Positions 1 to 64,000 of a stretch of DNA of 64,000 nt are shown here, one piece after another. Source of the stretch: Alteracholeplasma palmae J233 (GTDB lineage Bacteria > Bacillota_I > Bacilli_A > Acholeplasmatales > Acholeplasmataceae); NCBI RefSeq assembly GCF_000968055.1, contig NC_022538.1:372001-436000 (forward strand), given 5' to 3'. The notes beneath the pieces are model-generated. The model did no database searches. It was given only the letters and a program-made list of their open reading frames with translations, and was not told the DNA's origin. A program made the position numbers and the translations under genes. Each line of letters opens with the position of its first letter. The stretch's first letter is position 1.

Positions 1-2
1 TG

Positions 3-743
3 ATTGATGGGCTAGATTTAGATAAAGATGTTAATAAAATAAAAGAAAAAGTTGGTATAGTTTTTCAAAGATCAGTTTTAGATCTCCAATTAACAGTTTT
101 ACAAAATCTTTTATCAAGAGCTAGTTTATATCCTTTAACAAAAGAACAGACGCACAATAGAATTCAATACTTAACTGAAATATTAGAGTTAGAAAGTATT
201 TTAAATAGACAATATGGCCAGTTATCTGGTGGACAAAAAAGAAAAGTAGATATTGCTAGAGCATTATTACATGAACCTAAAATACTATTTTTAGATGAGC
301 CGACAACAGGATTAGACCCTAACACAAGGATTGCCGTTTGGGAAATGTTGGATAAACTTATGAAAGACAAAGAACTCACTATTTTTTTAACAACACATTA
401 CATGGAAGAAGTAGTTAATGCTAACCATGTAGTCATTCTTGATGAGGGAAAAATAGTTGCTGAAGGAACTCCAGATGAACTAAAAGATATCTATGCAAAT
501 GATATTTTAAGAATTATTAATAAAAAAGATGAAAAAATTGATCAAATATTAAAACAATTTGAAAAAGACTATACGTATAACCAAGGTATCTATTTAGTCA
601 AAGTTAAAGATTCTTTAGATGCACTAGAAATTATCAATCAGAATAAAGAACTCTTATCAAACTTTGAAATATTAAAAGGTAATATGGACCAAGTATTCTT
701 AAATGCTACTGGTAAGAAGTTGGAGGTAAAAAATGAAGAATAA
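3..743 (+). CDS. ABC-2 type transporter ATP-binding protein (5' end outside window)
   Basis: This is the ATPase subunit of an ABC exporter, open at the left edge. The frame runs back without a stop to base 3, so the Walker A region lies outside the window. The Q-loop (VGIVFQ), signature (LSGGQ), Walker B (ILFLDEPTTGLDP) and H-loop (THYMEE) are all present and intact. The D-loop and 'GLDPNTR' pattern are typical of DrrA/CcmA-like ATPases that pair with ABC-2 permeases. The C-terminal ~90 residues after the H-loop form the usual accessory domain of this class. The last 11 bases overlap the permease gene, which points to translational coupling. The substrate cannot be read from the sequence; drugs, lipids or polysaccharide are usual for the family. 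Confidence 0.93.
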   Translation: MDGLDLDKDVNKIKEKVGIVFQRSVLDLQLTVLQNLLSRASLYPLTKEQTHNRIQYLTEILELESILNRQYGQLSGGQKRKVDIARALLHEPKILFLDEPTTGLDPNTRIAVWEMLDKLMKDKELTIFLTTHYMEEVVNANHVVILDEGKIVAEGTPDELKDIYANDILRIINKKDEKIDQILKQFEKDYTYNQGIYLVKVKDSLDALEIINQNKELLSNFEILKGNMDQVFLNATGKKLEVKNEE

Positions 744-1671
744 ACACCTCGAACCAATTAATAATGTCAGAAATTATTTACATAATATTTGGGAATTAAC
801 AAAAAGAAATATGAGAATTTTCTTAAAAAATAAGACAAGTGTTTTATTTTCAATGTTAGCTCCGGTTTTAATTTTAGTTATATATATCTTGTTTATGGGT
901 GAATTCCAAGTAGATATGATTGCTAATAATTTACCAGAGAGCGTAGAAGTATCAAGAAAATCAATTTCATCTATTACCCATGCATGGATGCTATCTGGAA
1001 TAGTTGGAATATCTTCTTTAACAGTTGCGTTAAATAGTATGTTTATCGCAATCTCAGATAAAGAAAGAAGAGTGATTGATGACTTTACTGCATCGCCAGT
1101 AAAATTAGTTAATTTAACATTAAGCTATTTTATTTCAGCGTTTATCCTAACTTTTGTTATCTGTTTTCTATTTTTAATTATAGGAATTATTTATCTTATT
1201 ATCGCAACAGGTGTAGGATTTACATTTTTAGATTTATTCTCATTATTTGGTATTTTAATACTTTCTACACTATCTGCTGTAATTGTTTTAATGTGTATTA
1301 CAACCTTTTTTAAAACGACATCAGCAGCTTCATCATTTACAGGTATATTTAGTGCCTTAGTTGGTTTTTTAATTGGGGCTTACTTACCAGTTTCAATTCT
1401 TCCAAAAGGCATTCAAAATTTTGCTAATCTGATTCCAGGATCACATTCGACTGGCTTGTTTAGAACAGTTTTTATGAAAAGAATGATTGAATCACTTCCT
1501 GAAGGCATTTCTCCAGAGTTCATTGAACAAATAAAAGGAACATATGGATTTGACCTTCAAATATTTGGGGCTAAAATTAATAGTTCTCATATGTATTTAT
1601 ACTTAACGGCTTCTATTTTTGTTTTCTTTATTGCATATTTAGTTATCAATAAATGGATTAAGAAAAAGTAG
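733..1671 (+). CDS. ABC-2 type transporter permease
   Basis: A 312-residue membrane subunit that should pair with the ATPase encoded just upstream. A hydrophilic N-terminus (~30 residues) is followed by a first helix near residues 35-55, a large extracellular loop, and a cluster of about five helices from residue ~85 to the C-terminus (family ABC2_membrane). The stretch 'SDKERRVIDDFTASPVK' before a helix is the cytosolic loop expected to contact the ATPase. A Shine-Dalgarno GGAGG lies at about 721-725, inside the end of the ATPase gene. A terminator follows at ~1703. The substrate is unknown. Confidence 0.9.
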   Translation: MKNKHLEPINNVRNYLHNIWELTKRNMRIFLKNKTSVLFSMLAPVLILVIYILFMGEFQVDMIANNLPESVEVSRKSISSITHAWMLSGIVGISSLTVALNSMFIAISDKERRVIDDFTASPVKLVNLTLSYFISAFILTFVICFLFLIIGIIYLIIATGVGFTFLDLFSLFGILILSTLSAVIVLMCITTFFKTTSAASSFTGIFSALVGFLIGAYLPVSILPKGIQNFANLIPGSHSTGLFRTVFMKRMIESLPEGISPEFIEQIKGTYGFDLQIFGAKINSSHMYLYLTASIFVFFIAYLVINKWIKKK

Positions 1672-1702
1672 TCTATCTAGAACAATCAATCTATCTAAAT
1701 TT

Positions 1703-1735
1703 AAAAGGGGTTTTTAATTAACTCCTTTTTTTATT
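1703..1735 (+). terminator. Rho-independent terminator after the ABC-2 exporter
   Basis: AAAAGGGG (1703-1710) pairs with CTCCTTTT (from 1722) with one G-U pair, over a loop of about 11 bases, and runs into a T-rich tail. Confidence 0.8.
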
Positions 1736-1756
1736 TTATATTGAAAGGGCTTAGTA

Positions 1757-1765
1757 TGATATAAT
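1757..1765 (+). promoter_or_regulatory. Extended -10 promoter of purB
   Basis: TG-A-TATAAT (TATAAT at 1760-1765) is an extended -10 box. TTGAAA at 1741-1746 is only 13 bases away, too close for a standard -35, so the extended -10 probably carries the promoter. An AAGGA-type ribosome site (1776-1780) precedes the purB ATG. Confidence 0.55.
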
Positions 1766-1789
1766 TATTTTTGTAAAGGATGTGGCACT

Positions 1790-3082
1790 ATGATTAATAG
1801 ATATAAGCGCGATATGATGCATTTGATATGGACAGATGAAAATAAATTTAAAACTTTTTTACTGATTGAACTAACTGCTTCAGAAGCATTTCAAAAACTA
1901 GGTAAGATACCGCTAGAAGACTTAATCAAATTAAAAGAAAATGCGACATTTGATTTAGAAAGAATATATGAATTAGAAAATGAAACTAAACATGATGTGA
2001 TTGCTTTTACAAGAGCAGTTTCAGAGAGTTTAGGCGATGAAAAAAAATGGGTTCATTACGGATTAACTTCAACTGATATTGTAGATACTGCAAACAGTTA
2101 TTTATTAAAACAGGCCAATGATATTATTGAAAAGGACTTATATGAACTAAAAGAAGTCTTAAAAGAAAAAGCTCTTGAATATAAAGAAATACCATGTATT
2201 GGAAGAACACATGGCATACATGCAGATATTACTTCATTTGGTCTTAAATGGGCTTTATGGTACGATGAATTAAATAGAAATATAGAGCGTTTTAAATATG
2301 CAAGAAATGAAATTGAAGTTGCTAAGTTAAGTGGAGCAGTAGGTAATTATGCTAATACAGATCCATTTATTCAAGAATATGTAGCAGAAAAATTAGGATT
2401 AAAATCTGCTCATATTTCTACACAAGTTCTTCAAAGAGATAGACATGCATTTTATATGCAAGCACTTAATTTAATCGCAAGCTTATTAGAAAAAATAGCA
2501 CTAGAAGTAAGACACTTACAGAGAACTGAAGTCAACGAAGTTTCTGAATATTTTGATAAAAATCAAAAGGGTTCATCAGCTATGCCACATAAAAAAAATC
2601 CTATTACCTCAGAAAATATTACAGGATGTGCAAGAGTTTTTAGAGGATATGTAACAACATTTAATGAAAACATTGCGTTATGGCATGAACGTGATATTAG
2701 TCATTCTAGTACAGAAAGAATTATTTTACCGGATGCGACAATGCTTTTAGATTATATGCTCAATCGCTATACTAAGACCTTAAAGGATTTAATTGTTAGA
2801 AAAGATAAAATGCTTTTAAACATATATAAAACACATGGTGTGATTTTTTCTCAAAGAGTGCTTTCTGCCCTAATAGAAAAAGGGTTTAGTAGAGAAAAGG
2901 CCTATGATATGGTTCAAAAAGTAGCCATAAAAGCTTATGAAGAAAATATAGATTTTTTTGATCTATTAATAGAAAATAAAATATTAGATGTTTTAACAAA
3001 AAAGGAATTAGAAGATTGTTTTACTTTGGGTTATTATTTTAAAAATATTGAGTACATTTATAAAAAGGTAGGACTTATCTAA
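1790..3082 (+). CDS. purB: Adenylosuccinate lyase
   Basis: PurB splits succinylaminoimidazole carboxamide ribotide and adenylosuccinate, releasing fumarate, in purine synthesis and AMP formation. The protein has 430 residues, the normal length for the Bacillus-type enzyme. The fumarase/aspartase signature GSSAMPHKKNP lies at residues 261-271, and 'GRTHGIHAD' and 'TSTDIVDTA' supply further active-site segments. The N-terminus 'MINRYKRDMMHLIW' matches the family start, which supports this ATG. purA, the previous step toward AMP, is 1.1 kb away on the other strand. No other de novo purine gene is visible, so the pair may serve IMP-to-AMP salvage. Confidence 0.97.
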   Translation: MINRYKRDMMHLIWTDENKFKTFLLIELTASEAFQKLGKIPLEDLIKLKENATFDLERIYELENETKHDVIAFTRAVSESLGDEKKWVHYGLTSTDIVDTANSYLLKQANDIIEKDLYELKEVLKEKALEYKEIPCIGRTHGIHADITSFGLKWALWYDELNRNIERFKYARNEIEVAKLSGAVGNYANTDPFIQEYVAEKLGLKSAHISTQVLQRDRHAFYMQALNLIASLLEKIALEVRHLQRTEVNEVSEYFDKNQKGSSAMPHKKNPITSENITGCARVFRGYVTTFNENIALWHERDISHSSTERIILPDATMLLDYMLNRYTKTLKDLIVRKDKMLLNIYKTHGVIFSQRVLSALIEKGFSREKAYDMVQKVAIKAYEENIDFFDLLIENKILDVLTKKELEDCFTLGYYFKNIEYIYKKVGLI

Positions 3083-4074
3083 TGTTAGAAAGTATTATCT
3101 TTACCATAAATCAAATATTACCCTTATTATTAGTCATCGGATTAGGACAATTAATATTTAAACTAAAAATCATTGATGACAATTTTATTAAACAAAGCAA
3201 TAAATATATTTTTAAAGCAGGGCTACCTATTTATTTATTTTTTGAAATATTTAATATTGCTAGCTTTAATGACATTAATTGGTGGTTTATTATATATGCA
3301 TTAGGAGCTTTAATAGTTATTTATCTTGTAGGAATGATAGTAGTTATCTTAACAATAAAAGATAGAAAACAAAAAGCAGTAGTTTTACAAGCAGCCTTTA
3401 GACCTAATTTTGGAATTATTGGAGTACCTTTAGCAAAAGAACTTGGCAGTCTTCAAGCAAGTGCTCATGCAGCAGTTTTGGCAGCCTTTTTAATACCAAT
3501 TTCAAACATTCTATCGATATTATCATTATCTTATTATGCCCCAAAAGATGCTAATAACCAATCAATTAAAAAAGTCTTATTAAATATTATTAAAAATCCA
3601 GTAATCATTGGTGTACTTACAGGGCTTGTTGTTTTATTACTGAAACCCTATTTAACTTTTTTACAGATAGATTCAACGGCGCCTTTTTTATATAAAGGTA
3701 TAAAAATGATAGCTTCAATTACAACACCGTTTGCTTTACTGATATTAGGTGCAGGTTTTAGATTTAAAACTAATAAGGTTGAAGGTAAGAGTATTGTTAT
3801 AACTGTTTTATTACGAAATCTAATCTCTCCTGTTTTAATCTTAGGGATAACTGTTTTATTACATCATTATAATATTTTAACTTTTGGTGAAATAGGATAT
3901 CCAGCATTAATTGCTTTATCTTGTGCTCCGAGTGCCGTATCAACAGTTAGCTTAGCAGCTCAAATGAAACAAGATGAAAGGTTAGCAGGAAACATCGTTG
4001 TATGGACATCTATTATTTCAATATTTGTGATCGTGACAGTCACAATGATATTTAAGTATTCAGGTTTAATTTAA
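3082..4074 (+). CDS. AEC-family (auxin efflux carrier-like) transporter
   Basis: A 330-residue membrane protein with about ten hydrophobic helices in two groups separated near residues 150-170, the layout of the AEC/BASS-fold carriers (Pfam Mem_trans). The helix-breaking segment 'APSAVSTVSLAAQM' near the C-terminus is typical of the family. Bacterial members transport organic acids such as malate or malonate, but the substrate cannot be read here. The ATG shares one base with the purB stop codon, so the two genes form a tightly coupled unit. Fumarate released by PurB makes a dicarboxylate substrate tempting, but this is only inference. Confidence 0.88.
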   Translation: MLESIIFTINQILPLLLVIGLGQLIFKLKIIDDNFIKQSNKYIFKAGLPIYLFFEIFNIASFNDINWWFIIYALGALIVIYLVGMIVVILTIKDRKQKAVVLQAAFRPNFGIIGVPLAKELGSLQASAHAAVLAAFLIPISNILSILSLSYYAPKDANNQSIKKVLLNIIKNPVIIGVLTGLVVLLLKPYLTFLQIDSTAPFLYKGIKMIASITTPFALLILGAGFRFKTNKVEGKSIVITVLLRNLISPVLILGITVLLHHYNILTFGEIGYPALIALSCAPSAVSTVSLAAQMKQDERLAGNIVVWTSIISIFVIVTVTMIFKYSGLI

Positions 4075-4102
4075 AATAAAAAGATGACATAAATGCCATC
4101 TT
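4070..4102 (-). terminator. Terminator for leftward purA transcripts
   Basis: Read on the minus strand, the hairpin AAGATGgCAT/ATGtCATCTT (4081-4102) is followed by TTTTTATTTTAA. The T-tract overlaps the stop codon of the opposing transporter gene. Confidence 0.75.
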
Positions 4103-4119
4103 AGAATAATAGTAATGAT

Positions 4120-4159
4120 ACTTTTCTATCTCAGTCATATGGGATAGGAAAGTTTTTTT
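4120..4159 (+). terminator. Terminator for the rightward purB-AEC operon
   Basis: ACTTTTCTATC (4120-4130) pairs with GATAGGAAAGT (4143-4153), with one T-G pair, followed by seven T. It lies beyond the opposing hairpin and touches the last codon of purA. Confidence 0.8.
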
Positions 4160-5426
4160 ATTTAAAGATTGTTTCTGACCTTTTTGGTCCTGTAGAAATG
4201 ATAGTAATTGGAACACCGATTTCATTTTCTAAAAATGCAATATATTCTAATGCTTCTTTAGGAAGTAAAGATAAATCTGTAATACCTCTGATATCTTTTT
4301 TCCACCCTTTTAAATAAGTTAAAACAGGTTTAGCAATATCTAACGTCGCAATATCAAAGTCTTTAGATAAAACACCATTTACTTCATATCCAATGCAAAC
4401 AGGAATGTTTTCTAAGTAACTTAAAACATCTAGGCATGTTAATGCGATTTCGGTTGCACCTTGGATGGTTGCCCCATAGCGAGTGGCAACACAATCAAAC
4501 CAGCCCATACGACGTGGTCTACCAGTAGTTGCCCCAAATTCACCTTTATCTCCACCACGAAGTCGTAATTCTTGAGCTTCTTCACCAAAAATTTCACTTA
4601 CAAAAGGACCAGCACCAACACAAGAAGAATAGGCTTTTGTTACTGCAACAATACTTTCTATCTTATGAGGGGGAATACCGACGCCAACACTTGCAAAACC
4701 AGCAAGAGTAGATGAAGAAGTTACATAAGGATAAATACCTAGTTCAGGATCTCTTAAGGCACCTAACTGACCTTCTAGTAAAATATTTTTATTATTTTTA
4801 ATGGCATCATGCATAAATTTAACAGTATCTTTAATATAAGGAGAGAGTAATTCTTTGTATTGATAGAGTTCATCTAGTAGTTCATTTTCACTTAGTAAAG
4901 GTTTATGATATAGGTTTTTTAAAATAGGATTTTTAATTGAACAAATATTTTTGACTTTTTCTTTTAGAATTGTATCATTAAATAAATCATGTACTCTGAT
5001 ACCTATTTTTAAGTATTTGTCTGAATAAAATGGAGCAATCCCAGATTTAGTTGATCCGAATCCTTTATCTTTTAGACGTTCTTCCTCGTAAGTATCAAAT
5101 AAAATATGATATTTTAAAAGAAGCGTAGTTTTATCTGAAATGACTAAATTAGGAGTAATTCTCTTTTCTTTTAGTTCATTTATTTCTTTGATAATATTTG
5201 GAACATGTAATGCAACACCGTTTCCGATAACATTTATAGTATCCTTGCTAAATGCGCCTGATGGCATTTGATGTAAAGCAAATCTACCATAATCATTAAT
5301 AATTGTGTGCCCAGCATTACTACCACCTTGGTATCTAATAACAATATCATAGTTATTAGCATACATATCTACAACTTTACCTTTACCTTCATCGCCCCAG
5401 TTGGCGCCTACAATTGCTTTTATCAT
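4158..5426 (-). CDS. purA: Adenylosuccinate synthetase
   Basis: PurA joins IMP and aspartate using GTP to make adenylosuccinate, the step before PurB. It has 422 residues, close to the usual ~428. The GTP loop GDEGKGK lies at residues 11-17. 'GGSNAGHT' and the arginine segment 'TGRPRRMGWFD' (IMP and aspartate binding) are present. The ATG follows a clear AAGGAGGA-like site on the minus strand. The gene is convergent with the purB operon and ends in a terminator that lies beyond the opposing one. It shares a ~124-base divergent region with the Rrf2 gene. Confidence 0.97.
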   Translation of the reverse strand: MIKAIVGANWGDEGKGKVVDMYANNYDIVIRYQGGSNAGHTIINDYGRFALHQMPSGAFSKDTINVIGNGVALHVPNIIKEINELKEKRITPNLVISDKTTLLLKYHILFDTYEEERLKDKGFGSTKSGIAPFYSDKYLKIGIRVHDLFNDTILKEKVKNICSIKNPILKNLYHKPLLSENELLDELYQYKELLSPYIKDTVKFMHDAIKNNKNILLEGQLGALRDPELGIYPYVTSSSTLAGFASVGVGIPPHKIESIVAVTKAYSSCVGAGPFVSEIFGEEAQELRLRGGDKGEFGATTGRPRRMGWFDCVATRYGATIQGATEIALTCLDVLSYLENIPVCIGYEVNGVLSKDFDIATLDIAKPVLTYLKGWKKDIRGITDLSLLPKEALEYIAFLENEIGVPITIISTGPKRSETIFK

Positions 5427-5498
5427 GTTTTAGTCCTCCTTAAAACATTATTATTTTAACATTTTTTTTAAATGATTAAAAAATAAAAAGCATATTAA

Positions 5499-5536
5499 TT
5501 GAAAAAAAAGTAACATGTAACTATAATGATTACATG
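5499..5536 (+). promoter_or_regulatory. Promoter and likely operator of the Rrf2/FMN-reductase operon
   Basis: TTGAAA (5499-5504) and TATAAT (5522-5527) are spaced by 17 bases, near-consensus. A perfect inverted repeat CATGTAA (5514-5520)/TTACATG (5530-5536) flanks the -10 box, where a repressor would block polymerase. Autoregulation by the Rrf2 protein is inferred. Confidence 0.7.
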
Positions 5537-5550
5537 AAGGATGTGAAAGT

Positions 5551-5979
5551 ATGAAGTTTAATCAACAATATGGTGTGGCTTTACATATATTAAGTTATAT
5601 GGACTTAAATAAAGATAAAGAACATACTTCAATTTCATTGTCTGAAAGTGTTAATACAAATCCTGTAGTGATTAGAAGAATCTTATCTAAACTAGCTAAA
5701 GCAGGATTAGTTCTAACTAAAAGAGGGGTATCCGGAATCACTCTTTTAAAAGAAGGCAACGAAATTACTTTGTTAGAAGTGTATTGTGCAATTGAGCCTA
5801 ATTCAGTTTTCAATCTTCACCCTAATCCAAATAGATTTTGTCCAATTGGGGCTAAAATGAATGATGCGATAGATGAGGTTTTAGTGAATGCTACAAACTC
5901 ACTTGAACAAAGTTTAAAACAATATTATGTCAGTGACATATCAAAAAAAGTAACAGAAAAAATAAAAGAGGAGAATTAA
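5551..5979 (+). CDS. Rrf2-family transcriptional regulator
   Basis: A 142-residue winged-helix protein. The Rrf2 N-terminus (MKFNQQYGVALHIL) is followed by the recognition region 'TNPVVIRRILSKLAKAGLV' at about residues 36-54 and a wing containing 'RGVSGITL'. There are only two cysteines, C79 and C97. Three are usual for Fe-S Rrf2 proteins (IscR, NsrR), so this is more like the thiol or substrate sensors of the YwnA/HypR branch. It stands two bases before an FMN reductase gene, and a perfect inverted repeat surrounds its -10 box, which together suggest a redox- or electrophile-responsive autoregulated pair. Confidence 0.88.
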   Translation: MKFNQQYGVALHILSYMDLNKDKEHTSISLSESVNTNPVVIRRILSKLAKAGLVLTKRGVSGITLLKEGNEITLLEVYCAIEPNSVFNLHPNPNRFCPIGAKMNDAIDEVLVNATNSLEQSLKQYYVSDISKKVTEKIKEEN

Positions 5980-5981
5980 AA

Positions 5982-6524
5982 ATGTTAAAAATAGGAATTA
6001 TTAGTTTAAGTGTTAGAGAAGGAAGAAATGCAGTAGCTGTTTCAAAATGGGTTTTAGAACAATCTAAAAAAAGAAAAGATGCAGAATTTGAATTAGTTGA
6101 TTTATATGATTATAAATTACCATTACTTGGATTAACTCCAACTGCTCAAGAAGGAAAAACAATTAAAGCTTGGCAAGATAAGATGGCTTCATTTGATGCA
6201 TACATCTTTGTTACACCAGAATATAATCATTCATATCCAGGAGCATTTAAAAATGCCTCAGATTATTTAAAACCAGAATTACAAAATAAAGTAGTTGGTT
6301 ATGTAGGATACGGTGGTTTAGGTGGAATTAGAGCAATCGAAGCTCATAGATTGGTTGCTGCTGAACAAGGATTAGCTTCAGTACAAAGAACAGTTAACTT
6401 TATGTTAATGTCAGACTTTGTTGACTTTGCTGAATTCAAACCAGCTGCGTACCATGAACCAATTGCCCAAGAAATGTTTGATCAAGTAATTTTATGGGGA
6501 AATGCTTTAAAAACTGTAAGATAA
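5982..6524 (+). CDS. NADPH-dependent FMN reductase family protein
   Basis: A 180-residue flavodoxin-fold protein of the FMN_red family. The motif 'TPEYNHSYPGAFKNASDYL' is the characteristic flavin-binding loop and helix; 'GYGGLGGIRAIE' is the second flavin/NAD(P)H contact. Family members reduce FMN, quinones or azo dyes with NAD(P)H in the cytosol. The ATG follows an AGGAG site inside the end of the Rrf2 gene, so the two are co-transcribed. It is probably the target of that regulator, for instance in quinone or electrophile detoxification. The exact substrate is unknown. Confidence 0.9.
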   Translation: MLKIGIISLSVREGRNAVAVSKWVLEQSKKRKDAEFELVDLYDYKLPLLGLTPTAQEGKTIKAWQDKMASFDAYIFVTPEYNHSYPGAFKNASDYLKPELQNKVVGYVGYGGLGGIRAIEAHRLVAAEQGLASVQRTVNFMLMSDFVDFAEFKPAAYHEPIAQEMFDQVILWGNALKTVR

Positions 6525-6549
6525 TTAAATTAGTATAAAGATAAAAATA

Positions 6550-6581
6550 AAAGATTATTCAAATATGAATAGTCTTTTTTT
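6550..6581 (+). terminator. Terminator after the FMN reductase gene
   Basis: AAGATTATTC pairs with GAATAGTCTT (one T-G pair) over a six-base loop, followed by T7. Confidence 0.85.
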
Positions 6582-6605
6582 GTGCTTTTAAGGTCTTAGT
6601 AAGGC

Positions 6606-6682
6606 AACTCAATTATAAATTTAGTTCATAAAATAGTAACTCAATTACCACTTGATAGTCATTTTTATCATGAAAGTATAAA
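6606..6682 (+). promoter_or_regulatory. Promoter region of the 6.7-11 kb ABC/XRE operon, with direct repeats
   Basis: AACTCAATTA occurs at 6606-6615 and 6638-6647, 32 bases apart (three helical turns). The second copy lies in GTAA-ctcaa-TTAC, a short inverted repeat. TTGATA (6652-6657) and TATAAA (6677-6682) form a weak promoter with a long 19-base spacer just downstream. A strong AGAGGAGG site precedes the ATG at 6708. Confidence 0.45.
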
Positions 6683-6707
6683 ATAAAACTATCAGAGGAG
6701 GCGTTTT

Positions 6708-8486
6708 ATGAAATTAGGATTAAAAACAATTAAAAGACAAATATTAGAATTAAAAGATAATGGGTATTCTCATGTCTGGATTTATTACTTAATACAAATA
6801 GTATCGGTTGCTTTAATTAGTTATATTACAGTAGTGTTTTCTAAAACAATTATAGACTTATTTATTAAAGAAAATTTGGAAGAAGTACTTCTATATACAG
6901 GGATTTATACAGGTATATTATGTATAGTAGTTTTTGGTAAAGTATTTACAAATAGTAAAACATCTAATATATTTTTAAATATCAGATTAATACAATTTGA
7001 AAAGTATTATGATAAGTATTTAAATATTGATTATATCCATCTTGAAGATGCTGATTTTCAAAAGAAAATTGAGCCATCCTTAGTTGCACTATCAAGTAAT
7101 AATTACGGGTTTGAGTATACATATACATTATCATTTCAATTAATATCGTTATTTATCTCAGCTTTAGTTTATATTATAATTCTAACGCAGTTTAACTATT
7201 ACATTACTTTAGCCTGTTTCTTAGGTATGATTATAAACTATTTTATTTATAAAAAAATATCAAATATTGAATATGAAGAAAAAGATAATTTAGCTTTAAA
7301 AAGAAGAAAAACAGGATATTTTTATAATACAACTTACGATTTTTCTTATGGTAAAGATATTAGATTATATGACTTGGACAAACATTTAATTGATTCATAT
7401 AAAAATGAAAGCAAAGGACTTTTGAGAATATACAATAAAATAAAAGGGAAGTCCTTATTCTTAAAACTGTTTGAAATTATTTCAATAGTTATTAGAAATG
7501 GATTAGCGTATTATTTAATTATAGAATCGTATTTTAATCAAAATTTAGAAATTTCATCAGTTATGATGTTATTAACATCAATTACTTTACTTTCAATAAA
7601 TTTAAATGATATTGGTATAAAGGCAGGCTTATTTAGCCAGCATTTGAAATATACACAAGATTATTATAAATATATAGATTCTAAAGAAATTACCTATGAA
7701 AAAGGAAATGAATTACCTTTATTAAATGATATAGAAATTAACCTAGTAGATGTAAGTTTTAAGTATCCTAATAGTGATAAATATATTTTAAAGAATATTA
7801 ATTTAAAAATAGATTCAAATTCTAAAATAGCTATTGTTGGTGAAAATGGTGCTGGTAAAACAACACTTATAAAACTTATTTGCGGATTGTTAAGACCAAC
7901 AGAAGGAAAGATTTTTGTAAATAATATAGATAGTGCTTTATTTAGTCAAAAAGCATACTATAAAATGTTTGGGATGGTCTTCCAAGATACAGCAATCTTT
8001 GCAGGGTCAATTTTAGAAAATGTCATGGGGACAAAAAAAGAAAATATAGAATTTGCAAAACTAGCAATCAATAAGTCTGGTTTAGAAGAAAAGGTAAATT
8101 CTTTAGAATTAAAATATGATCAACCTCTTTTAAAAGTAATCCATTCAAATGGTATTGATTTATCAGGAGGGCAAATACAAAAACTTAATATCGCTAGAGC
8201 GATTTATAAAGATGCGCCTATTGTGATACTAGATGAACCAACAGCAAGCTTAGATGCACTTGCAGAAGAACAAATTTATTCTGACTTTAATGAAGTAGCA
8301 AAAAACAAAACATCAATCTTTATTTCTCATAGACTATCTAGCACAAAGTTCTGCGATAAGATTATTTTATTAACTAAAGAAGGAATTAAAGAAAGTGGCA
8401 CTCATGATGAGTTAATTAAAGAAAAAGGTTTATATTATAAGATGTTTGAAGTACAAGGAAAGTATTATCAAGAGGTAGAAGCATGA
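6708..8486 (+). CDS. ABC transporter half-molecule (permease + ATPase), first of a pair
   Basis: A 592-residue type IV ABC exporter subunit. The membrane domain occupies about residues 15-320 with the usual six helices. The ATPase domain has Walker A (GENGAGKTT), Q-loop (FGMVFQD), signature (LSGGQ), Walker B (IVILDEPTASLD) and H-loop (SHR), all intact. The last four bases (ATGA) overlap the second half-transporter, so the two are translationally coupled and probably form a heterodimer. No leader-peptidase domain and no small precursor-peptide gene is visible nearby, so there is no direct sign of bacteriocin export. The substrate is unknown. Confidence 0.92.
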   Translation: MKLGLKTIKRQILELKDNGYSHVWIYYLIQIVSVALISYITVVFSKTIIDLFIKENLEEVLLYTGIYTGILCIVVFGKVFTNSKTSNIFLNIRLIQFEKYYDKYLNIDYIHLEDADFQKKIEPSLVALSSNNYGFEYTYTLSFQLISLFISALVYIIILTQFNYYITLACFLGMIINYFIYKKISNIEYEEKDNLALKRRKTGYFYNTTYDFSYGKDIRLYDLDKHLIDSYKNESKGLLRIYNKIKGKSLFLKLFEIISIVIRNGLAYYLIIESYFNQNLEISSVMMLLTSITLLSINLNDIGIKAGLFSQHLKYTQDYYKYIDSKEITYEKGNELPLLNDIEINLVDVSFKYPNSDKYILKNINLKIDSNSKIAIVGENGAGKTTLIKLICGLLRPTEGKIFVNNIDSALFSQKAYYKMFGMVFQDTAIFAGSILENVMGTKKENIEFAKLAINKSGLEEKVNSLELKYDQPLLKVIHSNGIDLSGGQIQKLNIARAIYKDAPIVILDEPTASLDALAEEQIYSDFNEVAKNKTSIFISHRLSSTKFCDKIILLTKEGIKESGTHDELIKEKGLYYKMFEVQGKYYQEVEA

Positions 8487-10252
8487 TAAAAAAACTTATA
8501 AAATTTGTTAATATCACATTTAGAATTAATCCAATATATTACTTTATTATGTTATTAGTTTCTGGAGTAACAATCATAGGTCTTATATTTAATATGTATC
8601 AAATAACATATATGATCGATATGCTATTAAATCAAACGAAAGAAGAAGCGCTTAAAGCAGGGCTTTACTTAGTAGTTATTAATGTTTTAATATATACAGT
8701 AAAAACAATTCTAGAGTATTTTCAAGAAAATGAATCGCTTAAGACTAAACAAAAAATTAATCATTATCTTGCAAAAAAACTTATGAATATGCCTTATCAC
8801 TATTTAGAAAATACATATTATTTAGATCTAAAAGAAAGAGCTAGATTCGCTAATGATAACCAGGATGCTATAGGTCAATTGCTTGCTCAACTATCAAGTG
8901 CATTTTCATCTGTTGTAACAATTGTTTCTTTAGGAGCACTTTTAGTTGCTTATGATTATATTATTATCGCAATTTTAGGAGTTACTACTCTTATGAGTAT
9001 TCTTGTTATATTAAAGGGTTTAAAAACCCAATTAGGCTTTTATAAAGACATTATTCCTGTAAACAGAAAATATAATTATTATTTAAGTGAACTTGGTAAA
9101 GTTAAATATGCTAAGGAATATAGATTTTCTGATATGGGTAAATTGATGCAAAGAGAACTAAAAGACTTTACCGAAAAAACTGTTAAAAATTTTGACAAGT
9201 TAAATAAGAAAAGTAGTTTATATGAGAGTTTGCTTGCAAGTTTACAATATATTCAAATGGGTGGCATATATCTTTATTTAGGATTTAAAACACTTTATCA
9301 AACTAAACTAATTTCAAGTTTTACATATTATACACAAATTATATTTAATTTCTACCAGACGTTAGTAAGTTTTGTAAGACAACTCATTACATTAAAAGGG
9401 TTAAGTCAATATGTAGCACCTTTTATTGAGTTAGCTGAGTTAAAAAGCACAGAAGAAAAGGGAAGTAAGATATTAGAAGAAATAAAAACTGTAGAGTTTA
9501 AAAATGTTAGTTTTACTTACCCCAATACAAAAAATCAAATATTAAATAATATTAGTTTTAAAATAAATGCTAATGAAAAGATTAGCATAGTAGGACTTAA
9601 TGGCTCAGGTAAAACAACAATAATTAAACTTTTAACAAGACTGTATGATGTCACAGAAGGTGAAATATTAATAAACGATATTAATATTAAAGAATATGAT
9701 ATTAAAAACTATAGAAAGATACTTTCAACTGTGTTTCAAGATTTTAAAATGTTTTCATATGATATAGCAAGTAATATTGATCCAACATATAAAAAAGAAT
9801 TACTATATAAAGTATTAGATAAGGTAGACTTAAAAGATAAAATAGAAGGATTAAAATTTAAAGAGAAAACAAGTTATACAAAGGACTATGATCCTGAGGG
9901 TGTTATGTTCTCAGGCGGAGAAGAACAAAAAATGGCTATCGCAAGAGCTTTATATAAACAAAGTGACTTAATTATTTTAGATGAACCAACATCAGCGCTA
10001 GATCCAATGACAGAAGCCGCAATTTATGAAAACTTTAATGAAATTGTTTTAAATAAAACAACTATTTATATTTCTCATAGGATGAGTTCATCCACATTTT
10101 GTGATAAAATATTAGTAATTAATGATGGAAAAGTGGAATCTTTTTTACCACATAAAGAACTAATGAAAAATAAAGAAAGTCTGTATTATCAATTATTTAT
10201 GAGTCAAGCAAAAAATTATAAAATAACAAAGGAGAATATAGCACATGTTTAA
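8483..10252 (+). CDS. ABC transporter half-molecule (permease + ATPase), second of the pair
   Basis: A 589-residue partner of the upstream exporter. Six membrane helices lie in about residues 15-320. The ATPase has Walker A (GLNGSGKTT), Q-loop (TVFQD), signature FSGGE in place of LSGGQ, Walker B ([12 protein letters not shown]) and H-loop (SHR). The signature change is the only departure from consensus in either subunit, so both ATP sites could be active. It starts in the ATGA overlap with the first subunit and itself overlaps the XRE gene by eight bases. Three overlapping genes argue for one transcript and joint function. Confidence 0.92.
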   Translation: MIKKLIKFVNITFRINPIYYFIMLLVSGVTIIGLIFNMYQITYMIDMLLNQTKEEALKAGLYLVVINVLIYTVKTILEYFQENESLKTKQKINHYLAKKLMNMPYHYLENTYYLDLKERARFANDNQDAIGQLLAQLSSAFSSVVTIVSLGALLVAYDYIIIAILGVTTLMSILVILKGLKTQLGFYKDIIPVNRKYNYYLSELGKVKYAKEYRFSDMGKLMQRELKDFTEKTVKNFDKLNKKSSLYESLLASLQYIQMGGIYLYLGFKTLYQTKLISSFTYYTQIIFNFYQTLVSFVRQLITLKGLSQYVAPFIELAELKSTEEKGSKILEEIKTVEFKNVSFTYPNTKNQILNNISFKINANEKISIVGLNGSGKTTIIKLLTRLYDVTEGEILINDINIKEYDIKNYRKILSTVFQDFKMFSYDIASNIDPTYKKELLYKVLDKVDLKDKIEGLKFKEKTSYTKDYDPEGVMFSGGEEQKMAIARALYKQSDLIILDEPTSALDPMTEAAIYENFNEIVLNKTTIYISHRMSSSTFCDKILVINDGKVESFLPHKELMKNKESLYYQLFMSQAKNYKITKENIAHV

Positions 10253-11027
10253 TATGAAAGAAATTGGTAAAAAAATATCTACACTAAGAAAAAATAATAA
10301 TCTAACACAATTGGAATTAGCAGATAAATTAGGGATTACATATCAAGCAGTAAGTAATTGGGAAAGAGGAGATAGTATGCCTGATATATCAAAATTATCA
10401 GAATTATCTCAAATATTTAATGTTACAATTGATGAACTATTAGGAAATAGTAAAGTGTCTGAAACTGTAGAAAAAATTATTAATCAAGAAAAAGTGGATG
10501 TAAATGATTTAAAAGAAGAAGAATTAGAAAGCTTATTACCACTTGTTAAACCACAACAATTTGAAGAAAGCTTTGATGATTTTAACGATATTCCATTTAA
10601 AAAACTCATCATGATAGCCCCATTTTTAGAAGAAGAAGATCTAGAAAAAATTATTAAAGGAAACAAAGAAATACTAAATTCTAAAAAAATGATTGCCTTT
10701 GCTCCATTTATTAGTGGAAGTTTCTTAAGTGAAATTATTGTCAAGAACTCTAGCGATGATCATTTTGATATAGGAATGTTAACAGGACTAGCCCCTTTTA
10801 TGTCAACTGAAGCTTTAAATAGTGTTGCTTTTAAAGCATATGAGAAAAAAGGAATAGAATTCATCATCAGTTTAGCCCCATTTTTAGATTCCAGTATTTT
10901 AAAAGAAATTGTTAAAAGAGAAAACCAAAAAGATAATCCTAGTCCAATTACTGCCTTACTACCATTTATTACAGGTGATGGATATGATTTATCTGATATT
11001 TTAAAAATGTTTGGAAGAAAAAAATAG
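10245..11027 (+). CDS. XRE-family regulator with a C-terminal repeat domain
   Basis: A 260-residue protein. An HTH_3 domain fills residues ~7-60 ('TQLELADKLGITYQAVSNWERG'-like). Residues 90-255 are a repeat domain: a short motif ending in [A/L]PF or LPL recurs at about 98-100, 125-127, 153-155, 183-185, 211-213 and 239-241, every 26-30 residues, mostly followed within a few residues by an acidic or serine turn and a new helix (such as 'xxLEKII', 'SEII', 'LKEIV'). This suggests a small alpha-solenoid. It is coupled to the two ABC genes by an eight-base overlap, so it probably controls them, perhaps through the repeats upstream of 6708. The ligand or partner sensed by the repeat domain is unknown. 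Confidence 0.88.
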   Translation: MFNMKEIGKKISTLRKNNNLTQLELADKLGITYQAVSNWERGDSMPDISKLSELSQIFNVTIDELLGNSKVSETVEKIINQEKVDVNDLKEEELESLLPLVKPQQFEESFDDFNDIPFKKLIMIAPFLEEEDLEKIIKGNKEILNSKKMIAFAPFISGSFLSEIIVKNSSDDHFDIGMLTGLAPFMSTEALNSVAFKAYEKKGIEFIISLAPFLDSSILKEIVKRENQKDNPSPITALLPFITGDGYDLSDILKMFGRKK

Positions 11028-11061
11028 GAATGTAAAAGTTAATAAAATTTTGTGGAGTAAT

Positions 11062-11093
11062 TTGTATTAACACTTAAATTTATATGATATAAT
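11062..11093 (+). promoter_or_regulatory. Extended -10 promoter of the small membrane protein gene
   Basis: TG-A-TATAAT (TATAAT 11088-11093) with TTGTAT at 11062-11067, a 20-base spacer. An AGGAGA ribosome site precedes the ATG at 11139. Confidence 0.5.
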
Positions 11094-11138
11094 ACTGATT
11101 GTTTTGACTAACAATATCAATTCATACAGGAGAATTAC

Positions 11139-11426
11139 ATGGCAAAAAGAATTATATTATATTTAGTAACAGTAACACTAGCTGTTTTATCAGTATTATT
11201 TTTAAAGAGATTAGATGCATCTAGTGATATTTTAATTTTCTTACTTATTTGTTATCTATGTCTATCATTCGTACTTTTACCAGCAGCAATCCTTTATTTT
11301 ATTTCAGAAAATAAAAAAAGTACTAGAAGTAAAGATATGGAATTTGCGTATTATGTTATATTTACAATAATCCCATATTATGGATTTAAATATATCTATC
11401 TAGATTTAAAACAACTTAATAAGTAG
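11139..11426 (+). CDS. Small three-helix membrane protein, paralogue of the next gene
   Basis: A 95-residue protein I do not recognise. Hydrophobic segments at about residues 4-20, 31-54 and 65-80 predict three membrane helices. A short charged stretch (ENKKSTRSKD) separates the second and third. The C-terminus 'PYYGFKYIYLDL' closely matches 'PYFGIKYIYTDI' at the end of the next gene, and overall spacing of helices is the same, so the two are tandem duplicates. Its own promoter precedes it and its own terminator follows, so it is a single-gene unit. Confidence 0.75.
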   Translation: MAKRIILYLVTVTLAVLSVLFLKRLDASSDILIFLLICYLCLSFVLLPAAILYFISENKKSTRSKDMEFAYYVIFTIIPYYGFKYIYLDLKQLNK

Positions 11427-11429
11427 ACA

Positions 11430-11467
11430 ATAAAGTTATTTCTTTAAATAGGAATAACTTTTTTATT
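11430..11467 (+). terminator. Terminator between the two small membrane protein genes
   Basis: AAAGTTATT (11432-11440) pairs perfectly with AATAACTTT (11453-11461), followed by T-rich sequence. Confidence 0.8.
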
Positions 11468-11557
11468 AAATCTTTAATAGGTAGTGGTAAACAGAATATC
11501 TTGTTATTAACCTTAAAAAATGTTAAACTTAGAATTACTTAATAAAAAGGTGGATAT

Positions 11558-11866
11558 ATGAAAAAATTTAAACTTGGTATGAAAATAATGATGTATATAA
11601 TAACAATAATATTATTATCTTTTTTTATTCTTATGATAGCAAGTCAAGACTATAAACAAACAGAACATTTAAGCGGTTATATTATTTTTGCGTATATAGG
11701 ATTAATGATTTCTTTTTTTCCAGCAACGATTGCTTATGCGGTTCGTGAGGCATCAAAAATAGATGAAGGTACTAATATAGTTGCTGGTGATATGATAGTT
11801 TTATTTATAGTAGCTCCGTATTTTGGAATAAAATATATTTACACAGATATTTTCAGAAAGAAATAG
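11558..11866 (+). CDS. Small three-helix membrane protein, paralogue of the previous gene
   Basis: A 102-residue protein. Helices are predicted at about residues 9-28, 40-60 and 73-90. The segment before the third helix (REASKIDEGTN) is charged, as in the paralogue at 11139-11426, and the proteins end alike (PYFGIKYIYTDI against PYYGFKYIYLDL). An AAGGTGG ribosome site lies just before the ATG. I know of no function for the family. The position directly upstream of a CidA/CidB-type pair could be chance. Confidence 0.75.
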   Translation: MKKFKLGMKIMMYIITIILLSFFILMIASQDYKQTEHLSGYIIFAYIGLMISFFPATIAYAVREASKIDEGTNIVAGDMIVLFIVAPYFGIKYIYTDIFRKK

Positions 11867-11944
11867 TTGTTTGAAAATGTTTTCTAGTAAACTAATCTTT
11901 AAAAAGAGTTAAAATAGTACTATATAGTTTAATGGAGAATTAAA

Positions 11945-12289
11945 ATGAAAATTTTATATCAATTATCAATCATTATAGGATTTACTTTATTAGGAGAACT
12001 TATTTCAAGTGTGCTTCCTTTTGCGTTCCCAGGAAGTATTATAGGACTTATCTTATTTTTCTTAGCACTAAAGTTTAAAATAGTTAAATTAGAATGGGTA
12101 CAAGAAACAGGATCATGGCTTAAAAATAATCTAGCTTTTTTATTTGTTCCATTAACGGTTGCTGTTATGGATCAGTTTGATATACTAAAATTATATTGGT
12201 TAGAAACAATTATATTACTTATTGTTTCTACAACAGTAACACTTATATCAAGTGCTTTAATTGCAAAGGCAGGTGATAAAAATGAATAA
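11945..12289 (+). CDS. CidA/LrgA family holin-like protein
   Basis: A 114-residue membrane protein with four hydrophobic segments and the family segment 'LLGELISSVLPFAFPGSIIGLILFF'. CidA/LrgA proteins are small holin-like proteins that act with CidB/LrgB. In Staphylococcus and Bacillus they influence autolysis and, as later found, pyruvate or 3-hydroxypropionate movement. If the host lacks a cell wall, as mollicutes do, murein hydrolase export is not a sensible role and organic-acid transport is more likely. It overlaps the CidB-like gene by eight bases. Confidence 0.9.
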   Translation: MKILYQLSIIIGFTLLGELISSVLPFAFPGSIIGLILFFLALKFKIVKLEWVQETGSWLKNNLAFLFVPLTVAVMDQFDILKLYWLETIILLIVSTTVTLISSALIAKAGDKNE

Positions 12290-12971
12290 TATTTTATTAT
12301 CTATTTTTGGAACAGTTGTACTTTATGGTTTAGCACTACTTTTACAAAAAAAATCAAAGCTTTCATTTTTAAATCCTTTACTTATAAGTAGTTTAGTGAT
12401 GATAGGAATTTTAAAAATACTTAATATTTCTTATACAGAATATAATGAAGGGGCAAAATTTCTAACACTATTAATAGGACCTGCAACCGTTGCCCTTGCT
12501 ATACCACTATATCAATATTTTGAAGTTTTAAAAAAACACTATAAAATAATAGGAATAACAATTGTTTTAGGCGCCTTAATTCATGCAATAACAATCACTG
12601 CACTTATTTTTATTATGAATTCAGATAAACAATTACTGGCGACATTTTTACCTAAATCAGTGACAACCCCAATTGCTAAAGAAATAGCTGTCCAACTTGG
12701 GGGGATAGAACAATTAACAATTGTTGTGGTAATTGTAACAGGGGTATTTGGATCTGTTATAGCACCTTATGTATTTAAAGCCTTCAATATTAAATCATCT
12801 ATTGCACAAGGTTTATCATTAGGAATTAGTGCCCATGCTGTTGGAACATCTAAAGCAGTAGAACTAGGAGAAATTCAAACCACAATGGCAACGTTGGGAC
12901 TTATTTTATCAGGTATATTGACAGTACTTATAGCACCTATTTTTTATAATATATTTTCAGGCTTACTGTAA
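12282..12971 (+). CDS. CidB/LrgB family protein
   Basis: A 229-residue membrane protein with about six to seven helices. The family signature segments 'PKSVTTPIAKEIAVQLGG' and 'LSLGISAHAVGTSKA' are both present. I start it at the ATG at 12282: AGGTGAT lies seven bases upstream, while the longer frame would need a TTG with no ribosome site. It forms a two-gene operon with the CidA-like gene, as in most Firmicutes. PftAB in Bacillus is a pyruvate facilitator of this family, so a transport role is possible here. Confidence 0.92.
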   Translation: MNNILLSIFGTVVLYGLALLLQKKSKLSFLNPLLISSLVMIGILKILNISYTEYNEGAKFLTLLIGPATVALAIPLYQYFEVLKKHYKIIGITIVLGALIHAITITALIFIMNSDKQLLATFLPKSVTTPIAKEIAVQLGGIEQLTIVVVIVTGVFGSVIAPYVFKAFNIKSSIAQGLSLGISAHAVGTSKAVELGEIQTTMATLGLILSGILTVLIAPIFYNIFSGLL

Positions 12972-12993
12972 AATGTTTTCATAAGGATAATAG

Positions 12994-13137
12994 TTGTCTT
13001 TTATAAAAAAAAGTGTAAAATATTAGGTGTCAAAGAGCATATAATACCTTTTAGACAATTAAACATATGCGATTATAGGAGAAGATTGCCTAAGCCTTTC
13101 TAAAAGGATTAGTTAGTCTTTTTTGTTTTTAGGAAGG
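12994..13137 (+). promoter_or_regulatory. Probable transcription attenuator leader of the heterodimeric ABC exporter
   Basis: A promoter TTGTCT (12994-12999), 16 bases, TAAAAT (13016-13021) would start RNA near 13028. The leader holds CCTTTTAG (13047-13054), which is perfectly complementary to CTAAAAGG (13100-13107) in the loop and 3' arm of the terminator at 13082-13130. TGTC and AAAG (13028-13035) can instead pair with CTTT and GACA (13048-13057), hiding that segment. Two minute reading frames lie between: ATG-CGA-TTA-TAG (13067-13078, no clear ribosome site) and TTG-CCT-AAG-CCT-TTC-TAA (13086-13103) behind AGGAG (13077-13081). The second overlaps the terminator 5' arm, so a ribosome there would block termination. 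The structure is seen in the sequence; regulation is inferred. Confidence 0.55.
13082..13130 (+). terminator. Intrinsic terminator ahead of the ABC exporter genes
   Basis: An inner stem 13090-13099/13103-13112 (one G-A mismatch) and an outer stem AAGATT (13082-13087)/AGTCTT (13115-13120) are followed by T6-G-T5. It lies upstream of, and in the same direction as, the exporter operon, so it must be read through or bypassed. Confidence 0.75.
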
Positions 13138-13147
13138 AATGATTAAA

Positions 13148-14878
13148 ATGAAATTAATATTTAAATATCTTAAGAAATATAAGGGATTGTTTTTACTAAA
13201 CATTGTTGCAATTTTTTTAGTAGCAAGTGCAGAATTAGGATTACCTTTCATTATTTCTAGAATTATAGATGAGGGAATTGCAAAAAAAGAAATGGATGTT
13301 GTTTATCAGTTTGTTATCTGGCTAGTTTCAGTAGCTATTTTAGGTGCTATTGGTAATATTGTATTAAACTATTGTGCATCTAGAACTGCAGCCTATATCA
13401 TGAAAGACTTGAGAAATGACATATTTGCTAAGGTGCAGACTTTTTCTCCAAACGAGATTCAAGATATTGGAATATCTTCAATCATTACTAGAACTACGAC
13501 AGATGTTTTCCAAATCTTAAACTTTGTCTCAACTTTTTATCGTTCGGCAGTGCTCGCTCCAATCATGCTTATTTTAACTGTTATCTTAATTATTATTAGA
13601 GCACCACAACTTGCCTTAAGTACGATATTTGTTGTTCCAATTGTTGTTATCGGGTTATTCATTATTATAAAGGTTACTAAAAAATTATCTGAAAGACAAC
13701 AAAAAAATCTTGATCAGTTAAACTTAGTAACAAGAGAAAACTTAACAGGTGTTAGAGTCATTAGAGCTTTTAGAAAAGGACCTTACGAACAAGAAAGATT
13801 TTCTAAAGTTAATGATAGTTATACAAATACATCGATTAAGCTTTTTAGAATTATGGTTTCAATTGAACCAGTTTTCTATTTTTTACTGAACGTATCTATT
13901 TTAATTTTAATGTGGTTTGGGGCTAAATACATTGAAGCACAAACGATTAGTTTGGGGCAATTAGTAGAATTTTTAGATTATCAATTCCACGTGATGTTTT
14001 CAATTTTAACTTTCTCACTACTCTTTATGATGTTTCCTAGAACAATGGTTTCCTCAAGAAGAATAAAAGAATTATTAGAAAAAGAACCAGTTATTAAAAA
14101 TATAGAAAATCCTATTACAGAAATAGAACCTATTCATGAAGTCTCATTTAACAATGTAACATTTAAATATCCAGATGCAGATGAACCAGTATTAAAAAAT
14201 ATTAATTTGAAGGCTAAAAAAGGTGAAGTGATTGCCTTTGTGGGGTCAACCGGATCAGGAAAATCAACACTGATCAATCTTATTCCAAGGTTATATGATG
14301 TTACAGAAGGTAACATTAGTTTTAATGGAGAAGATATTAAAAATCTAGATCTAAACTTATTAAGAAGTAAAATAGGATTTATTTTACAAAAAGCTTTACT
14401 ATTTAATGGAACGATTGCATCTAATATCTTATTTGGTAAAGAAGATGCAACCGAAGAAGAAATGATAGAAGCAGCTAAAATAGCACAAAGTTATGAATTC
14501 ATTCAATCAAAAGAAAAAGGTTTAGAAGATAGAGTAAGCGAATTAGGATCTAATTTATCAGGGGGTCAAAAACAAAGACTTTCAATCACAAGAGCTGTAG
14601 TTAAAAAACCTGATGTTTATATATTTGATGATTCATTTTCAGCTCTTGATTACAAAACAGATTTTGAATTAAGAAAAGCTTTATTTAGTAAGACAAAAGA
14701 ATCTATTGTTTTTATTGTTGCACAACGTTTAAGTTCAATAGTTGCTGCTGATAAAATTGTTGTCTTACATCATGGGCAAGTAGTTGCTATTGGTAAACAC
14801 GAAGAATTGATTAAAAATTGTCAAATTTATCAAGAGATTGCATTATCTCAAAATCTAATAGAAGAGGTGATGATATGA
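13148..14878 (+). CDS. Heterodimeric multidrug-type ABC exporter subunit with degenerate ATP site (BmrC-like)
   Basis: A 576-residue half-transporter: six-helix membrane domain (~residues 1-315) and ATPase domain. Walker A (GSTGSGKST) and the signature (LSGGQ) are normal, but Walker B is followed by Asp instead of Glu (VYIFDDS) and the switch His is replaced by Gln (VAQRLSS). These are the marks of the non-catalytic site in heterodimeric exporters such as BmrCD and TM287/288. I chose the ATG at 13148: AGGAAGG lies ten bases upstream, while the ATG at 13139 is one base from it. The gene overlaps its partner by four bases and sits behind a probable attenuator. Confidence 0.92.
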   Translation: MKLIFKYLKKYKGLFLLNIVAIFLVASAELGLPFIISRIIDEGIAKKEMDVVYQFVIWLVSVAILGAIGNIVLNYCASRTAAYIMKDLRNDIFAKVQTFSPNEIQDIGISSIITRTTTDVFQILNFVSTFYRSAVLAPIMLILTVILIIIRAPQLALSTIFVVPIVVIGLFIIIKVTKKLSERQQKNLDQLNLVTRENLTGVRVIRAFRKGPYEQERFSKVNDSYTNTSIKLFRIMVSIEPVFYFLLNVSILILMWFGAKYIEAQTISLGQLVEFLDYQFHVMFSILTFSLLFMMFPRTMVSSRRIKELLEKEPVIKNIENPITEIEPIHEVSFNNVTFKYPDADEPVLKNINLKAKKGEVIAFVGSTGSGKSTLINLIPRLYDVTEGNISFNGEDIKNLDLNLLRSKIGFILQKALLFNGTIASNILFGKEDATEEEMIEAAKIAQSYEFIQSKEKGLEDRVSELGSNLSGGQKQRLSITRAVVKKPDVYIFDDSFSALDYKTDFELRKALFSKTKESIVFIVAQRLSSIVAADKIVVLHHGQVVAIGKHEELIKNCQIYQEIALSQNLIEEVMI

Positions 14879-16608
14879 AAAGATTTTTTAGTTATTTAAA
14901 ACCTTTTAGATTACAAATTATTATTAGTCTTATATTAGTAATCATGGTTTCTTTTATAGTAGGTATTTCACCATATGTTGAAGGGCTTATTACAACTTCT
15001 ATTTCTGAGAGTATTAAAAATGGTAAACCGATAGATTATAAATATATTTTATTAATTATTATCATTTTATTTGCCTTTTATACACTAGTAGGTACCTCAA
15101 GATTTGTTTTTAACTTCTTGCTAACAAAATCTATTCAAAGTGCTGTGAGAAATTTAAGAAACGATGTTCAAAAAAAGATTCACTTACTTCCTGTAAAATA
15201 TTTTGATAAGACGTTACTTGGAAATACAATGAGTAGAATGACAACAGATATAGAATCTATTTCAAATGGTATTCAACAAGCTTTTTCAAGTGTTGTCTCT
15301 GCAGTTGCACTCATTACTTTTATTGTAATTATGATGTTTTTAATGAATTGGATGCTTGCTTTAATTGGAGTAATGATTATTCCTTTAGCTCTTATTTCAT
15401 CTAAAGTATTTTTAAAAAGATCACAAAAAATATTTATTAGTAGATATGAAGCATACGGTAGATTTACAGGTTATGTTCAAGAAAAATATACAGGTTATAA
15501 AGAAATTACATTATATAACCAACAAGAAAATTTAATTAAAGAATTTGCCAAAACTAACGAGAATTTATCAGAATTAGTATTTAAGTCTAATTTTTTATCA
15601 GGTCTTTTAATGCCTATTTTAAACGGATTAACTTACGCTATTATTGTTATTACTGTTGTTGTCGGGGCAAATTTAGCTATCCAAGATGTGATTGCTATCG
15701 GGGTCTTACAAGCCTTTATTAGATATATTTGGCGTTTAGGTGGACCTATTAGTGAATTAACTCAAATGTCAGTAGTTTTACAATCTTCATCTGCAGCTGC
15801 TAAAAGAGTGTTTGATTTTCTAGATGAAGAAGAAGAAAAACCAGATAAAAAAGATGCCATGTACCCTGAAGAATTAAATGGATTAGTTGAGTTTAAGAAT
15901 GTATCATTTAGCTATGATCCAAATAAGCCAATATTAAAAAATATAAGTTTTACTGCAGAACCAGGGCAAATGATTGCAATCGTTGGACCAACTGGATCAG
16001 GAAAAACAACTCTTATCAACCTTTTAATGAGATTTTATGATGTTAACGAAGGATCAATTCTATTAGATGGAATTGATTTAAGAGACATGAAAAAAGATGA
16101 CTTAAGAGAAGTGTTTGGAATGGTTTTACAAGACACATGGCTATTTAGAGGTACTTTAAGAGATAATATTAAGTATAGTAGAGAAGATGCCACAGAAGAA
16201 CAAATGTTAAACGCAACTAAAGAGGCGAATGTTGATCATTTTATAAAAACACAACCGCAAGGTTATGATATGCTCATTAATGAAGAAGCTGATAACATTT
16301 CTCAAGGAGAAAAGCAGTTACTTACAATTGCAAGAGCAATCCTAGCAAATCCAAATATTTTAATATTAGATGAAGCTACTTCAACAGTAGACACAAGAAT
16401 TGAATTAATGTTACAAGAAGCAATCAAACAACTCTTAAAGAATAAGACATCATTTGTTATTGCACATAGATTATCAACCATCAAAAATGCTGATAAAATA
16501 TTAGTATTAAAAGATGGGGAAATCATTGAAAGTGGAACACATAAGGAATTAATGGAACAAGAAGGCTTTTATTACACACTTTACCAAAGTCAATTCCAGG
16601 AGAACTAA
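14875..16608 (+). CDS. Heterodimeric multidrug-type ABC exporter subunit with catalytic site (BmrD-like)
   Basis: A 577-residue partner of the upstream subunit. The ATPase has Walker A (GPTGSGKTT), Walker B with the catalytic Glu (ILILDEATSTVD) and an intact H-loop (IAHRLST), but its signature is SQGEK in place of SGGQ. In a heterodimer that signature faces the degenerate site of the partner, so the two subunits' defects belong to the same ATP site. The ATG at 14875 lies in an ATGA overlap behind AGAGGTGA. A reductase gene follows after four bases. The substrate is likely hydrophobic drugs or lipids by family analogy. Confidence 0.93.
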   Translation: MKRFFSYLKPFRLQIIISLILVIMVSFIVGISPYVEGLITTSISESIKNGKPIDYKYILLIIIILFAFYTLVGTSRFVFNFLLTKSIQSAVRNLRNDVQKKIHLLPVKYFDKTLLGNTMSRMTTDIESISNGIQQAFSSVVSAVALITFIVIMMFLMNWMLALIGVMIIPLALISSKVFLKRSQKIFISRYEAYGRFTGYVQEKYTGYKEITLYNQQENLIKEFAKTNENLSELVFKSNFLSGLLMPILNGLTYAIIVITVVVGANLAIQDVIAIGVLQAFIRYIWRLGGPISELTQMSVVLQSSSAAAKRVFDFLDEEEEKPDKKDAMYPEELNGLVEFKNVSFSYDPNKPILKNISFTAEPGQMIAIVGPTGSGKTTLINLLMRFYDVNEGSILLDGIDLRDMKKDDLREVFGMVLQDTWLFRGTLRDNIKYSREDATEEQMLNATKEANVDHFIKTQPQGYDMLINEEADNISQGEKQLLTIARAILANPNILILDEATSTVDTRIELMLQEAIKQLLKNKTSFVIAHRLSTIKNADKILVLKDGEIIESGTHKELMEQEGFYYTLYQSQFQEN

Positions 16609-16612
16609 TAAA

Positions 16613-17605
16613 ATGAAATTACTAGATCCTATTACAATTAAGAATATTACCTTTAAAAATAGAGTTGTTATGCCACCTATGTGTATGTATCAAGTCACTA
16701 AAGAAGATGGTATTTTAACAAGTTTTCACTACGTTCATTATATGACAAGAGCATATGGACAAGTTGGGACTATTATTCAAGAAGCAACCGCTGTTATGCC
16801 AAATGGTAGAATTACTGTAAATGATTTAGGATTATGGAATGAAGAACAAGTAGAACCTTTAAAAAGACTTGTCCAAGACTTAAAAAAAGAAGGTACAATT
16901 GTTGGAATTCAATTAAGTCATGCAGGTAGAAAATCCCAGGTACCTGATATTACTTATGGTCCAAGTAGTATTGCTTTTGGAGATTTGAAAAAGCCTAAAG
17001 AAATGACATTAGAAGATATTCAAGAAGTAATAAAAGCCTTTGGCAAAAGTGCTAAAAGAGCTTATGATATAGGCTATGATATTTTAGAAATACATGCGGC
17101 TCATGGATATTTGATTAATGAGTTTTTATCCCCACTTTCAAATCACAGAACAGATGAATATAAAGCAGGATCTAGATTTTTAGTTGAAGTGATTCAAGAA
17201 ATAAAAAAGTATTTTTTAGAAGATAGAATTCTACAAATTAGGATTTCTGCCACTGAATATGATGAAAAAGGATTAACGCCTGAAGATTTAAGTAAGATTA
17301 TTAATGAATTAAAGATTTATAATATAGATATTATCAATGTCTCAACAGGGGGAATTGTTTTGAAAACAATTGAAACTTATCCTGAATATCAAATTAAACC
17401 AGCCATTACTATTAAAGAAAAAACAGGACTTAAAGTAATTGCAGGAGGACTTGTTCAAACAGCAGAACTAGCAAACAAAATATTAGAAGAAACCTCTATA
17501 GATTTTATTTATATGGGAAGAAAACTTTTAAGAGAGCCTTATTTTTTACTAAACGAGACAGAACTAGAATGGCCTAAACCATATCTCAGAGCTAAAATTC
17601 AGTAA
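16613..17605 (+). CDS. namA: NADPH dehydrogenase, old yellow enzyme family (YqjM/NamA-like)
   Basis: A 330-residue FMN-dependent ene-reductase that uses NAD(P)H to reduce activated C=C bonds or nitro compounds. The N-terminal 'PPMCMY' carries the redox-sensitive Cys24, a hallmark of the YqjM class. 'EIHAAHGYLINEFLSP' holds the substrate-binding pair His161/His164. It starts four bases after the exporter operon and has AGGAG just upstream, so it is probably co-transcribed with the exporter. The pairing of efflux and ene-reductase suggests a response to toxic electrophiles, which is inference. Confidence 0.93.
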   Translation: MKLLDPITIKNITFKNRVVMPPMCMYQVTKEDGILTSFHYVHYMTRAYGQVGTIIQEATAVMPNGRITVNDLGLWNEEQVEPLKRLVQDLKKEGTIVGIQLSHAGRKSQVPDITYGPSSIAFGDLKKPKEMTLEDIQEVIKAFGKSAKRAYDIGYDILEIHAAHGYLINEFLSPLSNHRTDEYKAGSRFLVEVIQEIKKYFLEDRILQIRISATEYDEKGLTPEDLSKIINELKIYNIDIINVSTGGIVLKTIETYPEYQIKPAITIKEKTGLKVIAGGLVQTAELANKILEETSIDFIYMGRKLLREPYFLLNETELEWPKPYLRAKIQ

Positions 17606-17659
17606 CAATTTAAATTTACTATGTTATAATATTAAACAAACATTTAAGGAGATGGAAAG

Positions 17660-18895
17660 ATGCCTTCATTACAATTACTAGAAAAATATGCTAAATTAGC
17701 AGTTAAAGTGGGTGCTAATGTTCAAAAAAATCAATACGTAGTCATTAGAACAACTACTGAAACAAAAGAATTAACAAGACTTATTACAAAAGAATCTTAC
17801 TTAGCAGGAGCTAAAAAAGTATATGTTGTTTGGGCTGATGACTATGTAAGTCATGACTTATTTCAATATGCATCAGTAGATACATTAGAAGAAGTTGATA
17901 CATGGCAAGTAGAACAGTATAAACACTTTGTAGAAAATGACTCATGCTTTATCTCAGTAACATCACCAATCCCAGGTTTAAACGGAGATATTGATCCACT
18001 TAAAATGCAAAAAGCAGCAATCGCTTCACAGAAGAGTCTATCTTTTTTCCAAACTCACGTTATGGGAAATAAATCACAATGGACAATCGTTGCTAACCCA
18101 AATCCAGTTTGGGCAAAACAAGTATTCCCTAATTTAGAAGAAAACAAAGCTGTTGAAGCTCTATGGGATGCAATCTTTAATGCATGCCGTGTTACTGAAA
18201 GTAACGATCCAGTTTTAGAATGGGAAAAACACAATGAAGCTTTATCTAAACATAATAAAGTATTAAATGATTATAACTTTAAACATCTACATTTTAAAAA
18301 TAGTTTAGGAACTGATTTAAAAGTAGGACTTGTTAAAAACCATATTTGGGCTGGTGGTGGAGAAAAATCTACACAAGGCGTTTATTTTAATCCTAATATA
18401 CCAACAGAAGAAAACTTTACTATGCCAGATAAATTAGTAACTGAAGGAAAAGTGTATTCAACTAAACCTTTAAATTATCAAGGAAAGCTAATCGATGAAT
18501 TCTGGTTAGAATTCAAAAAAGGTAAAGTGGTTGCTTTTGATGCTAAAAAAGAAAAAGGTGCTTTAGAAAGTTTACTTAATACAGATGAAGGATCAAGATC
18601 TATTGGTGAAATTGCATTGATTTCTCATGATTCTCCTATTTCAAAAACAAATATTTTATTCTTAACAACTTTATTTGATGAAAACGCATCTTGCCATATG
18701 GCACTTGGTAGAGCCTACCCAATGAATATCAAAGGTGGCTTAACAGCTTCTTTAAAAGAATTAGAAAAACAAGGATATAACCAATCTATGGTTCATGTTG
18801 ACTTTATGTTTGGATCAAGCGATATGCAAATTATTGGTACACAATATGATGGGACAGAAGTTGTTGTCTTTAAAGATGGTAACTTTGTAATATAA
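17660..18895 (+). CDS. M29 family metallo-aminopeptidase (AmpS/PepS type)
   Basis: A 411-residue cytosolic aminopeptidase of family M29, which binds two metal ions and removes N-terminal residues from peptides. The segments 'GGGEKSTQGVYFNPNIPTEE' and 'LTTLFDENASCHMALGRAY' carry conserved Glu and His metal ligands, and 'MVHVDFMFGSSDMQI' the last His/Asp pair. Length matches the AmpS/PepS group. An extended -10 (TGtTATAAT, TATAAT at 17625-17630) and AAGGAGATGG ribosome site precede the ATG. It is a single-gene unit ending in a strong terminator. Confidence 0.93.
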   Translation: MPSLQLLEKYAKLAVKVGANVQKNQYVVIRTTTETKELTRLITKESYLAGAKKVYVVWADDYVSHDLFQYASVDTLEEVDTWQVEQYKHFVENDSCFISVTSPIPGLNGDIDPLKMQKAAIASQKSLSFFQTHVMGNKSQWTIVANPNPVWAKQVFPNLEENKAVEALWDAIFNACRVTESNDPVLEWEKHNEALSKHNKVLNDYNFKHLHFKNSLGTDLKVGLVKNHIWAGGGEKSTQGVYFNPNIPTEENFTMPDKLVTEGKVYSTKPLNYQGKLIDEFWLEFKKGKVVAFDAKKEKGALESLLNTDEGSRSIGEIALISHDSPISKTNILFLTTLFDENASCHMALGRAYPMNIKGGLTASLKELEKQGYNQSMVHVDFMFGSSDMQIIGTQYDGTEVVVFKDGNFVI

Positions 18896-18906
18896 TAAAT
18901 AATTTT

Positions 18907-18941
18907 TTGAGTTTGCATTTTATTGCAGACTCAATTTTTTT
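18907..18941 (+). terminator. Terminator after the M29 aminopeptidase gene
   Basis: TTGAGTTTGC pairs with GCAGACTCAA over eight bases (one T-G pair), followed by T7. Confidence 0.88.
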
Positions 18942-18966
18942 AATTGATAACTAAAAAGGAGATCAC

Positions 18967-20019
18967 ATGAAAGAAATACTAAAACTTGATTATAAAAGAG
19001 TATGGCGCACTTATACAGGTGGAAAATTAATTGATACGATGCATCAAAAAAAGGATGCATCTGACAGTCATTATCCAGAAGAATGGATTATGTCAATAAC
19101 AGAGGCAATTAACCCTGAACCAACAAAAGGGGAAGGATTAAGCTATATACCAGATTTAAATATGACACTGAAAACATATATAGAAAATAACCCTGAAGAA
19201 ACACTAGGAAAAGCCTTTTATCAAAAATATGGGTTAACAACGGCAGTTTTAGTTAAATTTATAGACTCACTTGAAAGATTAACCTTACAAGTGCATCCCA
19301 ATAAGAAAGACGCACGCATTTATTTTAATTCTGAATTTGGTAAAACTGAATGTTGGTACTTTTTAAAAGGAAGAACAATAGAAAATGAAAAACCACATGT
19401 TTATCTAGGTTTTAAAAAAGGAATTACAAGAGCATATTTTAAAGAATTGTTTGATAAACAAGATATTAATGGCATGCTAAATGCACTTAACAAAATAGAA
19501 GTGAATGAAAAAGATTGTATTTTAATAGAAGGTGGAATGCCACACGCCATTGGAAGCGGCTGCTTTCTAGTTGAAATTCAAGAACCCACAGATTATACAA
19601 TCAGAGTAGAAAAATATACACCATCAGGACTTAAGATAGATGAAAAGTTGATCCATCAGGGGATTGGTTATGATAAGATGTTTGATTTGTTCAATTATAA
19701 ATATATGAGTTTAAGTGAAATAAAAGAAAAATATTTTATTAAGCCTAGAAGAATCACCCAAAAAGAAAAAGAAATTATTGGCTATGATACCATTGATTAT
19801 TTTAAACTCAAAGAACTGAATATAAGCAAAAACTATCTTTCAGAAGAAAACATTTTTTACGGAATGGTAATTATTGAGGGTAAAGGTATCATAAAAAGTG
19901 GCGACTCTCAATATACTTATGAACAAGGCGAACAATTCTTTATTCCATATCAAACACAAACAATAGAAATTATTCCTGAAATTCCTTCACGTATTTTTAA
20001 GTGTTTTGGTCCAAAATAA
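18967..20019 (+). CDS. manA: Mannose-6-phosphate isomerase, class I (Firmicute ManA type)
   Basis: A 350-residue zinc enzyme that interconverts mannose-6-phosphate and fructose-6-phosphate. The zinc ligands are visible: Q108 and H110 in 'LQVHPNKKDA', Glu in 'KTECWYF' and His in 'GGMPHAIGSG'. The catalytic Arg lies in 'DYTIRVEKY'. The size is somewhat longer than the ~315 residues of Bacillus ManA. AAGGAGAT lies just upstream of the ATG. It is a single gene, convergent with the lactonase gene. Confidence 0.92.
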   Translation: MKEILKLDYKRVWRTYTGGKLIDTMHQKKDASDSHYPEEWIMSITEAINPEPTKGEGLSYIPDLNMTLKTYIENNPEETLGKAFYQKYGLTTAVLVKFIDSLERLTLQVHPNKKDARIYFNSEFGKTECWYFLKGRTIENEKPHVYLGFKKGITRAYFKELFDKQDINGMLNALNKIEVNEKDCILIEGGMPHAIGSGCFLVEIQEPTDYTIRVEKYTPSGLKIDEKLIHQGIGYDKMFDLFNYKYMSLSEIKEKYFIKPRRITQKEKEIIGYDTIDYFKLKELNISKNYLSEENIFYGMVIIEGKGIIKSGDSQYTYEQGEQFFIPYQTQTIEIIPEIPSRIFKCFGPK

Positions 20020-20055
20020 AAACCTAGTGACTTTAAAATCTACTAGGTTTTAATT
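20018..20055. terminator. Bidirectional terminator between manA and the lactonase gene
   Basis: AAAACCTAGT (20019-20028) pairs perfectly with ACTAGGTTTT (20042-20051). A/T tracts on both sides suit both convergent genes. Confidence 0.8.
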
Positions 20056-20058
20056 CAA

Positions 20059-21006
20059 TTATAAAAATAAGATGGCAGTAGGTTCTGGTGTTTCTATACT
20101 ATCTAAAAAGCTTAAAGAACCATATTCATTTCTCTTAAATAAACAAATATTATTAGACTCAAGGTTACCTACTACTAAATAAGAACCATCATTTGAAATA
20201 CTAAAGTCTCTTGGATGACTACCATGCGTATCATAACTATTAACCAATGTTAAACCATTTTTATCGGCTTTAAAATGAACAATACTATTTTCAAAGCCTC
20301 TATTAGAAATATATAAATCGTTGTTAAAGAGTCTAATAGCCGCTGCTTGTTGTCCCATTTTAGTTTCATCTGCGACAGTAGAATAAGGATCTAGTAATTC
20401 ATGTTTTTTATAATCATAAACAAAAATTTGATTACTTAACTCGGCAACTATATAGAACTTATGATAATCATGATGAATCACAAGATGTCTAGGTCCGCTT
20501 TTTACTGCTAGAGTAAACTTATAGTCTAAAATAAGTTTTTTAAAAAGAGATACTTTATAAACAAAGACAGTATCTAATCCTAAATCACAAACTATCACTC
20601 TTCTTAGTTTATGATCATAGTATATTTGGTGAGCATGAGAATTATCACCTAGAAGGATTGTTTCGTGCAAGTTTAAGACGTTTTTCTTAAAAGTATAAGT
20701 TCTTATCTCGCCTCTTGTGTAATTGGCTGTAAAGACCATTTTTAAGTTTTTAGCATAACTTATATGAGACGGACCTTTTCCATTGTCTATGCTTTGAACT
20801 AAAAGTTTGTTATCTTTAAAAATACTCAAGCCACCTTCCTTGAAATCAGAATAAGTGGAAAAAATAAAACGATCATAGTAATCTAAATACGAAGGGTTAC
20901 TGCTTGTAAGAAAAAGTTCTGGCTTAGCTAACCTATCAGAAATAATTGATGCTTCATAAATACCCAAACTATTATTTTTAGTATAGGTTCCAATTAAAAA
21001 TTTCAA
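20059..21006 (-). CDS. Lactonase-family beta-propeller protein (6-phosphogluconolactonase-like)
   Basis: About 315 residues with repeating propeller blades of the YbhE/Lactonase family (Pfam PF10282). The family's segments 'GPSHISY', 'AHQIYYD', 'GPRHLVIH' and 'SHPRDFSISNDGSYLVVGN' recur in order. The N-terminus 'KFLIGTYTKNNSLGIY' also matches. The best start is TTG at 21006, about six bases after AGAGGTG. The GTG at 21015 overlaps that ribosome site and is less likely. Known members hydrolyse 6-phosphogluconolactone. No other pentose-phosphate gene is adjacent, so the true lactone is uncertain. Confidence 0.82.
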   Translation of the reverse strand: MKFLIGTYTKNNSLGIYEASIISDRLAKPELFLTSSNPSYLDYYDRFIFSTYSDFKEGGLSIFKDNKLLVQSIDNGKGPSHISYAKNLKMVFTANYTRGEIRTYTFKKNVLNLHETILLGDNSHAHQIYYDHKLRRVIVCDLGLDTVFVYKVSLFKKLILDYKFTLAVKSGPRHLVIHHDYHKFYIVAELSNQIFVYDYKKHELLDPYSTVADETKMGQQAAAIRLFNNDLYISNRGFENSIVHFKADKNGLTLVNSYDTHGSHPRDFSISNDGSYLVVGNLESNNICLFKRNEYGSLSFLDSIETPEPTAILFL

Positions 21007-21145
21007 AATAATCACCTCTCATGTCATTATAACATGCAAAAAATAAAAGTATAAAATAAACTGCTTGTTTCGGAGTTTAGAAGGTTGTTATTTTCTCTTA
21101 AAAGTGGTATAAATGGGTATATGTATTTATAAAAAGGAGAGGAAT

Positions 21146-24100
21146 ATGCAAAAACAAATAGATTATCTAGCGAAAAAAACACTAGACTTAAGCTTGAGAA
21201 ATCCTCAATTGAATTTTAGACCAGAAAGAAGCACAAATATTGAAATATTGGGAAATCTCCAAGATTTTTATGATCAGATTGTAAAAGACAATAAAGGACT
21301 TAATATCCATTTAAATAAATTAAATTTAATTAAAACAAATAGAGAAGAAACTGATTTAGAAAATGATTTATTAAATTTATATAGAAAACAAAAATTAACG
21401 ATTAATGAATATGGTTTTCACCCACTATATGCAGTTTTTGGCTTATTAAAGTGGATTGACCCTGCAAGCAATAAAGAAATACTATCACCATTATTAATGG
21501 TTCCAGTAGAAATTACAAAAAAAGGTTCTAAGCAATTAAACTTAGCTTACAATGAAGATGAGATTGTTCTGAATCCAACTTTAGTCCATAAACTATCGCT
21601 TGAAGGAATTGACTTATCAGTACATGATTTATTAGAACACCAAGCTTTTGATATTACACACTATCTTGATATCATACAAGGATTACCTAATATTAAAGAT
21701 CAGTATGAAGTGATACAAAAAAGTTATTTAGGATTATTTTCTTCAACTAATTTATATATATATAAAGATTTATTAGAAAATAAAAATCAAATTGAAACTC
21801 ATAAAATCATCCAAAGATTATATCAAAAGGATGAAGCAGATTATAACCAAGAAAATTTCATTTTGCCAAGCAACTTAGATGAAACATTAAAAGAAAAAAA
21901 TAATTATCAAATATTAAACGCAGATGGATCACAAGAAGCTGCTATTTTAGCTTCAACTGAAAATATGAGTTTTGTTTTACAAGGACCTCCAGGAACTGGA
22001 AAGAGTCAAACAATTACTAATATGATTGCCCAAGCAATCGCATCTAACAAGAAAGTGCTTTTTGTCTCAGAGAAAAAAGCAGCGTTAGATGTTGTATCAG
22101 AAAAGTTAAAAGCTAAAGGGTTAGATTTATTTACACTAGATTTACATCACTATCAAACTAAAAAAGATCAACTCATTCAACAATTAGTAAATGCAATTGA
22201 AGAGTATAAAGTTTTTGATTATGAAGAAAGTGAACTTTACAACAGATTAGATGCATTAAAAGAAAAATTAAATAAAAACTATAAATTCTTATATATTAAA
22301 AATCCTAATCTAGAATTATCTTTATATGAACTTTATGGTAAATTATTGGAATTAAAAGCATACCCAATTTTAAATTATAAGTTTGAAAAAATCTATGATT
22401 TAAAAGAAACTGAACTCCACTTAATGATTGATCAAGTTACTAGATTATCAAAAGTAGATCTTAATGAAAAAGAAATGCCCAGGGTATTTAAACAGTTAAA
22501 AGATAGTTTTAAAATGCCAAAAGAGCTCTTTCAAGAAGAAATTATTTATATCCAAAATAATCTAAAAAAATCAATTGAAATAAAGGAAAAGTACCAATTG
22601 GAAGTAGAAGATATAAAAGAGTTAGAATTAACTGAAAAATTATATGACTATCTCATCCAAATGCCACAATTTGAAAATCACCTTAAAGTTAAAAACTACC
22701 AACAAGCCTTAGAAGAAATAGAATTGATCGAAACTAAGCTAAAGGAAATAAAAAAACTAGGAATAGACTATCAGTTATTTGAAAAAGATTATGAAAAGAC
22801 TATTCACGTTTTATCTGAGACTAAAGGTTTTTTAGGTAGCCACAGTAAAGAATATAAAGAGTTATTTAAAGAAGTCACTCAGTATATCAATGATGCTAAA
22901 ATTAAACAGAATGATTTAGTTGAGCTGCTAACATCATATCAAGAATATTTTGAAGTAGTTGAAAAAAATAAAAATTATCATAATCTAAAAGAAGATAAAA
23001 AAATATTTAATTGGTTATTAAACCTTCCTAAAAAAATGAGTAAAAAAGATTTAGAAAAACAAACTCTACTTACTTTAAGCGAAAGAAAAGATAATCACAA
23101 AGAAATTAAAGACTATCTAACAAGCACGCAAAGAAGTCTAGATTTTTTAAATACTTTATATGAAAAAAATAATTTTACAAAATTAGAAAATAAACAAATA
23201 AAACCACTAAACGATATATTAACAAATTATGAATTGCTTAAACCTTATTTTGTTAAGAAAAAGTATGAAGATAAAATAAAAGATCCACTGATAACTAAGT
23301 TATATGAAAGTATTAAAGAATATGATTTAGCATCATGGGATAAAATCATCTTAAAACGTTATTATTTAGAATGGATGCAATACTTAGAGTTTAAAACACC
23401 AATAGAAGATACCAACGAACTAGTATTAGAAGATGAAAAATTATTTTCTGAACTAGAAGAAAGAAAACTTGAAGAGAATATACATAGAATTAAGAAAAAT
23501 GTTTTCTACCATTATCCAAAAGAAAACAGTAGTGAAGTAAAGACTATTTTAGCTGAAAACTTAAAAACAAGAGGAAAGAAAACAGTTAGACAACTTATTG
23601 ATTTAATTCCTGATACATTATTAAAAATGAAACCTTGTTGGTTAATGTCTCCTGTTACAGTAAGTGCATTTTTACCGAATACAGCTAACTTATTTGATTT
23701 AGTTATATTTGATGAAGCGTCACAAGTAGTTCCAGAATATGCGATTGGGTCTATCTATCGTTCGTCTCAAGTAATTATTTGTGGGGACCACGAACAACTT
23801 CCACCAACTAAATTCTTCAGTCAAGTAATGGAATTAGAAGATGAAGAATATGAGGAAATCAGTGATTACGAATCTATCTTAGACATTGCTAGAACAAGTT
23901 TATCAAGCTATCAATTAAATTGGCACTATAGAAGTAAATATAGTGAACTGATTGAATATTCTAATAAAAAAATATATCAAAGTTTAATTGCTGTTTCAGA
24001 ACCAAGTTTCCAGGCAGAAGGTATCAAATACCATCACTTAGAACAAGGATATTATGATAATCAAATTAACAGAAAAGAAGCTGAATATATTGCAAAAAAA

Positions 24101-25264
24101 GTAATAGAACATGCAAGAAAGACACCTAATCTTTCATTAGGAGTGATTGCCTTTAGTAGAAAACAAGAAAAGGAAATTGACTACCAAATAAGAAAACTGT
24201 TAAAGCATGAATCAGGTTTAGATAAATTCTTTGATGATGAAAAAGAAGAATATTTCTTTGTTAAGAATCTTGAAAACGTTCAAGGCGATGAAAGAGATGT
24301 TATTTATTTAAGTATTTGTTATGGTAAGAATAAAGAAGGTAAGTTAAGCTACAGATTCGGTCCTATCAACCAAGCAGTTGGATATAGAAGATTGAATGTT
24401 GCTATTACAAGAGCTAGAGAAGAGATGAATATTGTTTCATCTATTTTACCAAGTGACTTATCAGATCCTAATAAAAACCCTGGAATAGCCTTTTTAAAAG
24501 GATATTTAGAGTTTGCCTATGAACTTAAAAAGAATAAAATTACTTATCAAGATCCACAAGATAGCCTTACAAAAGATATATATGTATCTTTAAAAGAACA
24601 TCAATATAAAGTTTATTATAATGAAAAATTGTTTAATAGTTTATCAATAGAAGATGAAAATAAAGCTATTTGTATTTATATTGATAATCATGGCTATGCT
24701 AAATTACCAACATTAAAAGATAGAAATATTTTAGCACCAAGTTTAATTAAACAAAAAAATTGGGCAATTATTAAAATAGATGGTATTGCTTGGTATCAAA
24801 ATAAAGAAAATGAGCTTAAAAGTTTATTAGAACAAATTGAAAACTATCAAATTAAAAAGTATGTCAAGGTACCAGAAGAAAAAATTATTATAGAAAAACC
24901 TAAAGAAATTGAACCTGAAATAATACAAGTGGAAGAAAAACCAGAAATTTTAGACACTATTGAAGAAGAAGTTTTAGAAAAGCCAAGTAAAAGAGATCTA
25001 TTAGAAGGACAAATGATAAGAATTACTGTGGAAAATCTGCCTAGAACAGATGATGAAACAATTGTCCAATATGTAAAAAGATTTATTTTAGAAGTTATTG
25101 ATAAAGAAGAAGGAATCACTGAACTAGATTTAATGAAGAGATTAGCTCCACTTTATGAAACAAAAAAATTAAGTATACATGAAGTAAAAAGAATTCAACA
25201 ATGGCTAGAAATATGGAATGAAAAGAAAGAAATTACATATTCACAAGGTGTTATTACTGAATAA
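21146..25264 (+). CDS. Large DUF4011 / UPF1-like SF1 helicase with degenerate nuclease and DUF3320
   Basis: A 1372-residue protein. The N-terminus 'LDLSLRNPQLNF' is the DUF4011 motif. The split SF1 helicase core has Walker A GPPGTGKS at ~280, Walker B DEAS at ~856, 'GDHEQLPP' (motif III), 'VQGDERD' at ~1046 and 'NVAITRARE' at ~1085-1092. The ~550 residues between Walker A and B are long and rich in Lys/Glu, probably coiled coil. Residues ~1125-1210 resemble the Vsr-like MTES_1575 nuclease domain but lack its acidic catalytic residues. A DUF3320-like domain ends the protein. The start at 21146 has AAGGAGAGG upstream. Related proteins occur in defence loci such as Mokosh, but no partner gene is present here. 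Confidence 0.87.
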   Translation: MQKQIDYLAKKTLDLSLRNPQLNFRPERSTNIEILGNLQDFYDQIVKDNKGLNIHLNKLNLIKTNREETDLENDLLNLYRKQKLTINEYGFHPLYAVFGLLKWIDPASNKEILSPLLMVPVEITKKGSKQLNLAYNEDEIVLNPTLVHKLSLEGIDLSVHDLLEHQAFDITHYLDIIQGLPNIKDQYEVIQKSYLGLFSSTNLYIYKDLLENKNQIETHKIIQRLYQKDEADYNQENFILPSNLDETLKEKNNYQILNADGSQEAAILASTENMSFVLQGPPGTGKSQTITNMIAQAIASNKKVLFVSEKKAALDVVSEKLKAKGLDLFTLDLHHYQTKKDQLIQQLVNAIEEYKVFDYEESELYNRLDALKEKLNKNYKFLYIKNPNLELSLYELYGKLLELKAYPILNYKFEKIYDLKETELHLMIDQVTRLSKVDLNEKEMPRVFKQLKDSFKMPKELFQEEIIYIQNNLKKSIEIKEKYQLEVEDIKELELTEKLYDYLIQMPQFENHLKVKNYQQALEEIELIETKLKEIKKLGIDYQLFEKDYEKTIHVLSETKGFLGSHSKEYKELFKEVTQYINDAKIKQNDLVELLTSYQEYFEVVEKNKNYHNLKEDKKIFNWLLNLPKKMSKKDLEKQTLLTLSERKDNHKEIKDYLTSTQRSLDFLNTLYEKNNFTKLENKQIKPLNDILTNYELLKPYFVKKKYEDKIKDPLITKLYESIKEYDLASWDKIILKRYYLEWMQYLEFKTPIEDTNELVLEDEKLFSELEERKLEENIHRIKKNVFYHYPKENSSEVKTILAENLKTRGKKTVRQLIDLIPDTLLKMKPCWLMSPVTVSAFLPNTANLFDLVIFDEASQVVPEYAIGSIYRSSQVIICGDHEQLPPTKFFSQVMELEDEEYEEISDYESILDIARTSLSSYQLNWHYRSKYSELIEYSNKKIYQSLIAVSEPSFQAEGIKYHHLEQGYYDNQINRKEAEYIAKKVIEHARKTPNLSLGVIAFSRKQEKEIDYQIRKLLKHESGLDKFFDDEKEEYFFVKNLENVQGDERDVIYLSICYGKNKEGKLSYRFGPINQAVGYRRLNVAITRAREEMNIVSSILPSDLSDPNKNPGIAFLKGYLEFAYELKKNKITYQDPQDSLTKDIYVSLKEHQYKVYYNEKLFNSLSIEDENKAICIYIDNHGYAKLPTLKDRNILAPSLIKQKNWAIIKIDGIAWYQNKENELKSLLEQIENYQIKKYVKVPEEKIIIEKPKEIEPEIIQVEEKPEILDTIEEEVLEKPSKRDLLEGQMIRITVENLPRTDDETIVQYVKRFILEVIDKEEGITELDLMKRLAPLYETKKLSIHEVKRIQQWLEIWNEKKEITYSQGVITE

Positions 25265-25272
25265 AAAAGACT

Positions 25273-25323
25273 AGAAAAACTTATAGAGACATGTAAAAAA
25301 GCTCTTATAGTTTTTCTTTTTTT
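25273..25323 (+). terminator. Terminator after the helicase gene
   Basis: AGAAAAACTTATAGAG (25273-25288) pairs with CTCTTATAGTTTTTCT (25302-25317) with a small bulge, followed by T-rich sequence. Confidence 0.8.
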
Positions 25324-25349
25324 ATAGACTGTATATAAAACTGCCAAGA

Positions 25350-25386
25350 TAATAGCGTTTACAAAAAACTTTTTTTTGTTTATAAT
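25350..25386 (+). promoter_or_regulatory. Promoter with cre-like operator for the DlgD-like gene
   Basis: TTTACA (25358-25363), 17 bases, TATAAT (25381-25386) is a near-consensus promoter. TAATAGCGTTTACA (25350-25363) covers the -35. Its reverse complement TGTAAACGCTATTA matches the catabolite element TGWAARCGNTWNCA at 13 of 14 positions. CcpA or the neighbouring LacI protein could bind it. Confidence 0.65.
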
Positions 25387-25409
25387 GAAGAAAAGAAAGG
25401 AAGTGTAGT

Positions 25410-26411
25410 ATGAGAATAAAGTATAATGATCTCGTTTTAAAGTTACAAGCTATCTTAGTTAATCACGGAGTAAGTGAAGTAGATGCCAACAACGCTGCAA
25501 AAATATTTGCTAAAAACAGTTTAGATGGTATTTATTCTCATGGTGTCAATAGATTTCCAAGATTCGTTTCTTACATAGATAAAGAATATGTGAAAAAAGA
25601 TAAAAAACCAACGGTAGAATTTGGTTTTAATGGGTTTGAAAGATGGAATGGGAATTTAGGTATTGGAGTTTTAAATGCTTCTAAAGCAATGGATAGAGCA
25701 TGTGAGCTTGCGGATAAATATGGGATTGGAATTGTTGCTTTAAACAATACAAACCACTGGATGCGTGGGGGTGCTTACGGCTGGCAAGCCGCAAACCTAG
25801 GTAAAATAGGCATCTGTTTTACAAATACCATGCCCAATATGCCTGCTTGGGGTGGAGTTGAACCTAAGATAGGAAATAATCCTTTTATTATTGCAATTCC
25901 AAAAAGTAATAAGGAACATGTTGTTTTAGATATGGCAATGAGCCAATTTGCTTATGGGAAAATTGAAGAAGCCAGAATGAAAGGGCAAGATTTACCTGTT
26001 GATGGTGGTTTTGATACAAAAGGAAATTTAACTAAAAACCCTGAAGAAATTGAAAAATCAGGAAGAGTTTTACCAACAGGTTATTGGAAAGGTAGCGGGT
26101 TATCAATTGTTTTAGATTTGGTTGCTGCTGTTTTATCAAATGGTAGATCAGTTACTGATGTTGGAAAACTTGAAGATGAATATGGTATTTCTCAAGTTTT
26201 TATAGCAATTGAACCTAATTTAAATAATACAAAAGAACAAATTGATAAAATAATAGATAATGTTATTAAGGATATAAAAGCATCAACACCAACTACAAAA
26301 GATGGAAAAATATTTTATCCTGGGGAAATCGAATTAAAAACTAGAAAAGAAAACTTAGAATTGGGGATTCCTGTATTAGAAGAAGTGTGGAAAAAGATTG
26401 AAAGTTTATAA
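25410..26411 (+). CDS. dlgD: 2,3-diketo-L-gulonate reductase-like dehydrogenase (YiaK/DlgD type)
   Basis: A 333-residue NAD(P)H oxidoreductase of the malate/L-lactate dehydrogenase (Ldh_2) family. It closely resembles E. coli YiaK: 'GVYSHGVNRFPRF'-type N-terminus, 'LNNTNHWMRGGAYGWQAA', 'IGNNPFIIAIP', 'LPVDGGFD' and 'PTGYWKGSGLSIVLD'. YiaK reduces 2,3-diketo-L-gulonate to 3-keto-L-gulonate. The gene has its own promoter with a cre-like site. It lies next to a LacI regulator and UxuA/UxuB, so a role in sugar-acid catabolism is likely, but the exact substrate could differ from the E. coli one. Confidence 0.87.
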   Translation: MRIKYNDLVLKLQAILVNHGVSEVDANNAAKIFAKNSLDGIYSHGVNRFPRFVSYIDKEYVKKDKKPTVEFGFNGFERWNGNLGIGVLNASKAMDRACELADKYGIGIVALNNTNHWMRGGAYGWQAANLGKIGICFTNTMPNMPAWGGVEPKIGNNPFIIAIPKSNKEHVVLDMAMSQFAYGKIEEARMKGQDLPVDGGFDTKGNLTKNPEEIEKSGRVLPTGYWKGSGLSIVLDLVAAVLSNGRSVTDVGKLEDEYGISQVFIAIEPNLNNTKEQIDKIIDNVIKDIKASTPTTKDGKIFYPGEIELKTRKENLELGIPVLEEVWKKIESL

Positions 26412-26425
26412 AAATATGCTACAAT
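26398..26425 (+). promoter_or_regulatory. Promoter of the LacI-family gene
   Basis: TTGAAA (26398-26403, inside the end of the upstream gene), 16 bases, and TG-c-TACAAT (26420-26425) form an extended -10 promoter, so the regulator can be made independently of the upstream gene. Confidence 0.6.
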
Positions 26426-26454
26426 AATCTAAGATAGGGTGTGAAAAGGAACAT

Positions 26455-27525
26455 ATGAAAACTAAAACAAAAGATAATATTACTATTGATGACGTAGCAA
26501 GACTTGCAGGAGTTTCAAAAACTACCATATCTAGATACTTAAACGGCAAATATGAATTTATGTCAAAAGATACAAAAAACAAAATTGAAGAAATTATAAA
26601 AGAATATGATTATATGCCGAGTAATGTTGCTAGAAGTCTTAAAACCAAATCAACAAAGTTAATTGCTTTTGTTGTTTCAGATATAGAAAATGCCTTTGCA
26701 GCACCAACGATTAAATCGATGAATCGAGCACTTTTAAATACAAAATATCATATGATTGTCGCCTCATCTAATGAATCACAGGAACAAGAAAAAAAGTTAA
26801 TTGAGTCTTTGATAGAACAAAGAGTAGATGCGATTTTACTTAATCCAGTTTCATACGATGCTCCTTATATTGAGGAGTTTAATAAAAAAGTTCCAATTAT
26901 TTTAATAGATAGAGGCATTAAAAACCTTAATTTAGATATCGTAGCTAGTGATAGTAGCGAATCTATGCGACAAGCAGTAGAACATGTAAAACTTGCGGGA
27001 TTTTCTGAAATATATGTATTTACAGAGCCATATAGAAATGTGCAACCTAGATTTAGAAGAGTAGAAACATTTAAGACAACATTAAATAAATACGGATACC
27101 TAACTTCTCAAATAGAAGATTTAGTCGTTACTATTGATCCTAAAAAAACAGATAGACTTGAACAAGAACTTTTAAGAGTAATATCTACGACTAAAGTAGG
27201 TACCCCTGCTATCATTTGTACAAATGGTAGGACTTTATTAGCGGTAGCTTTAGCAATTAAAAATCTGGGCATAAGAGTGCCTTATGAATTAGGAATTATG
27301 GGATATGATGACTTTGGTGCTAATACAGCTCATGGTTGGACATTACTTAACAGACCTAGTATTAGTAGTATCTCTCCAAATTGGGATGCACTTGGCACAA
27401 AAGCAATTGAAGTTGTTCAGGAACGTTTAGAAAAGCCGTCAAGCTTAAAAAAAGAAGTAACAACAGAAGTGACTATGATTATTAGAGATAGCACAAAATT
27501 AATAACAACATATAGAGTAGACTAA
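26455..27525 (+). CDS. LacI-family transcriptional regulator
   Basis: A 356-residue repressor. The DNA-binding domain fills residues ~5-60 ('TIDDVARLAGVSKTTISRYLNG' with the hinge 'PSNVARSLKTKSTKLIAFV'). The rest is a periplasmic-binding-protein-like effector domain (GIMGYDDFG, 'ISSISPNWDALGTKA'). It lies between a sugar-acid dehydrogenase and the uxuAB run, just before two LacI-like operators (27645 and 27718). It is therefore probably the local hexuronate repressor, similar in role to KdgR of Bacillus. The effector is unknown but could be 2-keto-3-deoxygluconate. Confidence 0.92.
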   Translation: MKTKTKDNITIDDVARLAGVSKTTISRYLNGKYEFMSKDTKNKIEEIIKEYDYMPSNVARSLKTKSTKLIAFVVSDIENAFAAPTIKSMNRALLNTKYHMIVASSNESQEQEKKLIESLIEQRVDAILLNPVSYDAPYIEEFNKKVPIILIDRGIKNLNLDIVASDSSESMRQAVEHVKLAGFSEIYVFTEPYRNVQPRFRRVETFKTTLNKYGYLTSQIEDLVVTIDPKKTDRLEQELLRVISTTKVGTPAIICTNGRTLLAVALAIKNLGIRVPYELGIMGYDDFGANTAHGWTLLNRPSISSISPNWDALGTKAIEVVQERLEKPSSLKKEVTTEVTMIIRDSTKLITTYRVD

Positions 27526-27753
27526 AATGAAATGTTATGAAAATGAATAGCATTTCATTTTTATTTATGAAAGCCCTTGCAAAATTAAAAAGAATAATGT
27601 ATGATAAAAGAGTAAAAGAGATTTTACTTATTTTTTATAGATGTTGTAAACCGATACACTATAATAAAATAAGTAAAGAAAACACTTTCAAATCAAAATA
27701 TTTTTTTAATTATTTTTGTTAATCGGTTAACTAAAAACATATAGGAGGCTTTT
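27526..27753 (+). promoter_or_regulatory. Operator/promoter region of the hyuA-uxuA-uxuB operon
   Basis: TATAAT at 27660-27665 is a good -10 box, with no clear -35. TGTAAACCGATACA (27645-27658, TGTA...TACA inverted repeat) abuts it. GTTAATCGGTTAAC (27718-27731, GTTAA...TTAAC) lies near the ribosome site. Both share the core AACCGAT (reverse complement ATCGGTT), the AAxCGxTT pattern of LacI-family operators. Their centres are 73 bases apart, about seven helical turns, which favours looping by a tetramer or paired dimers. A 61-codon open frame covers the region but has no family resemblance. AGGAGG precedes the ATG at 27754. Confidence 0.7.
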
Positions 27754-29886
27754 ATGGGAAGAACTGTTAGAATGGGAATTGACGTTGGTGGGACACATAC
27801 AAAAGCAGTAGCAATTGATAATGAAACACACCAAGTAATAGGAAAGTCAAGTGTTAAAACAACACACGATCATAAATCAGGGGTTGCAGCAGGTGTTGTT
27901 GAATCCTTTATGAATTGTTTAAAAGAAAATAAAATTGATCCACAAGATGTTGTCTTTGTGGCTCATAGTACAACTCAAGCAACAAATGCTCTTATTGAAG
28001 GCGATGTGGCAAAAGTTGGTGTTTTAGGAATTGCCAAAGGTGGCATAGAAGCTTTCTTTGCTAAAAAACAAACTAATATGCATGAAATTGATTTAGGTTC
28101 AGGTAAAAAGATTGAAATTATCAATCGATTTGTTAAAACTAAAAAAGCACTTAAGAATCCAGAGAAATTTGGATTTGAAAAAGCTGTAGATGAACTTAAA
28201 AACGAAGGAGCAGAAGTTATAGTCGCCTCACAAGCTTTTGGTGTTGATGGTGTAAACTATGAGAAAAAAGTTGCTGAAATAGCAGAAAAAGTTGGGTTAT
28301 TTCCAACAATGGCTTCAGATATTACTAAATTATACGGATTAACTAGAAGAACTAGAACAGCAGTTATTAATGGTAGTATTTTACCTAAAATGCTTGATAC
28401 AGCTAACTCTACTGAACAATCAGTAAGGGCAGCCAATGTTCACGTACCTTTAATGATTATGCGTGGCGATGGGGGAGTTATGGAAATCGCTGAAATGAAA
28501 AAAAGACCGGTTTTAACTATGTTATCTGGTCCAGCTGCTTCAGTTATGGGATCATTAATGTATTTAAGAGCATCCAATGGTGTTTACTTTGAAGTTGGTG
28601 GAACAACCACTAATATCGGAGTTATTAAAAATGGTAGACCAGCAATTGATTATTCTCAAGTAGGGAAGCATAGAACATATATTAGTTCTCTTGATGTGAA
28701 AATTTTGGGTTGTGCTGGTGGTTCTATGGTAAGAGCTAATAAAGAGGGTGTCATTGATGTAGGACCAAGAAGCGCGCATATTGCAGGGCTAGACTATTCA
28801 GTTTATACTAAACCATCAGAAATTGTTAACCCAAAAGTAGAATTCTTTTCTCCAAAACCTGGGGATCCAAGTGATTATGTTGCGGTTAGATTAGAAAATG
28901 GAAAAAGAGTGACAATTACTAATTCATGTGCAGCTAACGTTTTAGGCTTGGTGACAAAAGAACACTTCTCATATGGTGAAGTAGAATCAGCAAGAAAAGC
29001 AATTGGTGCCCTTGCAGAATACTGTAATACAACAGTTGAAGATATCGCTACTCAAATTATGGAACGTGCTTATGCAAAAATTGAACCAGTTATTTTAGGC
29101 TTAGCAGAAAAATATAAGTTAGAAAAAGATCAAATTACTCTAGTTGGTGTAGGTGGTGGAGCAGCTTCTCTAATTATTTATTTTGCTAATAAAATGGGAT
29201 TAAACTATAGTATTCCTGAAAATGCAGAAGTTATTTCATCTATTGGGGTAGCACTTGCAATGGTTCGTGATGTTGTAGAAAGAGTCATTCCATCTCCATC
29301 AAAAGAAGAAATTAAAGCAATTAAACTAGAAGCAATGAATAAAGCAATCGAAAGTGGAGCAACCCCTGACAGTGTTGAAGTTCATATTGATATTGACCCT
29401 CAAACTTCTAAAGTTACGGCAATCGCTACAGGTTCTACTGAAGTAAAAACTTCTAGCACAATGAAAGAACTAAGTGAAAAAGAAGCTTTAGAGTTAGCCG
29501 CAAAAGATTTAAGAACAACTGAGAAAGAAGTTAAATTGGAAACTAAAACAAAATACTTTTATGTTTTTGAAAAAGATAACAAAAGCGGAAGAGCACTTCG
29601 TATTATTGATAAAAAAGGGTTTATTAGAGTCCAAAGAGGAAATGGGATATCTGTTAAAACAACAGTTGAAAATTACTTAGAAGTAGTGAAAGACTTATGG
29701 GAAAAGATGGCATCTTATCAAGCAGAAGTAATATTAAGACCTGATTATTATGTTTGTGCAGGACCGAGATTAATGGATTTTTCTAGTATTCACTTTGAAC
29801 AATTAGCTTTATTAATGGATACTCAATTATCAGACTTAGACGAAAATGAAGAAGTAATTATTATTGCGGCAAACGCAGAAGTATAA
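27754..29886 (+). CDS. HyuA-like hydantoinase/oxoprolinase family protein, stand-alone
   Basis: A 710-residue protein of the hydantoinase A/oxoprolinase family, with the ASKHA ATP-binding fold. The phosphate loop 'GIDVGGTHTKAVAID' is near the N-terminus; 'LSGPAASVMG' and 'FEVGGTTTNIGVI' are central; 'VGVGGGAASLI' is near residue 470. Members hydrolyse cyclic amides in an ATP-dependent manner (hydantoin, 5-oxoproline) or activate acetone with a HyuB partner. No HyuB gene is visible here. It is the first gene of the operon with uxuA and uxuB behind LacI-like operators, an unusual setting. The substrate is unknown; a lactam or lactone of a sugar acid is possible. Confidence 0.88.
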   Translation: MGRTVRMGIDVGGTHTKAVAIDNETHQVIGKSSVKTTHDHKSGVAAGVVESFMNCLKENKIDPQDVVFVAHSTTQATNALIEGDVAKVGVLGIAKGGIEAFFAKKQTNMHEIDLGSGKKIEIINRFVKTKKALKNPEKFGFEKAVDELKNEGAEVIVASQAFGVDGVNYEKKVAEIAEKVGLFPTMASDITKLYGLTRRTRTAVINGSILPKMLDTANSTEQSVRAANVHVPLMIMRGDGGVMEIAEMKKRPVLTMLSGPAASVMGSLMYLRASNGVYFEVGGTTTNIGVIKNGRPAIDYSQVGKHRTYISSLDVKILGCAGGSMVRANKEGVIDVGPRSAHIAGLDYSVYTKPSEIVNPKVEFFSPKPGDPSDYVAVRLENGKRVTITNSCAANVLGLVTKEHFSYGEVESARKAIGALAEYCNTTVEDIATQIMERAYAKIEPVILGLAEKYKLEKDQITLVGVGGGAASLIIYFANKMGLNYSIPENAEVISSIGVALAMVRDVVERVIPSPSKEEIKAIKLEAMNKAIESGATPDSVEVHIDIDPQTSKVTAIATGSTEVKTSSTMKELSEKEALELAAKDLRTTEKEVKLETKTKYFYVFEKDNKSGRALRIIDKKGFIRVQRGNGISVKTTVENYLEVVKDLWEKMASYQAEVILRPDYYVCAGPRLMDFSSIHFEQLALLMDTQLSDLDENEEVIIIAANAEV

Positions 29887-29901
29887 AAGGAGGATATAAG
29901 A

Positions 29902-30969
29902 ATGAAAATGACATTTAGATGGTTTGGTAAAAAATTTGATTCAGTATCACTTGAACAAATTAGACAAGTTCCTGGTGTAACGGGTGTAATAACTACTTTA
30001 TATGATACTAAACCAGGTGAGGTTTGGAGTAAAGAAAAAATTGCTAGTCTAAAAAAAGAAGTCGAACAATCAGGACTTAAAATTGAAGGGATTGAAAGTG
30101 TTAATATTCATGATGATATTAAGACTGGTGGTAAAAATAGAGATTTATATATTAAAAACTATATTACTACTTTAGAAAACTTAGCTGCTAATGATATTAG
30201 ACTCGTATGTTATAATTTTATGCCTGTATTTGATTGGACAAGATCAGATTTGGCAAAAGTTAGAAAAGATGGTTCAACTGTCTTATCATATGATCAAGAA
30301 TTAGTTGATAAAATCGATCCGGATAACATGTTTGATTCTATATCAGAAAAAGCAAACGGTTTCATTCTTCCTGGATGGGAGCCTGAAAGAATGGAAAGAA
30401 TCAAATCACTATTTAAAGAGTATGAACATATTGATGAAAATCAATTATTTGAAAATCTTGTATACTTCCTTGAAAAAATAATGCCTACATGTGATAAATA
30501 TAATATTGATATGGCAATTCACCCAGATGATCCAGCATGGAAAGTATTTGGCTTATCAAGAATTATTAACAGTAAAGACAATCTATTAAAACTAATGAAA
30601 AGAGTCAATAATCCTCATAATGGAGTGACATTCTGTTCTGGTTCTTTAGGGTCAAATCCTAAAAATGATTTAGTAGATATTATTCACAGTTTAAAAGGTA
30701 GAATTCATTTTGCTCATCTAAGAAACATTATTTACTTAGGAGAAAAGAAGTTTGATGAAGCTGCACATTTATCAAGTGATGGATCACTTGATATGTACCA
30801 AATTGTAAAAGCACTATATGATATTGGTTTTGATGGACCTATTAGACCAGATCATGGTAGAGCAGTTTGGAATGAGGTTTCAATGCCGGGTTATGGTTTA
30901 TATGATAGAGCTATGGGAGCTACTTATTTAAATGGATTATGGGAAGCTATCTCTAAATCTGGAAAGTAG
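29902..30969 (+). CDS. uxuA: Mannonate dehydratase
   Basis: UxuA dehydrates D-mannonate to 2-keto-3-deoxy-D-gluconate in hexuronate catabolism. The 355-residue protein has the family N-terminus 'MTFRWFGKKFDSVSLEQIRQVPGV', 'CYNFMPVFDWTR', 'GWEPERMERIKSLF', 'AIHPDDP', 'CSGSLGS' and 'RPDHGR', all conserved in UxuA (a metal-binding TIM-barrel enzyme). AAGGAGG lies just before the ATG, 15 bases after the HyuA-like gene. It is followed at once by UxuB, which makes its substrate. The KDG kinase and aldolase needed next are not in the window. Confidence 0.97.
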   Translation: MKMTFRWFGKKFDSVSLEQIRQVPGVTGVITTLYDTKPGEVWSKEKIASLKKEVEQSGLKIEGIESVNIHDDIKTGGKNRDLYIKNYITTLENLAANDIRLVCYNFMPVFDWTRSDLAKVRKDGSTVLSYDQELVDKIDPDNMFDSISEKANGFILPGWEPERMERIKSLFKEYEHIDENQLFENLVYFLEKIMPTCDKYNIDMAIHPDDPAWKVFGLSRIINSKDNLLKLMKRVNNPHNGVTFCSGSLGSNPKNDLVDIIHSLKGRIHFAHLRNIIYLGEKKFDEAAHLSSDGSLDMYQIVKALYDIGFDGPIRPDHGRAVWNEVSMPGYGLYDRAMGATYLNGLWEAISKSGK

Positions 30970-30976
30970 GTAAAAA

Positions 30977-32578
30977 ATGAAACTAAAACTAAGTGATATA
31001 TCTAATCCAGAATATAAAACTAAAAACTATAAACTACCGCAATATGATATTAATAAAGTTAGAAAAAATACACATAAAAATCCGACATGGATTCACTTTG
31101 GCGCAGGGAATATATTTAGAGCCTTTTTAGCAAAACTCCAACAACATCTATTAAATCAAAAACTAACTGATAAAGGAATTATAGTTGCTGAAGGATTTGA
31201 TTATGAAATCATAGATAAAATCTTTAAACCATATGATTTATTGACACTAGCAGTAGAACTAAAATCAGATGGAACAGTTGATAAAGAAGTGATTGCATCT
31301 ATGACAGAAGGCTTAAAGTTTGATCCTATGTTTAAAGATGATTTTAAAAGATTAGTTACAGTCTTTGAAAATGATAGTTTAGAAATTGCTTCTTTCACTA
31401 TTACTGAAAAAGGCTATGAATTGAAAAATAATCAAAATCAATATTATCCATTAGTGTTAGATGATTTTAAAAATGGTACTAAAGAGCCTAAAAGTTATTT
31501 AGGTAAAGTAGTTTACCTACTATTAAAAAGATTTAATAAAAATAAAAAACCACTTACATTAGTGAGTATGGATAATTATTCTCATAATGGAACCAAACTT
31601 AAAAACTCTATCTTAGACATTGCAAAAAACTGGGAAAAAGAAAATCTAGTAGGAAAAGACTTTATCGATTACCTAGAAAATAGTATTTCTTATCCATGGA
31701 CAATGATAGATAAGATTACACCAAGACCTGATGAAAAAGTTGCACAATTGCTAAAACAAGAAAATTTCTTAGATATTGAAACAATCGTTACAGAAAAACA
31801 TACATATGTTGCACCTTATGTAAATGCAGAAGAAACTGAATATTTAGTAGTAGAAGATAACTTTAAAAATGGAAGACCGAGTTTAGAAAAAGTAGGTGTT
31901 ATTTTTACCACACAAGAAACAGTGGATAAAGTAGAAAAAATGAAAGTTTCAACTTGCTTAAATCCACTACATACAGCACTTGCGATATATGGATGTCTCT
32001 TAGGTTTTACTAAGATTTCAGATGAAATGAAAGACCCGGCACTTGTATCTATGATTAAAAAAATAGGATATGAAGAAGGATTAAAAGTAGTAGTTGATCC
32101 TAAGATTATTAATCCTAAAGCATTTATAGATCAAGTAATTAATAAAAGGTTACCTAACCCATTTATGCCAGATACACCGCAGAGAATAGCAACAGATACT
32201 TCTCAAAAAATATCCATTAGATTTGGGCAAACAATTAAAGCATATATTAAAGATCCAAATTTAGATGAAAAAGATCTTAAAGTTATTCCGCTTGTTTTAG
32301 CAGGATGGATTAGATATTTAATGGGAATTGATGATGCAGGTAATAAGTTTACTGTTAGTCCTGATCCTTTATATCCTGAACTTTACGAACATGTAAAGGA
32401 TATTAAACTAGGAGATAAAATTCACCTAGAAAAAATAGAATATCTACTTGCTGATGAAAAAGTATTTGGACTAGACTTAACAAAGACCCAATTAGCACCT
32501 ATGATTATTGATTATTTTAATGAACTTAACCAAGGAAAAAATGCAGTAAAAAGAACCTTGGATAAGTACTTATTGTAA
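30977..32578 (+). CDS. uxuB: Fructuronate reductase (mannitol dehydrogenase family)
   Basis: UxuB reduces D-fructuronate to D-mannonate with NADH. The 533-residue protein has the dinucleotide motif 'WIHFGAGNIFRAFLA' (residues ~38-52) and the polyol-dehydrogenase catalytic pattern 'KMKVSTCLNPLHTALA', which provides the active-site Lys, Asn and His. 'SMDNYSHNGTKL' is also conserved. The ATG follows uxuA after seven bases with an AGG ribosome site in the overlap region. Uronate isomerase (uxaC), which makes fructuronate, is not seen in the window. Confidence 0.95.
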   Translation: MKLKLSDISNPEYKTKNYKLPQYDINKVRKNTHKNPTWIHFGAGNIFRAFLAKLQQHLLNQKLTDKGIIVAEGFDYEIIDKIFKPYDLLTLAVELKSDGTVDKEVIASMTEGLKFDPMFKDDFKRLVTVFENDSLEIASFTITEKGYELKNNQNQYYPLVLDDFKNGTKEPKSYLGKVVYLLLKRFNKNKKPLTLVSMDNYSHNGTKLKNSILDIAKNWEKENLVGKDFIDYLENSISYPWTMIDKITPRPDEKVAQLLKQENFLDIETIVTEKHTYVAPYVNAEETEYLVVEDNFKNGRPSLEKVGVIFTTQETVDKVEKMKVSTCLNPLHTALAIYGCLLGFTKISDEMKDPALVSMIKKIGYEEGLKVVVDPKIINPKAFIDQVINKRLPNPFMPDTPQRIATDTSQKISIRFGQTIKAYIKDPNLDEKDLKVIPLVLAGWIRYLMGIDDAGNKFTVSPDPLYPELYEHVKDIKLGDKIHLEKIEYLLADEKVFGLDLTKTQLAPMIIDYFNELNQGKNAVKRTLDKYLL

Positions 32579-32673
32579 AAAAAATGAATAAAAAGGTGGG
32601 GGTAAAATTTTACTAATAATATTAAAACTCTTTTCATAAACTAAAAAAACAAAAAAAATAAGGAGAAAAATGT

Positions 32674-34176
32674 ATGGAGAGATTACTACAAGTAGTAAAC
32701 ACATTTGCGACAGTCACACAAGGTTCAGGATTACACATATATGCTATTATTGCAACAGTGTTACTATTAATCAGTTTAGTTGGATTTATTTATTATTGTG
32801 TTAAAGGTGGAAACCTTATTATTGGTTTATTTATAACAGCAACATTCTGGTTTTTACTAGGGGTTACCTATTCACTTTGGAGTGCGAGTGTTAACTCGCA
32901 AATAGAAAGTTTCAAAGATGCATGGAACATTTTTGCAGGTAATCTTAATTTAGTCTTTAGCGATGGACCAATCAACTACGGGACAACTACAACAGTTATT
33001 ATATTTGCTAGCTGGTTTGGTAGAGTAATTGTTGATACTGGTATTGCTAAAGCCTTAATCAAGAAAGTAGTAGAGTTATCTGGTGATATGCAACTTGTTA
33101 CAGTGATTGTATTATCAATTGTAACAGCTTTACTATTTACAAGTATTTTTGGACCTGGTAGTGTTATGGCAATAGGTGCAATCATTCTTCCAATTTTATT
33201 AACTATTGGAGTCAATAAGAAAGTAGCAGTAGGATCATTTTTAATGGCAGTTGCTGCAGGGATGTATGTAAATAAAGGATTCTCAATTCAGTTTTCAACT
33301 AACCCATTCTTTGAACAAATTTGGAGTATCCCTGGGTTTGCATCAGACTTTACTGTCTTTACATGGTTAGCGTTTTTAGTACACGTTGTCTTTATGATAG
33401 GATTTATCGTATTTAATATGTATTTTGCAAAAGATAAGATTAAATCATGGGCAATGGCAGATGATGGAATGGAAAAGGAAGTTAAAGGTATTTCATTTAT
33501 CGTACCATTTATTCCAGCAATTATCTCATTAACAATAGCAATTATTAATATGTTTTTACCAGCAAACGTTCAACCAACAGCAACATCACCAGGGGTTATT
33601 AATCAAATAACTGATGTTGCTGCTATTACATCCTTTGTAATAGGTATTATATTAGGACTTGCCCTAACAGGAAACTTAAAAACATATAAGAAAGCAATTG
33701 AAACATCTCAAAAAACTTTATTTAATGGTATCTCAGATGTTGCTTTACTAATTGGTATGTTATTAGTACTTAACATGTTCTCAACAGCAGCAAGTAAGCT
33801 TGCCGCACCTATTTTCCAAACTGCATTAGGTGATTCTTTAAATGGATTAGCTAATAATCCAATATGGATTGTAGTGGCATTTGCTATCTTAGCTCCACTT
33901 GCCTTATTTAGAGGACCATTCATGGTCTGGGGTTCAGGAATCGCATTAGTAACTGTTATGTCCACATTCATACCAGCTACAACACCATTATTATTAGTAT
34001 TATTCTATGTTCAACCAGTAGCAATCGTTGCGCAAAGTTGTCCAACGCAATCTTGGGGTATGTGGGCATTATCATATGCTAAATATGAGCCTAATACATT
34101 TATTAAAACAAATATTCCTTGGGCATGGGCAATCTGTGCGATTAACATATTCTTAGCATACTTTATCTTAATGTAA
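32674..34176 (+). CDS. Ion-transporter superfamily permease, first copy
   Basis: A 500-residue membrane protein with about twelve helices, resembling the IT superfamily (GntP/CitMHS-like sugar-acid and carboxylate carriers). It is clearly paralogous to the permease at 35310: 'DGPINYGTTTTVIIFASWFG' against 'DGPQGYGASILTNIFFGAFF', then 'VMAIGAIILPILLTIG' against 'VMAIAVIVLPILLTIG' and a shared 'FRGP' segment. The position after uxuB suggests uptake of glucuronate, fructuronate or aldonates, but the substrate is inferred. A 95-base gap with no terminator separates it from uxuB; AAGGAG precedes the ATG. It is the first gene of a three-gene module repeated downstream. Confidence 0.83.
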   Translation: MERLLQVVNTFATVTQGSGLHIYAIIATVLLLISLVGFIYYCVKGGNLIIGLFITATFWFLLGVTYSLWSASVNSQIESFKDAWNIFAGNLNLVFSDGPINYGTTTTVIIFASWFGRVIVDTGIAKALIKKVVELSGDMQLVTVIVLSIVTALLFTSIFGPGSVMAIGAIILPILLTIGVNKKVAVGSFLMAVAAGMYVNKGFSIQFSTNPFFEQIWSIPGFASDFTVFTWLAFLVHVVFMIGFIVFNMYFAKDKIKSWAMADDGMEKEVKGISFIVPFIPAIISLTIAIINMFLPANVQPTATSPGVINQITDVAAITSFVIGIILGLALTGNLKTYKKAIETSQKTLFNGISDVALLIGMLLVLNMFSTAASKLAAPIFQTALGDSLNGLANNPIWIVVAFAILAPLALFRGPFMVWGSGIALVTVMSTFIPATTPLLLVLFYVQPVAIVAQSCPTQSWGMWALSYAKYEPNTFIKTNIPWAWAICAINIFLAYFILM

Positions 34177-34189
34177 GGAGAAATAAAAA

Positions 34190-34789
34190 ATGACTAAAGT
34201 GGATAATATCAAAGTGATAATAGAAAGACCTGATTTTGATTGGTACGAAGAAATGGTAAAAAGTTCAACTTTTGGGAAAAAGATTACCAAAGATCAAAGA
34301 GAAGTATTTATTAAAAAAGCGATGGAACAGGCAGAAAAATTCAAGAATAAGCTTATCAGTGAATACGGAAATAAAGAGCCAATGGGTTATATTATTACCT
34401 TTGATATACCACTTGAGTATAAAAAAGAAGAACCTACATATGGATATCAGTATTTAGGCTATTATAGAACTAAAAATAAATCGATTGCAGTTAATTATAC
34501 AACCCTTAATCTTATACAAAAAAAGTGTAAGGAAAAAGGATTTAATGAAGTTGAAATCGATAAAATAAAAGATACTGTTTTAATGCATGAACTTTTTCAC
34601 TACCTAGAAGATTTATTTCCTAGTGATTATACTAAAGAAAAGCATTTTGAAACAAAAACTTTTGGATTATTTAAAAGTAAAATTAACTTATCAATTATAA
34701 GCGAAATTACAGCTGTTCATTTTTCAAAGTTAATGACAAAACTAAAACATAGTCCCAAAGTGTATGAATATATTTATAAAAAATATTGA
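34190..34789 (+). CDS. HExxH protein (M78/ImmA-like metallopeptidase), first copy
   Basis: A 199-residue soluble protein with no signal peptide. 'LMHELFHYLED' places H133, E134 and H137, the zinc-peptidase motif; 'ISEITAVHFSK' puts a candidate third ligand Glu at 172, 35 residues after H137. The same arrangement occurs in the protein at 36890, so they are homologues. The pattern resembles IrrE/ImmA (M78), where HExxH is followed by an 'E..A..FA' helix. AAGGAG lies 13 bases before the ATG, directly after the permease gene. I do not know its target; cleavage of a regulator or of the neighbouring membrane protein are guesses. Confidence 0.7.
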   Translation: MTKVDNIKVIIERPDFDWYEEMVKSSTFGKKITKDQREVFIKKAMEQAEKFKNKLISEYGNKEPMGYIITFDIPLEYKKEEPTYGYQYLGYYRTKNKSIAVNYTTLNLIQKKCKEKGFNEVEIDKIKDTVLMHELFHYLEDLFPSDYTKEKHFETKTFGLFKSKINLSIISEITAVHFSKLMTKLKHSPKVYEYIYKKY

Positions 34790-34806
34790 CAAAAACGAGG
34801 TACTTT

Positions 34807-35235
34807 ATGGAAATATTAGGAAAAAAAAGTAATGCAGCATACTATTTAAATATTATATTAATCGCAGTCATATTTTTGTCTGCGGTTTTTTTATTTATTA
34901 TTGGGTTTTTAAAAATAGATGAGCTTTCAACAATATTATTTATAGCCATTTTAGCGCTATTTGTTATAGCTCCTATAAAAGAAATTCAATTATCAAAAAA
35001 GAGAAATGAAGTGATTATATTTAAAAAAGGAAATAATGTTTCTGTTACTAATCTTAAAAATGAAGTTTTGAAATTAAATGAAATAAATATTATAAATGTT
35101 AAGAAGTACAAAATACCATTTCTTAGTTTTGGAACATTAATGTTTTATACAGAAACTAAAAAAGTAAAATGTTCATATATTAAAAAGGTAGATGAAGTAT
35201 ATGATTATTTTAAAAAAGAAGTTATCAGTCTTTAA
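34807..35235 (+). CDS. Two-helix membrane protein with cytosolic C-terminal domain
   Basis: A 142-residue protein. Two helices lie at about residues 13-36 and 43-60. A soluble C-terminal domain of ~75 residues is mostly beta (such as 'NEVIIFKKGNNVSVTNLKNE' and 'FLSFGTLMFYTETKKVKC'), which resembles the small bacterial PH-like domains of membrane proteins (YdbT/bPH2 type), though the match is weak. I start at the ATG at 34807, with ACGAGG upstream. It directly follows the HExxH gene, as a smaller two-helix protein does in the second copy of the module. Function unknown. Confidence 0.68.
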   Translation: MEILGKKSNAAYYLNIILIAVIFLSAVFLFIIGFLKIDELSTILFIAILALFVIAPIKEIQLSKKRNEVIIFKKGNNVSVTNLKNEVLKLNEINIINVKKYKIPFLSFGTLMFYTETKKVKCSYIKKVDEVYDYFKKEVISL

Positions 35236-35309
35236 TATTTTAAAAGAAGAAAGGAGAGTAAAAATTATTGTAGTAGTTAAGCAACAAAAAAACAAAAGGA
35301 GAGAAAAAT

Positions 35310-36836
35310 ATGGAACAAACAGTTGCGATTATTTTAGGTGTTATCCTACTAGCAAGCATTGGCTTTCTAGTATGGTATTGTATCAAAGGATACAACATTA
35401 TGGTTGGTTTCTTTGTAGTAGCACTTTTATGGACAATCATAGGTGTGATAGGAAATCAAGTGATTTCATCAGGTGAGTATATGAATACATTCTTCTCATA
35501 TACTAAGACAGATGCTGATGGTGTTGTCCACAATCTACATAGAAGTGGGCTAGAGGCTATACTATTTGCGATTAAGCATTCATTCCAAGATGGACCACAA
35601 GGCTATGGAGCATCCATTTTAACTAATATTTTCTTTGGGGCATTCTTTGGAAGAATTTTAATTGATACAAATATTGCCTCAACTATTATTAGAAAAACAG
35701 TAGAATTAGGTGGCGATAAGCCACGTGTTACATTAGCATTATTATCAATTGTAACAGCTATTTTATTTGTTAATATGACAGGTATTGGCCCAGTTATGGC
35801 AATTGCTGTAATTGTATTACCAATCTTACTAACAATAGGAATACCTCCAGGGGTTGCTTTATTCTCATTTATGGGATCTATTATGGCCGGTATACTAGTA
35901 AATCCAGTAAACTTTAAGCAGTATCACGGAATTGTTAAAACAGCAGTTGAAAATGCTTTAGGTAAAGGTTCTAGTGCTTATGGTTTAATTGATGGATATG
36001 ATTATGGAAATTATGCAGCATTTGGCTGGATTGGATTAGCGATTGTAGTAGTAGGTGTTATTTTAGTATCTAATATTGCCTTAGGCTTTAAGAAAAAAAC
36101 ATATGCTTGGGCAGTAGATATTCCAGATCAACAAGGGAATATCGAAAAACAAGATGCACCTTGGTATTCATGGTTATCTATTTTAATTCCAGTAGTTTTA
36201 ATCACTGTATTTAATATGATTAAGTTTAATGAAATACCAGGAAAAGAGCCTTCTAATTTCACTAGTTTCTCAACGATTCTAGCATTTATTATAGCGGGTA
36301 TATATGCCTTATTAACAACAGGCAAATTTAAAGGTGGATATAAAAAAGTAGTGGGAAGAATTTCTAAGTACTTCGCAGATGGTGCAATGGATGTCGCTCC
36401 TATGGTCGGCTTCTTACTAGCACTTGCAATGTTTAATAACGCTGCAGGGTTAAATATTCCTTACTTAAAAGTAATCGTAGGGGGAATTATTCCTTCATCA
36501 GCAGTGGCACTTGCATTAGTGTTTGCATTTATTTCAATAGGAAGTTTCTTTAGAGGACCAATTAATTTAGTGGGATCGGGATCAGCGTTTGCAACAATCG
36601 TATTTGTCAGTTTAGGAGATCCAGCAGTAACTGCATTAGGTATTGGATTTATTTATATCTTATTCTCTGTAACAACAGTTGTACCACAACATATTGATAT
36701 TACCCAATCTTGGGTTGCATGGGGCTTTGGTTATACCAATGTTAAACCAAAAGACTTTATGAAGATGTCTATTCCAACAGGATATATCTTATCAATCATT
36801 TTAGTGCTACTAGCACTAGTTATGTACGGTATTTAA
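35310..36836 (+). CDS. Ion-transporter superfamily permease, second copy
   Basis: A 508-residue paralogue of the permease at 32674 with about twelve helices (see shared segments there). It differs by a longer extracellular loop near residues 50-75 ('SYTKTDADGVVHNLHR') and a hydrophilic loop near 250-280. 'FFRGPINLVGSG' and 'QHIDITQSWVAWGFGY' correspond to 'LFRGPFMVWGSG' and 'QSCPTQSWGMWALSY' in the first copy. An AAAAGGAGAG site precedes the ATG. Two permeases in one locus suggest two related sugar acids, or uptake and release. The substrate is unknown. Confidence 0.83.
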   Translation: MEQTVAIILGVILLASIGFLVWYCIKGYNIMVGFFVVALLWTIIGVIGNQVISSGEYMNTFFSYTKTDADGVVHNLHRSGLEAILFAIKHSFQDGPQGYGASILTNIFFGAFFGRILIDTNIASTIIRKTVELGGDKPRVTLALLSIVTAILFVNMTGIGPVMAIAVIVLPILLTIGIPPGVALFSFMGSIMAGILVNPVNFKQYHGIVKTAVENALGKGSSAYGLIDGYDYGNYAAFGWIGLAIVVVGVILVSNIALGFKKKTYAWAVDIPDQQGNIEKQDAPWYSWLSILIPVVLITVFNMIKFNEIPGKEPSNFTSFSTILAFIIAGIYALLTTGKFKGGYKKVVGRISKYFADGAMDVAPMVGFLLALAMFNNAAGLNIPYLKVIVGGIIPSSAVALALVFAFISIGSFFRGPINLVGSGSAFATIVFVSLGDPAVTALGIGFIYILFSVTTVVPQHIDITQSWVAWGFGYTNVKPKDFMKMSIPTGYILSIILVLLALVMYGI

Positions 36837-36845
36837 AAAATAATA

Positions 36846-36874
36846 GAGTGCCCTCTAGCAATAGAGGGCTACTC
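36846..36874 (+). other. Strong GNRA-capped hairpin between permease and HExxH genes
   Basis: GAGT+GCCCTCTA (36846-36857), loop GCAA, TAGAGGGC-t-ACTC (36862-36874): a twelve-pair stem with one bulge and a GNRA tetraloop. No T-tract follows, so it is not a standard terminator. It may protect or process the mRNA, or bind a protein. Confidence 0.6.
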
Positions 36875-36889
36875 ATTAAAGAGGTATAT

Positions 36890-37582
36890 ATGAGTATAGA
36901 ATTAAAAAAAATCATTAATGATTTAAAGCATATACCTATTCAAGTATGGGGAAGATATGCAATTAAAAGAGATATTTTATATAATAAGATTAAAGAATCA
37001 GAGTATGATGATCTGATTTTAAACGCGCATGAATGTGGTATTTTTTATGCAAATAAAATAAAAGATGAATTAGAAGAAAAAGATCCTTTTAAGATTGCGG
37101 ATAAATTAAATATTAAAATTTCTGAAGAAGAAAATAAACCAGGAAGTAAAAGATTAGTTTTTGCGACTTTTACAACACCTAATAAAGTTGTTTTGATGAA
37201 AACGCCTATTTATAAAATTATTAATCATACACAAAAGTTAGATAATGAGAATAAGATTGATTTTGATGTAACTACAATAAAATCTATTTTACTTACACAT
37301 GAGATATTTCACTTTATTGAAAATAAATACAAAAAAGAAATCTATACTCAAAATAAACAAATTGTGTTATGGGAATTATTAGGGTATAAGCATAAATCGA
37401 ACTTAAGAGTTTTAAGTGAGATTGCTGCTATGTCTTTTGCACAAACTTTAAGTGGAGTTTTATACTCACCCTTTATGATAGATATTATTATGTTATATCC
37501 ATATAATAAAGAAGGTGCAGTGAAACTTTATAAAAGTATATTGGAAATTAATAGAAAGTGGGAGACTACAAATGAAAAATAA
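36890..37582 (+). CDS. HExxH protein (M78/ImmA-like metallopeptidase), second copy
   Basis: A 230-residue soluble protein. 'DPFKIADKLNIKIS' near residue 65 is the usual N-terminal segment of IrrE/ImmA (M78) proteins. 'LLTHEIFHFIEN' gives H137, E138 and H141, and 'VLSEIAAMSFAQTL' gives Glu177, 36 residues later, with the M78 'E..A..FA' pattern. It is homologous to the protein at 34190. ImmA peptidases cleave XRE repressors, but no XRE gene is adjacent here. I start at the ATG at 36890 behind GAGG; an upstream GTG would begin inside the hairpin. It overlaps the next gene by eleven bases. Confidence 0.75.
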   Translation: MSIELKKIINDLKHIPIQVWGRYAIKRDILYNKIKESEYDDLILNAHECGIFYANKIKDELEEKDPFKIADKLNIKISEEENKPGSKRLVFATFTTPNKVVLMKTPIYKIINHTQKLDNENKIDFDVTTIKSILLTHEIFHFIENKYKKEIYTQNKQIVLWELLGYKHKSNLRVLSEIAAMSFAQTLSGVLYSPFMIDIIMLYPYNKEGAVKLYKSILEINRKWETTNEK

Positions 37583-37757
37583 GCACTATCTTTCAACTTC
37601 AATCTTTTTGTTTCTAGGCTCTTTTATATTCTTATTTATTTTTATTATGCAAATAATGGAAATAGGTTTTGGATGGAATAGTCTAAGTAATGTCTTTTTA
37701 AGTTTTACATTATTAGTTTCAGGAATACTGATTTTTAAAAAATATAAAAGTAAATAA
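37572..37757 (+). CDS. Small two-helix membrane protein
   Basis: A 61-residue protein with helices at about residues 9-30 and 38-54, and a basic C-terminus (KKYKSK). It starts inside the end of the HExxH gene behind a weak GGGAG site, so it is translationally coupled. The helical hairpin resembles the N-terminal half of the protein at 34807, which follows the first HExxH gene; it lacks the soluble domain. Unknown function, possibly a truncated copy or a partner of the HExxH protein. Confidence 0.6.
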   Translation: MKNKHYLSTSIFLFLGSFIFLFIFIMQIMEIGFGWNSLSNVFLSFTLLVSGILIFKKYKSK

Positions 37758-37822
37758 TCATTATTAAGGAAAAAAAGTTCTAAAGATGATAAAATAATAT
37801 AAAAATAATTGGAGGACAAATC

Positions 37823-38023
37823 ATGAGTAACCAACAAGTAGAAAAATTATTTAGAATTATATTTTTATCAACAGCATCAATAGTTGCTGGATTAGCTGCT
37901 ATAGTATTGCCAGGAGACTTTTTAACTTATACATTTATGGTTGTTTCTATTGTAGGTGTAGTTTTATTAGGATTAGTAATAGCTAATAAGACATTAAAAA
38001 TAGAAAATAGTTCTAATGAGTGA
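37823..38023 (+). CDS. Small two-helix membrane protein, unknown
   Basis: A 66-residue protein with two predicted helices (about residues 11-29 and 34-53) behind an excellent TTGGAGGA ribosome site. Charged ends (NQQVEK and KIENSSNE) flank the helices. A terminator overlaps the stop codon. It could be the last gene of the hexuronate transcript or a separate unit, as a short gap of 65 bases precedes it. I do not recognise the family. Confidence 0.65.
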   Translation: MSNQQVEKLFRIIFLSTASIVAGLAAIVLPGDFLTYTFMVVSIVGVVLLGLVIANKTLKIENSSNE

Positions 38024-38044
38024 TGATTTCATCACTTTTTTTCT
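38019..38044 (+). terminator. Terminator overlapping the stop codon of the small membrane protein gene
   Basis: AGTGATG (38019-38025) pairs with CATCACT (38030-38036), loop ATTT, followed by T-rich sequence. Confidence 0.8.
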
Positions 38045-38082
38045 TGGTGTAGTATAATGATATTTATAGGAAGTGATTTGTT

Positions 38083-38805
38083 ATGGACATAAAAGAATTA
38101 GAAAGAATAATAAAAGAGTCTAAATATATTGTCTTTTTTGGTGGAGCAGGAGTTTCTACTGAAAGTGGGCTAAAGGATTTTCGTGGAGACACTGGGCTAT
38201 ATAAGGAAAAGTATATGAATATTACACCGGAAGTGATTTTATCTCATAGTTATTTTGTTAAAAACACTGAAGATTTTTTTGAGTATTATAAAGAAGTATT
38301 TTTAAGACCAAGAGTTAATCCTAATGCTGCACATAAAGTTTTAGCCCAATTAGAAAAGATGGGTAAACTTAAAAGTATTATTACTCAAAATATAGATAAC
38401 TTGCATCAAGAAGCTGGATCTAAAAAAGTGATTGAACTTCATGGATCTGTTTACAGAAACTATGCAATAGATACTAAAGAAAGATATGATGGTATTGATG
38501 TTATCTTAAAAAGCGAAGGTGTTCCCAAAACAGCTGATGGACAAATTATTAGACCAGATGTTATTTTATATGAAGAACCCCTTAATCAAAAAACAATCGA
38601 TGATGCTATTAATGAAATAAAAAAGGCAGATTGTTTAATCGTTGCAGGGACTTCTTTAGTAGTTTACCCAGCAGCAGGACTTTTAAGACATTTTAATGGT
38701 AAATATTTAATTGGGATTAATAGAAATTTAATTGATGTTCCTTATTTTATAAAAGGAGATATTGGTAAAGTTTTAAGTCAAATTAACCTTGAGGCATTAA
38801 AATGA
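38083..38805 (+). CDS. Sir2-family NAD-dependent deacylase lacking zinc cysteines
   Basis: A 240-residue sirtuin. The NAD motifs are intact: 'GAGVSTESGLKDFRG' (21-35), 'TQNIDNLH' (101-108), catalytic H120 in 'ELHG' and 'GTSLVVYPAAGL' (189-200). The zinc module is not. In relatives the segment after 'HGSVYRNY' and before 'RPDV' carries four Cys; here these places hold A128, T131, T150 and a non-Cys residue near 153. The only Cys in the protein is C184. The fold may be stabilised differently, or this may be a divergent deacylase or ADP-ribosylase. It overlaps the YbaK-like gene by four bases. Confidence 0.88.
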   Translation: MDIKELERIIKESKYIVFFGGAGVSTESGLKDFRGDTGLYKEKYMNITPEVILSHSYFVKNTEDFFEYYKEVFLRPRVNPNAAHKVLAQLEKMGKLKSIITQNIDNLHQEAGSKKVIELHGSVYRNYAIDTKERYDGIDVILKSEGVPKTADGQIIRPDVILYEEPLNQKTIDDAINEIKKADCLIVAGTSLVVYPAAGLLRHFNGKYLIGINRNLIDVPYFIKGDIGKVLSQINLEALK

Positions 38806-39269
38806 TTAAAAAAACTTTAGTTATGAAATATTTAGATCAAAAAAAGATACCTTATGAAGCATTTGAATATGAAGTTACACATCACTTAACAGGTGAAGAA
38901 ATTGCTGATGTATTAAATGAAAATGCTAAAGAAGTATTTAAAACAATTGTGTGTGATGATTATAATAAACATTATTATGTTTTTATTATTCCTGTTTTAG
39001 AACAATTAGATTTAAAAAAATGTGCTAAAATTGTTGGGGCAAAGAAATTAGAATTATTGCCTTTAAAGGAATTACATGACATAACAGGTTATTATAGAGG
39101 TGGTTGTTCACCAATAGGAATGAAAAGGAAATACTTAACACATATTGATAGTAATGTAGATAAGTTTGAATTTATATATATTAGTGCTGGTGAAGTAGGC
39201 AAACAAATTAAAATTGATCCTAAGCAATTAATAGCACTAGAAAAAATTAAAGTAGCTGAGTTGATATAA
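38802..39269 (+). CDS. ybaK: YbaK/EbsC-type aminoacyl-tRNA deacylase (Cys-tRNA(Pro))
   Basis: A 155-residue protein of the YbaK branch, which clears Cys mischarged onto tRNA(Pro). The conserved segments 'KEVFKTIVCDD' with the catalytic Lys, 'IPVLEQLDLKKCAKIVGAKK' and 'TGYYRGGCSPIGMKRK' are present. The start lies in the ATGA overlap with the sirtuin gene, so the two proteins are made together. Their functional link is unclear. A bidirectional terminator follows. Confidence 0.9.
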   Translation: MIKKTLVMKYLDQKKIPYEAFEYEVTHHLTGEEIADVLNENAKEVFKTIVCDDYNKHYYVFIIPVLEQLDLKKCAKIVGAKKLELLPLKELHDITGYYRGGCSPIGMKRKYLTHIDSNVDKFEFIYISAGEVGKQIKIDPKQLIALEKIKVAELI

Positions 39270-39272
39270 AAT

Positions 39273-39316
39273 AAAATGAGTATATACCGTTAAGAGGTAA
39301 ATATACTCATTTTTTA
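39273..39316. terminator. Bidirectional terminator between ybaK and the amino-acid ABC operon
   Basis: AAAATGAGTATAT (39273-39285) pairs with ATATACTCATTTT (39301-39313), with A/T tracts on both sides. Confidence 0.85.
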
Positions 39317-39318
39317 TT

Positions 39319-40065
39319 CTAATAGTCAGTTAGTCTATATAAAAAGTTTTTTAGACGTTCTTCTTTAGGAGCATCAAAGATGTTTTCAGGTGTATCATCA
39401 GCAATCACTTTACCTTGATCCATAAAGATAACTCTTGATGAAACTTCCTTAGCAAATTGCATTTCATGTGTCACAATAATAAGTGTCATACCGCTATCTG
39501 ATAGACCTCTTATCACCTTTAAAACTTCACCAACCATCTCAGGGTCTAAAGCAGAAGTAGGTTCATCAAAAAGAATGACATCAGGATTCATAGCTAAGCT
39601 TCTAGCAATAGCTATTCTTTGTTGTTGCCCTCCAGAAAGTTGATTTGGATAACTATTTACCTTTTCTTCTAAACCAACTTTTTTTAGCAAATCTGAAGCT
39701 AAAGTATTTGCTTCATTTATTTCAATCTTATGAATTAATTTAGGAGCTATAGTAATATTTTCTAAGACAGATAGGTGAGGGAAAAGGTTAAAACTTTGAA
39801 ACACCATGCCAATCTTTTGTCTAATTAAATTAAGATTTTTATTTTTAATATTAAGTAATTCACCTTCAAAGAAAATAGTACCAGATGTTGGTTGTTCCAT
39901 TAAATTTAAACATCTTAATAAAGTAGATTTCCCACTTCCAGAAGGTCCAATAATACTAATAATTTCACCTTTTTTAATAGAAAGTGTCACATCACTCAGT
40001 GCTTGAGTTTTATTTTTAAAAACCTTACTTACATTATTCAATTCAAATAGGTAGTTATTGTCCAT
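39319..40065 (-). CDS. Polar amino-acid ABC importer, ATP-binding protein
   Basis: A 248-residue ATPase of the GlnQ/HisP type. Walker [10 protein letters not shown], signature LSGGQQQR, Walker B '[20 protein letters not shown]' and H-loop 'VTHEMQFA' are all canonical; the '[12 protein letters not shown]' segment is typical for polar amino-acid importers. The ATG at 40065 follows AGAGGATG. It overlaps the permease gene by eleven bases and completes a solute-binding protein, permease, ATPase operon. The amino acid is not identifiable from sequence. Confidence 0.95.
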
Positions 40066-40741
40066 ATGACATCCTCTTTTCAAAATGTAACATTAATTTA
40101 GATAAAGGTAATGTTAACATTAAATATAATACCCCTGCAACAATATAAACTTCAACCATTTTCCAAGTTTGTGATTTAATAACATCTATTTGGAACATAA
40201 GCTCTGCTATACCTACAACCACAAAAATAGAAGTTTCTTTAATAATTGTTACAAACTCATTTCCAAGTGAAGGCATAATGTTTTTAATCGCTTGGGGCAA
40301 AATAATTTTTATCATTGTTTGGCTAGAACTTAATCCAAGTGAGCGTGCAGCTTCACTTTGCCCTTTTGATACTGATAAAATGCCTCCTCTAACAATTTCT
40401 GAAATATAGGCAGTACAGTTGATAATAAGAGCTATGACTCCAGGAATTAAAGAGCCTAAATCTATCCCTAAAAATGGCATTACAGGAAGATTCATTGCAT
40501 AATATAAGATAAACACTTGAACTAACATTGGGGTTCCACGAATAATATCAACAAATATACTAGCAGGAATTCTTAATATTTTTTTTGAAGATAAACGCAT
40601 AAATGCTGGGATGAGTGCAAGGAAAAAACCTACTCCCACACCAATTAAAGCTAAGATAACAGTAATAGACAACCCTTTTAATAAAAGAATAATTGTATCT
40701 TTATCTAATAGAAAAGAAAAATCTAATAATATATTTAACAT
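40055..40741 (-). CDS. Polar amino-acid ABC importer, permease
   Basis: A 228-residue HisM/GlnP-type permease with about five helices. The conserved '[14 protein letters not shown]' and the ATPase-coupling segment '[22 protein letters not shown]' are characteristic. The start shares one base with the stop of the binding-protein gene. A single permease in the operon implies a homodimer in the membrane. Confidence 0.95.
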
Positions 40742-41541
40742 TAGCTTTCAATCCCTGAGTATTGTTTAAGCCATTGATCAATTTTTCCTGATTCTTTTAA
40801 GCCTTTGATAACTGAGTTAATGACATCAAGTTTGTCATAACCTTTTTTAACAGCAACCGCATTTCCAGTAAAATCTGATTCTACATAAAATGCTTTAACA
40901 AAGTCAGGGAATTCACCATTAATATGTGTATCAGCGGTTGCGTTTTCAGTAAATAAAGCCTGGATTCTTCCTGATTTTAAATCATTTAATAAAACATTTA
41001 AATCAGAGTTGATACTCTTGATAGCATTTTTTGCTGAAGTGTTTGCGATTGTTTGCTGTAAAGAACCTGCTTGTGCACCAACAGAGATGCTTGATTTATT
41101 AATATCATCAATTGTAGTATATTTTTCTTTATCTTCTTTCTTAACGATGACAACTTGTGTATTTTGTTCAGTAAAGTAAGAATTAGAAAAATCAACTTGT
41201 TCTAATCTTGCAGAAGTTGGAGTAATACCCGCTAAAGCAAAATCTGCTTTACCAGTCATAACATCAGAAATTAAAAAGTCGAATTTTTTATGAATCACTC
41301 TTAAATTCTTTTTTAAGGCACGTGCGATTTCTTTTGCGATTTCAATGTCTACACCTTCAACAGTATATCCATTATCTTTTTTTACAAGATTTTCATAAGG
41401 TGGATAATCTGCAGAAGTAACCATTGTTACATAACCATCAAAAGTCTCGTCTAACGTAAACATAAACATATTTGTATTAGAACAAGCAGATAAAGTAAGA
41501 ATTGAAGCTAGGGCGAATATTAGGGTAAGTATTTTTTTCAT
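40741..41541 (-). CDS. Polar amino-acid ABC importer, substrate-binding lipoprotein
   Basis: A 266-residue binding protein (SBP_bac_3 family). A signal sequence ends in lipobox LSAC with C20, so it is lipid-anchored on the outer face of the membrane. 'SADYPPYENLVKKDNGYTV' with 'VEGVDIEIAKEIARAL' is the ligand-binding start of the family, and 'DFALAGITPTSARLEQVDFS' contains the ligand-carboxylate Arg. The ATG at 41541 lies behind AAGGAGAAAA. The longer upstream frame would place charged residues before the signal peptide and is rejected. Ligand unknown. Confidence 0.93.
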   Translation of the reverse strand: MKKILTLIFALASILTLSACSNTNMFMFTLDETFDGYVTMVTSADYPPYENLVKKDNGYTVEGVDIEIAKEIARALKKNLRVIHKKFDFLISDVMTGKADFALAGITPTSARLEQVDFSNSYFTEQNTQVVIVKKEDKEKYTTIDDINKSSISVGAQAGSLQQTIANTSAKNAIKSINSDLNVLLNDLKSGRIQALFTENATADTHINGEFPDFVKAFYVESDFTGNAVAVKKGYDKLDVINSVIKGLKESGKIDQWLKQYSGIES

Positions 41542-41903
41542 TGTTTTTCTCCTTCTAGAAAATAAAAAAGCCTTGTTTAAAAAGCTTTCATTCTCATGAG
41601 AAATAATATACCATGAGCAAAAAAACAATAAAAAATTGTCTAATTATACTCAAGGACTATTATTTCTTAAGCATAAATAGACAACAAATGTCTAGAGTAT
41701 ACTCAAGGACTATAATTATAAATAGCCTATCTTGGAAGAAGCTTTTTAGCTTATTGCATAATTCTAACACATAAAAATAATAATGCAAGATAAAAATGCA
41801 ATTAAATATAAATGAAAGCGCCACTCATTACTTAAATCGTATTGTTTTATTCAATGAAGAGGCATATAATATGTGTGATTTTGTATTTTCAAGGAGAGAA
41901 GAA
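41542..41903. promoter_or_regulatory. Divergent control region between amino-acid importer and ClC gene
   Basis: On the minus strand an extended -10 TGG-TATATT (TATATT = 41609-41604) would start the importer transcript; directly downstream lies the perfect palindrome TTCTCATGAGAA (41590-41601). Upstream, TATACTCAAGGACTAT occurs twice exactly (41645-41660 and 41698-41713), 53 bases apart, about five helical turns. On the plus strand TTGTTT (41842-41847), 17 bases, TATAAT (41865-41870) starts the ClC transcript. TTGCAT/ATGCAA words recur at 41754, 41783 and 41796. No gene is visible in this stretch. Confidence 0.6.
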
Positions 41904-43493
41904 ATGGGAAAAATTAGAAAAATTAAGTCTAAATTATCAGTCTTTTTTATGATATTTTATGGCGTTTTAACAGGAATGATAGCAGGGCTATTTTTATATG
42001 GGTTTAAACAACTAGCAGCCTTAGTATTAAAACAAACTGTATCAATATTTGAATATGTAAAAGTTCATCCTTGGTATATTCCTCTGCTATTTATAGGACT
42101 TGCAATTTTAGCTTATTTAGTAGCACTTATTATAAAAAAAGAACCTAATGCTGGTGGTGGTGCAATTGCTAGAACAGAAGGTTTTTTAAGGGGATTAATT
42201 ACATTTAAATGGCTTAGAACAACTCTTGCTACCCTGGTTTCTAGTTTACTTGTTTTCTTTGGTGGGTTACCATATGGAATTGAAGGATCAAGCGTTATTA
42301 TGGGAACTACTATATCTGGAGGAGTTTCAAAATTAGGTCAGGCTGATCCATCGTTAGAAAGATATATTTTAACAAGTGGTGCGAGTGCAGGATTTGCAGT
42401 TGCAACAGGGTCTCCTTTAGCAGGTATTGTTTTCTCTTTAGAAGAAATGCATAAAAAATTCTCATTTTTATTATTAATTGTTTCAATGGCTGGGGCAAGT
42501 GCTGCCGCATTAACAATTAAAGTAATGGATCATATATTTAATACGAGCAATGTATTCTTTCCAATAGGTAAAGTTGAACCATTACCATTAAGTCTTATGT
42601 GGTTAACAATTATTATAGGTATTATAGCTGGATTAGTAGCAACTGGATTTAATAAATTCTTAGAAAAAATGAATCATTATATAGATACAAAACTTAAAAA
42701 AGTGACACAATTTATAAGAATATTAGTTAACTTCTTATTAGTAGGTATTGCAGGTTTATTTTTAGTAGAAATATTAGGAAATGGTCATCATTTATTAATA
42801 GAAGCGATGGAAAGAAAATTTGCATGGACCACACTCCTTGTTTTATTGATTGTTAAAATTATATTAATATCAGTATCTGTTGGATCAGGAGTGACAGGTG
42901 GATTATTTGTACCATCACTAGTTATAGGTGGATTAACAGGAGCTTTAATAAATGAGTTATTTATCAGTTTAGGAGTTGATGCTAATTACACTAAGATTAT
43001 TATTATACTTGCTATGGGAGCGTTTTTTGGAACATCGATTCACGCACCTATAACAACCATTGTTTTTATGATAGAAGCAACTCAAGATCCATATAATGTC
43101 TTGGCAATGGTTTTAGTATTATTAGTCGCAATGGTCACTGCCCATGCATTTAAAAATGAATCAAACAATGATACTGTTTTAGAAAGAATTTTAAGAAAAC
43201 AAGATAAAGGCAAAACTGCTAATATATATGAACTTGTGGGAAAAATCCAAGAAGGTGCCTTTGTGGTTAACAAACCAACAAGAGATATCTTATGGCCAGC
43301 TAATAGCCTTATTACAACTATTAAAAGAGAAAACGACCCAAAAGGTCATAGAATGGTTAAAGGTGGAGATAAATTACTTAAGTCACTTGATACTATTGTG
43401 TTTCAGGTTCAAAGTTATGATTTAGAAAAAACTAAAACAGAATTTACTGCTTTAATTGGAAATCAAGAATTAATTTCTAAACAACTACATTAA
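41904..43493 (+). CDS. ClC-family chloride channel/antiporter
   Basis: A 529-residue protein with the ClC helix pattern. 'YGIEGSSVIMG' corresponds to the GxEGP selectivity region and keeps the gating Glu (E127); 'GSGVTGGLFVPSLVIGG' corresponds to GxFxP. After the membrane domain (~residue 430) there is a ~100-residue cytosolic tail that does not look like two CBS domains. I start at the ATG at 41904, which has AAGGAGAG upstream and lies 34 bases after a well-formed -10 box. An in-frame ATG at 41796 lies upstream of that promoter. Whether it is a channel or an H+/Cl- antiporter is not clear. Confidence 0.9.
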   Translation: MGKIRKIKSKLSVFFMIFYGVLTGMIAGLFLYGFKQLAALVLKQTVSIFEYVKVHPWYIPLLFIGLAILAYLVALIIKKEPNAGGGAIARTEGFLRGLITFKWLRTTLATLVSSLLVFFGGLPYGIEGSSVIMGTTISGGVSKLGQADPSLERYILTSGASAGFAVATGSPLAGIVFSLEEMHKKFSFLLLIVSMAGASAAALTIKVMDHIFNTSNVFFPIGKVEPLPLSLMWLTIIIGIIAGLVATGFNKFLEKMNHYIDTKLKKVTQFIRILVNFLLVGIAGLFLVEILGNGHHLLIEAMERKFAWTTLLVLLIVKIILISVSVGSGVTGGLFVPSLVIGGLTGALINELFISLGVDANYTKIIIILAMGAFFGTSIHAPITTIVFMIEATQDPYNVLAMVLVLLVAMVTAHAFKNESNNDTVLERILRKQDKGKTANIYELVGKIQEGAFVVNKPTRDILWPANSLITTIKRENDPKGHRMVKGGDKLLKSLDTIVFQVQSYDLEKTKTEFTALIGNQELISKQLH

Positions 43494-43495
43494 AC

Positions 43496-43524
43496 TTGTC
43501 TTAAAAAATAAAACATGGTATAAT
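43496..43524 (+). promoter_or_regulatory. Promoter of the acyl carrier protein gene
   Basis: TTGTCT (43496-43501), 17 bases, TATAAT (43519-43524), followed by AGGAGG before the ATG at 43559. Confidence 0.7.
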
Positions 43525-43558
43525 TTCTATGATATTTTTACATAGGAGGATTTACTAT

Positions 43559-43789
43559 ATGCCAGTATTTAATAAAATTAAAGAACTTATTGTTAACGAA
43601 TTATCAGTAGATGAATCAAAAGTTGCATTAGAATCTAGATTAGTAGAAGATTTAGGTGCAGACTCAATTGATGCTGTTGAATTAGTTATGAACGTTGAAG
43701 AAGCATTCAATGTAGAAATCAGCGATGAGGCTTTACAAAACTTGAAAACTGTTGGAGATTTAGTATCATTTATTGAAACTAGTCGCTAA
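43559..43789 (+). CDS. acpP: Acyl carrier protein
   Basis: A 76-residue acidic protein. Ser36 in 'LGADSIDAVELVM' is the phosphopantetheine attachment site. The ATG at 43559 follows a perfect AGGAGG; the frame extends ten codons further upstream, but those lie before the ribosome site. It carries acyl chains in fatty-acid synthesis or transfer. No fab gene is adjacent; it stands alone with its own promoter and terminator. Confidence 0.96.
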   Translation: MPVFNKIKELIVNELSVDESKVALESRLVEDLGADSIDAVELVMNVEEAFNVEISDEALQNLKTVGDLVSFIETSR

Positions 43790-43795
43790 AATATG

Positions 43796-43820
43796 AAAAG
43801 GCGTATGCCTTTTTATTTTA
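43796..43820 (+). terminator. Terminator after acpP
   Basis: AAAAGGC pairs with GCCTTTT over loop GTAT, followed by a T-rich tail. Confidence 0.85.
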
Positions 43821-43841
43821 TATAAAAAAAGGAGAGAGAAA

Positions 43842-44669
43842 ATGAAAAAATTATTAGGGATAGTTATCGCAATCGTATCGGTATTTGTTTTAATTGGTTG
43901 TCAAAGTAAAACGACAATGCCTTCTGTAAATGAAAAGGATGAAGTAAAACTAACATCAAGTGAGTTTAAAACAAAAGTTAATACTTCAAGTATTAATCCA
44001 TCAGACACACTTGAAGTTAACTTTGGCATAGAAATGAATGCAAAAGTTTATGGTCAGACTATTAAAGGAAAAATTTCTTTAGAAGGACTTAAACAAAATG
44101 ATAAGGCATCATTAAAATTAAGCGTAGATGGTAAATCCAATAAAGATAGCATAAAAGGTGATATTAATTTATATCAAAAAGCGGATAAAGCTTATTTAAA
44201 ATTAAACTTAGCTGATACCGATGCTTTAAGCCAATTAGGATTTATTAGTGGAATAAATTTTAAAAATGGAGAATATATTTTACCATATACAGTGCTTGAT
44301 CAAATCAACACTACCTATCCAGATACATCAGATATCTTAGAAGTAATCAATAATGATGAGTTCTTAAATGAATTAATTGCAAAAGGTGGTATCAAGTTTT
44401 ATGAAAATGATAATGATTTTAGAATTAAAATAAACATGACAAAAGACATGCTTGAAAAACTTATAGGAAGCCAACAAAATTTTGATAAATACTTATTTGA
44501 AACTGTCATTGTGGTAAAAGACAAAAAAATAGTAGAAGTAGGTGCTTCTATTGAAATTAAAGTAAAAGAAAATGGATCAAATACTGAAATGAAATTTGAA
44601 GGACTTGTTAAAATTTCAAATAAAAATGTAGATTTACCGGATTTTAGTAATTATAAAGAATTTAAATAA
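43842..44669 (+). CDS. Lipoprotein of unknown function
   Basis: A 275-residue protein. The signal sequence ends in LIGC with C20, predicting a lipoprotein. After a Ser/Thr-rich linker, the rest is beta-rich with repeating short strands such as 'KGKISLEGLKQNDKASLKL' and 'KGDINLYQKADKAYLKLN', which look like the LolA/LppX-like curved sheets of surface lipoproteins. AAAGGAGAGAG precedes the ATG. It follows acpP by 52 bases and may be read through partly. I do not recognise a named family with confidence. Confidence 0.75.
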   Translation: MKKLLGIVIAIVSVFVLIGCQSKTTMPSVNEKDEVKLTSSEFKTKVNTSSINPSDTLEVNFGIEMNAKVYGQTIKGKISLEGLKQNDKASLKLSVDGKSNKDSIKGDINLYQKADKAYLKLNLADTDALSQLGFISGINFKNGEYILPYTVLDQINTTYPDTSDILEVINNDEFLNELIAKGGIKFYENDNDFRIKINMTKDMLEKLIGSQQNFDKYLFETVIVVKDKKIVEVGASIEIKVKENGSNTEMKFEGLVKISNKNVDLPDFSNYKEFK

Positions 44670-44678
44670 TATAGAAAT

Positions 44679-44730
44679 GACTTCTTCTAGTAGTTTAAAA
44701 GACTTTTTGAAGAAGTCTTTTTCTTTTTAT
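44679..44730 (+). terminator. Terminator after the lipoprotein gene
   Basis: GACTTCTTC (44679-44687) pairs with GAAGAAGTC (44709-44717), with a 21-base loop and T-rich tail. Confidence 0.8.
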
Positions 44731-44745
44731 AAAGTGCTTAACGAC

Positions 44746-44774
44746 TTGAAAAAAAGTAGATTTTACCATATAAT
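44746..44774 (+). promoter_or_regulatory. Promoter of leuS
   Basis: TTGAAA (44746-44751), 17 bases, TATAAT (44769-44774). The short leader leaves no room for a T-box before the start at 44798. Confidence 0.75.
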
Positions 44775-44797
44775 GTATGTAATAGAAATGAGGTTTT

Positions 44798-47203
44798 ATG
44801 ATGAAGAATTATGAATATAAAACAATTGAGAAGAAATGGCAAAAACATTGGCTAGAAAACAAACTCTTTAAAACACAAGAAGATAGATTTAGACCTACTT
44901 TTTATTGTTTAGATATGTTTCCTTATCCTTCTGCATCAGGACTTCATGTAGGTCATATCGAAGGTTATTCAGCAAGTGACATCATGAGTAGATTTAAAAG
45001 AATGCAAGGTTACAATGTACTTCATCCTTTTGGATGGGATGCTTTTGGTTTACCTGCAGAGCAGTTTGCGCTTGCAACAGGAAAAGACCCAAGAAGTTTC
45101 ACCTATGAAAATATCAAGAATTTTAAAAGACAAATTATTGAAGCAGGTAAGGGCGTAGATTGGGATAGAGAATTAGCGACTGCAGATCCTAACTATTTTC
45201 AATGGACTCAATGGATTTTTAAGAAACTATATGAAAATAATTTAGCTGTTTTAAAAGATGTAGAAGTTAACTTTTGTGAAGCCTTAGGAACAGTTTTAGC
45301 AAATGATGAAATTGTTACAGTAGATGGAAAAATGTTTTCTGAACGTGGTAATTATCCAGTAGTTAAGAAAGCTATGAGACAATGGGTATTAAAGATTACA
45401 GAATACGCAGATAGATTATTAGAAGATCTAGAATTAGTTGATTGGCCAGAAAATTTAAAAGAAATGCAACGTAATTGGATTGGCAAATCAACTGGGGCAA
45501 TGATTACTTTTAAAACAACTGTTGATGACTATGCGTTTGACATTTTTACAACAAGACCCGATACAATTTATGGAGCTACCTATTGTGTTTTAGCACCAGA
45601 ACATCCGCTTGCACTTGCACTTGCTAGTGATGATGAAAAGGATCAAGTCTTAGAATATATTGAAAAAACTAAACAAAAACAAGAACTTGATAGATTAGCA
45701 TATAAAGAAAAAACAGGTGTATTCACAGGATCATATGCTATTAATCCTGCAAATCAAAAAAGAATTCCTATTTGGCTAGCAGATTACGTTCTTCCTAATT
45801 ATGGTACTGGAGCAGTTATGGCAGTTCCGGCACATGATGATAGAGACTTTGAGTTTGCTCAAAAATACGGACTAGATATCATTGAAGTTATTAAAAATGC
45901 TGAGGATAAAGCTTTTACAGGTGATGGCATTCATTTTAATAGTGGTATTTTAGATGGTTTAAATAATGAAGATGCTAAAAATAAAATCATTGCTGATTTA
46001 GAAAAAAGACAAATTGGATATTCACATAGTAACTATAAATTAAGAGATTGGGTTTTCTCAAGACAAAGATATTGGGGTGAACCGTTCCCTGTCATTTATG
46101 ATGAAAATGGAAATATTCATTTACTAGAAGATAATGAATTACCTCTAGAATTACCAGTATTAGATAATATTAGACCTAGTGGTACAGGTGAGTCACCACT
46201 TGCTAATGCTACTGAATGGTTATATGTTTCTAATAAAGGTAAAAGAGATACAAATACGATGCCACAACTTGCTGGTAGTTCATGGTATTACATAGGATAT
46301 ATCTTAAAAAATCATTTAGGAATGATTCCTTTAAATTCGCCTGAAGCCAAAAGCTTGTTAGATCAATTTTTACCAGTAGATTTATACATTGGTGGAACAG
46401 AACATGCTGTAGGTCACTTATTATACGCAAGATTCTGGCATAAGTTTTTATATGACTTAGGATTAGTATCTACTAAAGAGCCGTTTAAAAAATTAGTAAA
46501 TCAAGGAATGATTTTAGGTTCAGATCATTCTAAAATGAGTAAATCTAGAAACAATGGTGTAAGTCCTGATGAAGTTATTTCTACACACGGGGCAGATGCT
46601 TTAAGATTATATGAAATGTTTATGGGACCATTAGAAGCAGAAAAACCATGGTCAACTGATGGACTAGATGGTGCGAAAAGATTTTTAGATAGAGTATGGA
46701 GAATGTTTGATTTTGAAATTACTGAAGAAAATCAAGAATCTTTAGAAACTGTTTATCATCAAACAATTAAAAAAGTTACAGAAGATTATGAAAAACTTGG
46801 ATTTAACACTGCAATCAGTCAAATGATGATATTTGTAAATGAAGTTTATAAATTAAAGAAAATCGGTAAGAAACAAGCTAGAGGCTTTTTACAATTATTA
46901 AATCCGATTGCACCACATATGACAGAAGAATTAAATCAAGATGTTTTAAACTACCATGAAGAGTTAATTTATTCTGAATGGCCTTTATTTGATGAAAAGT
47001 ATCTAGTAGTTTCACATGTTGAACTTGTTGTTCAAGTGAATGGAAAATTACGAGCTAAAATAGAAATAGAAGTAGATACTAAACAAGAAGTAATTGAAGC
47101 ACTTGCTTTAAAAGAAGAGAATGTAATGAAGTTTACTGAAGGATTAACCATCAGAAAAATAATTTATGTTCCAAATAAATTATTAAATATAGTAGTTGCA
47201 TGA
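44798..47203 (+). CDS. leuS: Leucyl-tRNA synthetase
   Basis: LeuRS charges tRNA(Leu). The 801-residue enzyme has the class I HIGH motif as HVGH (near residue 46, in '[15 protein letters not shown]') and KMSKS at ~579-583. The CP1 editing domain is visible through '[21 protein letters not shown]' and '[12 protein letters not shown]'. Length is that of Firmicute LeuRS. Two adjacent ATG codons (44798 and 44801) both fit the GAGG site. Unlike pheST in this window it shows no T-box. Confidence 0.97.
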
Positions 47204-47210
47204 AAAGAAG

Positions 47211-47252
47211 AATAATGGTTTTTAGTATGTACTTAAAATCATTATTTTTTTA
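47211..47252 (+). terminator. Terminator after leuS
   Basis: AATAATGGTTTT pairs with AAAATCATTATT (one G-T pair), then a T-tract. Confidence 0.85.
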
Positions 47253-47293
47253 TCCTCTAAACACTAAAAAATATAAAATATAAGGAGTTAATG

Positions 47294-47833
47294 ATGAATA
47301 AAGAAATTTCAAATAGAAATGATGAAGAAAAATATGATGTCATTGTCAAAAGACTAAAATCTCGTGGAGTAGAATTAGAAGATATAGCAGTTATCACATA
47401 TGATTTACAGTCTAAATACATCAAAGGTTTAAAAAAAGAAACATGCTTAGAACATGTCAAAAGAGTAATTATGAAAAGAGAAGTTCAACACGCTGTTTTA
47501 ACTGGAATAGAATTAGATGTTTTAGCAGAAGAAAATAAACTATCTGAACCACTATCAACACTATTATTAAATGATTATGGTTTGTATGGGATAGATGAAA
47601 TCTTAGCACTTTCAATTGTTAATGTTTACGGATCAATTGGGTTGACTAACTTTGGCTATGTAGATAAAGTTAAACCTGGCATTATCGGTAAATTGGATTC
47701 TAAAAATGAAGGTAAAGTAGTTTGTAATACTTTCTTAGATGATATTGTTGGTGCGATTGCTGCGGCAGCCGCAAGCTCTGTTGCACATAGATATGCAGAA
47801 AATGATTTTGTCGTGGATGCTTATAAAAAATAA
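47294..47833 (+). CDS. pgpA: Phosphatidylglycerophosphatase A family protein (YutG-like)
   Basis: A 179-residue protein of the PgpA family, which removes phosphate from phosphatidylglycerophosphate. 'GIDEILALSIVNVYGSIGLTNFGYVDKVKPG' and 'NTFLDDIVGAIAAAAASSVAHRY' are the conserved parts. The N-terminal ~70 residues (DVIVKRLKSRGVELEDIA) form the extra domain of the Bacillus YutG group. The second of two ATG codons (47294) is better spaced from AAGGAG. It is a single gene, convergent with the mnmM/ytqA pair. Confidence 0.88.
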   Translation: MNKEISNRNDEEKYDVIVKRLKSRGVELEDIAVITYDLQSKYIKGLKKETCLEHVKRVIMKREVQHAVLTGIELDVLAEENKLSEPLSTLLLNDYGLYGIDEILALSIVNVYGSIGLTNFGYVDKVKPGIIGKLDSKNEGKVVCNTFLDDIVGAIAAAAASSVAHRYAENDFVVDAYKK

Positions 47834-47862
47834 TGCGAAAATTAACTTATACTACTAAAATA

Positions 47863-47895
47863 AAAAAATGAATCTTTTGAAAGGTTCATTTTTTA
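47863..47895. terminator. Bidirectional terminator between pgpA and mnmM
   Basis: AAAAAATGAATCTTT (47863-47877) pairs with AAAGGTTCATTTTTT (47880-47894), with one T-G pair and self-complementary A/T tracts. Confidence 0.8.
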
Positions 47896-47900
47896 ATAAT

Positions 47901-48422
47901 TTACCTATTATTTACAAAATATATATAAGGAGCATTTTCTCTATTTTCTATTTCAATTTTTAATACAGGAGTAGAAATAGTAGAGAATAGATCTTTTAAC
48001 ATCATAGATTCTAAATAACCTTCTTCATGACCTGGATAAACTACGATAAGTATAAAGATATTATTTAAATTAAGCAGTTGATTTATAGTTTTATGAGTAG
48101 TGTCTTTTAATGTTGTGATAGATTTATCACCATTAGGTAAATACCCTAAATTAAAAATAACACCATTAAACTTATCAACATGTAAAGTTATATTTTCAAA
48201 AGAGTCATGAATTAAAGTAACATTCCTTAAATCTTTAGTTTTAGTTTGTGTCTCATGAATTGCTTTTTCTTGTATATCAAAACCATAAACATGTTTACAA
48301 ATTGAGGCCAAAAATAAAGTATCATAGCCATTTCCTACAGTAGCATCTATGATGATATCATCTTTTGATATGTGATCTTTTAATATTTTATGAGCAATAT
48401 CAATTATCTTTACTTGCTTCAT
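47901..48422 (-). CDS. mnmM: YtqB/MnmM-type SAM-dependent tRNA methyltransferase
   Basis: A 173-residue class I methyltransferase. The SAM site 'DATVGNGYDTLFLASI' and acidic 'GFDIQEKAI' are clear, and 'NLGYLPNGDKSITT' with 'VVYPGHEEGYLE' are diagnostic of the YtqB family. Bacillus YtqB was shown to be MnmM, which completes mnm5s2U at tRNA position 34. I start at the ATG at 48422; a GTG nine bases upstream overlaps the AAGGTGAT ribosome site. It overlaps the ytqA end by 23 bases, and the pair is conserved in Firmicutes. Confidence 0.9.
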   Translation of the reverse strand: MKQVKIIDIAHKILKDHISKDDIIIDATVGNGYDTLFLASICKHVYGFDIQEKAIHETQTKTKDLRNVTLIHDSFENITLHVDKFNGVIFNLGYLPNGDKSITTLKDTTHKTINQLLNLNNIFILIVVYPGHEEGYLESMMLKDLFSTISTPVLKIEIENRENAPYIYFVNNR

Positions 48423-49344
48423 AACAATCACCTTGATAAAGATTTAAAGCACGCAACTTTTTATCAATCTCATTGCTAACAACAAATTTTTTCTTAGTCC
48501 AATGAGGCGCGATTAGCATAGTAGGTGGTGCATCACCTGTAATTCTATGAATAATAATATCTTTTCTTAAGACACTGATTTGTTCAACAACAATATCTAC
48601 ATAAGCTTCTAATGTAAGAAGTTCCCAAGGGTTTTTTAAATATTGGAAACCCATTTTTGTTTTTTCCATTAAGTGTAACATATGGATTTTAATCCCTTGA
48701 ATATCTAGAGTATTTAAGTGTTTAACAGTTTCTACCATCATTTCTTTTGTTTCAAAAGGTAGACCATTAATAATGTGCACAACAACTTCGATATTATGTG
48801 CTCTTAAACGTTTGACTGCATCATCAAAACAAGCAAGATCATGAGCTCTATTAATTAAATCAGATGTTTTTTGGTGCATTGTTTGTAATCCAAGTTCAAT
48901 TTGAACAGGCATTCTTGTATTAAGTTCACCTAAGTATTCAACAACATCATTAGGCAAGCAATCAGGTCTTGTACCAATGCTTAACATAACAATATTAGGA
49001 TCAAGTGTGATTGCCTCTTCATAAAGTTCTTGTAGTCTTTTTAAAGGAGCATGAGTATTAGTATTTGCTTGAAAATAAGCAATATAGTAGCCATCACTCC
49101 ATTTTTGATGCATCATTTTTTTGATTTTATCAAATTGTTCTGAAAGAGGTTCACGTTTGTTTCCGGCAAAATCTCCACTTCCCATAAAAGAACAAAAAGT
49201 ACAGCCACCAGAAGCAACCGTTCCATCAATATTTGGGCAGGTAAAACCGCCATTTAAAGGTATTTTAAAAACCTTTTTATTATATTTACTACGATAGTAG
49301 TTATTTAATGTATTATAATGTTTTTCTTCTGTAAATAGTTCCAT
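48400..49344 (-). CDS. ytqA: YtqA-type radical SAM protein (TIGR01212 family)
   Basis: A 314-residue radical SAM protein. The N-terminal region 'PLNGGFTCPNIDGTVASGG' and 'CTFCSF' hold the three iron-sulfur Cys with the longer first spacing typical of the Elp3-like YtqA family. 'YFQANTNTHAPLKRLQELYE' and 'LSIGTRPDC' are also conserved. The ATG at 49344 follows GGTGA. It is co-transcribed with mnmM, and the strong pairing across Firmicutes suggests a shared role in tRNA wobble modification, which is inference from context. Confidence 0.9.
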   Translation of the reverse strand: MELFTEEKHYNTLNNYYRSKYNKKVFKIPLNGGFTCPNIDGTVASGGCTFCSFMGSGDFAGNKREPLSEQFDKIKKMMHQKWSDGYYIAYFQANTNTHAPLKRLQELYEEAITLDPNIVMLSIGTRPDCLPNDVVEYLGELNTRMPVQIELGLQTMHQKTSDLINRAHDLACFDDAVKRLRAHNIEVVVHIINGLPFETKEMMVETVKHLNTLDIQGIKIHMLHLMEKTKMGFQYLKNPWELLTLEAYVDIVVEQISVLRKDIIIHRITGDAPPTMLIAPHWTKKKFVVSNEIDKKLRALNLYQGDCYEASKDN

Positions 49345-49416
49345 ATTTTTCACCACTATTATTTTATCATAAACTTCCTTACTATGTTATAATAATAATT
49401 AGGAGCTGAAGCGAAA

Positions 49417-50175
49417 ATGTATAAGAAATTAAAAATCAGTCTATTCTCACCAGCACAAATTATTGAATTAATTAACGATAAATGGAGATCTATTTGGATT
49501 TATTTTTTTTCTATCGTTCTTTTTTTAATGATTCCAACAGTTATTGTAAATACTATGGAAAAAGGGATGAGTGTCTTTCAATATAGGGCATTATCAGAAG
49601 TTATTAAAAATGAAGTTAGGGTAGATGGAAAAATTACAAATGGTATTTTAGAAACTAATAATAATGTCCATGTTAAGTTTGATCAATTCGATTTATATAT
49701 TGTAAAAGATAAAATTGATATGCAATTGACTAGTACACATATGATAATCTTAGAAAAAGATAAAGTACATTATTTATTTAGAGAAATGCCTGTTACATCT
49801 TCTAGTTATAAAGAAATTGGTTTAGAAAATTATGACTTTTTAGATATTTCAAGTAAAAATCAAAATATTTTTCTAAATAGTATGGATACCTTCTTTTCGA
49901 TTAACAAGGCTAGTATTGTAAGTTTAGTTATTTTAGTTGATTGGCTTGGAATTGTCATTGACTTATTACTAGTTGTATTAGTTATATCATTCTTTAATTT
50001 TAAACCGGTACCATTTAAGTATAAATTTAAAGTAAACATTTATGCATCTACTATTTATGTATTGTTTAATTTTTTTGCAGTATTATTTCAAATACAATTT
50101 ATTGCATATATAGGGATTGTTTTAATGTTTGTTTATTCAAACAAGGCATTTAGTAGAGTTATATCAATCAGGTGA
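49417..50175 (+). CDS. DUF1189-family membrane protein
   Basis: A 252-residue protein. The N-terminal 'SLFSPAQIIELINDKWRSIWIYF' resembles DUF1189, followed by one helix (~26-46), an extracellular domain to ~165 and three to four helices to the C-terminus. An extended -10 (TGtTATAAT, TATAAT at 49388-49393) and TTAGGAGC precede the ATG. Its stop overlaps the start region of polC. Function unknown; the link with the polymerase is probably only transcriptional. Confidence 0.8.
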   Translation: MYKKLKISLFSPAQIIELINDKWRSIWIYFFSIVLFLMIPTVIVNTMEKGMSVFQYRALSEVIKNEVRVDGKITNGILETNNNVHVKFDQFDLYIVKDKIDMQLTSTHMIILEKDKVHYLFREMPVTSSSYKEIGLENYDFLDISSKNQNIFLNSMDTFFSINKASIVSLVILVDWLGIVIDLLLVVLVISFFNFKPVPFKYKFKVNIYASTIYVLFNFFAVLFQIQFIAYIGIVLMFVYSNKAFSRVISIR

Positions 50176-50180
50176 GTAGA

Positions 50181-53100
50181 ATGGAACAAAATAAAAATAA
50201 ATTTAATCTTTTTTTAGAACAGTCAAGATTTAGCAATGATGTTTTAAAAAATGCATTATTAGAATATGTAGAAGTAGACCGCAAAGAAAAAAAGTGGTCT
50301 TTTCATATTTTATTAGATGAAGTCATTTCACCTCATGAAATTACGATTCTAATTAATCAACTTCAAAGTTTTTTTACAATCCCTAGAAAAGTTTTAAGTG
50401 TAGATTTTAAACTTACTTTTAAGAATAAAGATTTAAAAACATATTCTAAAGAATATTATGAATATATTATTGGTAAAGTTGCTGCTGAAAAACCTAGTTT
50501 ACTAATTTTTAAAAACTTTGAATCAGTTTATGAAAAATCAATTTATAAAATAACAGTTGATAAAGATTCTAAACAAGTTGAACGCTACTTTAAAGAACTT
50601 GAAAAAGCTTTCTTAAAATATGGGATTGAAACTAAATTTGAATTAGTTATTAATGAAAAATTAGAAACCGCTTCTGAACAAATTGAAAAAGCGAAACTTG
50701 AACACGAAGAACTTGTTAAAAAACAACAGACTTTTGTGGAAAAAGTGGTTACAGAAAAAGTTCAATTTACTAGAAACAGTAGTCCTAGTGCAGTTTCTAT
50801 TACAGAAATTCCAGCAACACAATATGACCTAGATAAGTATCAAAATGAAAAAGGCGATACTAACTTCTTAATCGAAGGAGAAGTTTTAAGTAAAGAACAA
50901 AGACAGTTAACAAATACAACGTTACTGACATTAAGTGTTGCTGATAAGAATGATGCAATCGTAATAAAACAGTTTTTAAGAAAGCCAAAAGATTTTGAAT
51001 TATCAGATTCTATTAAAACTGGGGATATGATTCAAATATCAGGTAGAGCAGTTTATGATACATATCAATCAGATGTTGTAATTATTGCTAACTCAATTTA
51101 TAGTTTAGAAAGAAAAGAAAAAGAAGTTAGAGTAGATAAAGCTAGACAAAAAAGAATTGAATTTCACGTACATACAAAAATGTCAAACATGGATGCCATC
51201 GCAAGTGCTTCTGATTACATAGCATTAGCAGAAAGTTGGGGGCATGAAGCGATTGCGATCACAGATCATAATGGAGTTTATGCATATCCAGAAATAGCAT
51301 CAGCTGTCAAAGGAAAAAATATTAAACCAATTTATGGTGTTGAGTTAGATTTTGTTGATGAAAATGATTTTAAGATTACTAACAAAGTAGAAAATGACTT
51401 TTTATTAAAAGATGCTACATATGTTGTTTTTGATATTGAAACAACAGGGCTTTCTAGTGCAAGAGATAAAATTATTGAAATTGCTGGTGTAAAAGTTCAA
51501 GCAGGTGCAATCACAGAAACCTATCAAACTTTTATTAATCCTGAACAAGAACTTTCTGAATTTACTAAAAACTTAACTAACATCACAGATGAAATGGTTT
51601 TAACAGCTAGAACCATTGATGAAGTTTTACCAGAGTTTATCGAATTTACTAAAGGCTCTGTACTTGTTGCTCATAATGCACTTTTTGATATTGGACATAT
51701 TTATGAAAAATCAAGACAGTTAAATATTACATTAGAAGATTATCCAATTATAGATACACTAGGTATTGCTAGATATTTTTATCATGAAGAATTAAAGAGA
51801 TTTAATTTAAAAGCTTTAACGAAATACTTTAAAGTTAAGTTAGAATCGCACCATAGAGCTGATGATGATGCGAAAGCTACTGCTCATGTCTTTTTAGCAA
51901 TGTTAAATGATTTAATGAATAAAAATATTTCTAATTTTAGTCAAATTAATGAAGCTATTGCAATAGAAGATGCTTGGAAACATCAAAGACCTTATCATAT
52001 CAACGTGCTTGCTAAAAATCAAGTTGGATATAAAAATATCTTTAAAATTGTAAGTGATTCACTAACAAACCATTTTTATAAAGGACCAAGAACACTAAAA
52101 TCTGTTTTAACTAAATATAGAGAAGGTATTTTAGTGGGAAGTAGCTGTGCTAATGGAGATGTCTTTGAAGCTGCTCTTAATTTAAGTGATCAAGAATTAG
52201 AAGAAAAAATTGGATTTTACGATTATATTGAAGTTCAACCACCAATTGCATATAAGCATTTAATGCATGATATTGGTGAAAATGGACCTGAAATTATTAA
52301 TGAAGTAATTAAAAAAATAATTTTCAAGGCAAAAGAACAAAATAAAATTGTCATTGCATCATCAGATGCACATTACTTAAATCCAGAAGATAGAGTATAT
52401 AGAGAAATTTATATTAGAACTAAACTTGTAGGTGGAGGCATTCACTCACTTGCTAGATATGATGTACTACCAGATAACTATTTACTAACAACACATGAAA
52501 TGCTAGAACAGTTTGCCTTTTTAGGTGCTGATTTATGTGAAGAGATTGTGATTAGAAATACACACTTATTAAATGAAAAAATAGAAACGATTCAAGCCTT
52601 CCCTAAAGATTTATATTCTTTAAAAGATGATGCCTTTAAAGACTCATTAGGGGTTGAAAGTATCACTGAAGAGATGAAACGTTTAATTTATGATAAGGTG
52701 AGTGCCATGTATGGTGCTAACCCACATGAAATTGTAACCGCAAGACTTAAAAAAGAATTAAAAAGTATTATAGATAATGGATTTGCCCCAATTTACTATA
52801 TCTCACATTTACTTGTTAAAAAGTCATTAGAAGATGGCTATTTAGTCGGATCACGTGGATCTGTTGGATCATCGTTTGTTGCAACGATGTTAGACATCAC
52901 AGAAGTCAATCCATTAAGCCCACATTACCGCTGTCCAAAATGTCAATTTACTATTTTTAAAATGACAGATGAAGAAGTAACAGAACACGGAATTAAAGAC
53001 GCTGATAGACCATTTTTAGAAAAACTTCAAAAAGTGAATTCAGGATATGATCTACCAGATATGAAATGTCCTTGTTGCGAAGAAAATTTAGCTAAAGATG

Positions 53101-54647
53101 GACATGATATTCCTTTTGAGACCTTCTTAGGGTTTAAGGGAGATAAAGTGCCTGATATTGATTTAAACTTTGCAGGAGATTACCAAAGTAAAGCCCACTC
53201 TTATGTTCGTGAACTACTAGGAGAAGATTATACATTTAGGGCAGGAACTATTCAAACAGTTGCTGAAAAGAATGCCTATGGTTATGTAAAGGGATATTTA
53301 GAAGATAAAAATATTTATGCTAGAACTGCACAAATAGCTAGACTTGCTAAAGGTATTGAAGGCGTTAAAAGGTCAACAGGACAACACCCTGGTGGAATCG
53401 TTGTTGTGCCAAAAGATCATACTATTTATGATGTAACACCAATACAATACCCAGCTGATGATACTAATTCTGAATGGAAAACAACGCACTTTGATTACCA
53501 TTCATTTGAATCCAATTTATTAAAACTAGATATACTAGGACACGATGATCCTATGTTAATTAAATTCTTAATGGATTATGTTAAAGAACATCCAGATGAG
53601 TTTCCATTCAAAAAGGCTCAGGATATTCCACTAGACGATCAAAAAGTATATCAATTATTTGCAGGAACTCAAATTATTGGTGTAACTCCTGAAGAAATTC
53701 AAAGCGAGATTGCATCCTATGCTATTCCTGAGTTCGGAACACCTTTTACTAGACAAATGTTAAAAGATACTAAACCTACAACATTTGCAGGATTAGTTAA
53801 AATATCAGGACTTGCACATGGTACAGACGTTTGGTTAAAAAATGCACAAGACTTGGTTCTAGGAACGACAGATCATGGAAAAATTGATTTTGAAGATATT
53901 ATTGGGTGTCGTGACGATATCATGGTTCAATTAATGGAATTTGGATTAGAACCAGCAAAAGCTTTTGAAATTATGGAATTCGTTAGAAAAGGTAAGCCAA
54001 GTAAAGATCCTAAAAAATGGGCAGTTTATGAACAAGAAATGCGTAAAAGCGATGTACCTGAATGGTATATATGGTCTGCAGGAAAAATTAAGTATATGTT
54101 CCCTAAAGCGCATGCTACTGCCTATGTGATTATGGCAATGAGAATTGCATGGTTTAAAATCCACAAACCCCTACTATTCTATAGTGGATTCTTCTCAAAA
54201 AGAGCTTCACAATTTGATTATGATGTGATGACATCTGGATATAATGCAATTAGAAATAAATTAGTTGAGTATAGTAAAGAAAGTTCATTTAATTTAAAAG
54301 TAAAAGACGAAAACTTAATTGTTACATTAGGAGTAGCTTTAGAAATGACTAAAAGAGGCTTTAAGTTTTTACCTTTAGATATAGATAAATCGCTTGCGAC
54401 AACTTTTAAAATGGAAGAAGATGGACTTAGAATGCCTTTTACATCAATTGATGGGTTGGGTGAGGCAGTTGCTATTGATATTGAAGAGAAAAGAAATCAA
54501 AAACCATTTACGAGTAAAAAAGATATCAAATCACGCACTAGAATTAATAAAACAATTTTTGAAAAAATGGAATCAAGTGGTGTATTTGAACATTTAGAGG
54601 AAGAAAGTGAAGCATTGGATCAAGGATTGTTTGCTGATTTTTCTTAA
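50181..54647 (+). CDS. polC: DNA polymerase III alpha subunit, PolC type
   Basis: The replicative polymerase of low-GC Gram-positives, 1488 residues. In order: N-terminal domains, an OB domain (~230-310), the first half of the PHP domain ('FHVHTKMSNMDA' ~327, 'ITDHNGVYAYPE' ~365), an inserted proofreading exonuclease ('VFDIETTGL' ~417, 'VAHNALFDIGHIYE' ~495, 'HHRADDDAKATAHVF' ~557), the rest of PHP, the polymerase palm with 'GSRGSVGSS' (~890), a four-Cys zinc finger ('CPKC' ~920, 'CPCC' ~965) and 'PDIDLNF' (~991), then 'TGQHPGG'. I start at the ATG at 50181 behind GGTGAG; a GTG nine bases earlier overlaps that site. Confidence 0.97.
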   Translation: MEQNKNKFNLFLEQSRFSNDVLKNALLEYVEVDRKEKKWSFHILLDEVISPHEITILINQLQSFFTIPRKVLSVDFKLTFKNKDLKTYSKEYYEYIIGKVAAEKPSLLIFKNFESVYEKSIYKITVDKDSKQVERYFKELEKAFLKYGIETKFELVINEKLETASEQIEKAKLEHEELVKKQQTFVEKVVTEKVQFTRNSSPSAVSITEIPATQYDLDKYQNEKGDTNFLIEGEVLSKEQRQLTNTTLLTLSVADKNDAIVIKQFLRKPKDFELSDSIKTGDMIQISGRAVYDTYQSDVVIIANSIYSLERKEKEVRVDKARQKRIEFHVHTKMSNMDAIASASDYIALAESWGHEAIAITDHNGVYAYPEIASAVKGKNIKPIYGVELDFVDENDFKITNKVENDFLLKDATYVVFDIETTGLSSARDKIIEIAGVKVQAGAITETYQTFINPEQELSEFTKNLTNITDEMVLTARTIDEVLPEFIEFTKGSVLVAHNALFDIGHIYEKSRQLNITLEDYPIIDTLGIARYFYHEELKRFNLKALTKYFKVKLESHHRADDDAKATAHVFLAMLNDLMNKNISNFSQINEAIAIEDAWKHQRPYHINVLAKNQVGYKNIFKIVSDSLTNHFYKGPRTLKSVLTKYREGILVGSSCANGDVFEAALNLSDQELEEKIGFYDYIEVQPPIAYKHLMHDIGENGPEIINEVIKKIIFKAKEQNKIVIASSDAHYLNPEDRVYREIYIRTKLVGGGIHSLARYDVLPDNYLLTTHEMLEQFAFLGADLCEEIVIRNTHLLNEKIETIQAFPKDLYSLKDDAFKDSLGVESITEEMKRLIYDKVSAMYGANPHEIVTARLKKELKSIIDNGFAPIYYISHLLVKKSLEDGYLVGSRGSVGSSFVATMLDITEVNPLSPHYRCPKCQFTIFKMTDEEVTEHGIKDADRPFLEKLQKVNSGYDLPDMKCPCCEENLAKDGHDIPFETFLGFKGDKVPDIDLNFAGDYQSKAHSYVRELLGEDYTFRAGTIQTVAEKNAYGYVKGYLEDKNIYARTAQIARLAKGIEGVKRSTGQHPGGIVVVPKDHTIYDVTPIQYPADDTNSEWKTTHFDYHSFESNLLKLDILGHDDPMLIKFLMDYVKEHPDEFPFKKAQDIPLDDQKVYQLFAGTQIIGVTPEEIQSEIASYAIPEFGTPFTRQMLKDTKPTTFAGLVKISGLAHGTDVWLKNAQDLVLGTTDHGKIDFEDIIGCRDDIMVQLMEFGLEPAKAFEIMEFVRKGKPSKDPKKWAVYEQEMRKSDVPEWYIWSAGKIKYMFPKAHATAYVIMAMRIAWFKIHKPLLFYSGFFSKRASQFDYDVMTSGYNAIRNKLVEYSKESSFNLKVKDENLIVTLGVALEMTKRGFKFLPLDIDKSLATTFKMEEDGLRMPFTSIDGLGEAVAIDIEEKRNQKPFTSKKDIKSRTRINKTIFEKMESSGVFEHLEEESEALDQGLFADFS

Positions 54648-54673
54648 AAAATAGAATTTAAACTTAATTTAAG

Positions 54674-54703
54674 GTTTGATATAGTATAATATAAATATCA
54701 AAC
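54674..54703 (+). promoter_or_regulatory. Perfect inverted repeat over the -10 box of the Bax-inhibitor-1 gene
   Basis: GTTTGATAT (54674-54682) and ATATCAAAC (54695-54703) flank TATAAT (54685-54690). No T-tract follows, so it is more likely an operator than a polC terminator. Confidence 0.6.
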
Positions 54704-54739
54704 ATAATATTGATAAAAATATGAAAAGGATGTGTAATC

Positions 54740-55501
54740 ATGCGTTCAACAAACCCAGTATTTAAAAGTATTAGAAAAGAACAAGAAGAAAATATATCTG
54801 ATATTAGAGTAACAAGCAATACATCAACATATAAAGGTATTGCACTAAAAACTATTATCTTAGCATTAATAACAATTATAACAGGAGCAAGTTCACTTAT
54901 CTTACTTGATAAGGCACCAAACTTAGTTATAGGTGTACTATTAACTGGTGGAATTATCTCATTTATAGCAGTTATGGTAGGTACAAGAAGCACTAAAATG
55001 GCTATGCCGATGTCTATCTTATATGCCTTTATTCAAGGTGTTGTATATGGAACAATTACTTTATTAATTCAAACCATTCCCGGATTTGAAGGCGTTGGGA
55101 TCATTGCTTTAACAGCAACCCTTACTATTTTCTTAGTAATGATGGTGCTTTATTATACAGGTGTTGTAAAAGCTAGTCCTTTGTTAGTTAAAATAGTTAT
55201 AGGAACACTTATCGCTTCTATTTTAGCAACATTTGTTATCTTTATTATAGGATTGTTTGCTCCAGCATTTATCGCAAGTATTCAAGCAAATGTTCCATTA
55301 ATGCTTCTTGTAGGAGTTGTTTTCATTATTCTAGGTGCTTTAATGTTAGCAATGGATTTTGCTAATGCAGATGCAGTTGTTAAAAGTTATGCTCCAAAAG
55401 AATATGAATGGCAAGTAACTTTAGGATTTATGGTAACTTTAGTTTGGTTATATGTTCAAATTCTAAGAGTATTAATTATTTTATTAAATAGAAGAGACTA
55501 A
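54740..55501 (+). CDS. Bax inhibitor-1/YccA family membrane protein
   Basis: A 253-residue protein with a ~45-residue hydrophilic N-terminus and seven helices. The family segments 'YAFIQGVVYGTITLLIQ' and 'LVWLYVQILRVLIILLN' near the C-terminus are present. Bacterial BI-1 proteins (YetJ) are pH-sensitive calcium leak channels. AAAGGATG precedes the ATG. A perfect inverted repeat covers its promoter, which suggests a dedicated regulator. Confidence 0.9.
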   Translation: MRSTNPVFKSIRKEQEENISDIRVTSNTSTYKGIALKTIILALITIITGASSLILLDKAPNLVIGVLLTGGIISFIAVMVGTRSTKMAMPMSILYAFIQGVVYGTITLLIQTIPGFEGVGIIALTATLTIFLVMMVLYYTGVVKASPLLVKIVIGTLIASILATFVIFIIGLFAPAFIASIQANVPLMLLVGVVFIILGALMLAMDFANADAVVKSYAPKEYEWQVTLGFMVTLVWLYVQILRVLIILLNRRD

Positions 55502-55539
55502 TTAAATATAAAACGATAATAAAACAGTAGTAACTATTA

Positions 55540-55732
55540 AAAGTTATTTTAAAGAGAGCGTTTGATGGTGAGATAAACGTAAATAACCAGTAGTGAATTC
55601 AGTTTTTAGTAGTGCTAATAACACTCGTTGCCTTGCGTTAAAGGGAATTAAGTGCTATAACAATTGTTGTAGAACTAAGGTGGTACCGCGATTTATTCGT
55701 CCTTAGATTGATTATCTAAGGGCTTTTTTTTT
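55540..55732 (+). promoter_or_regulatory. T-box leader (Phe) controlling pheST
   Basis: The T-box sequence AAGGTGGTACCGCG lies at 55677-55690. The following terminator is CCTTAGAT (55701-55708)/ATCTAAGG (55714-55721) with T9. The likely specifier codon TTC (Phe) is at 55598-55600 in 'GTGAATTCAG' in the stem I region. Uncharged tRNA(Phe) would pair with both elements and favour the antiterminator. The 5' boundary is approximate. Confidence 0.93.
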
Positions 55733-55747
55733 GAAAGGAAGAGGAAA

Positions 55748-56767
55748 ATGAAAGATAAAATCAAGCAAATACTAAATGATTTAAACGATAAACTAAAAAA
55801 TAATGCAGAATTACAACTTGCTAATTTAGAAGAATTAAGACAAAAGTTTTTAAGTAAAAAAGGTGAAGTCGCAAACTTAATGCAATCACTTAAAAATATT
55901 CCTAATGAAGAAAAACCAATTTTAGGAAAACTCATCAATGAGTTAAAAGAAGAAATAACATTAAAATTACAAAATAAAAAACAAGAGTTAGAAGATGCAG
56001 AACTACTGAAAGTTTTAGAAACAGAAAAAATTGATATTACACTCCCTGGTTATGAATTCCACACAGGAAGTATACACCCGCTAAATGCGGTTATTGAACA
56101 AGTAGAAGACTTGTTTATTGGATTAGGTTTTATGGTTGCTGAAGGTCCAGAAGTAGAAAAAGATTTATATAACTTTGAAATGATGAATATGGAAAAAGAC
56201 CATCCTGCACGTGCTATGCAAGATTCATTTTATATAGATCAAGAAACACTACTTAGAACACATACCTCTCCAGTTCAAGCAAGAATGATGTTAGAAAATA
56301 AAGGGAACCCACTAAGAATTATCTGTCCAGGTAAAGTTTATAGAAGAGATAACGATGATGCAACCCACAGCCATCAATTTATGCAAATAGAAGGGCTTGT
56401 GATAGATAAAGATATTAGTTTTGCTAATCTAAAAGAAACTTTACTTACACTAGTTCAAAATCTTTTTGGTAAAGATAGAGAAATTAGACTAAGACCTTCA
56501 TATTTTCCATTCACAGAACCAAGTGTGGAAGTCGATGTATCATATGTTAAAAAAGATGGTTCGAAAGGATATATTGAAGTTCTAGGAGCTGGTTTAGTAC
56601 ATCCTAATGTTCTTAAAATGGCTGGCTATAATCCTGAAGAATTCAGTGGATTTGCATTTGGTATTGGTGTAGAAAGAATTGCTATCTTAAAATATCATAT
56701 TGACGATATTAGACATTTTTACACAAATGACATTAGATTCTTATCACAATTTAAGGGAGTAAAATAA
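55748..56767 (+). CDS. pheS: Phenylalanyl-tRNA synthetase alpha subunit
   Basis: A 339-residue class II synthetase subunit. The N-terminal ~90 residues are a coiled coil that binds tRNA(Phe). Motif 2 is seen in '[20 protein letters not shown]' and motif 3 in '[14 protein letters not shown]'. '[17 protein letters not shown]' is family-specific. AAGGAAGAGG precedes the ATG. It is controlled by the T-box leader and followed by pheT after one base. Confidence 0.97.
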
Positions 56768-56768
56768 T

Positions 56769-59126
56769 ATGAAAATTAATCAAAATATACTGAAACAATT
56801 TGTTGAAATACCAGAAAATATTAATGAATTTACAAATAACCACATCATAGAAGTAGATGATTATGCTAAGTTAAATATATCTACAAATCTTGTTATAGGA
56901 CATGTTCTAACATGCGAAGACCACCCAGATTCAGATCACTTACATGTAACAACTGTAGATTTAGGAAATGAGGTTACACAAATTGTTTGTGGAGCGCCTA
57001 ATGTTGCTAAAGGACAATATGTAATTGTTGCCACAGTAGGGGCAGAACTTCCTGGAGATTTTAAAATAAAAGCTTCAAAAATCCGTGGTGTTGAATCAAA
57101 CGGAATGATTTGTTCTTTAAAGGAACTTGGTCTTGATGAAAAGTATTTAACAGATGAAGAAAAAATTGGAATCTATTCTATTAAAGAAACTGTAAAAGTA
57201 GGTTCTGATGCTTTAGAATATCTAGGACTTAAAGGCTTTAATATGGAATTAGGACTAACTCCTAATAGATCTGATTTATTATCTCATGTAGGATTTGCTT
57301 ATGAAGTAGCTTCTATGTCCAACAAAAAAATAACTTTACATACTTCTAGTTTTAAAGAAGATAAAGAAAAGAATCCACTAGAAATAAAAATTGAAGCTGA
57401 CGGCTGTTATGAATATAACGCAAGATATTTTAAAAATGTTACTGTAAAAGAATCACCATTATGGTTGAAAAATGCATTGATTGCTGCTGATATTAGACCA
57501 ATCAATAACGTTGTTGATATTAGTAATTATGTTCTAATTGAATATGGAACTCCTTTACATATGTTTGATGCTAAGAAAGTTAAAACCAATAAAATTGCTG
57601 TAAGATATGCTAAAAAGAATGAAAAAGTGACTACATTAGATGAAGTTCAAAGAACATTAGATGAAAAAGATTTAGTCATTACAAATACAAAAGAAATTAT
57701 TGCAGTTGCTGGGGTTATGGGTCTAGAAGCTACAGGCGTTTCAGCTCAAACAACAGAAGTTATTTTAGAAGCTGCCTACTTTGATCCTAAGCATATAGCT
57801 AAAACAAGTAAAAAGCTTAACTTAAAAAGTGATTCTTCCCTAAGATTTGAAAGAGGTATTGATCAAGATTTAGTTATTAAAGGGTTAGAAAGAGCGACAC
57901 AATTACTAACTGAATTAGCATCAGCTACTGTTTTAAATGGAATAAAAAGTGATAAAACAAAAGAATATAAAAATCAAGAAATCAAAGTGGACTATAATAG
58001 AATTAATAAAAGAATAGGTATAAACCTTTCTAAAAAAGAAATTATAGACTACTTAATAAGATTAGACTATAAAGTTAATGAAGAAAAAGATATATTGGTT
58101 CTAATGCCACCAAAAAGAAGATATGATATCAAAGTAGAAGCGGATATTATTGAAGAAATTGCTAGAATTTATGGCTATGATTCAATCCCACTTGCTAAAA
58201 TAGAAAAAACTTTACAAGGTAAACTATCTAATAAACAAGTAAAATTAAGAGCTTTAAGACACCTTCTTTCAAACATAGGATTAAATGAAATCATTACATA
58301 CAGTCTTACTTCAGAAGAAAAGTTCAATCAATTCAATAATAATGAAGAACCTATTAAACTTTTAATGCCTCTAGCGTCTGATAGAAATATATTAAGACAA
58401 AGTCTACTATCTGGAATGATTGAAACTTTAAGCTATAACCAATCTAGAAATAATATAAATAATGCCTTTTTTGAAATTGGAAAAATATATCAAAAAGACA
58501 GAGAAACATTAAAATTATCTTTAGGATTAAGTGGTTTATTTAGTCAAACAGGATGGATTAAAAATGATCTAAAAGTAGATTTATTTGTACTAAAAGGATT
58601 ACTAGAGAAAATAACAGAATATTTAGGAGTAGAAATATCTTATAAACAAACAAGCGAACATATAAATCTTCATCCAGGTATTCAAGCTAATATTATGTAT
58701 AAAAATGAAGTGATTGGCTATATTGGAAAAACACATCCAAAATTAAATAAATTAGAAAATATCAATGAAAGCTATTTATTAGAATTAACACTTGATAATA
58801 TCATTGATTTAACAAATGAAGTATCTTATAAGACAATTAGCAAGTATCCATCTATTACAAGAGATTTAAGTCTAATTATTAGTAAAGAATACGTTGTTTC
58901 TGATGTAATGGATTTGATTAAACAAACATCACGCAAATATTTAGAAAAAATAGAATTATTTGATGTCTATGAAGGTAAGAATATTGAAGCAGGTAAACAT
59001 TCACTAGCCTTTAGCTTAGTCTTTAATGATGCAACTAAGACTTTAGAAAAAGAAGATGTTGACAAAGTTATGAAGAGTATTAAAAATAGATTAGAGTTTA
59101 CATTTAAAGCGGAATTAAGAGATTAA
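56769..59126 (+). CDS. pheT: Phenylalanyl-tRNA synthetase beta subunit
   Basis: A 785-residue beta subunit. The N-terminus carries the EMAP-like tRNA-binding domain ('HPDSDHLHVTTVDLG', 'IVCGAPNVAKGQ'), followed by B3/B4 with editing function, B5, the core with 'SDSSLRFERGID', and a C-terminal FDX-ACB anticodon-binding domain ('YPSITRDLSLII'). The length is normal. It forms an operon with pheS and ends at a terminator. Confidence 0.97.
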   Translation: MKINQNILKQFVEIPENINEFTNNHIIEVDDYAKLNISTNLVIGHVLTCEDHPDSDHLHVTTVDLGNEVTQIVCGAPNVAKGQYVIVATVGAELPGDFKIKASKIRGVESNGMICSLKELGLDEKYLTDEEKIGIYSIKETVKVGSDALEYLGLKGFNMELGLTPNRSDLLSHVGFAYEVASMSNKKITLHTSSFKEDKEKNPLEIKIEADGCYEYNARYFKNVTVKESPLWLKNALIAADIRPINNVVDISNYVLIEYGTPLHMFDAKKVKTNKIAVRYAKKNEKVTTLDEVQRTLDEKDLVITNTKEIIAVAGVMGLEATGVSAQTTEVILEAAYFDPKHIAKTSKKLNLKSDSSLRFERGIDQDLVIKGLERATQLLTELASATVLNGIKSDKTKEYKNQEIKVDYNRINKRIGINLSKKEIIDYLIRLDYKVNEEKDILVLMPPKRRYDIKVEADIIEEIARIYGYDSIPLAKIEKTLQGKLSNKQVKLRALRHLLSNIGLNEIITYSLTSEEKFNQFNNNEEPIKLLMPLASDRNILRQSLLSGMIETLSYNQSRNNINNAFFEIGKIYQKDRETLKLSLGLSGLFSQTGWIKNDLKVDLFVLKGLLEKITEYLGVEISYKQTSEHINLHPGIQANIMYKNEVIGYIGKTHPKLNKLENINESYLLELTLDNIIDLTNEVSYKTISKYPSITRDLSLIISKEYVVSDVMDLIKQTSRKYLEKIELFDVYEGKNIEAGKHSLAFSLVFNDATKTLEKEDVDKVMKSIKNRLEFTFKAELRD

Positions 59127-59139
59127 GTTAAAAAAGATG

Positions 59140-59167
59140 GAAGTCATTTACATGACTTCTTTTTTTA
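59140..59167 (+). terminator. Terminator after pheST
   Basis: GAAGTCAT pairs with ATGACTTC over loop TTAC, followed by T7. Confidence 0.88.
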
Positions 59168-59245
59168 AATTAATATTTTCTAATTTAACAAAGTGGAAAG
59201 AAAAATAAAAATATAGTATAATGTTAAAGGAAGAGATGTGAGACG

Positions 59246-60262
59246 ATGTTAATTTATGGATTAACTTATGAAAAAATAGAAAATTTTTTGCTTGAAAATG
59301 AAATAAAATCATATAGAGCAATGCAAATATGGGAATGGCTATATAGACAAAAAGTGTCTAGTTTTGATGAAATGGCTAATTTACCTAAAGATTTAATTGA
59401 GCTGCTTAAAGCTAATTTTACTTTTGATGCACTTGAAACAGTATTAGCTAACAAGAGTGAAGATGGAACAATTAAGTATTTATATGGACTAAAAGATGAA
59501 CATTTAATAGAAACAGTTTTAATGAATCATAATTATGGTAGAAGTATATGTGTGACAACCCAAGTTGGATGTAACATAGGGTGCAGTTTTTGTGCCTCAG
59601 GCGTTTTAAAGAAAAAACGTGATTTGACTGCTGGTGAGATTGTTGCTCAAATTGTTAAAACAGAAAAAGCAGCAAAAGAACGTATATCCTCTATAGTTGT
59701 TATGGGAATTGGTGAACCTTTTGATAACTTTAATAATTTGAAAGACTTTTTAAGTATTGTAAATCATCCAAAAGGTTTAGCAATTGGGGCAAGACACATT
59801 ACAGTTTCAACAAGTGGATTAGTTCCAAAAATAAAAGAATTTGCTCATTTAGAAGGACAATTTAACCTAGCAATTAGTTTACATGCTCCAAATGATGAAG
59901 TAAGATCTAGTTTAATGCAAATTAATAAGAGATTCCCAATTAATGAAGTGATTGGGGCAATTAAATACTATATCTCTGTAACTAATAGAAGAGTAACAAT
60001 CGAATATATCTTGATTCAAGAAGTAAATGATTCAGTAGAACATGCAAAAGAACTTGCTGCACTATTAAAAGGAATGAATGTGTATGTCAATCTAATTCCT
60101 TATAATGCTGTAAAAGAAGCGGATTATGTACGTTCTGAATTACCAAGAAGAGAAGCCTTCTATGAAGTGCTTAAAAACAATCGAATTCAAGTAACATTAA
60201 GAAAAGAACAAGGTCATGATATTAACGCTGCTTGTGGTCAATTAAGAAGTCAACACTTATAA
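59246..60262 (+). CDS. rlmN: 23S rRNA/tRNA adenine-C2 methyltransferase
   Basis: A 338-residue radical SAM enzyme that methylates A2503 of 23S rRNA and A37 of some tRNAs. The cluster Cys are C109, C113 and C116 in 'GCNIGCSFCASG'. The C-terminal 'AACGQLRSQ' carries the Cys that resolves the covalent intermediate. The start at 59246 has AGGAAGAG upstream. It is followed by rsgA after 14 bases. Confidence 0.96.
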   Translation: MLIYGLTYEKIENFLLENEIKSYRAMQIWEWLYRQKVSSFDEMANLPKDLIELLKANFTFDALETVLANKSEDGTIKYLYGLKDEHLIETVLMNHNYGRSICVTTQVGCNIGCSFCASGVLKKKRDLTAGEIVAQIVKTEKAAKERISSIVVMGIGEPFDNFNNLKDFLSIVNHPKGLAIGARHITVSTSGLVPKIKEFAHLEGQFNLAISLHAPNDEVRSSLMQINKRFPINEVIGAIKYYISVTNRRVTIEYILIQEVNDSVEHAKELAALLKGMNVYVNLIPYNAVKEADYVRSELPRREAFYEVLKNNRIQVTLRKEQGHDINAACGQLRSQHL

Positions 60263-60276
60263 AAAAGGAGAATACT

Positions 60277-61230
60277 TTGAAAAAAGCCTTCATTACAAAA
60301 TTAATAGCTGGACAATATGTTATCAAAGACGTTGAAACTAAAGAAATTTATGATGCTAAAGCACGCGGGAAACTACGTGCTTTAAGACTAGAACAAGATA
60401 GTAGTTTTTTAAAGCAAAATACTAAGAAAACTAAAAAAGATATCAAGGTAACTCAAGTTAGTCCCAAGGTAGGCGATTATGTATACTATGAAAAAATAGA
60501 TGATAAATATATGATTGATTCTATTTTACCTAGAGAAAATGAACTGATTAGACCAGACGTAGCTAATATTGATCAAGTTTTATTAGTCTTTTCTGTTATA
60601 AAACCAGAATTTAGTTTTAACTTGTTAGATAAATTTTTACTTATTTTAGAACAAAATAAACTATCTGTCATATTAGTAGTTTCTAAAATTGATTTAATTG
60701 ATGAAAAAGAATTGAATGAGTTAAAAGACAAACTAAAATACTATGAAAAATTGTATCCAATTTATTATATTAACAGTAAACAAAAAATAGGATTTGATGT
60801 TCTTACTAATATCTTCAAAGATAAACTAACAGTTCTAGCAGGGCAAACTGGAGTAGGCAAGTCAACCTTGATGAATGCATTATTACCAGAATTAAATTTA
60901 AAAACACAAGAAATATCTGAAGCATTAGGTAGAGGGAAACATACAACAAGACACTCTGAACTTTATGAGTTTAACGATGGTTATATAGCTGATACACCAG
61001 GCTTTTCTAAATTAGAATTAGCTTTTTTCTACCCTGAAGATATTAAAGAGTTTTATCCTGATTTTATGAAATTATCAGATAATTGTAAATTTGGCAATAA
61101 GTGCGTACATATTAATGAGCCTAGTTGTGGTGTTAAGATGGCTTTAGAGAAAAATGAAATACCAAAAGAAAGATACGATAATTACGTTGCTTTCTATACT
61201 GAAATAAAAAATCAAAAAGATAAATACTAG
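60277..61230 (+). CDS. rsgA: Small-subunit ribosome biogenesis GTPase
   Basis: A 317-residue circularly permuted GTPase that helps mature the 30S subunit. The order is G4 (VSKID), then G1 'GQTGVGKS' (189-196), then G3 'DTPGF', the mark of the permuted family. The zinc knuckle is C270, C276, H278 and C284. An OB domain occupies the N-terminus. The start is TTG at 60277 behind AAAAAAGGAG; the frame upstream runs into rlmN. The order rsgA-rpe-thiN is common in Firmicutes. Confidence 0.95.
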   Translation: MKKAFITKLIAGQYVIKDVETKEIYDAKARGKLRALRLEQDSSFLKQNTKKTKKDIKVTQVSPKVGDYVYYEKIDDKYMIDSILPRENELIRPDVANIDQVLLVFSVIKPEFSFNLLDKFLLILEQNKLSVILVVSKIDLIDEKELNELKDKLKYYEKLYPIYYINSKQKIGFDVLTNIFKDKLTVLAGQTGVGKSTLMNALLPELNLKTQEISEALGRGKHTTRHSELYEFNDGYIADTPGFSKLELAFFYPEDIKEFYPDFMKLSDNCKFGNKCVHINEPSCGVKMALEKNEIPKERYDNYVAFYTEIKNQKDKY

Positions 61231-61259
61231 ACAACCTTGAAAAAGGTTGTTTCTTTTTA
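61231..61259 (+). terminator. Terminator after rsgA
   Basis: ACAACCTT pairs with AAGGTTGT over a four-base loop, followed by a T-rich tail. Confidence 0.83.
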
Positions 61260-61325
61260 TAGTTAGCCTTTACTAAAAAACATATTGTGATAAAATAAAC
61301 TTAGCATAAGAAAGAAGGAAAGTGT

Positions 61326-61964
61326 ATGAAAATAGCACCATCAATATTAACAGCTGACTTTACAAAATTAAAAAAGGAATTAGAAACAATTGAAACTGCA
61401 GATTATATTCACGTAGATATTATGGATGGCAATTTTGTACCAAATATATCATTTGGCCCAGCAATTACAAAGCAAATAAGCCAAAATACAAAGAATTTAC
61501 TAGACATTCATTTAATGGTTTTAGATCCTTTAAAATGGATTGATGGATTTACCTTTTCTAATACAGAGTACATCACAGTACACTATGAATCTAATAATTT
61601 AGATGAAACAATCAAAAAAATAAAACAAAATAAAGTAAAAGTGGGTATTAGTATTAAACCTGAAACTGATAAAGAAGTCTTACTTCCATACTTAAAAGAT
61701 ATTGATTTAGTATTAGTAATGAGTGTAGAACCTGGTTTTGGAGGACAAAAATTCATGGCTTCATCACTTGATAAAATGCAATACTTTAGTGAACTTAAAA
61801 AGAAAAATAATTATAACTACGAAATAGAAGTTGATGGTGGAGTTAATTTAGAAACAGGACTATTATGTGCTAAAAATGGAGCTACCATTTTAGTTGCAGG
61901 AAGTTATTTATTCAATATGGAAGATAGAAAAAAAGGAATTGAGGGGTTAGCATGCTTAAAATAG
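61326..61964 (+). CDS. rpe: Ribulose-phosphate 3-epimerase
   Basis: A 212-residue TIM-barrel enzyme of the pentose phosphate pathway. 'SILTADF', 'HVDIMDGNFVPN' (metal-binding His and Asp), 'DIHLMV', 'MSVEPGFGGQKF' and 'EVDGGVN' are all conserved. GAAGGAAAG precedes the ATG. It overlaps thiN by 13 bases. Confidence 0.97.
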   Translation: MKIAPSILTADFTKLKKELETIETADYIHVDIMDGNFVPNISFGPAITKQISQNTKNLLDIHLMVLDPLKWIDGFTFSNTEYITVHYESNNLDETIKKIKQNKVKVGISIKPETDKEVLLPYLKDIDLVLVMSVEPGFGGQKFMASSLDKMQYFSELKKKNNYNYEIEVDGGVNLETGLLCAKNGATILVAGSYLFNMEDRKKGIEGLACLK

Positions 61965-62557
61965 TTTATGTTATTGCCCCACCGATAGATTTTGATTTAC
62001 ACAAAATAGTCACTAAAAATAGTTTTGTGATAGCAGTTGATAGTGCAGTAGAAGCTGTCATAAGCCAAAATATACCCATTGATTTAGCAGTGGGTGATTT
62101 TGATTCGCTTAAAGATAAGGGTTTATTAGAAGGGCTTAATGTCATCAAACTGAATGAAGAAAAAGATGATACTGATACTGCAGTTGCCCTAAATGAAGCA
62201 TATAAAAAAGAAGCTGATTATGTTTATTTAGTAGGGGGTATCAATGGAGATAGAGCAGAACATATGATTGCTAATATATTTTTATTAGAAAAATACCCTA
62301 AACTAGAAATTAAAAATGATCATATGAGAATAAAAAAACTTCCCGCAGGAAGCTATGATTTATCTTTTAAAGGTTATATTTCATTATTTGGATTTCCATC
62401 AGCAGTCCTTTCACTAGAAGGCTTTAAATACCCTTTAAATCGCTATAAAATGGATTTTGCTGACCCAGTAGGAATAAGCAATGAACTTAATGATTATAAA
62501 GGGAAAATAACTATTCTTGAAGGATCAGTAATTGTTATCTTATCAAAAAAAGCATAA
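61952..62557 (+). CDS. thiN: Thiamine pyrophosphokinase
   Basis: A 201-residue enzyme that makes thiamine diphosphate from thiamine and ATP. 'VAVDSAVEAVISQNIPIDLAVGDFDSL' and 'EEKDDTDTAVALNEAYKKEADYVYLVGG' contain the catalytic acidic residues, and 'GDRAEHMIANIFLLEKY' the ribose contact. It starts within rpe and is co-transcribed with it. No other thiamine gene is visible, so the host probably salvages thiamine. Confidence 0.93.
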   Translation: MLKIVYVIAPPIDFDLHKIVTKNSFVIAVDSAVEAVISQNIPIDLAVGDFDSLKDKGLLEGLNVIKLNEEKDDTDTAVALNEAYKKEADYVYLVGGINGDRAEHMIANIFLLEKYPKLEIKNDHMRIKKLPAGSYDLSFKGYISLFGFPSAVLSLEGFKYPLNRYKMDFADPVGISNELNDYKGKITILEGSVIVILSKKA

Positions 62558-62583
62558 AAAAAAGGCATTAGCCTCTTTTATGC
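62552..62583. terminator. Bidirectional terminator between thiN and rpmB
   Basis: GCATAAAA...GGC pairs with GCC...TTTTATGC around loop ATTA, overlapping the ends of both convergent genes. On the minus strand T7 follows. Confidence 0.75.
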
Positions 62584-62766
62584 ACGTTCAAGATTTAATT
62601 TCTTTAAAGCTCTTGCAGAGATTTTTACTTTTTTAACTTGACCGTTTTCATCAACTATACGGACTGTTTGTAAATTTGCTTTCCATACACGACGAGATGC
62701 GTTTAACGCGTGACTACGTTTGTTACCAAATGTAGTAGTTTTTCCGGTTACGTAACATTTAGCCAT
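62578..62766 (-). CDS. rpmB: 50S ribosomal protein L28
   Basis: A 62-residue basic protein. '[20 protein letters not shown]' is the L28 start; '[13 protein letters not shown]' and '[13 protein letters not shown]' complete it. Only one Cys remains, so it is the zinc-free form. The ATG at 62766 has AAAAGGAGTG upstream. It is transcribed opposite to thiN and divergent from fakA, an arrangement found in many Firmicutes. Confidence 0.96.
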
Positions 62767-63095
62767 AATATCACTCCTTTTAGACCATATATAATTTAAC
62801 ATATTTTATTTAAAAAAGCAAACAAATAATATGATAAAGTGCACAAAAATAAAAAATACAAAATATTTGATAAAGCATAAAAAATATAAAAAAAAGATAA
62901 AAAAACAAAATATGGTATAATATATGCGTAATGTATAGGTAATTTGAGTTTAAAAGTAACTCTATATATTGAAAAATAGATACAAAGATGCTATACTTAT
63001 AAAAGTAAAATTGACTTATCGGCTTTATACCAAAAACTAATTAACAAATAAATTTATGTTACATCGCTAATATAAATTTGGGAGGAAAATTATCA
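62767..63095 (+). promoter_or_regulatory. rpmB-fakA intergenic region with an extended -10 promoter and long leader
   Basis: TG-G-TATAAT (TATAAT 62916-62921) is a strong extended -10 for the rightward gene. It leaves a leader of about 165 bases before the ATG at 63096. GAGTT...AACTC (about 62947-62963) could form a stem near the start of the leader; no known riboswitch is recognisable. The bases from 62814 to 62912 are extremely A-rich and hold no gene that I can see. Confidence 0.55.
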
Positions 63096-64000
63096 ATGTC
63101 TAATAAAAAAGTTAGTGGTAACTTATTCAAAAAAATGGTTACTAACGGGGCAATTCACTTAAAAAACAACCATAAAGAAGTAGATCATTTAAACGTATTT
63201 CCAGTACCAGATGGTGATACAGGAACAAATATGCAAATGACAATGATGGCAGGTGTTAAAGAAGTAAATACACTTGAATCAGAATCTATTGTAGATGTAT
63301 CAAAAATTTTATCTAGAGGATTATTAATGGGAGCTAGAGGTAACTCTGGTGTTATTCTTTCACAATTCTTTAGAGGTGTGTACTCAGAGTTGAGTAAGAT
63401 TGATAATGGGGCAGTAGATCCTAAACAATTTATTCAATCACTTGTTGGTGGATATCAAATGGCATATCGTGCTGTTATGGATCCAGTTGAAGGAACAATT
63501 TTAACAGTTGTTCGTGAATCAGCAGAAAGAGTTTTAAAGGAACAATCAAACTTAAACTCTATTGAAGAAGTTTTAAAAGTATATTTAGCACAAGCTAAAG
63601 AAACTTTAATTAAAACACCTGAATTATTACCAGTCTTAAAAGAAGCTGGAGTAGTTGATAGCGGTGGTGCCGGTTTTATTAAGATTATAGAAGGTATGTT
63701 AATGGCTCTTGAAGGAAATATTCTTTCAGAAGAAGAATTAGCTGCAGTGTCTAATCTACCAAAAAACGAATTTGAAGGTGCTCATAACCTTGGTGATATC
63801 GATATTAAATATGGATACTGTACAGAATTTATTGTTCAATTATTTAATAAAGATGAATTTGAAATAGAACAAATTAGAACTCCTCTTGGACAAATGGGTG
63901 ATTCTATGGTTGTAGTTGCTGATGATGACTTATTAAAAGTACATGTTCATACTAATCAACCAGGAGTTGCGTTAACATTAGCTCAAAAATATGGAGAATT
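63096..64000 (+). CDS. fakA: Fatty acid kinase catalytic subunit FakA/DhaL-like (3' end outside window)
   Basis: The first 301 residues of a protein of the FakA/YloV family, open at the right edge. 'NVFPVPDGDTGTNMQMTM' and 'LMGARGNSGVILSQFFRG' are the DhaL-type ATP/Mg sites, followed by 'VEGTILTVVRESAER' and 'GVVDSGGAGFIKIIEGM'. FakA phosphorylates fatty acids held by FakB, feeding PlsX/PlsY. GGGAGGA lies ten bases before the ATG. FakB is not in the window. Confidence 0.95.
   Translation, partial: MSNKKVSGNLFKKMVTNGAIHLKNNHKEVDHLNVFPVPDGDTGTNMQMTMMAGVKEVNTLESESIVDVSKILSRGLLMGARGNSGVILSQFFRGVYSELSKIDNGAVDPKQFIQSLVGGYQMAYRAVMDPVEGTILTVVRESAERVLKEQSNLNSIEEVLKVYLAQAKETLIKTPELLPVLKEAGVVDSGGAGFIKIIEGMLMALEGNILSEEELAAVSNLPKNEFEGAHNLGDIDIKYGYCTEFIVQLFNKDEFEIEQIRTPLGQMGDSMVVVADDDLLKVHVHTNQPGVALTLAQKYGE

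Follow-up and report, generated by a model that had tools for sequence, protein, structure and literature searches.

An HExxH protein family encoded with permeases and orphan HyuA-type ATPases: a possible replacement for HyuB

Introduction

Relatives of the M78 family (ImmA/IrrE/PprI) are intracellular proteases. We know of no characterized M78-fold protein that hydrolyzes a small molecule; the known ones act on proteins. In a different setting, HyuB is the usual metal-hydrolase partner of HyuA. In caprolactamase, ATP is held by CapA and the essential Zn site by CapB, and mutation of the Zn ligands abolishes activity (PMC8453981). Our search of the open literature returned nothing relevant tying hydantoinase to hexuronate, gulonate or sugar acid, fructuronate reductase, NanE, or zincin.

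Here, we analyze a 64,000-nucleotide stretch of the Alteracholeplasma palmae J233 genome (NC_022538.1, positions 372,001 to 436,000; the window), in which two permease/HExxH gene pairs lie in one locus with a single HyuA-like ATPase gene. We propose that the HExxH proteins, which are small and cytosolic, belong to a conserved functional unit whose other members are an orphan HyuA-type ATPase and an IT-superfamily-like permease.

Results and discussion

The locus resembles described hexuronate loci (UxuA/UxuB/KdgK/KdgA) in having UxuA, UxuB-like, and YiaK-like enzymes (Table 1), the UxuB-like gene having fructuronate reductase as its top NCBIfam match, under the cut-off. The YiaK-like Ldh_2 dehydrogenase is a catabolic gene of this locus that is also present in an Anaerosalibacter operon (L063), where KdgK-like and KDPG-aldolase-like genes are found as well. 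What sets it apart from them is a permease-HyuA-HExxH unit, and this unit is found in loci that lack hexuronate genes, too. A first-pass annotation had described a twice-occurring module of permease, HExxH protein, and two-helix protein; all six open reading frames are present where it placed them, and the metal-site residues that it assigned to both HExxH proteins were confirmed. It overlooked the HyuA-like gene, the most informative neighbor.

Table 1. Features of the locus, in window coordinates
Feature	Coordinates	Strand	Evidence
YiaK-like 3-dehydro-L-gulonate 2-dehydrogenase, Ldh_2 family	25410..26411	+	Pfam Ldh_2; NCBIfam equivalog, 438 bits vs cut-off 316
LacI-family regulator	26455..27525	+	Pfam LacI, 1.4e-17
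Orphan HyuA-like ATPase	27754..29886	+	Pfam Hydantoinase_A, 5.7e-60; co-occurrence; motifs; genome without HyuB
UxuA mannonate dehydratase	29902..30969	+	Pfam, 1.2e-143; NCBIfam, 477.6 bits
UxuB-like long-chain mannitol/fructuronate dehydrogenase	30977..32578	+	Pfam Mannitol_dh and Mannitol_dh_C
Permease 1, subtype A	32674..34176	+	66-72% to type A permeases, 32% to permease 2
HExxH1, subtype A, 199 aa; H133, E134, H137, E172	34190..34789	+	Sequence comparison
Two-helix protein with C-terminal soluble part	34807..35235	+	Homologue within genus only
Permease 2, subtype B	35310..36836	+	CitMHS, 1.6e-5, below cut-off; 53-54% to G260 and G469 permeases
Intercistronic RNA hairpin without U-run, permease 2/HExxH2 gap	36841..36878	+	z -4.8
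HExxH2, subtype B, 230 aa; H137, E138, H141, E177	36890..37582	+	Sequence comparison; AF2 model
Small two-helix protein, 61 aa	37572..37757	+	Homologue within genus only

The repetition of the permease and HExxH genes holds up: permeases 1 and 2 are homologous over about 500 aa (32%, E of 2e-54), and HExxH1 and HExxH2 are related beyond chance (25% over 175 aa, E of 2e-14). Since each pair fits a different ancient subtype, and the two subtypes are found apart in other families, we ruled out a recent tandem duplication. No further copy was found in the 1.55-Mb genome, and both subtypes share the single HyuA of the window. Compared across genomes, the permeases are a single family; permease 2 shows remote sequence similarity to CitMHS, and the two scores against this Pfam family (24.6 and 30.4 bits) fall under its 31.9 cut-off.

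The two-helix element does not repeat in the same sense, as the 142- and 61-residue proteins give no mutual alignment at an E of 100 or below. Each has a homologue in just one further genome, which belongs to the same genus (42% and 38%, respectively). There, the first gene is separated from HExxH1 by some 350 bp and so resembles the beginning of a following unit; the first two-helix gene of the window is probably outside the module. With no counterpart beyond the genus and no kinship between the two proteins, the two-helix gene was rejected as a component of the module. Of the three genes, permease and HExxH stay linked in many genomes, but the two-helix gene is separated in relatives.

These results bear on the function that was suggested for the module, namely, that an ImmA-like protease controls the transport genes by cutting a transcription regulator or the two-helix protein. 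The M78-like fold (see below) and the LacI regulator of the locus are consistent with it, but the operon regulators are unrelated, being of LacI (window, L029-L031, and L047), IclR-like (L063 and L090-L091), ROK/NagC-type (L033, L084, and L087), or GntR-type (L085-L086) families. Because the regulators vary between operons while the HExxH gene is constant, and because a two-helix protein that is absent outside the genus is unsupported as a partner, we regard such cleavage as very unlikely. A search for cre-like operators gave 91 matches versus 76 expected, no useful excess.

Profile searches placed the HExxH family in 22 genomes across two sampled groups; at almost all loci that could be read, it shares an operon with a HyuA-like ATPase and a related permease. 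In the class draw, 10 of 390 genomes carried HyuA and 9 of 395 gave a strong HExxH match, each of these 9 being a HyuA carrier; in the draw around genome G586, HyuA was found in 13 of 295 genomes, 12 of which were the 12 with HExxH. Neither draw yielded a strong HExxH match without HyuA, and Fisher p values for this near one-to-one co-occurrence are about 1e-17 and 1e-20, respectively, with shared ancestry ignored. The HyuA stop and the HExxH start are separated by -11 to +14 bp in 12 of 17 measured loci. Exceptions are genome G410, which has a divergent HyuA (36%) and no HExxH; G615, where a HyuA without a detected HExxH adjoins a transposase and a contig end; and the HExxH copy of L019, distant from HyuA in a genome that also has HyuA with a second, operonic HExxH. 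As spurious or unrelated, we put aside the weak profile matches L043 and L050 (by sequence a YgjP/DUF45-like zincin), together with L026-L028, L044, L045, L076, and L077; we also discounted L011 and L012, where the open reading frames read are unrelated genes (YchF/FtsZ region and GntR regulator). There was no plasmid match, no viral-contig relative, and no consistent PADLOC or PHROG match that would indicate a plasmid or viral origin.

Judged by sequence, the HExxH proteins are small and resemble zinc proteases, and the family that they make up has not been described before. The two histidines and the intervening glutamate of the motif are invariant in 25/25 sequences, and the downstream acid is E in 24/25 and D in 1/25; outside this putative metal site few residues are conserved, and the family is under purifying selection (dN/dS of 0.18 to 0.30). 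The M78 kinship raised by the first-pass annotation appears to extend beyond the motif: hhalign against an M78/IrrE profile gave a probability of 92.8 and a score of 49.5, whereas none of 60 motif-keeping shuffles scored above 33. An AF2 model of HExxH2 (pLDDT of 89.8, pTM of 0.88) had PprI as its highest-probability Foldseek match in the PDB (0.60), but with an E of 0.73, and its top BFVD matches include IrrE (probability of 0.97, E of 0.047, TM of about 0.3); a first model built from five sequences was too weak, had no fold match, and was discarded. However, none of the 14 members scanned matched Pfam M78 (PF06114) at an E of 1 or below, the two window proteins (P0001 and P0002) matched 0 Pfam families, and PDB sequence searches with single proteins and with the profile gave no meaningful match. 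The predicted fold appears to resemble that of M78/IrrE, including the HExxH helix followed by E-x-x-A-x-x-F, but in the model an additional beta-hairpin separates the active helix from the Glu helix and the N-terminal helical part is longer, and the family has a catabolic ATPase, instead of a helix-turn-helix regulator, as its constant partner. The low conservation beyond the metal site might suggest that the protein is noncatalytic and serves HyuA as a structural subunit or metal chaperone, but the general-base Glu, which metal binding does not require, is present in 25/25 sequences, and we find this role very unlikely.

HyuB (PF02538) was found in 0/22 carrier genomes, while a control search detected it in 6/14. 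The HyuA proteins resemble those of HyuA-HyuB and CapAB systems in their Hydant_A_N and Hydantoinase_A domains, in sitting with a permease in catabolic operons, and in the phosphate-1 motif DVGGT, kept in 22/22. They differ in that the genome lacks HyuB, an HExxH protein adjoins, the phosphate-2 motif is ExGGT in place of DxGGT (22/22), and GPRS[AC]H[IL]A stands where the adenosine motif GxxPGP would be (22/22; motif definitions from PMC8453981). With the phosphate-2 Asp changed to E and GxxPGP replaced, HyuA chemistry may differ from that of CapA.

The HExxH protein may be the missing component of the HyuA enzyme. Our preferred but tentative reading is that it is a zinc hydrolase that takes the place of HyuB and, together with the orphan HyuA, acts on sugar-acid-like amides or lactams taken up by the cell. 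The permease would import a sugar-acid-like compound bearing an amide or lactam bond, HyuA would activate this bond with ATP, by analogy with caprolactam and CapA, and the HExxH zinc site would carry out the hydrolysis that is the job of HyuB or CapB in classical systems. The product would then enter the local pathway, in the window through the YiaK-like, UxuB-like, and UxuA enzymes. Downstream pathways vary between units (UxuA/UxuB, NanE with ROK, glycerate kinase, threonate kinase, or FAD oxidoreductase) while the unit is constant, as expected of a common first step. Somewhat more guardedly still, we suggest that this is an ATP-dependent hydrolase of a kind not described so far, with HyuB swapped for an unrelated M78-like zincin, and that, with a matched permease, it serves as a general catabolic front end for such compounds. 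If so, functions would be assigned to a zincin family unrecognized by the libraries searched and to a HyuA clade without HyuB; the catalytic metal subunit would have undergone nonhomologous replacement; and an M78-like fold would have moved from regulator proteolysis into metabolism. Should the idea of HyuB replacement fail, the near one-to-one linkage would still indicate that HExxH is a partner dedicated to HyuA or to the permease.

Several observations stand against HyuB replacement: the protein substrates of known M78-fold proteins, the HyuA motif changes, the sparse HExxH conservation outside the metal site, the L019, G410, and G615 exceptions, and a rate of change unusual for an obligate catalytic subunit, since the divergence of HExxH is about fourfold that of HyuA (dN of about 0.25 versus 0.055). 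Some loci carry extra genes, namely, an ACC-deaminase/D-cysteine-desulfhydrase-like gene and an amidohydrolase in L090 and L091 and an M81/MlrC gene in L085, and the L019 HExxH copy adjoins NlpC/P60-like, GH3-like, and ROK genes. These neighbors would suit a peptidase whose substrate is an imported sugar-peptide or amino-acid conjugate and whose activity does not depend on HyuA chemistry, but an independent activity does not predict the near one-to-one HyuA linkage, and we find this distinctly unlikely.

The main rival to HyuB replacement, which we consider rather unlikely, is a dedicated protease with HyuA or the permease as its one target, which it would mature, tune, or remove. It agrees with the protease activity of M78 relatives, with the fast evolution of HExxH, and with the two permeases, two HExxH proteins, and one HyuA of the window, but it leaves the loss of HyuB from all 22 genomes unexplained. 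HExxH type also follows permease type (Mantel r of 0.915 with permease and 0.83 with HyuA), although these correlations are inflated by shared ancestry. A strong U-run-free hairpin 5' of HExxH, present in the window, G009, and G687, may reduce HExxH output relative to the upstream gene. Against this rival, gene spacing suggests tight translational coupling at most loci. The hairpin of G009 stands at the equivalent position with a different sequence (z of -5.7).

Two permease/HExxH pairs in the window

All six open reading frames of the first-pass annotation, which had claimed a permease/HExxH/two-helix module occurring twice, are present as described, and two of the elements do recur: the HExxH proteins are homologous (25% over 175 residues, E 2e-14), as are the permeases (32% over about 500 residues). 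The third is no repeat, since the two-helix proteins give no alignment with each other. These HExxH genes are the only copies in the whole genome, and 5' of the permease/HExxH genes lie those for a YiaK-like dehydrogenase, a LacI regulator, a HyuA-like ATPase, UxuA and a UxuB-like dehydrogenase. Clear orthologues occur in one same-genus relative only among 88 genomes of the family, where the order permease 1/HExxH1/two-helix/permease 2/HExxH2 is kept, spread over two contigs.

Permease 1 and HExxH1 cluster with relatives' genomes G240, G342, G362, G556 and G569; permease 2 clusters with G260 and G469, and HExxH2 with the same two, more loosely. By these groupings the window unites two old lineages; it does not carry a freshly duplicated permease/HExxH pair. 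The window's single HyuA has 71-72% identity to G260 and G469 and 57-58% to the others.

Elsewhere in the window, a protein of 1383 residues looks like a defence-type nuclease-helicase: it is DUF4011/AAA helicase-like, and its REase_MTES_1575-like end scores below the cut-off. An upstream pair encodes a Lactonase-family beta-propeller (minus strand) and a ManA-like isomerase; ManA-like genes also lie 3' of HExxH in four stretches of relatives' DNA (L029-L031, L049).

Coordinates of features in the window and in stretches of relatives' DNA (L numbers)
Feature	Sequence	Position
Permease 1	window	32674-34176
HExxH1	window	34190-34789
Two-helix proteins	window	34807-35235; 37572-37757
Permease 2	window	35310-36836
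HExxH2	window	36890-37582
HyuA-like ATPase	window	27754-29886
Helicase-like protein	window	21113-25264
Beta-propeller	window	20059-21015
ManA-like isomerase	window	18967-20019
Strong U-run-free hairpin directly 5' of HExxH	window	36841-36878
Same	L015	5607-5640
Same	L080	6625-6654
Frameshifted HExxH (G840)	L088	7559-8200
Second Anaerosalibacter HExxH	L019	5671-6360
G410 HyuA locus	L062	5557-10321
SCPKN/SLPKN protein	L087	1616-2293
Same	L086	12093-12785
Same	L062	6996-7817

A conserved permease-HyuA-HExxH unit

A profile search found HExxH members also in other families and classes. Besides one frameshifted copy, 21 genomes gave 25 sequences that are intact or nearly so; with genome samples drawn evenly, these totals are sampled, not exhaustive. 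A HyuA-like gene, HExxH and a permease occur together, all in the same orientation, at 19 loci with a readable neighbourhood (G240, G362, G342, G556, G569, G260, G469, G586, G687, G648, G200, G829, G754, G595, G789, G816, G664 and two in G735). HyuA-HExxH spacing is -11 to +14 bp in 12 of 17 measured loci, and the permease lies between the two genes in G664 and one G735 locus. Contig ends mask the HyuA position in G827 and G009. In G840 the two genes are three genes apart, and its HExxH gene, broken into two frames, is either a pseudogene or an assembly error. The second Anaerosalibacter copy, without adjoining HyuA or permease, is flanked by DUF523-like and ROK-like genes, with GH3-like and NlpC/P60-like genes nearby; the same genome carries a full permease-HyuA-HExxH-YiaK-UxuA operon (L063).

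With HyuA as query, its clade was found in 10/390 class genomes, nine of them with HExxH, and in 13/295 genomes around G586, 12 of them with HExxH; neither draw held a strong HExxH match in a genome without HyuA. Since Fisher values for this co-occurrence take no account of phylogeny, the case for linkage draws more on occurrence across several families and in operons of several types. HyuA lacks HExxH only in G615, where a transposase and a contig end follow HyuA, and in G410, whose HyuA has 36% identity and DUF4127-type neighbours. At the G410 locus this divergent HyuA adjoins a DUF4127 protein, which might stand in for HExxH, and an FAD oxidoreductase.

HyuB (PF02538), the usual metal-hydrolase partner of HyuA, was found in none of 22 carrier genomes, some incomplete; a control set gave matches. 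All 22 orphan HyuA proteins have the phosphate-1 motif DVGGT. Compared with caprolactamase, they have ExGGT for DxGGT and GPRS[AC]H[IL]A at the place of GxxPGP, differences that by sequence mark them as a distinct subfamily. At the phosphate-1 motif, uronate-type members have HTK or NTK and others mostly FTD (window HyuA and 21 homologues). Small related-looking proteins with the motif SCPKN/SLPKN...KVHxNVHHxASG adjoin HyuA and PF12831 FAD oxidoreductases; with one weak partial NanE match and one weak DeoC match among them, they are possibly an unnamed family.

An M78-like protein and its possible role

H133, E134, H137 and F178 are invariant in the 25 HExxH sequences, and the E172 position is E or D. 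Scanned members gave no consistent Pfam, NCBIfam, PADLOC or PHROG family match, and no transmembrane segment was found. Compared with 13 M78 proteins gathered in this analysis, the HExxH profile gave prob 92.8 and score 49.5, against a maximum score of 33.0 in 60 shuffles preserving the HExxH columns. A second AF2 model was good (pLDDT 89.8, pTM 0.88); PprI was its best-probability PDB match (0.60) and IrrE (0.97) was among the top viral-structure matches, but E-values and TM-scores were weak. Thus, HExxH is M78-like rather than a proven M78 member.

What stays constant in the unit is a transporter, a zinc hydrolase-like protein and an ATPase whose family activates lactams; regulators and downstream enzymes vary (UxuA/UxuB/YiaK/KdgK, NanE+ROK, glycerate kinase, threonate kinase, FAD oxidoreductase). 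In caprolactamase, ATP is bound by CapA and the zinc site essential for hydrolysis is on CapB (PMC8453981). We infer that these units would share a first step in which an amide or lactam in an imported sugar-acid-like compound is opened in an ATP-dependent reaction, where HExxH would take the hydrolytic role that is normally HyuB's. Nearly as likely, HExxH would process HyuA or the permease, a reading that the M78 precedent favors. HExxH type tracks permease type. The dN of HExxH (about 0.17-0.27) exceeds that of HyuA (0.045-0.067) and of the permease (0.053-0.109), a faster evolution that is still under purifying selection; both the co-variation and the fast evolution also favor such processing. 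The proteolytic control proposed earlier is a poor fit if it meant cutting of a transcription regulator, since the operon regulators belong to unrelated families.

Hairpins before HExxH genes

The gap between permease 2 and HExxH2 contains a stable hairpin that has no U-run; G009 has one of different sequence at the same position, and G687 has a 13-bp hairpin 5' of its HExxH gene. The sequences differ between the two species of the genus and G687, and other gapped loci (L083, L084, L030, L090) have no such hairpin. Where present, the U-run-free hairpin may set a lower HExxH level.
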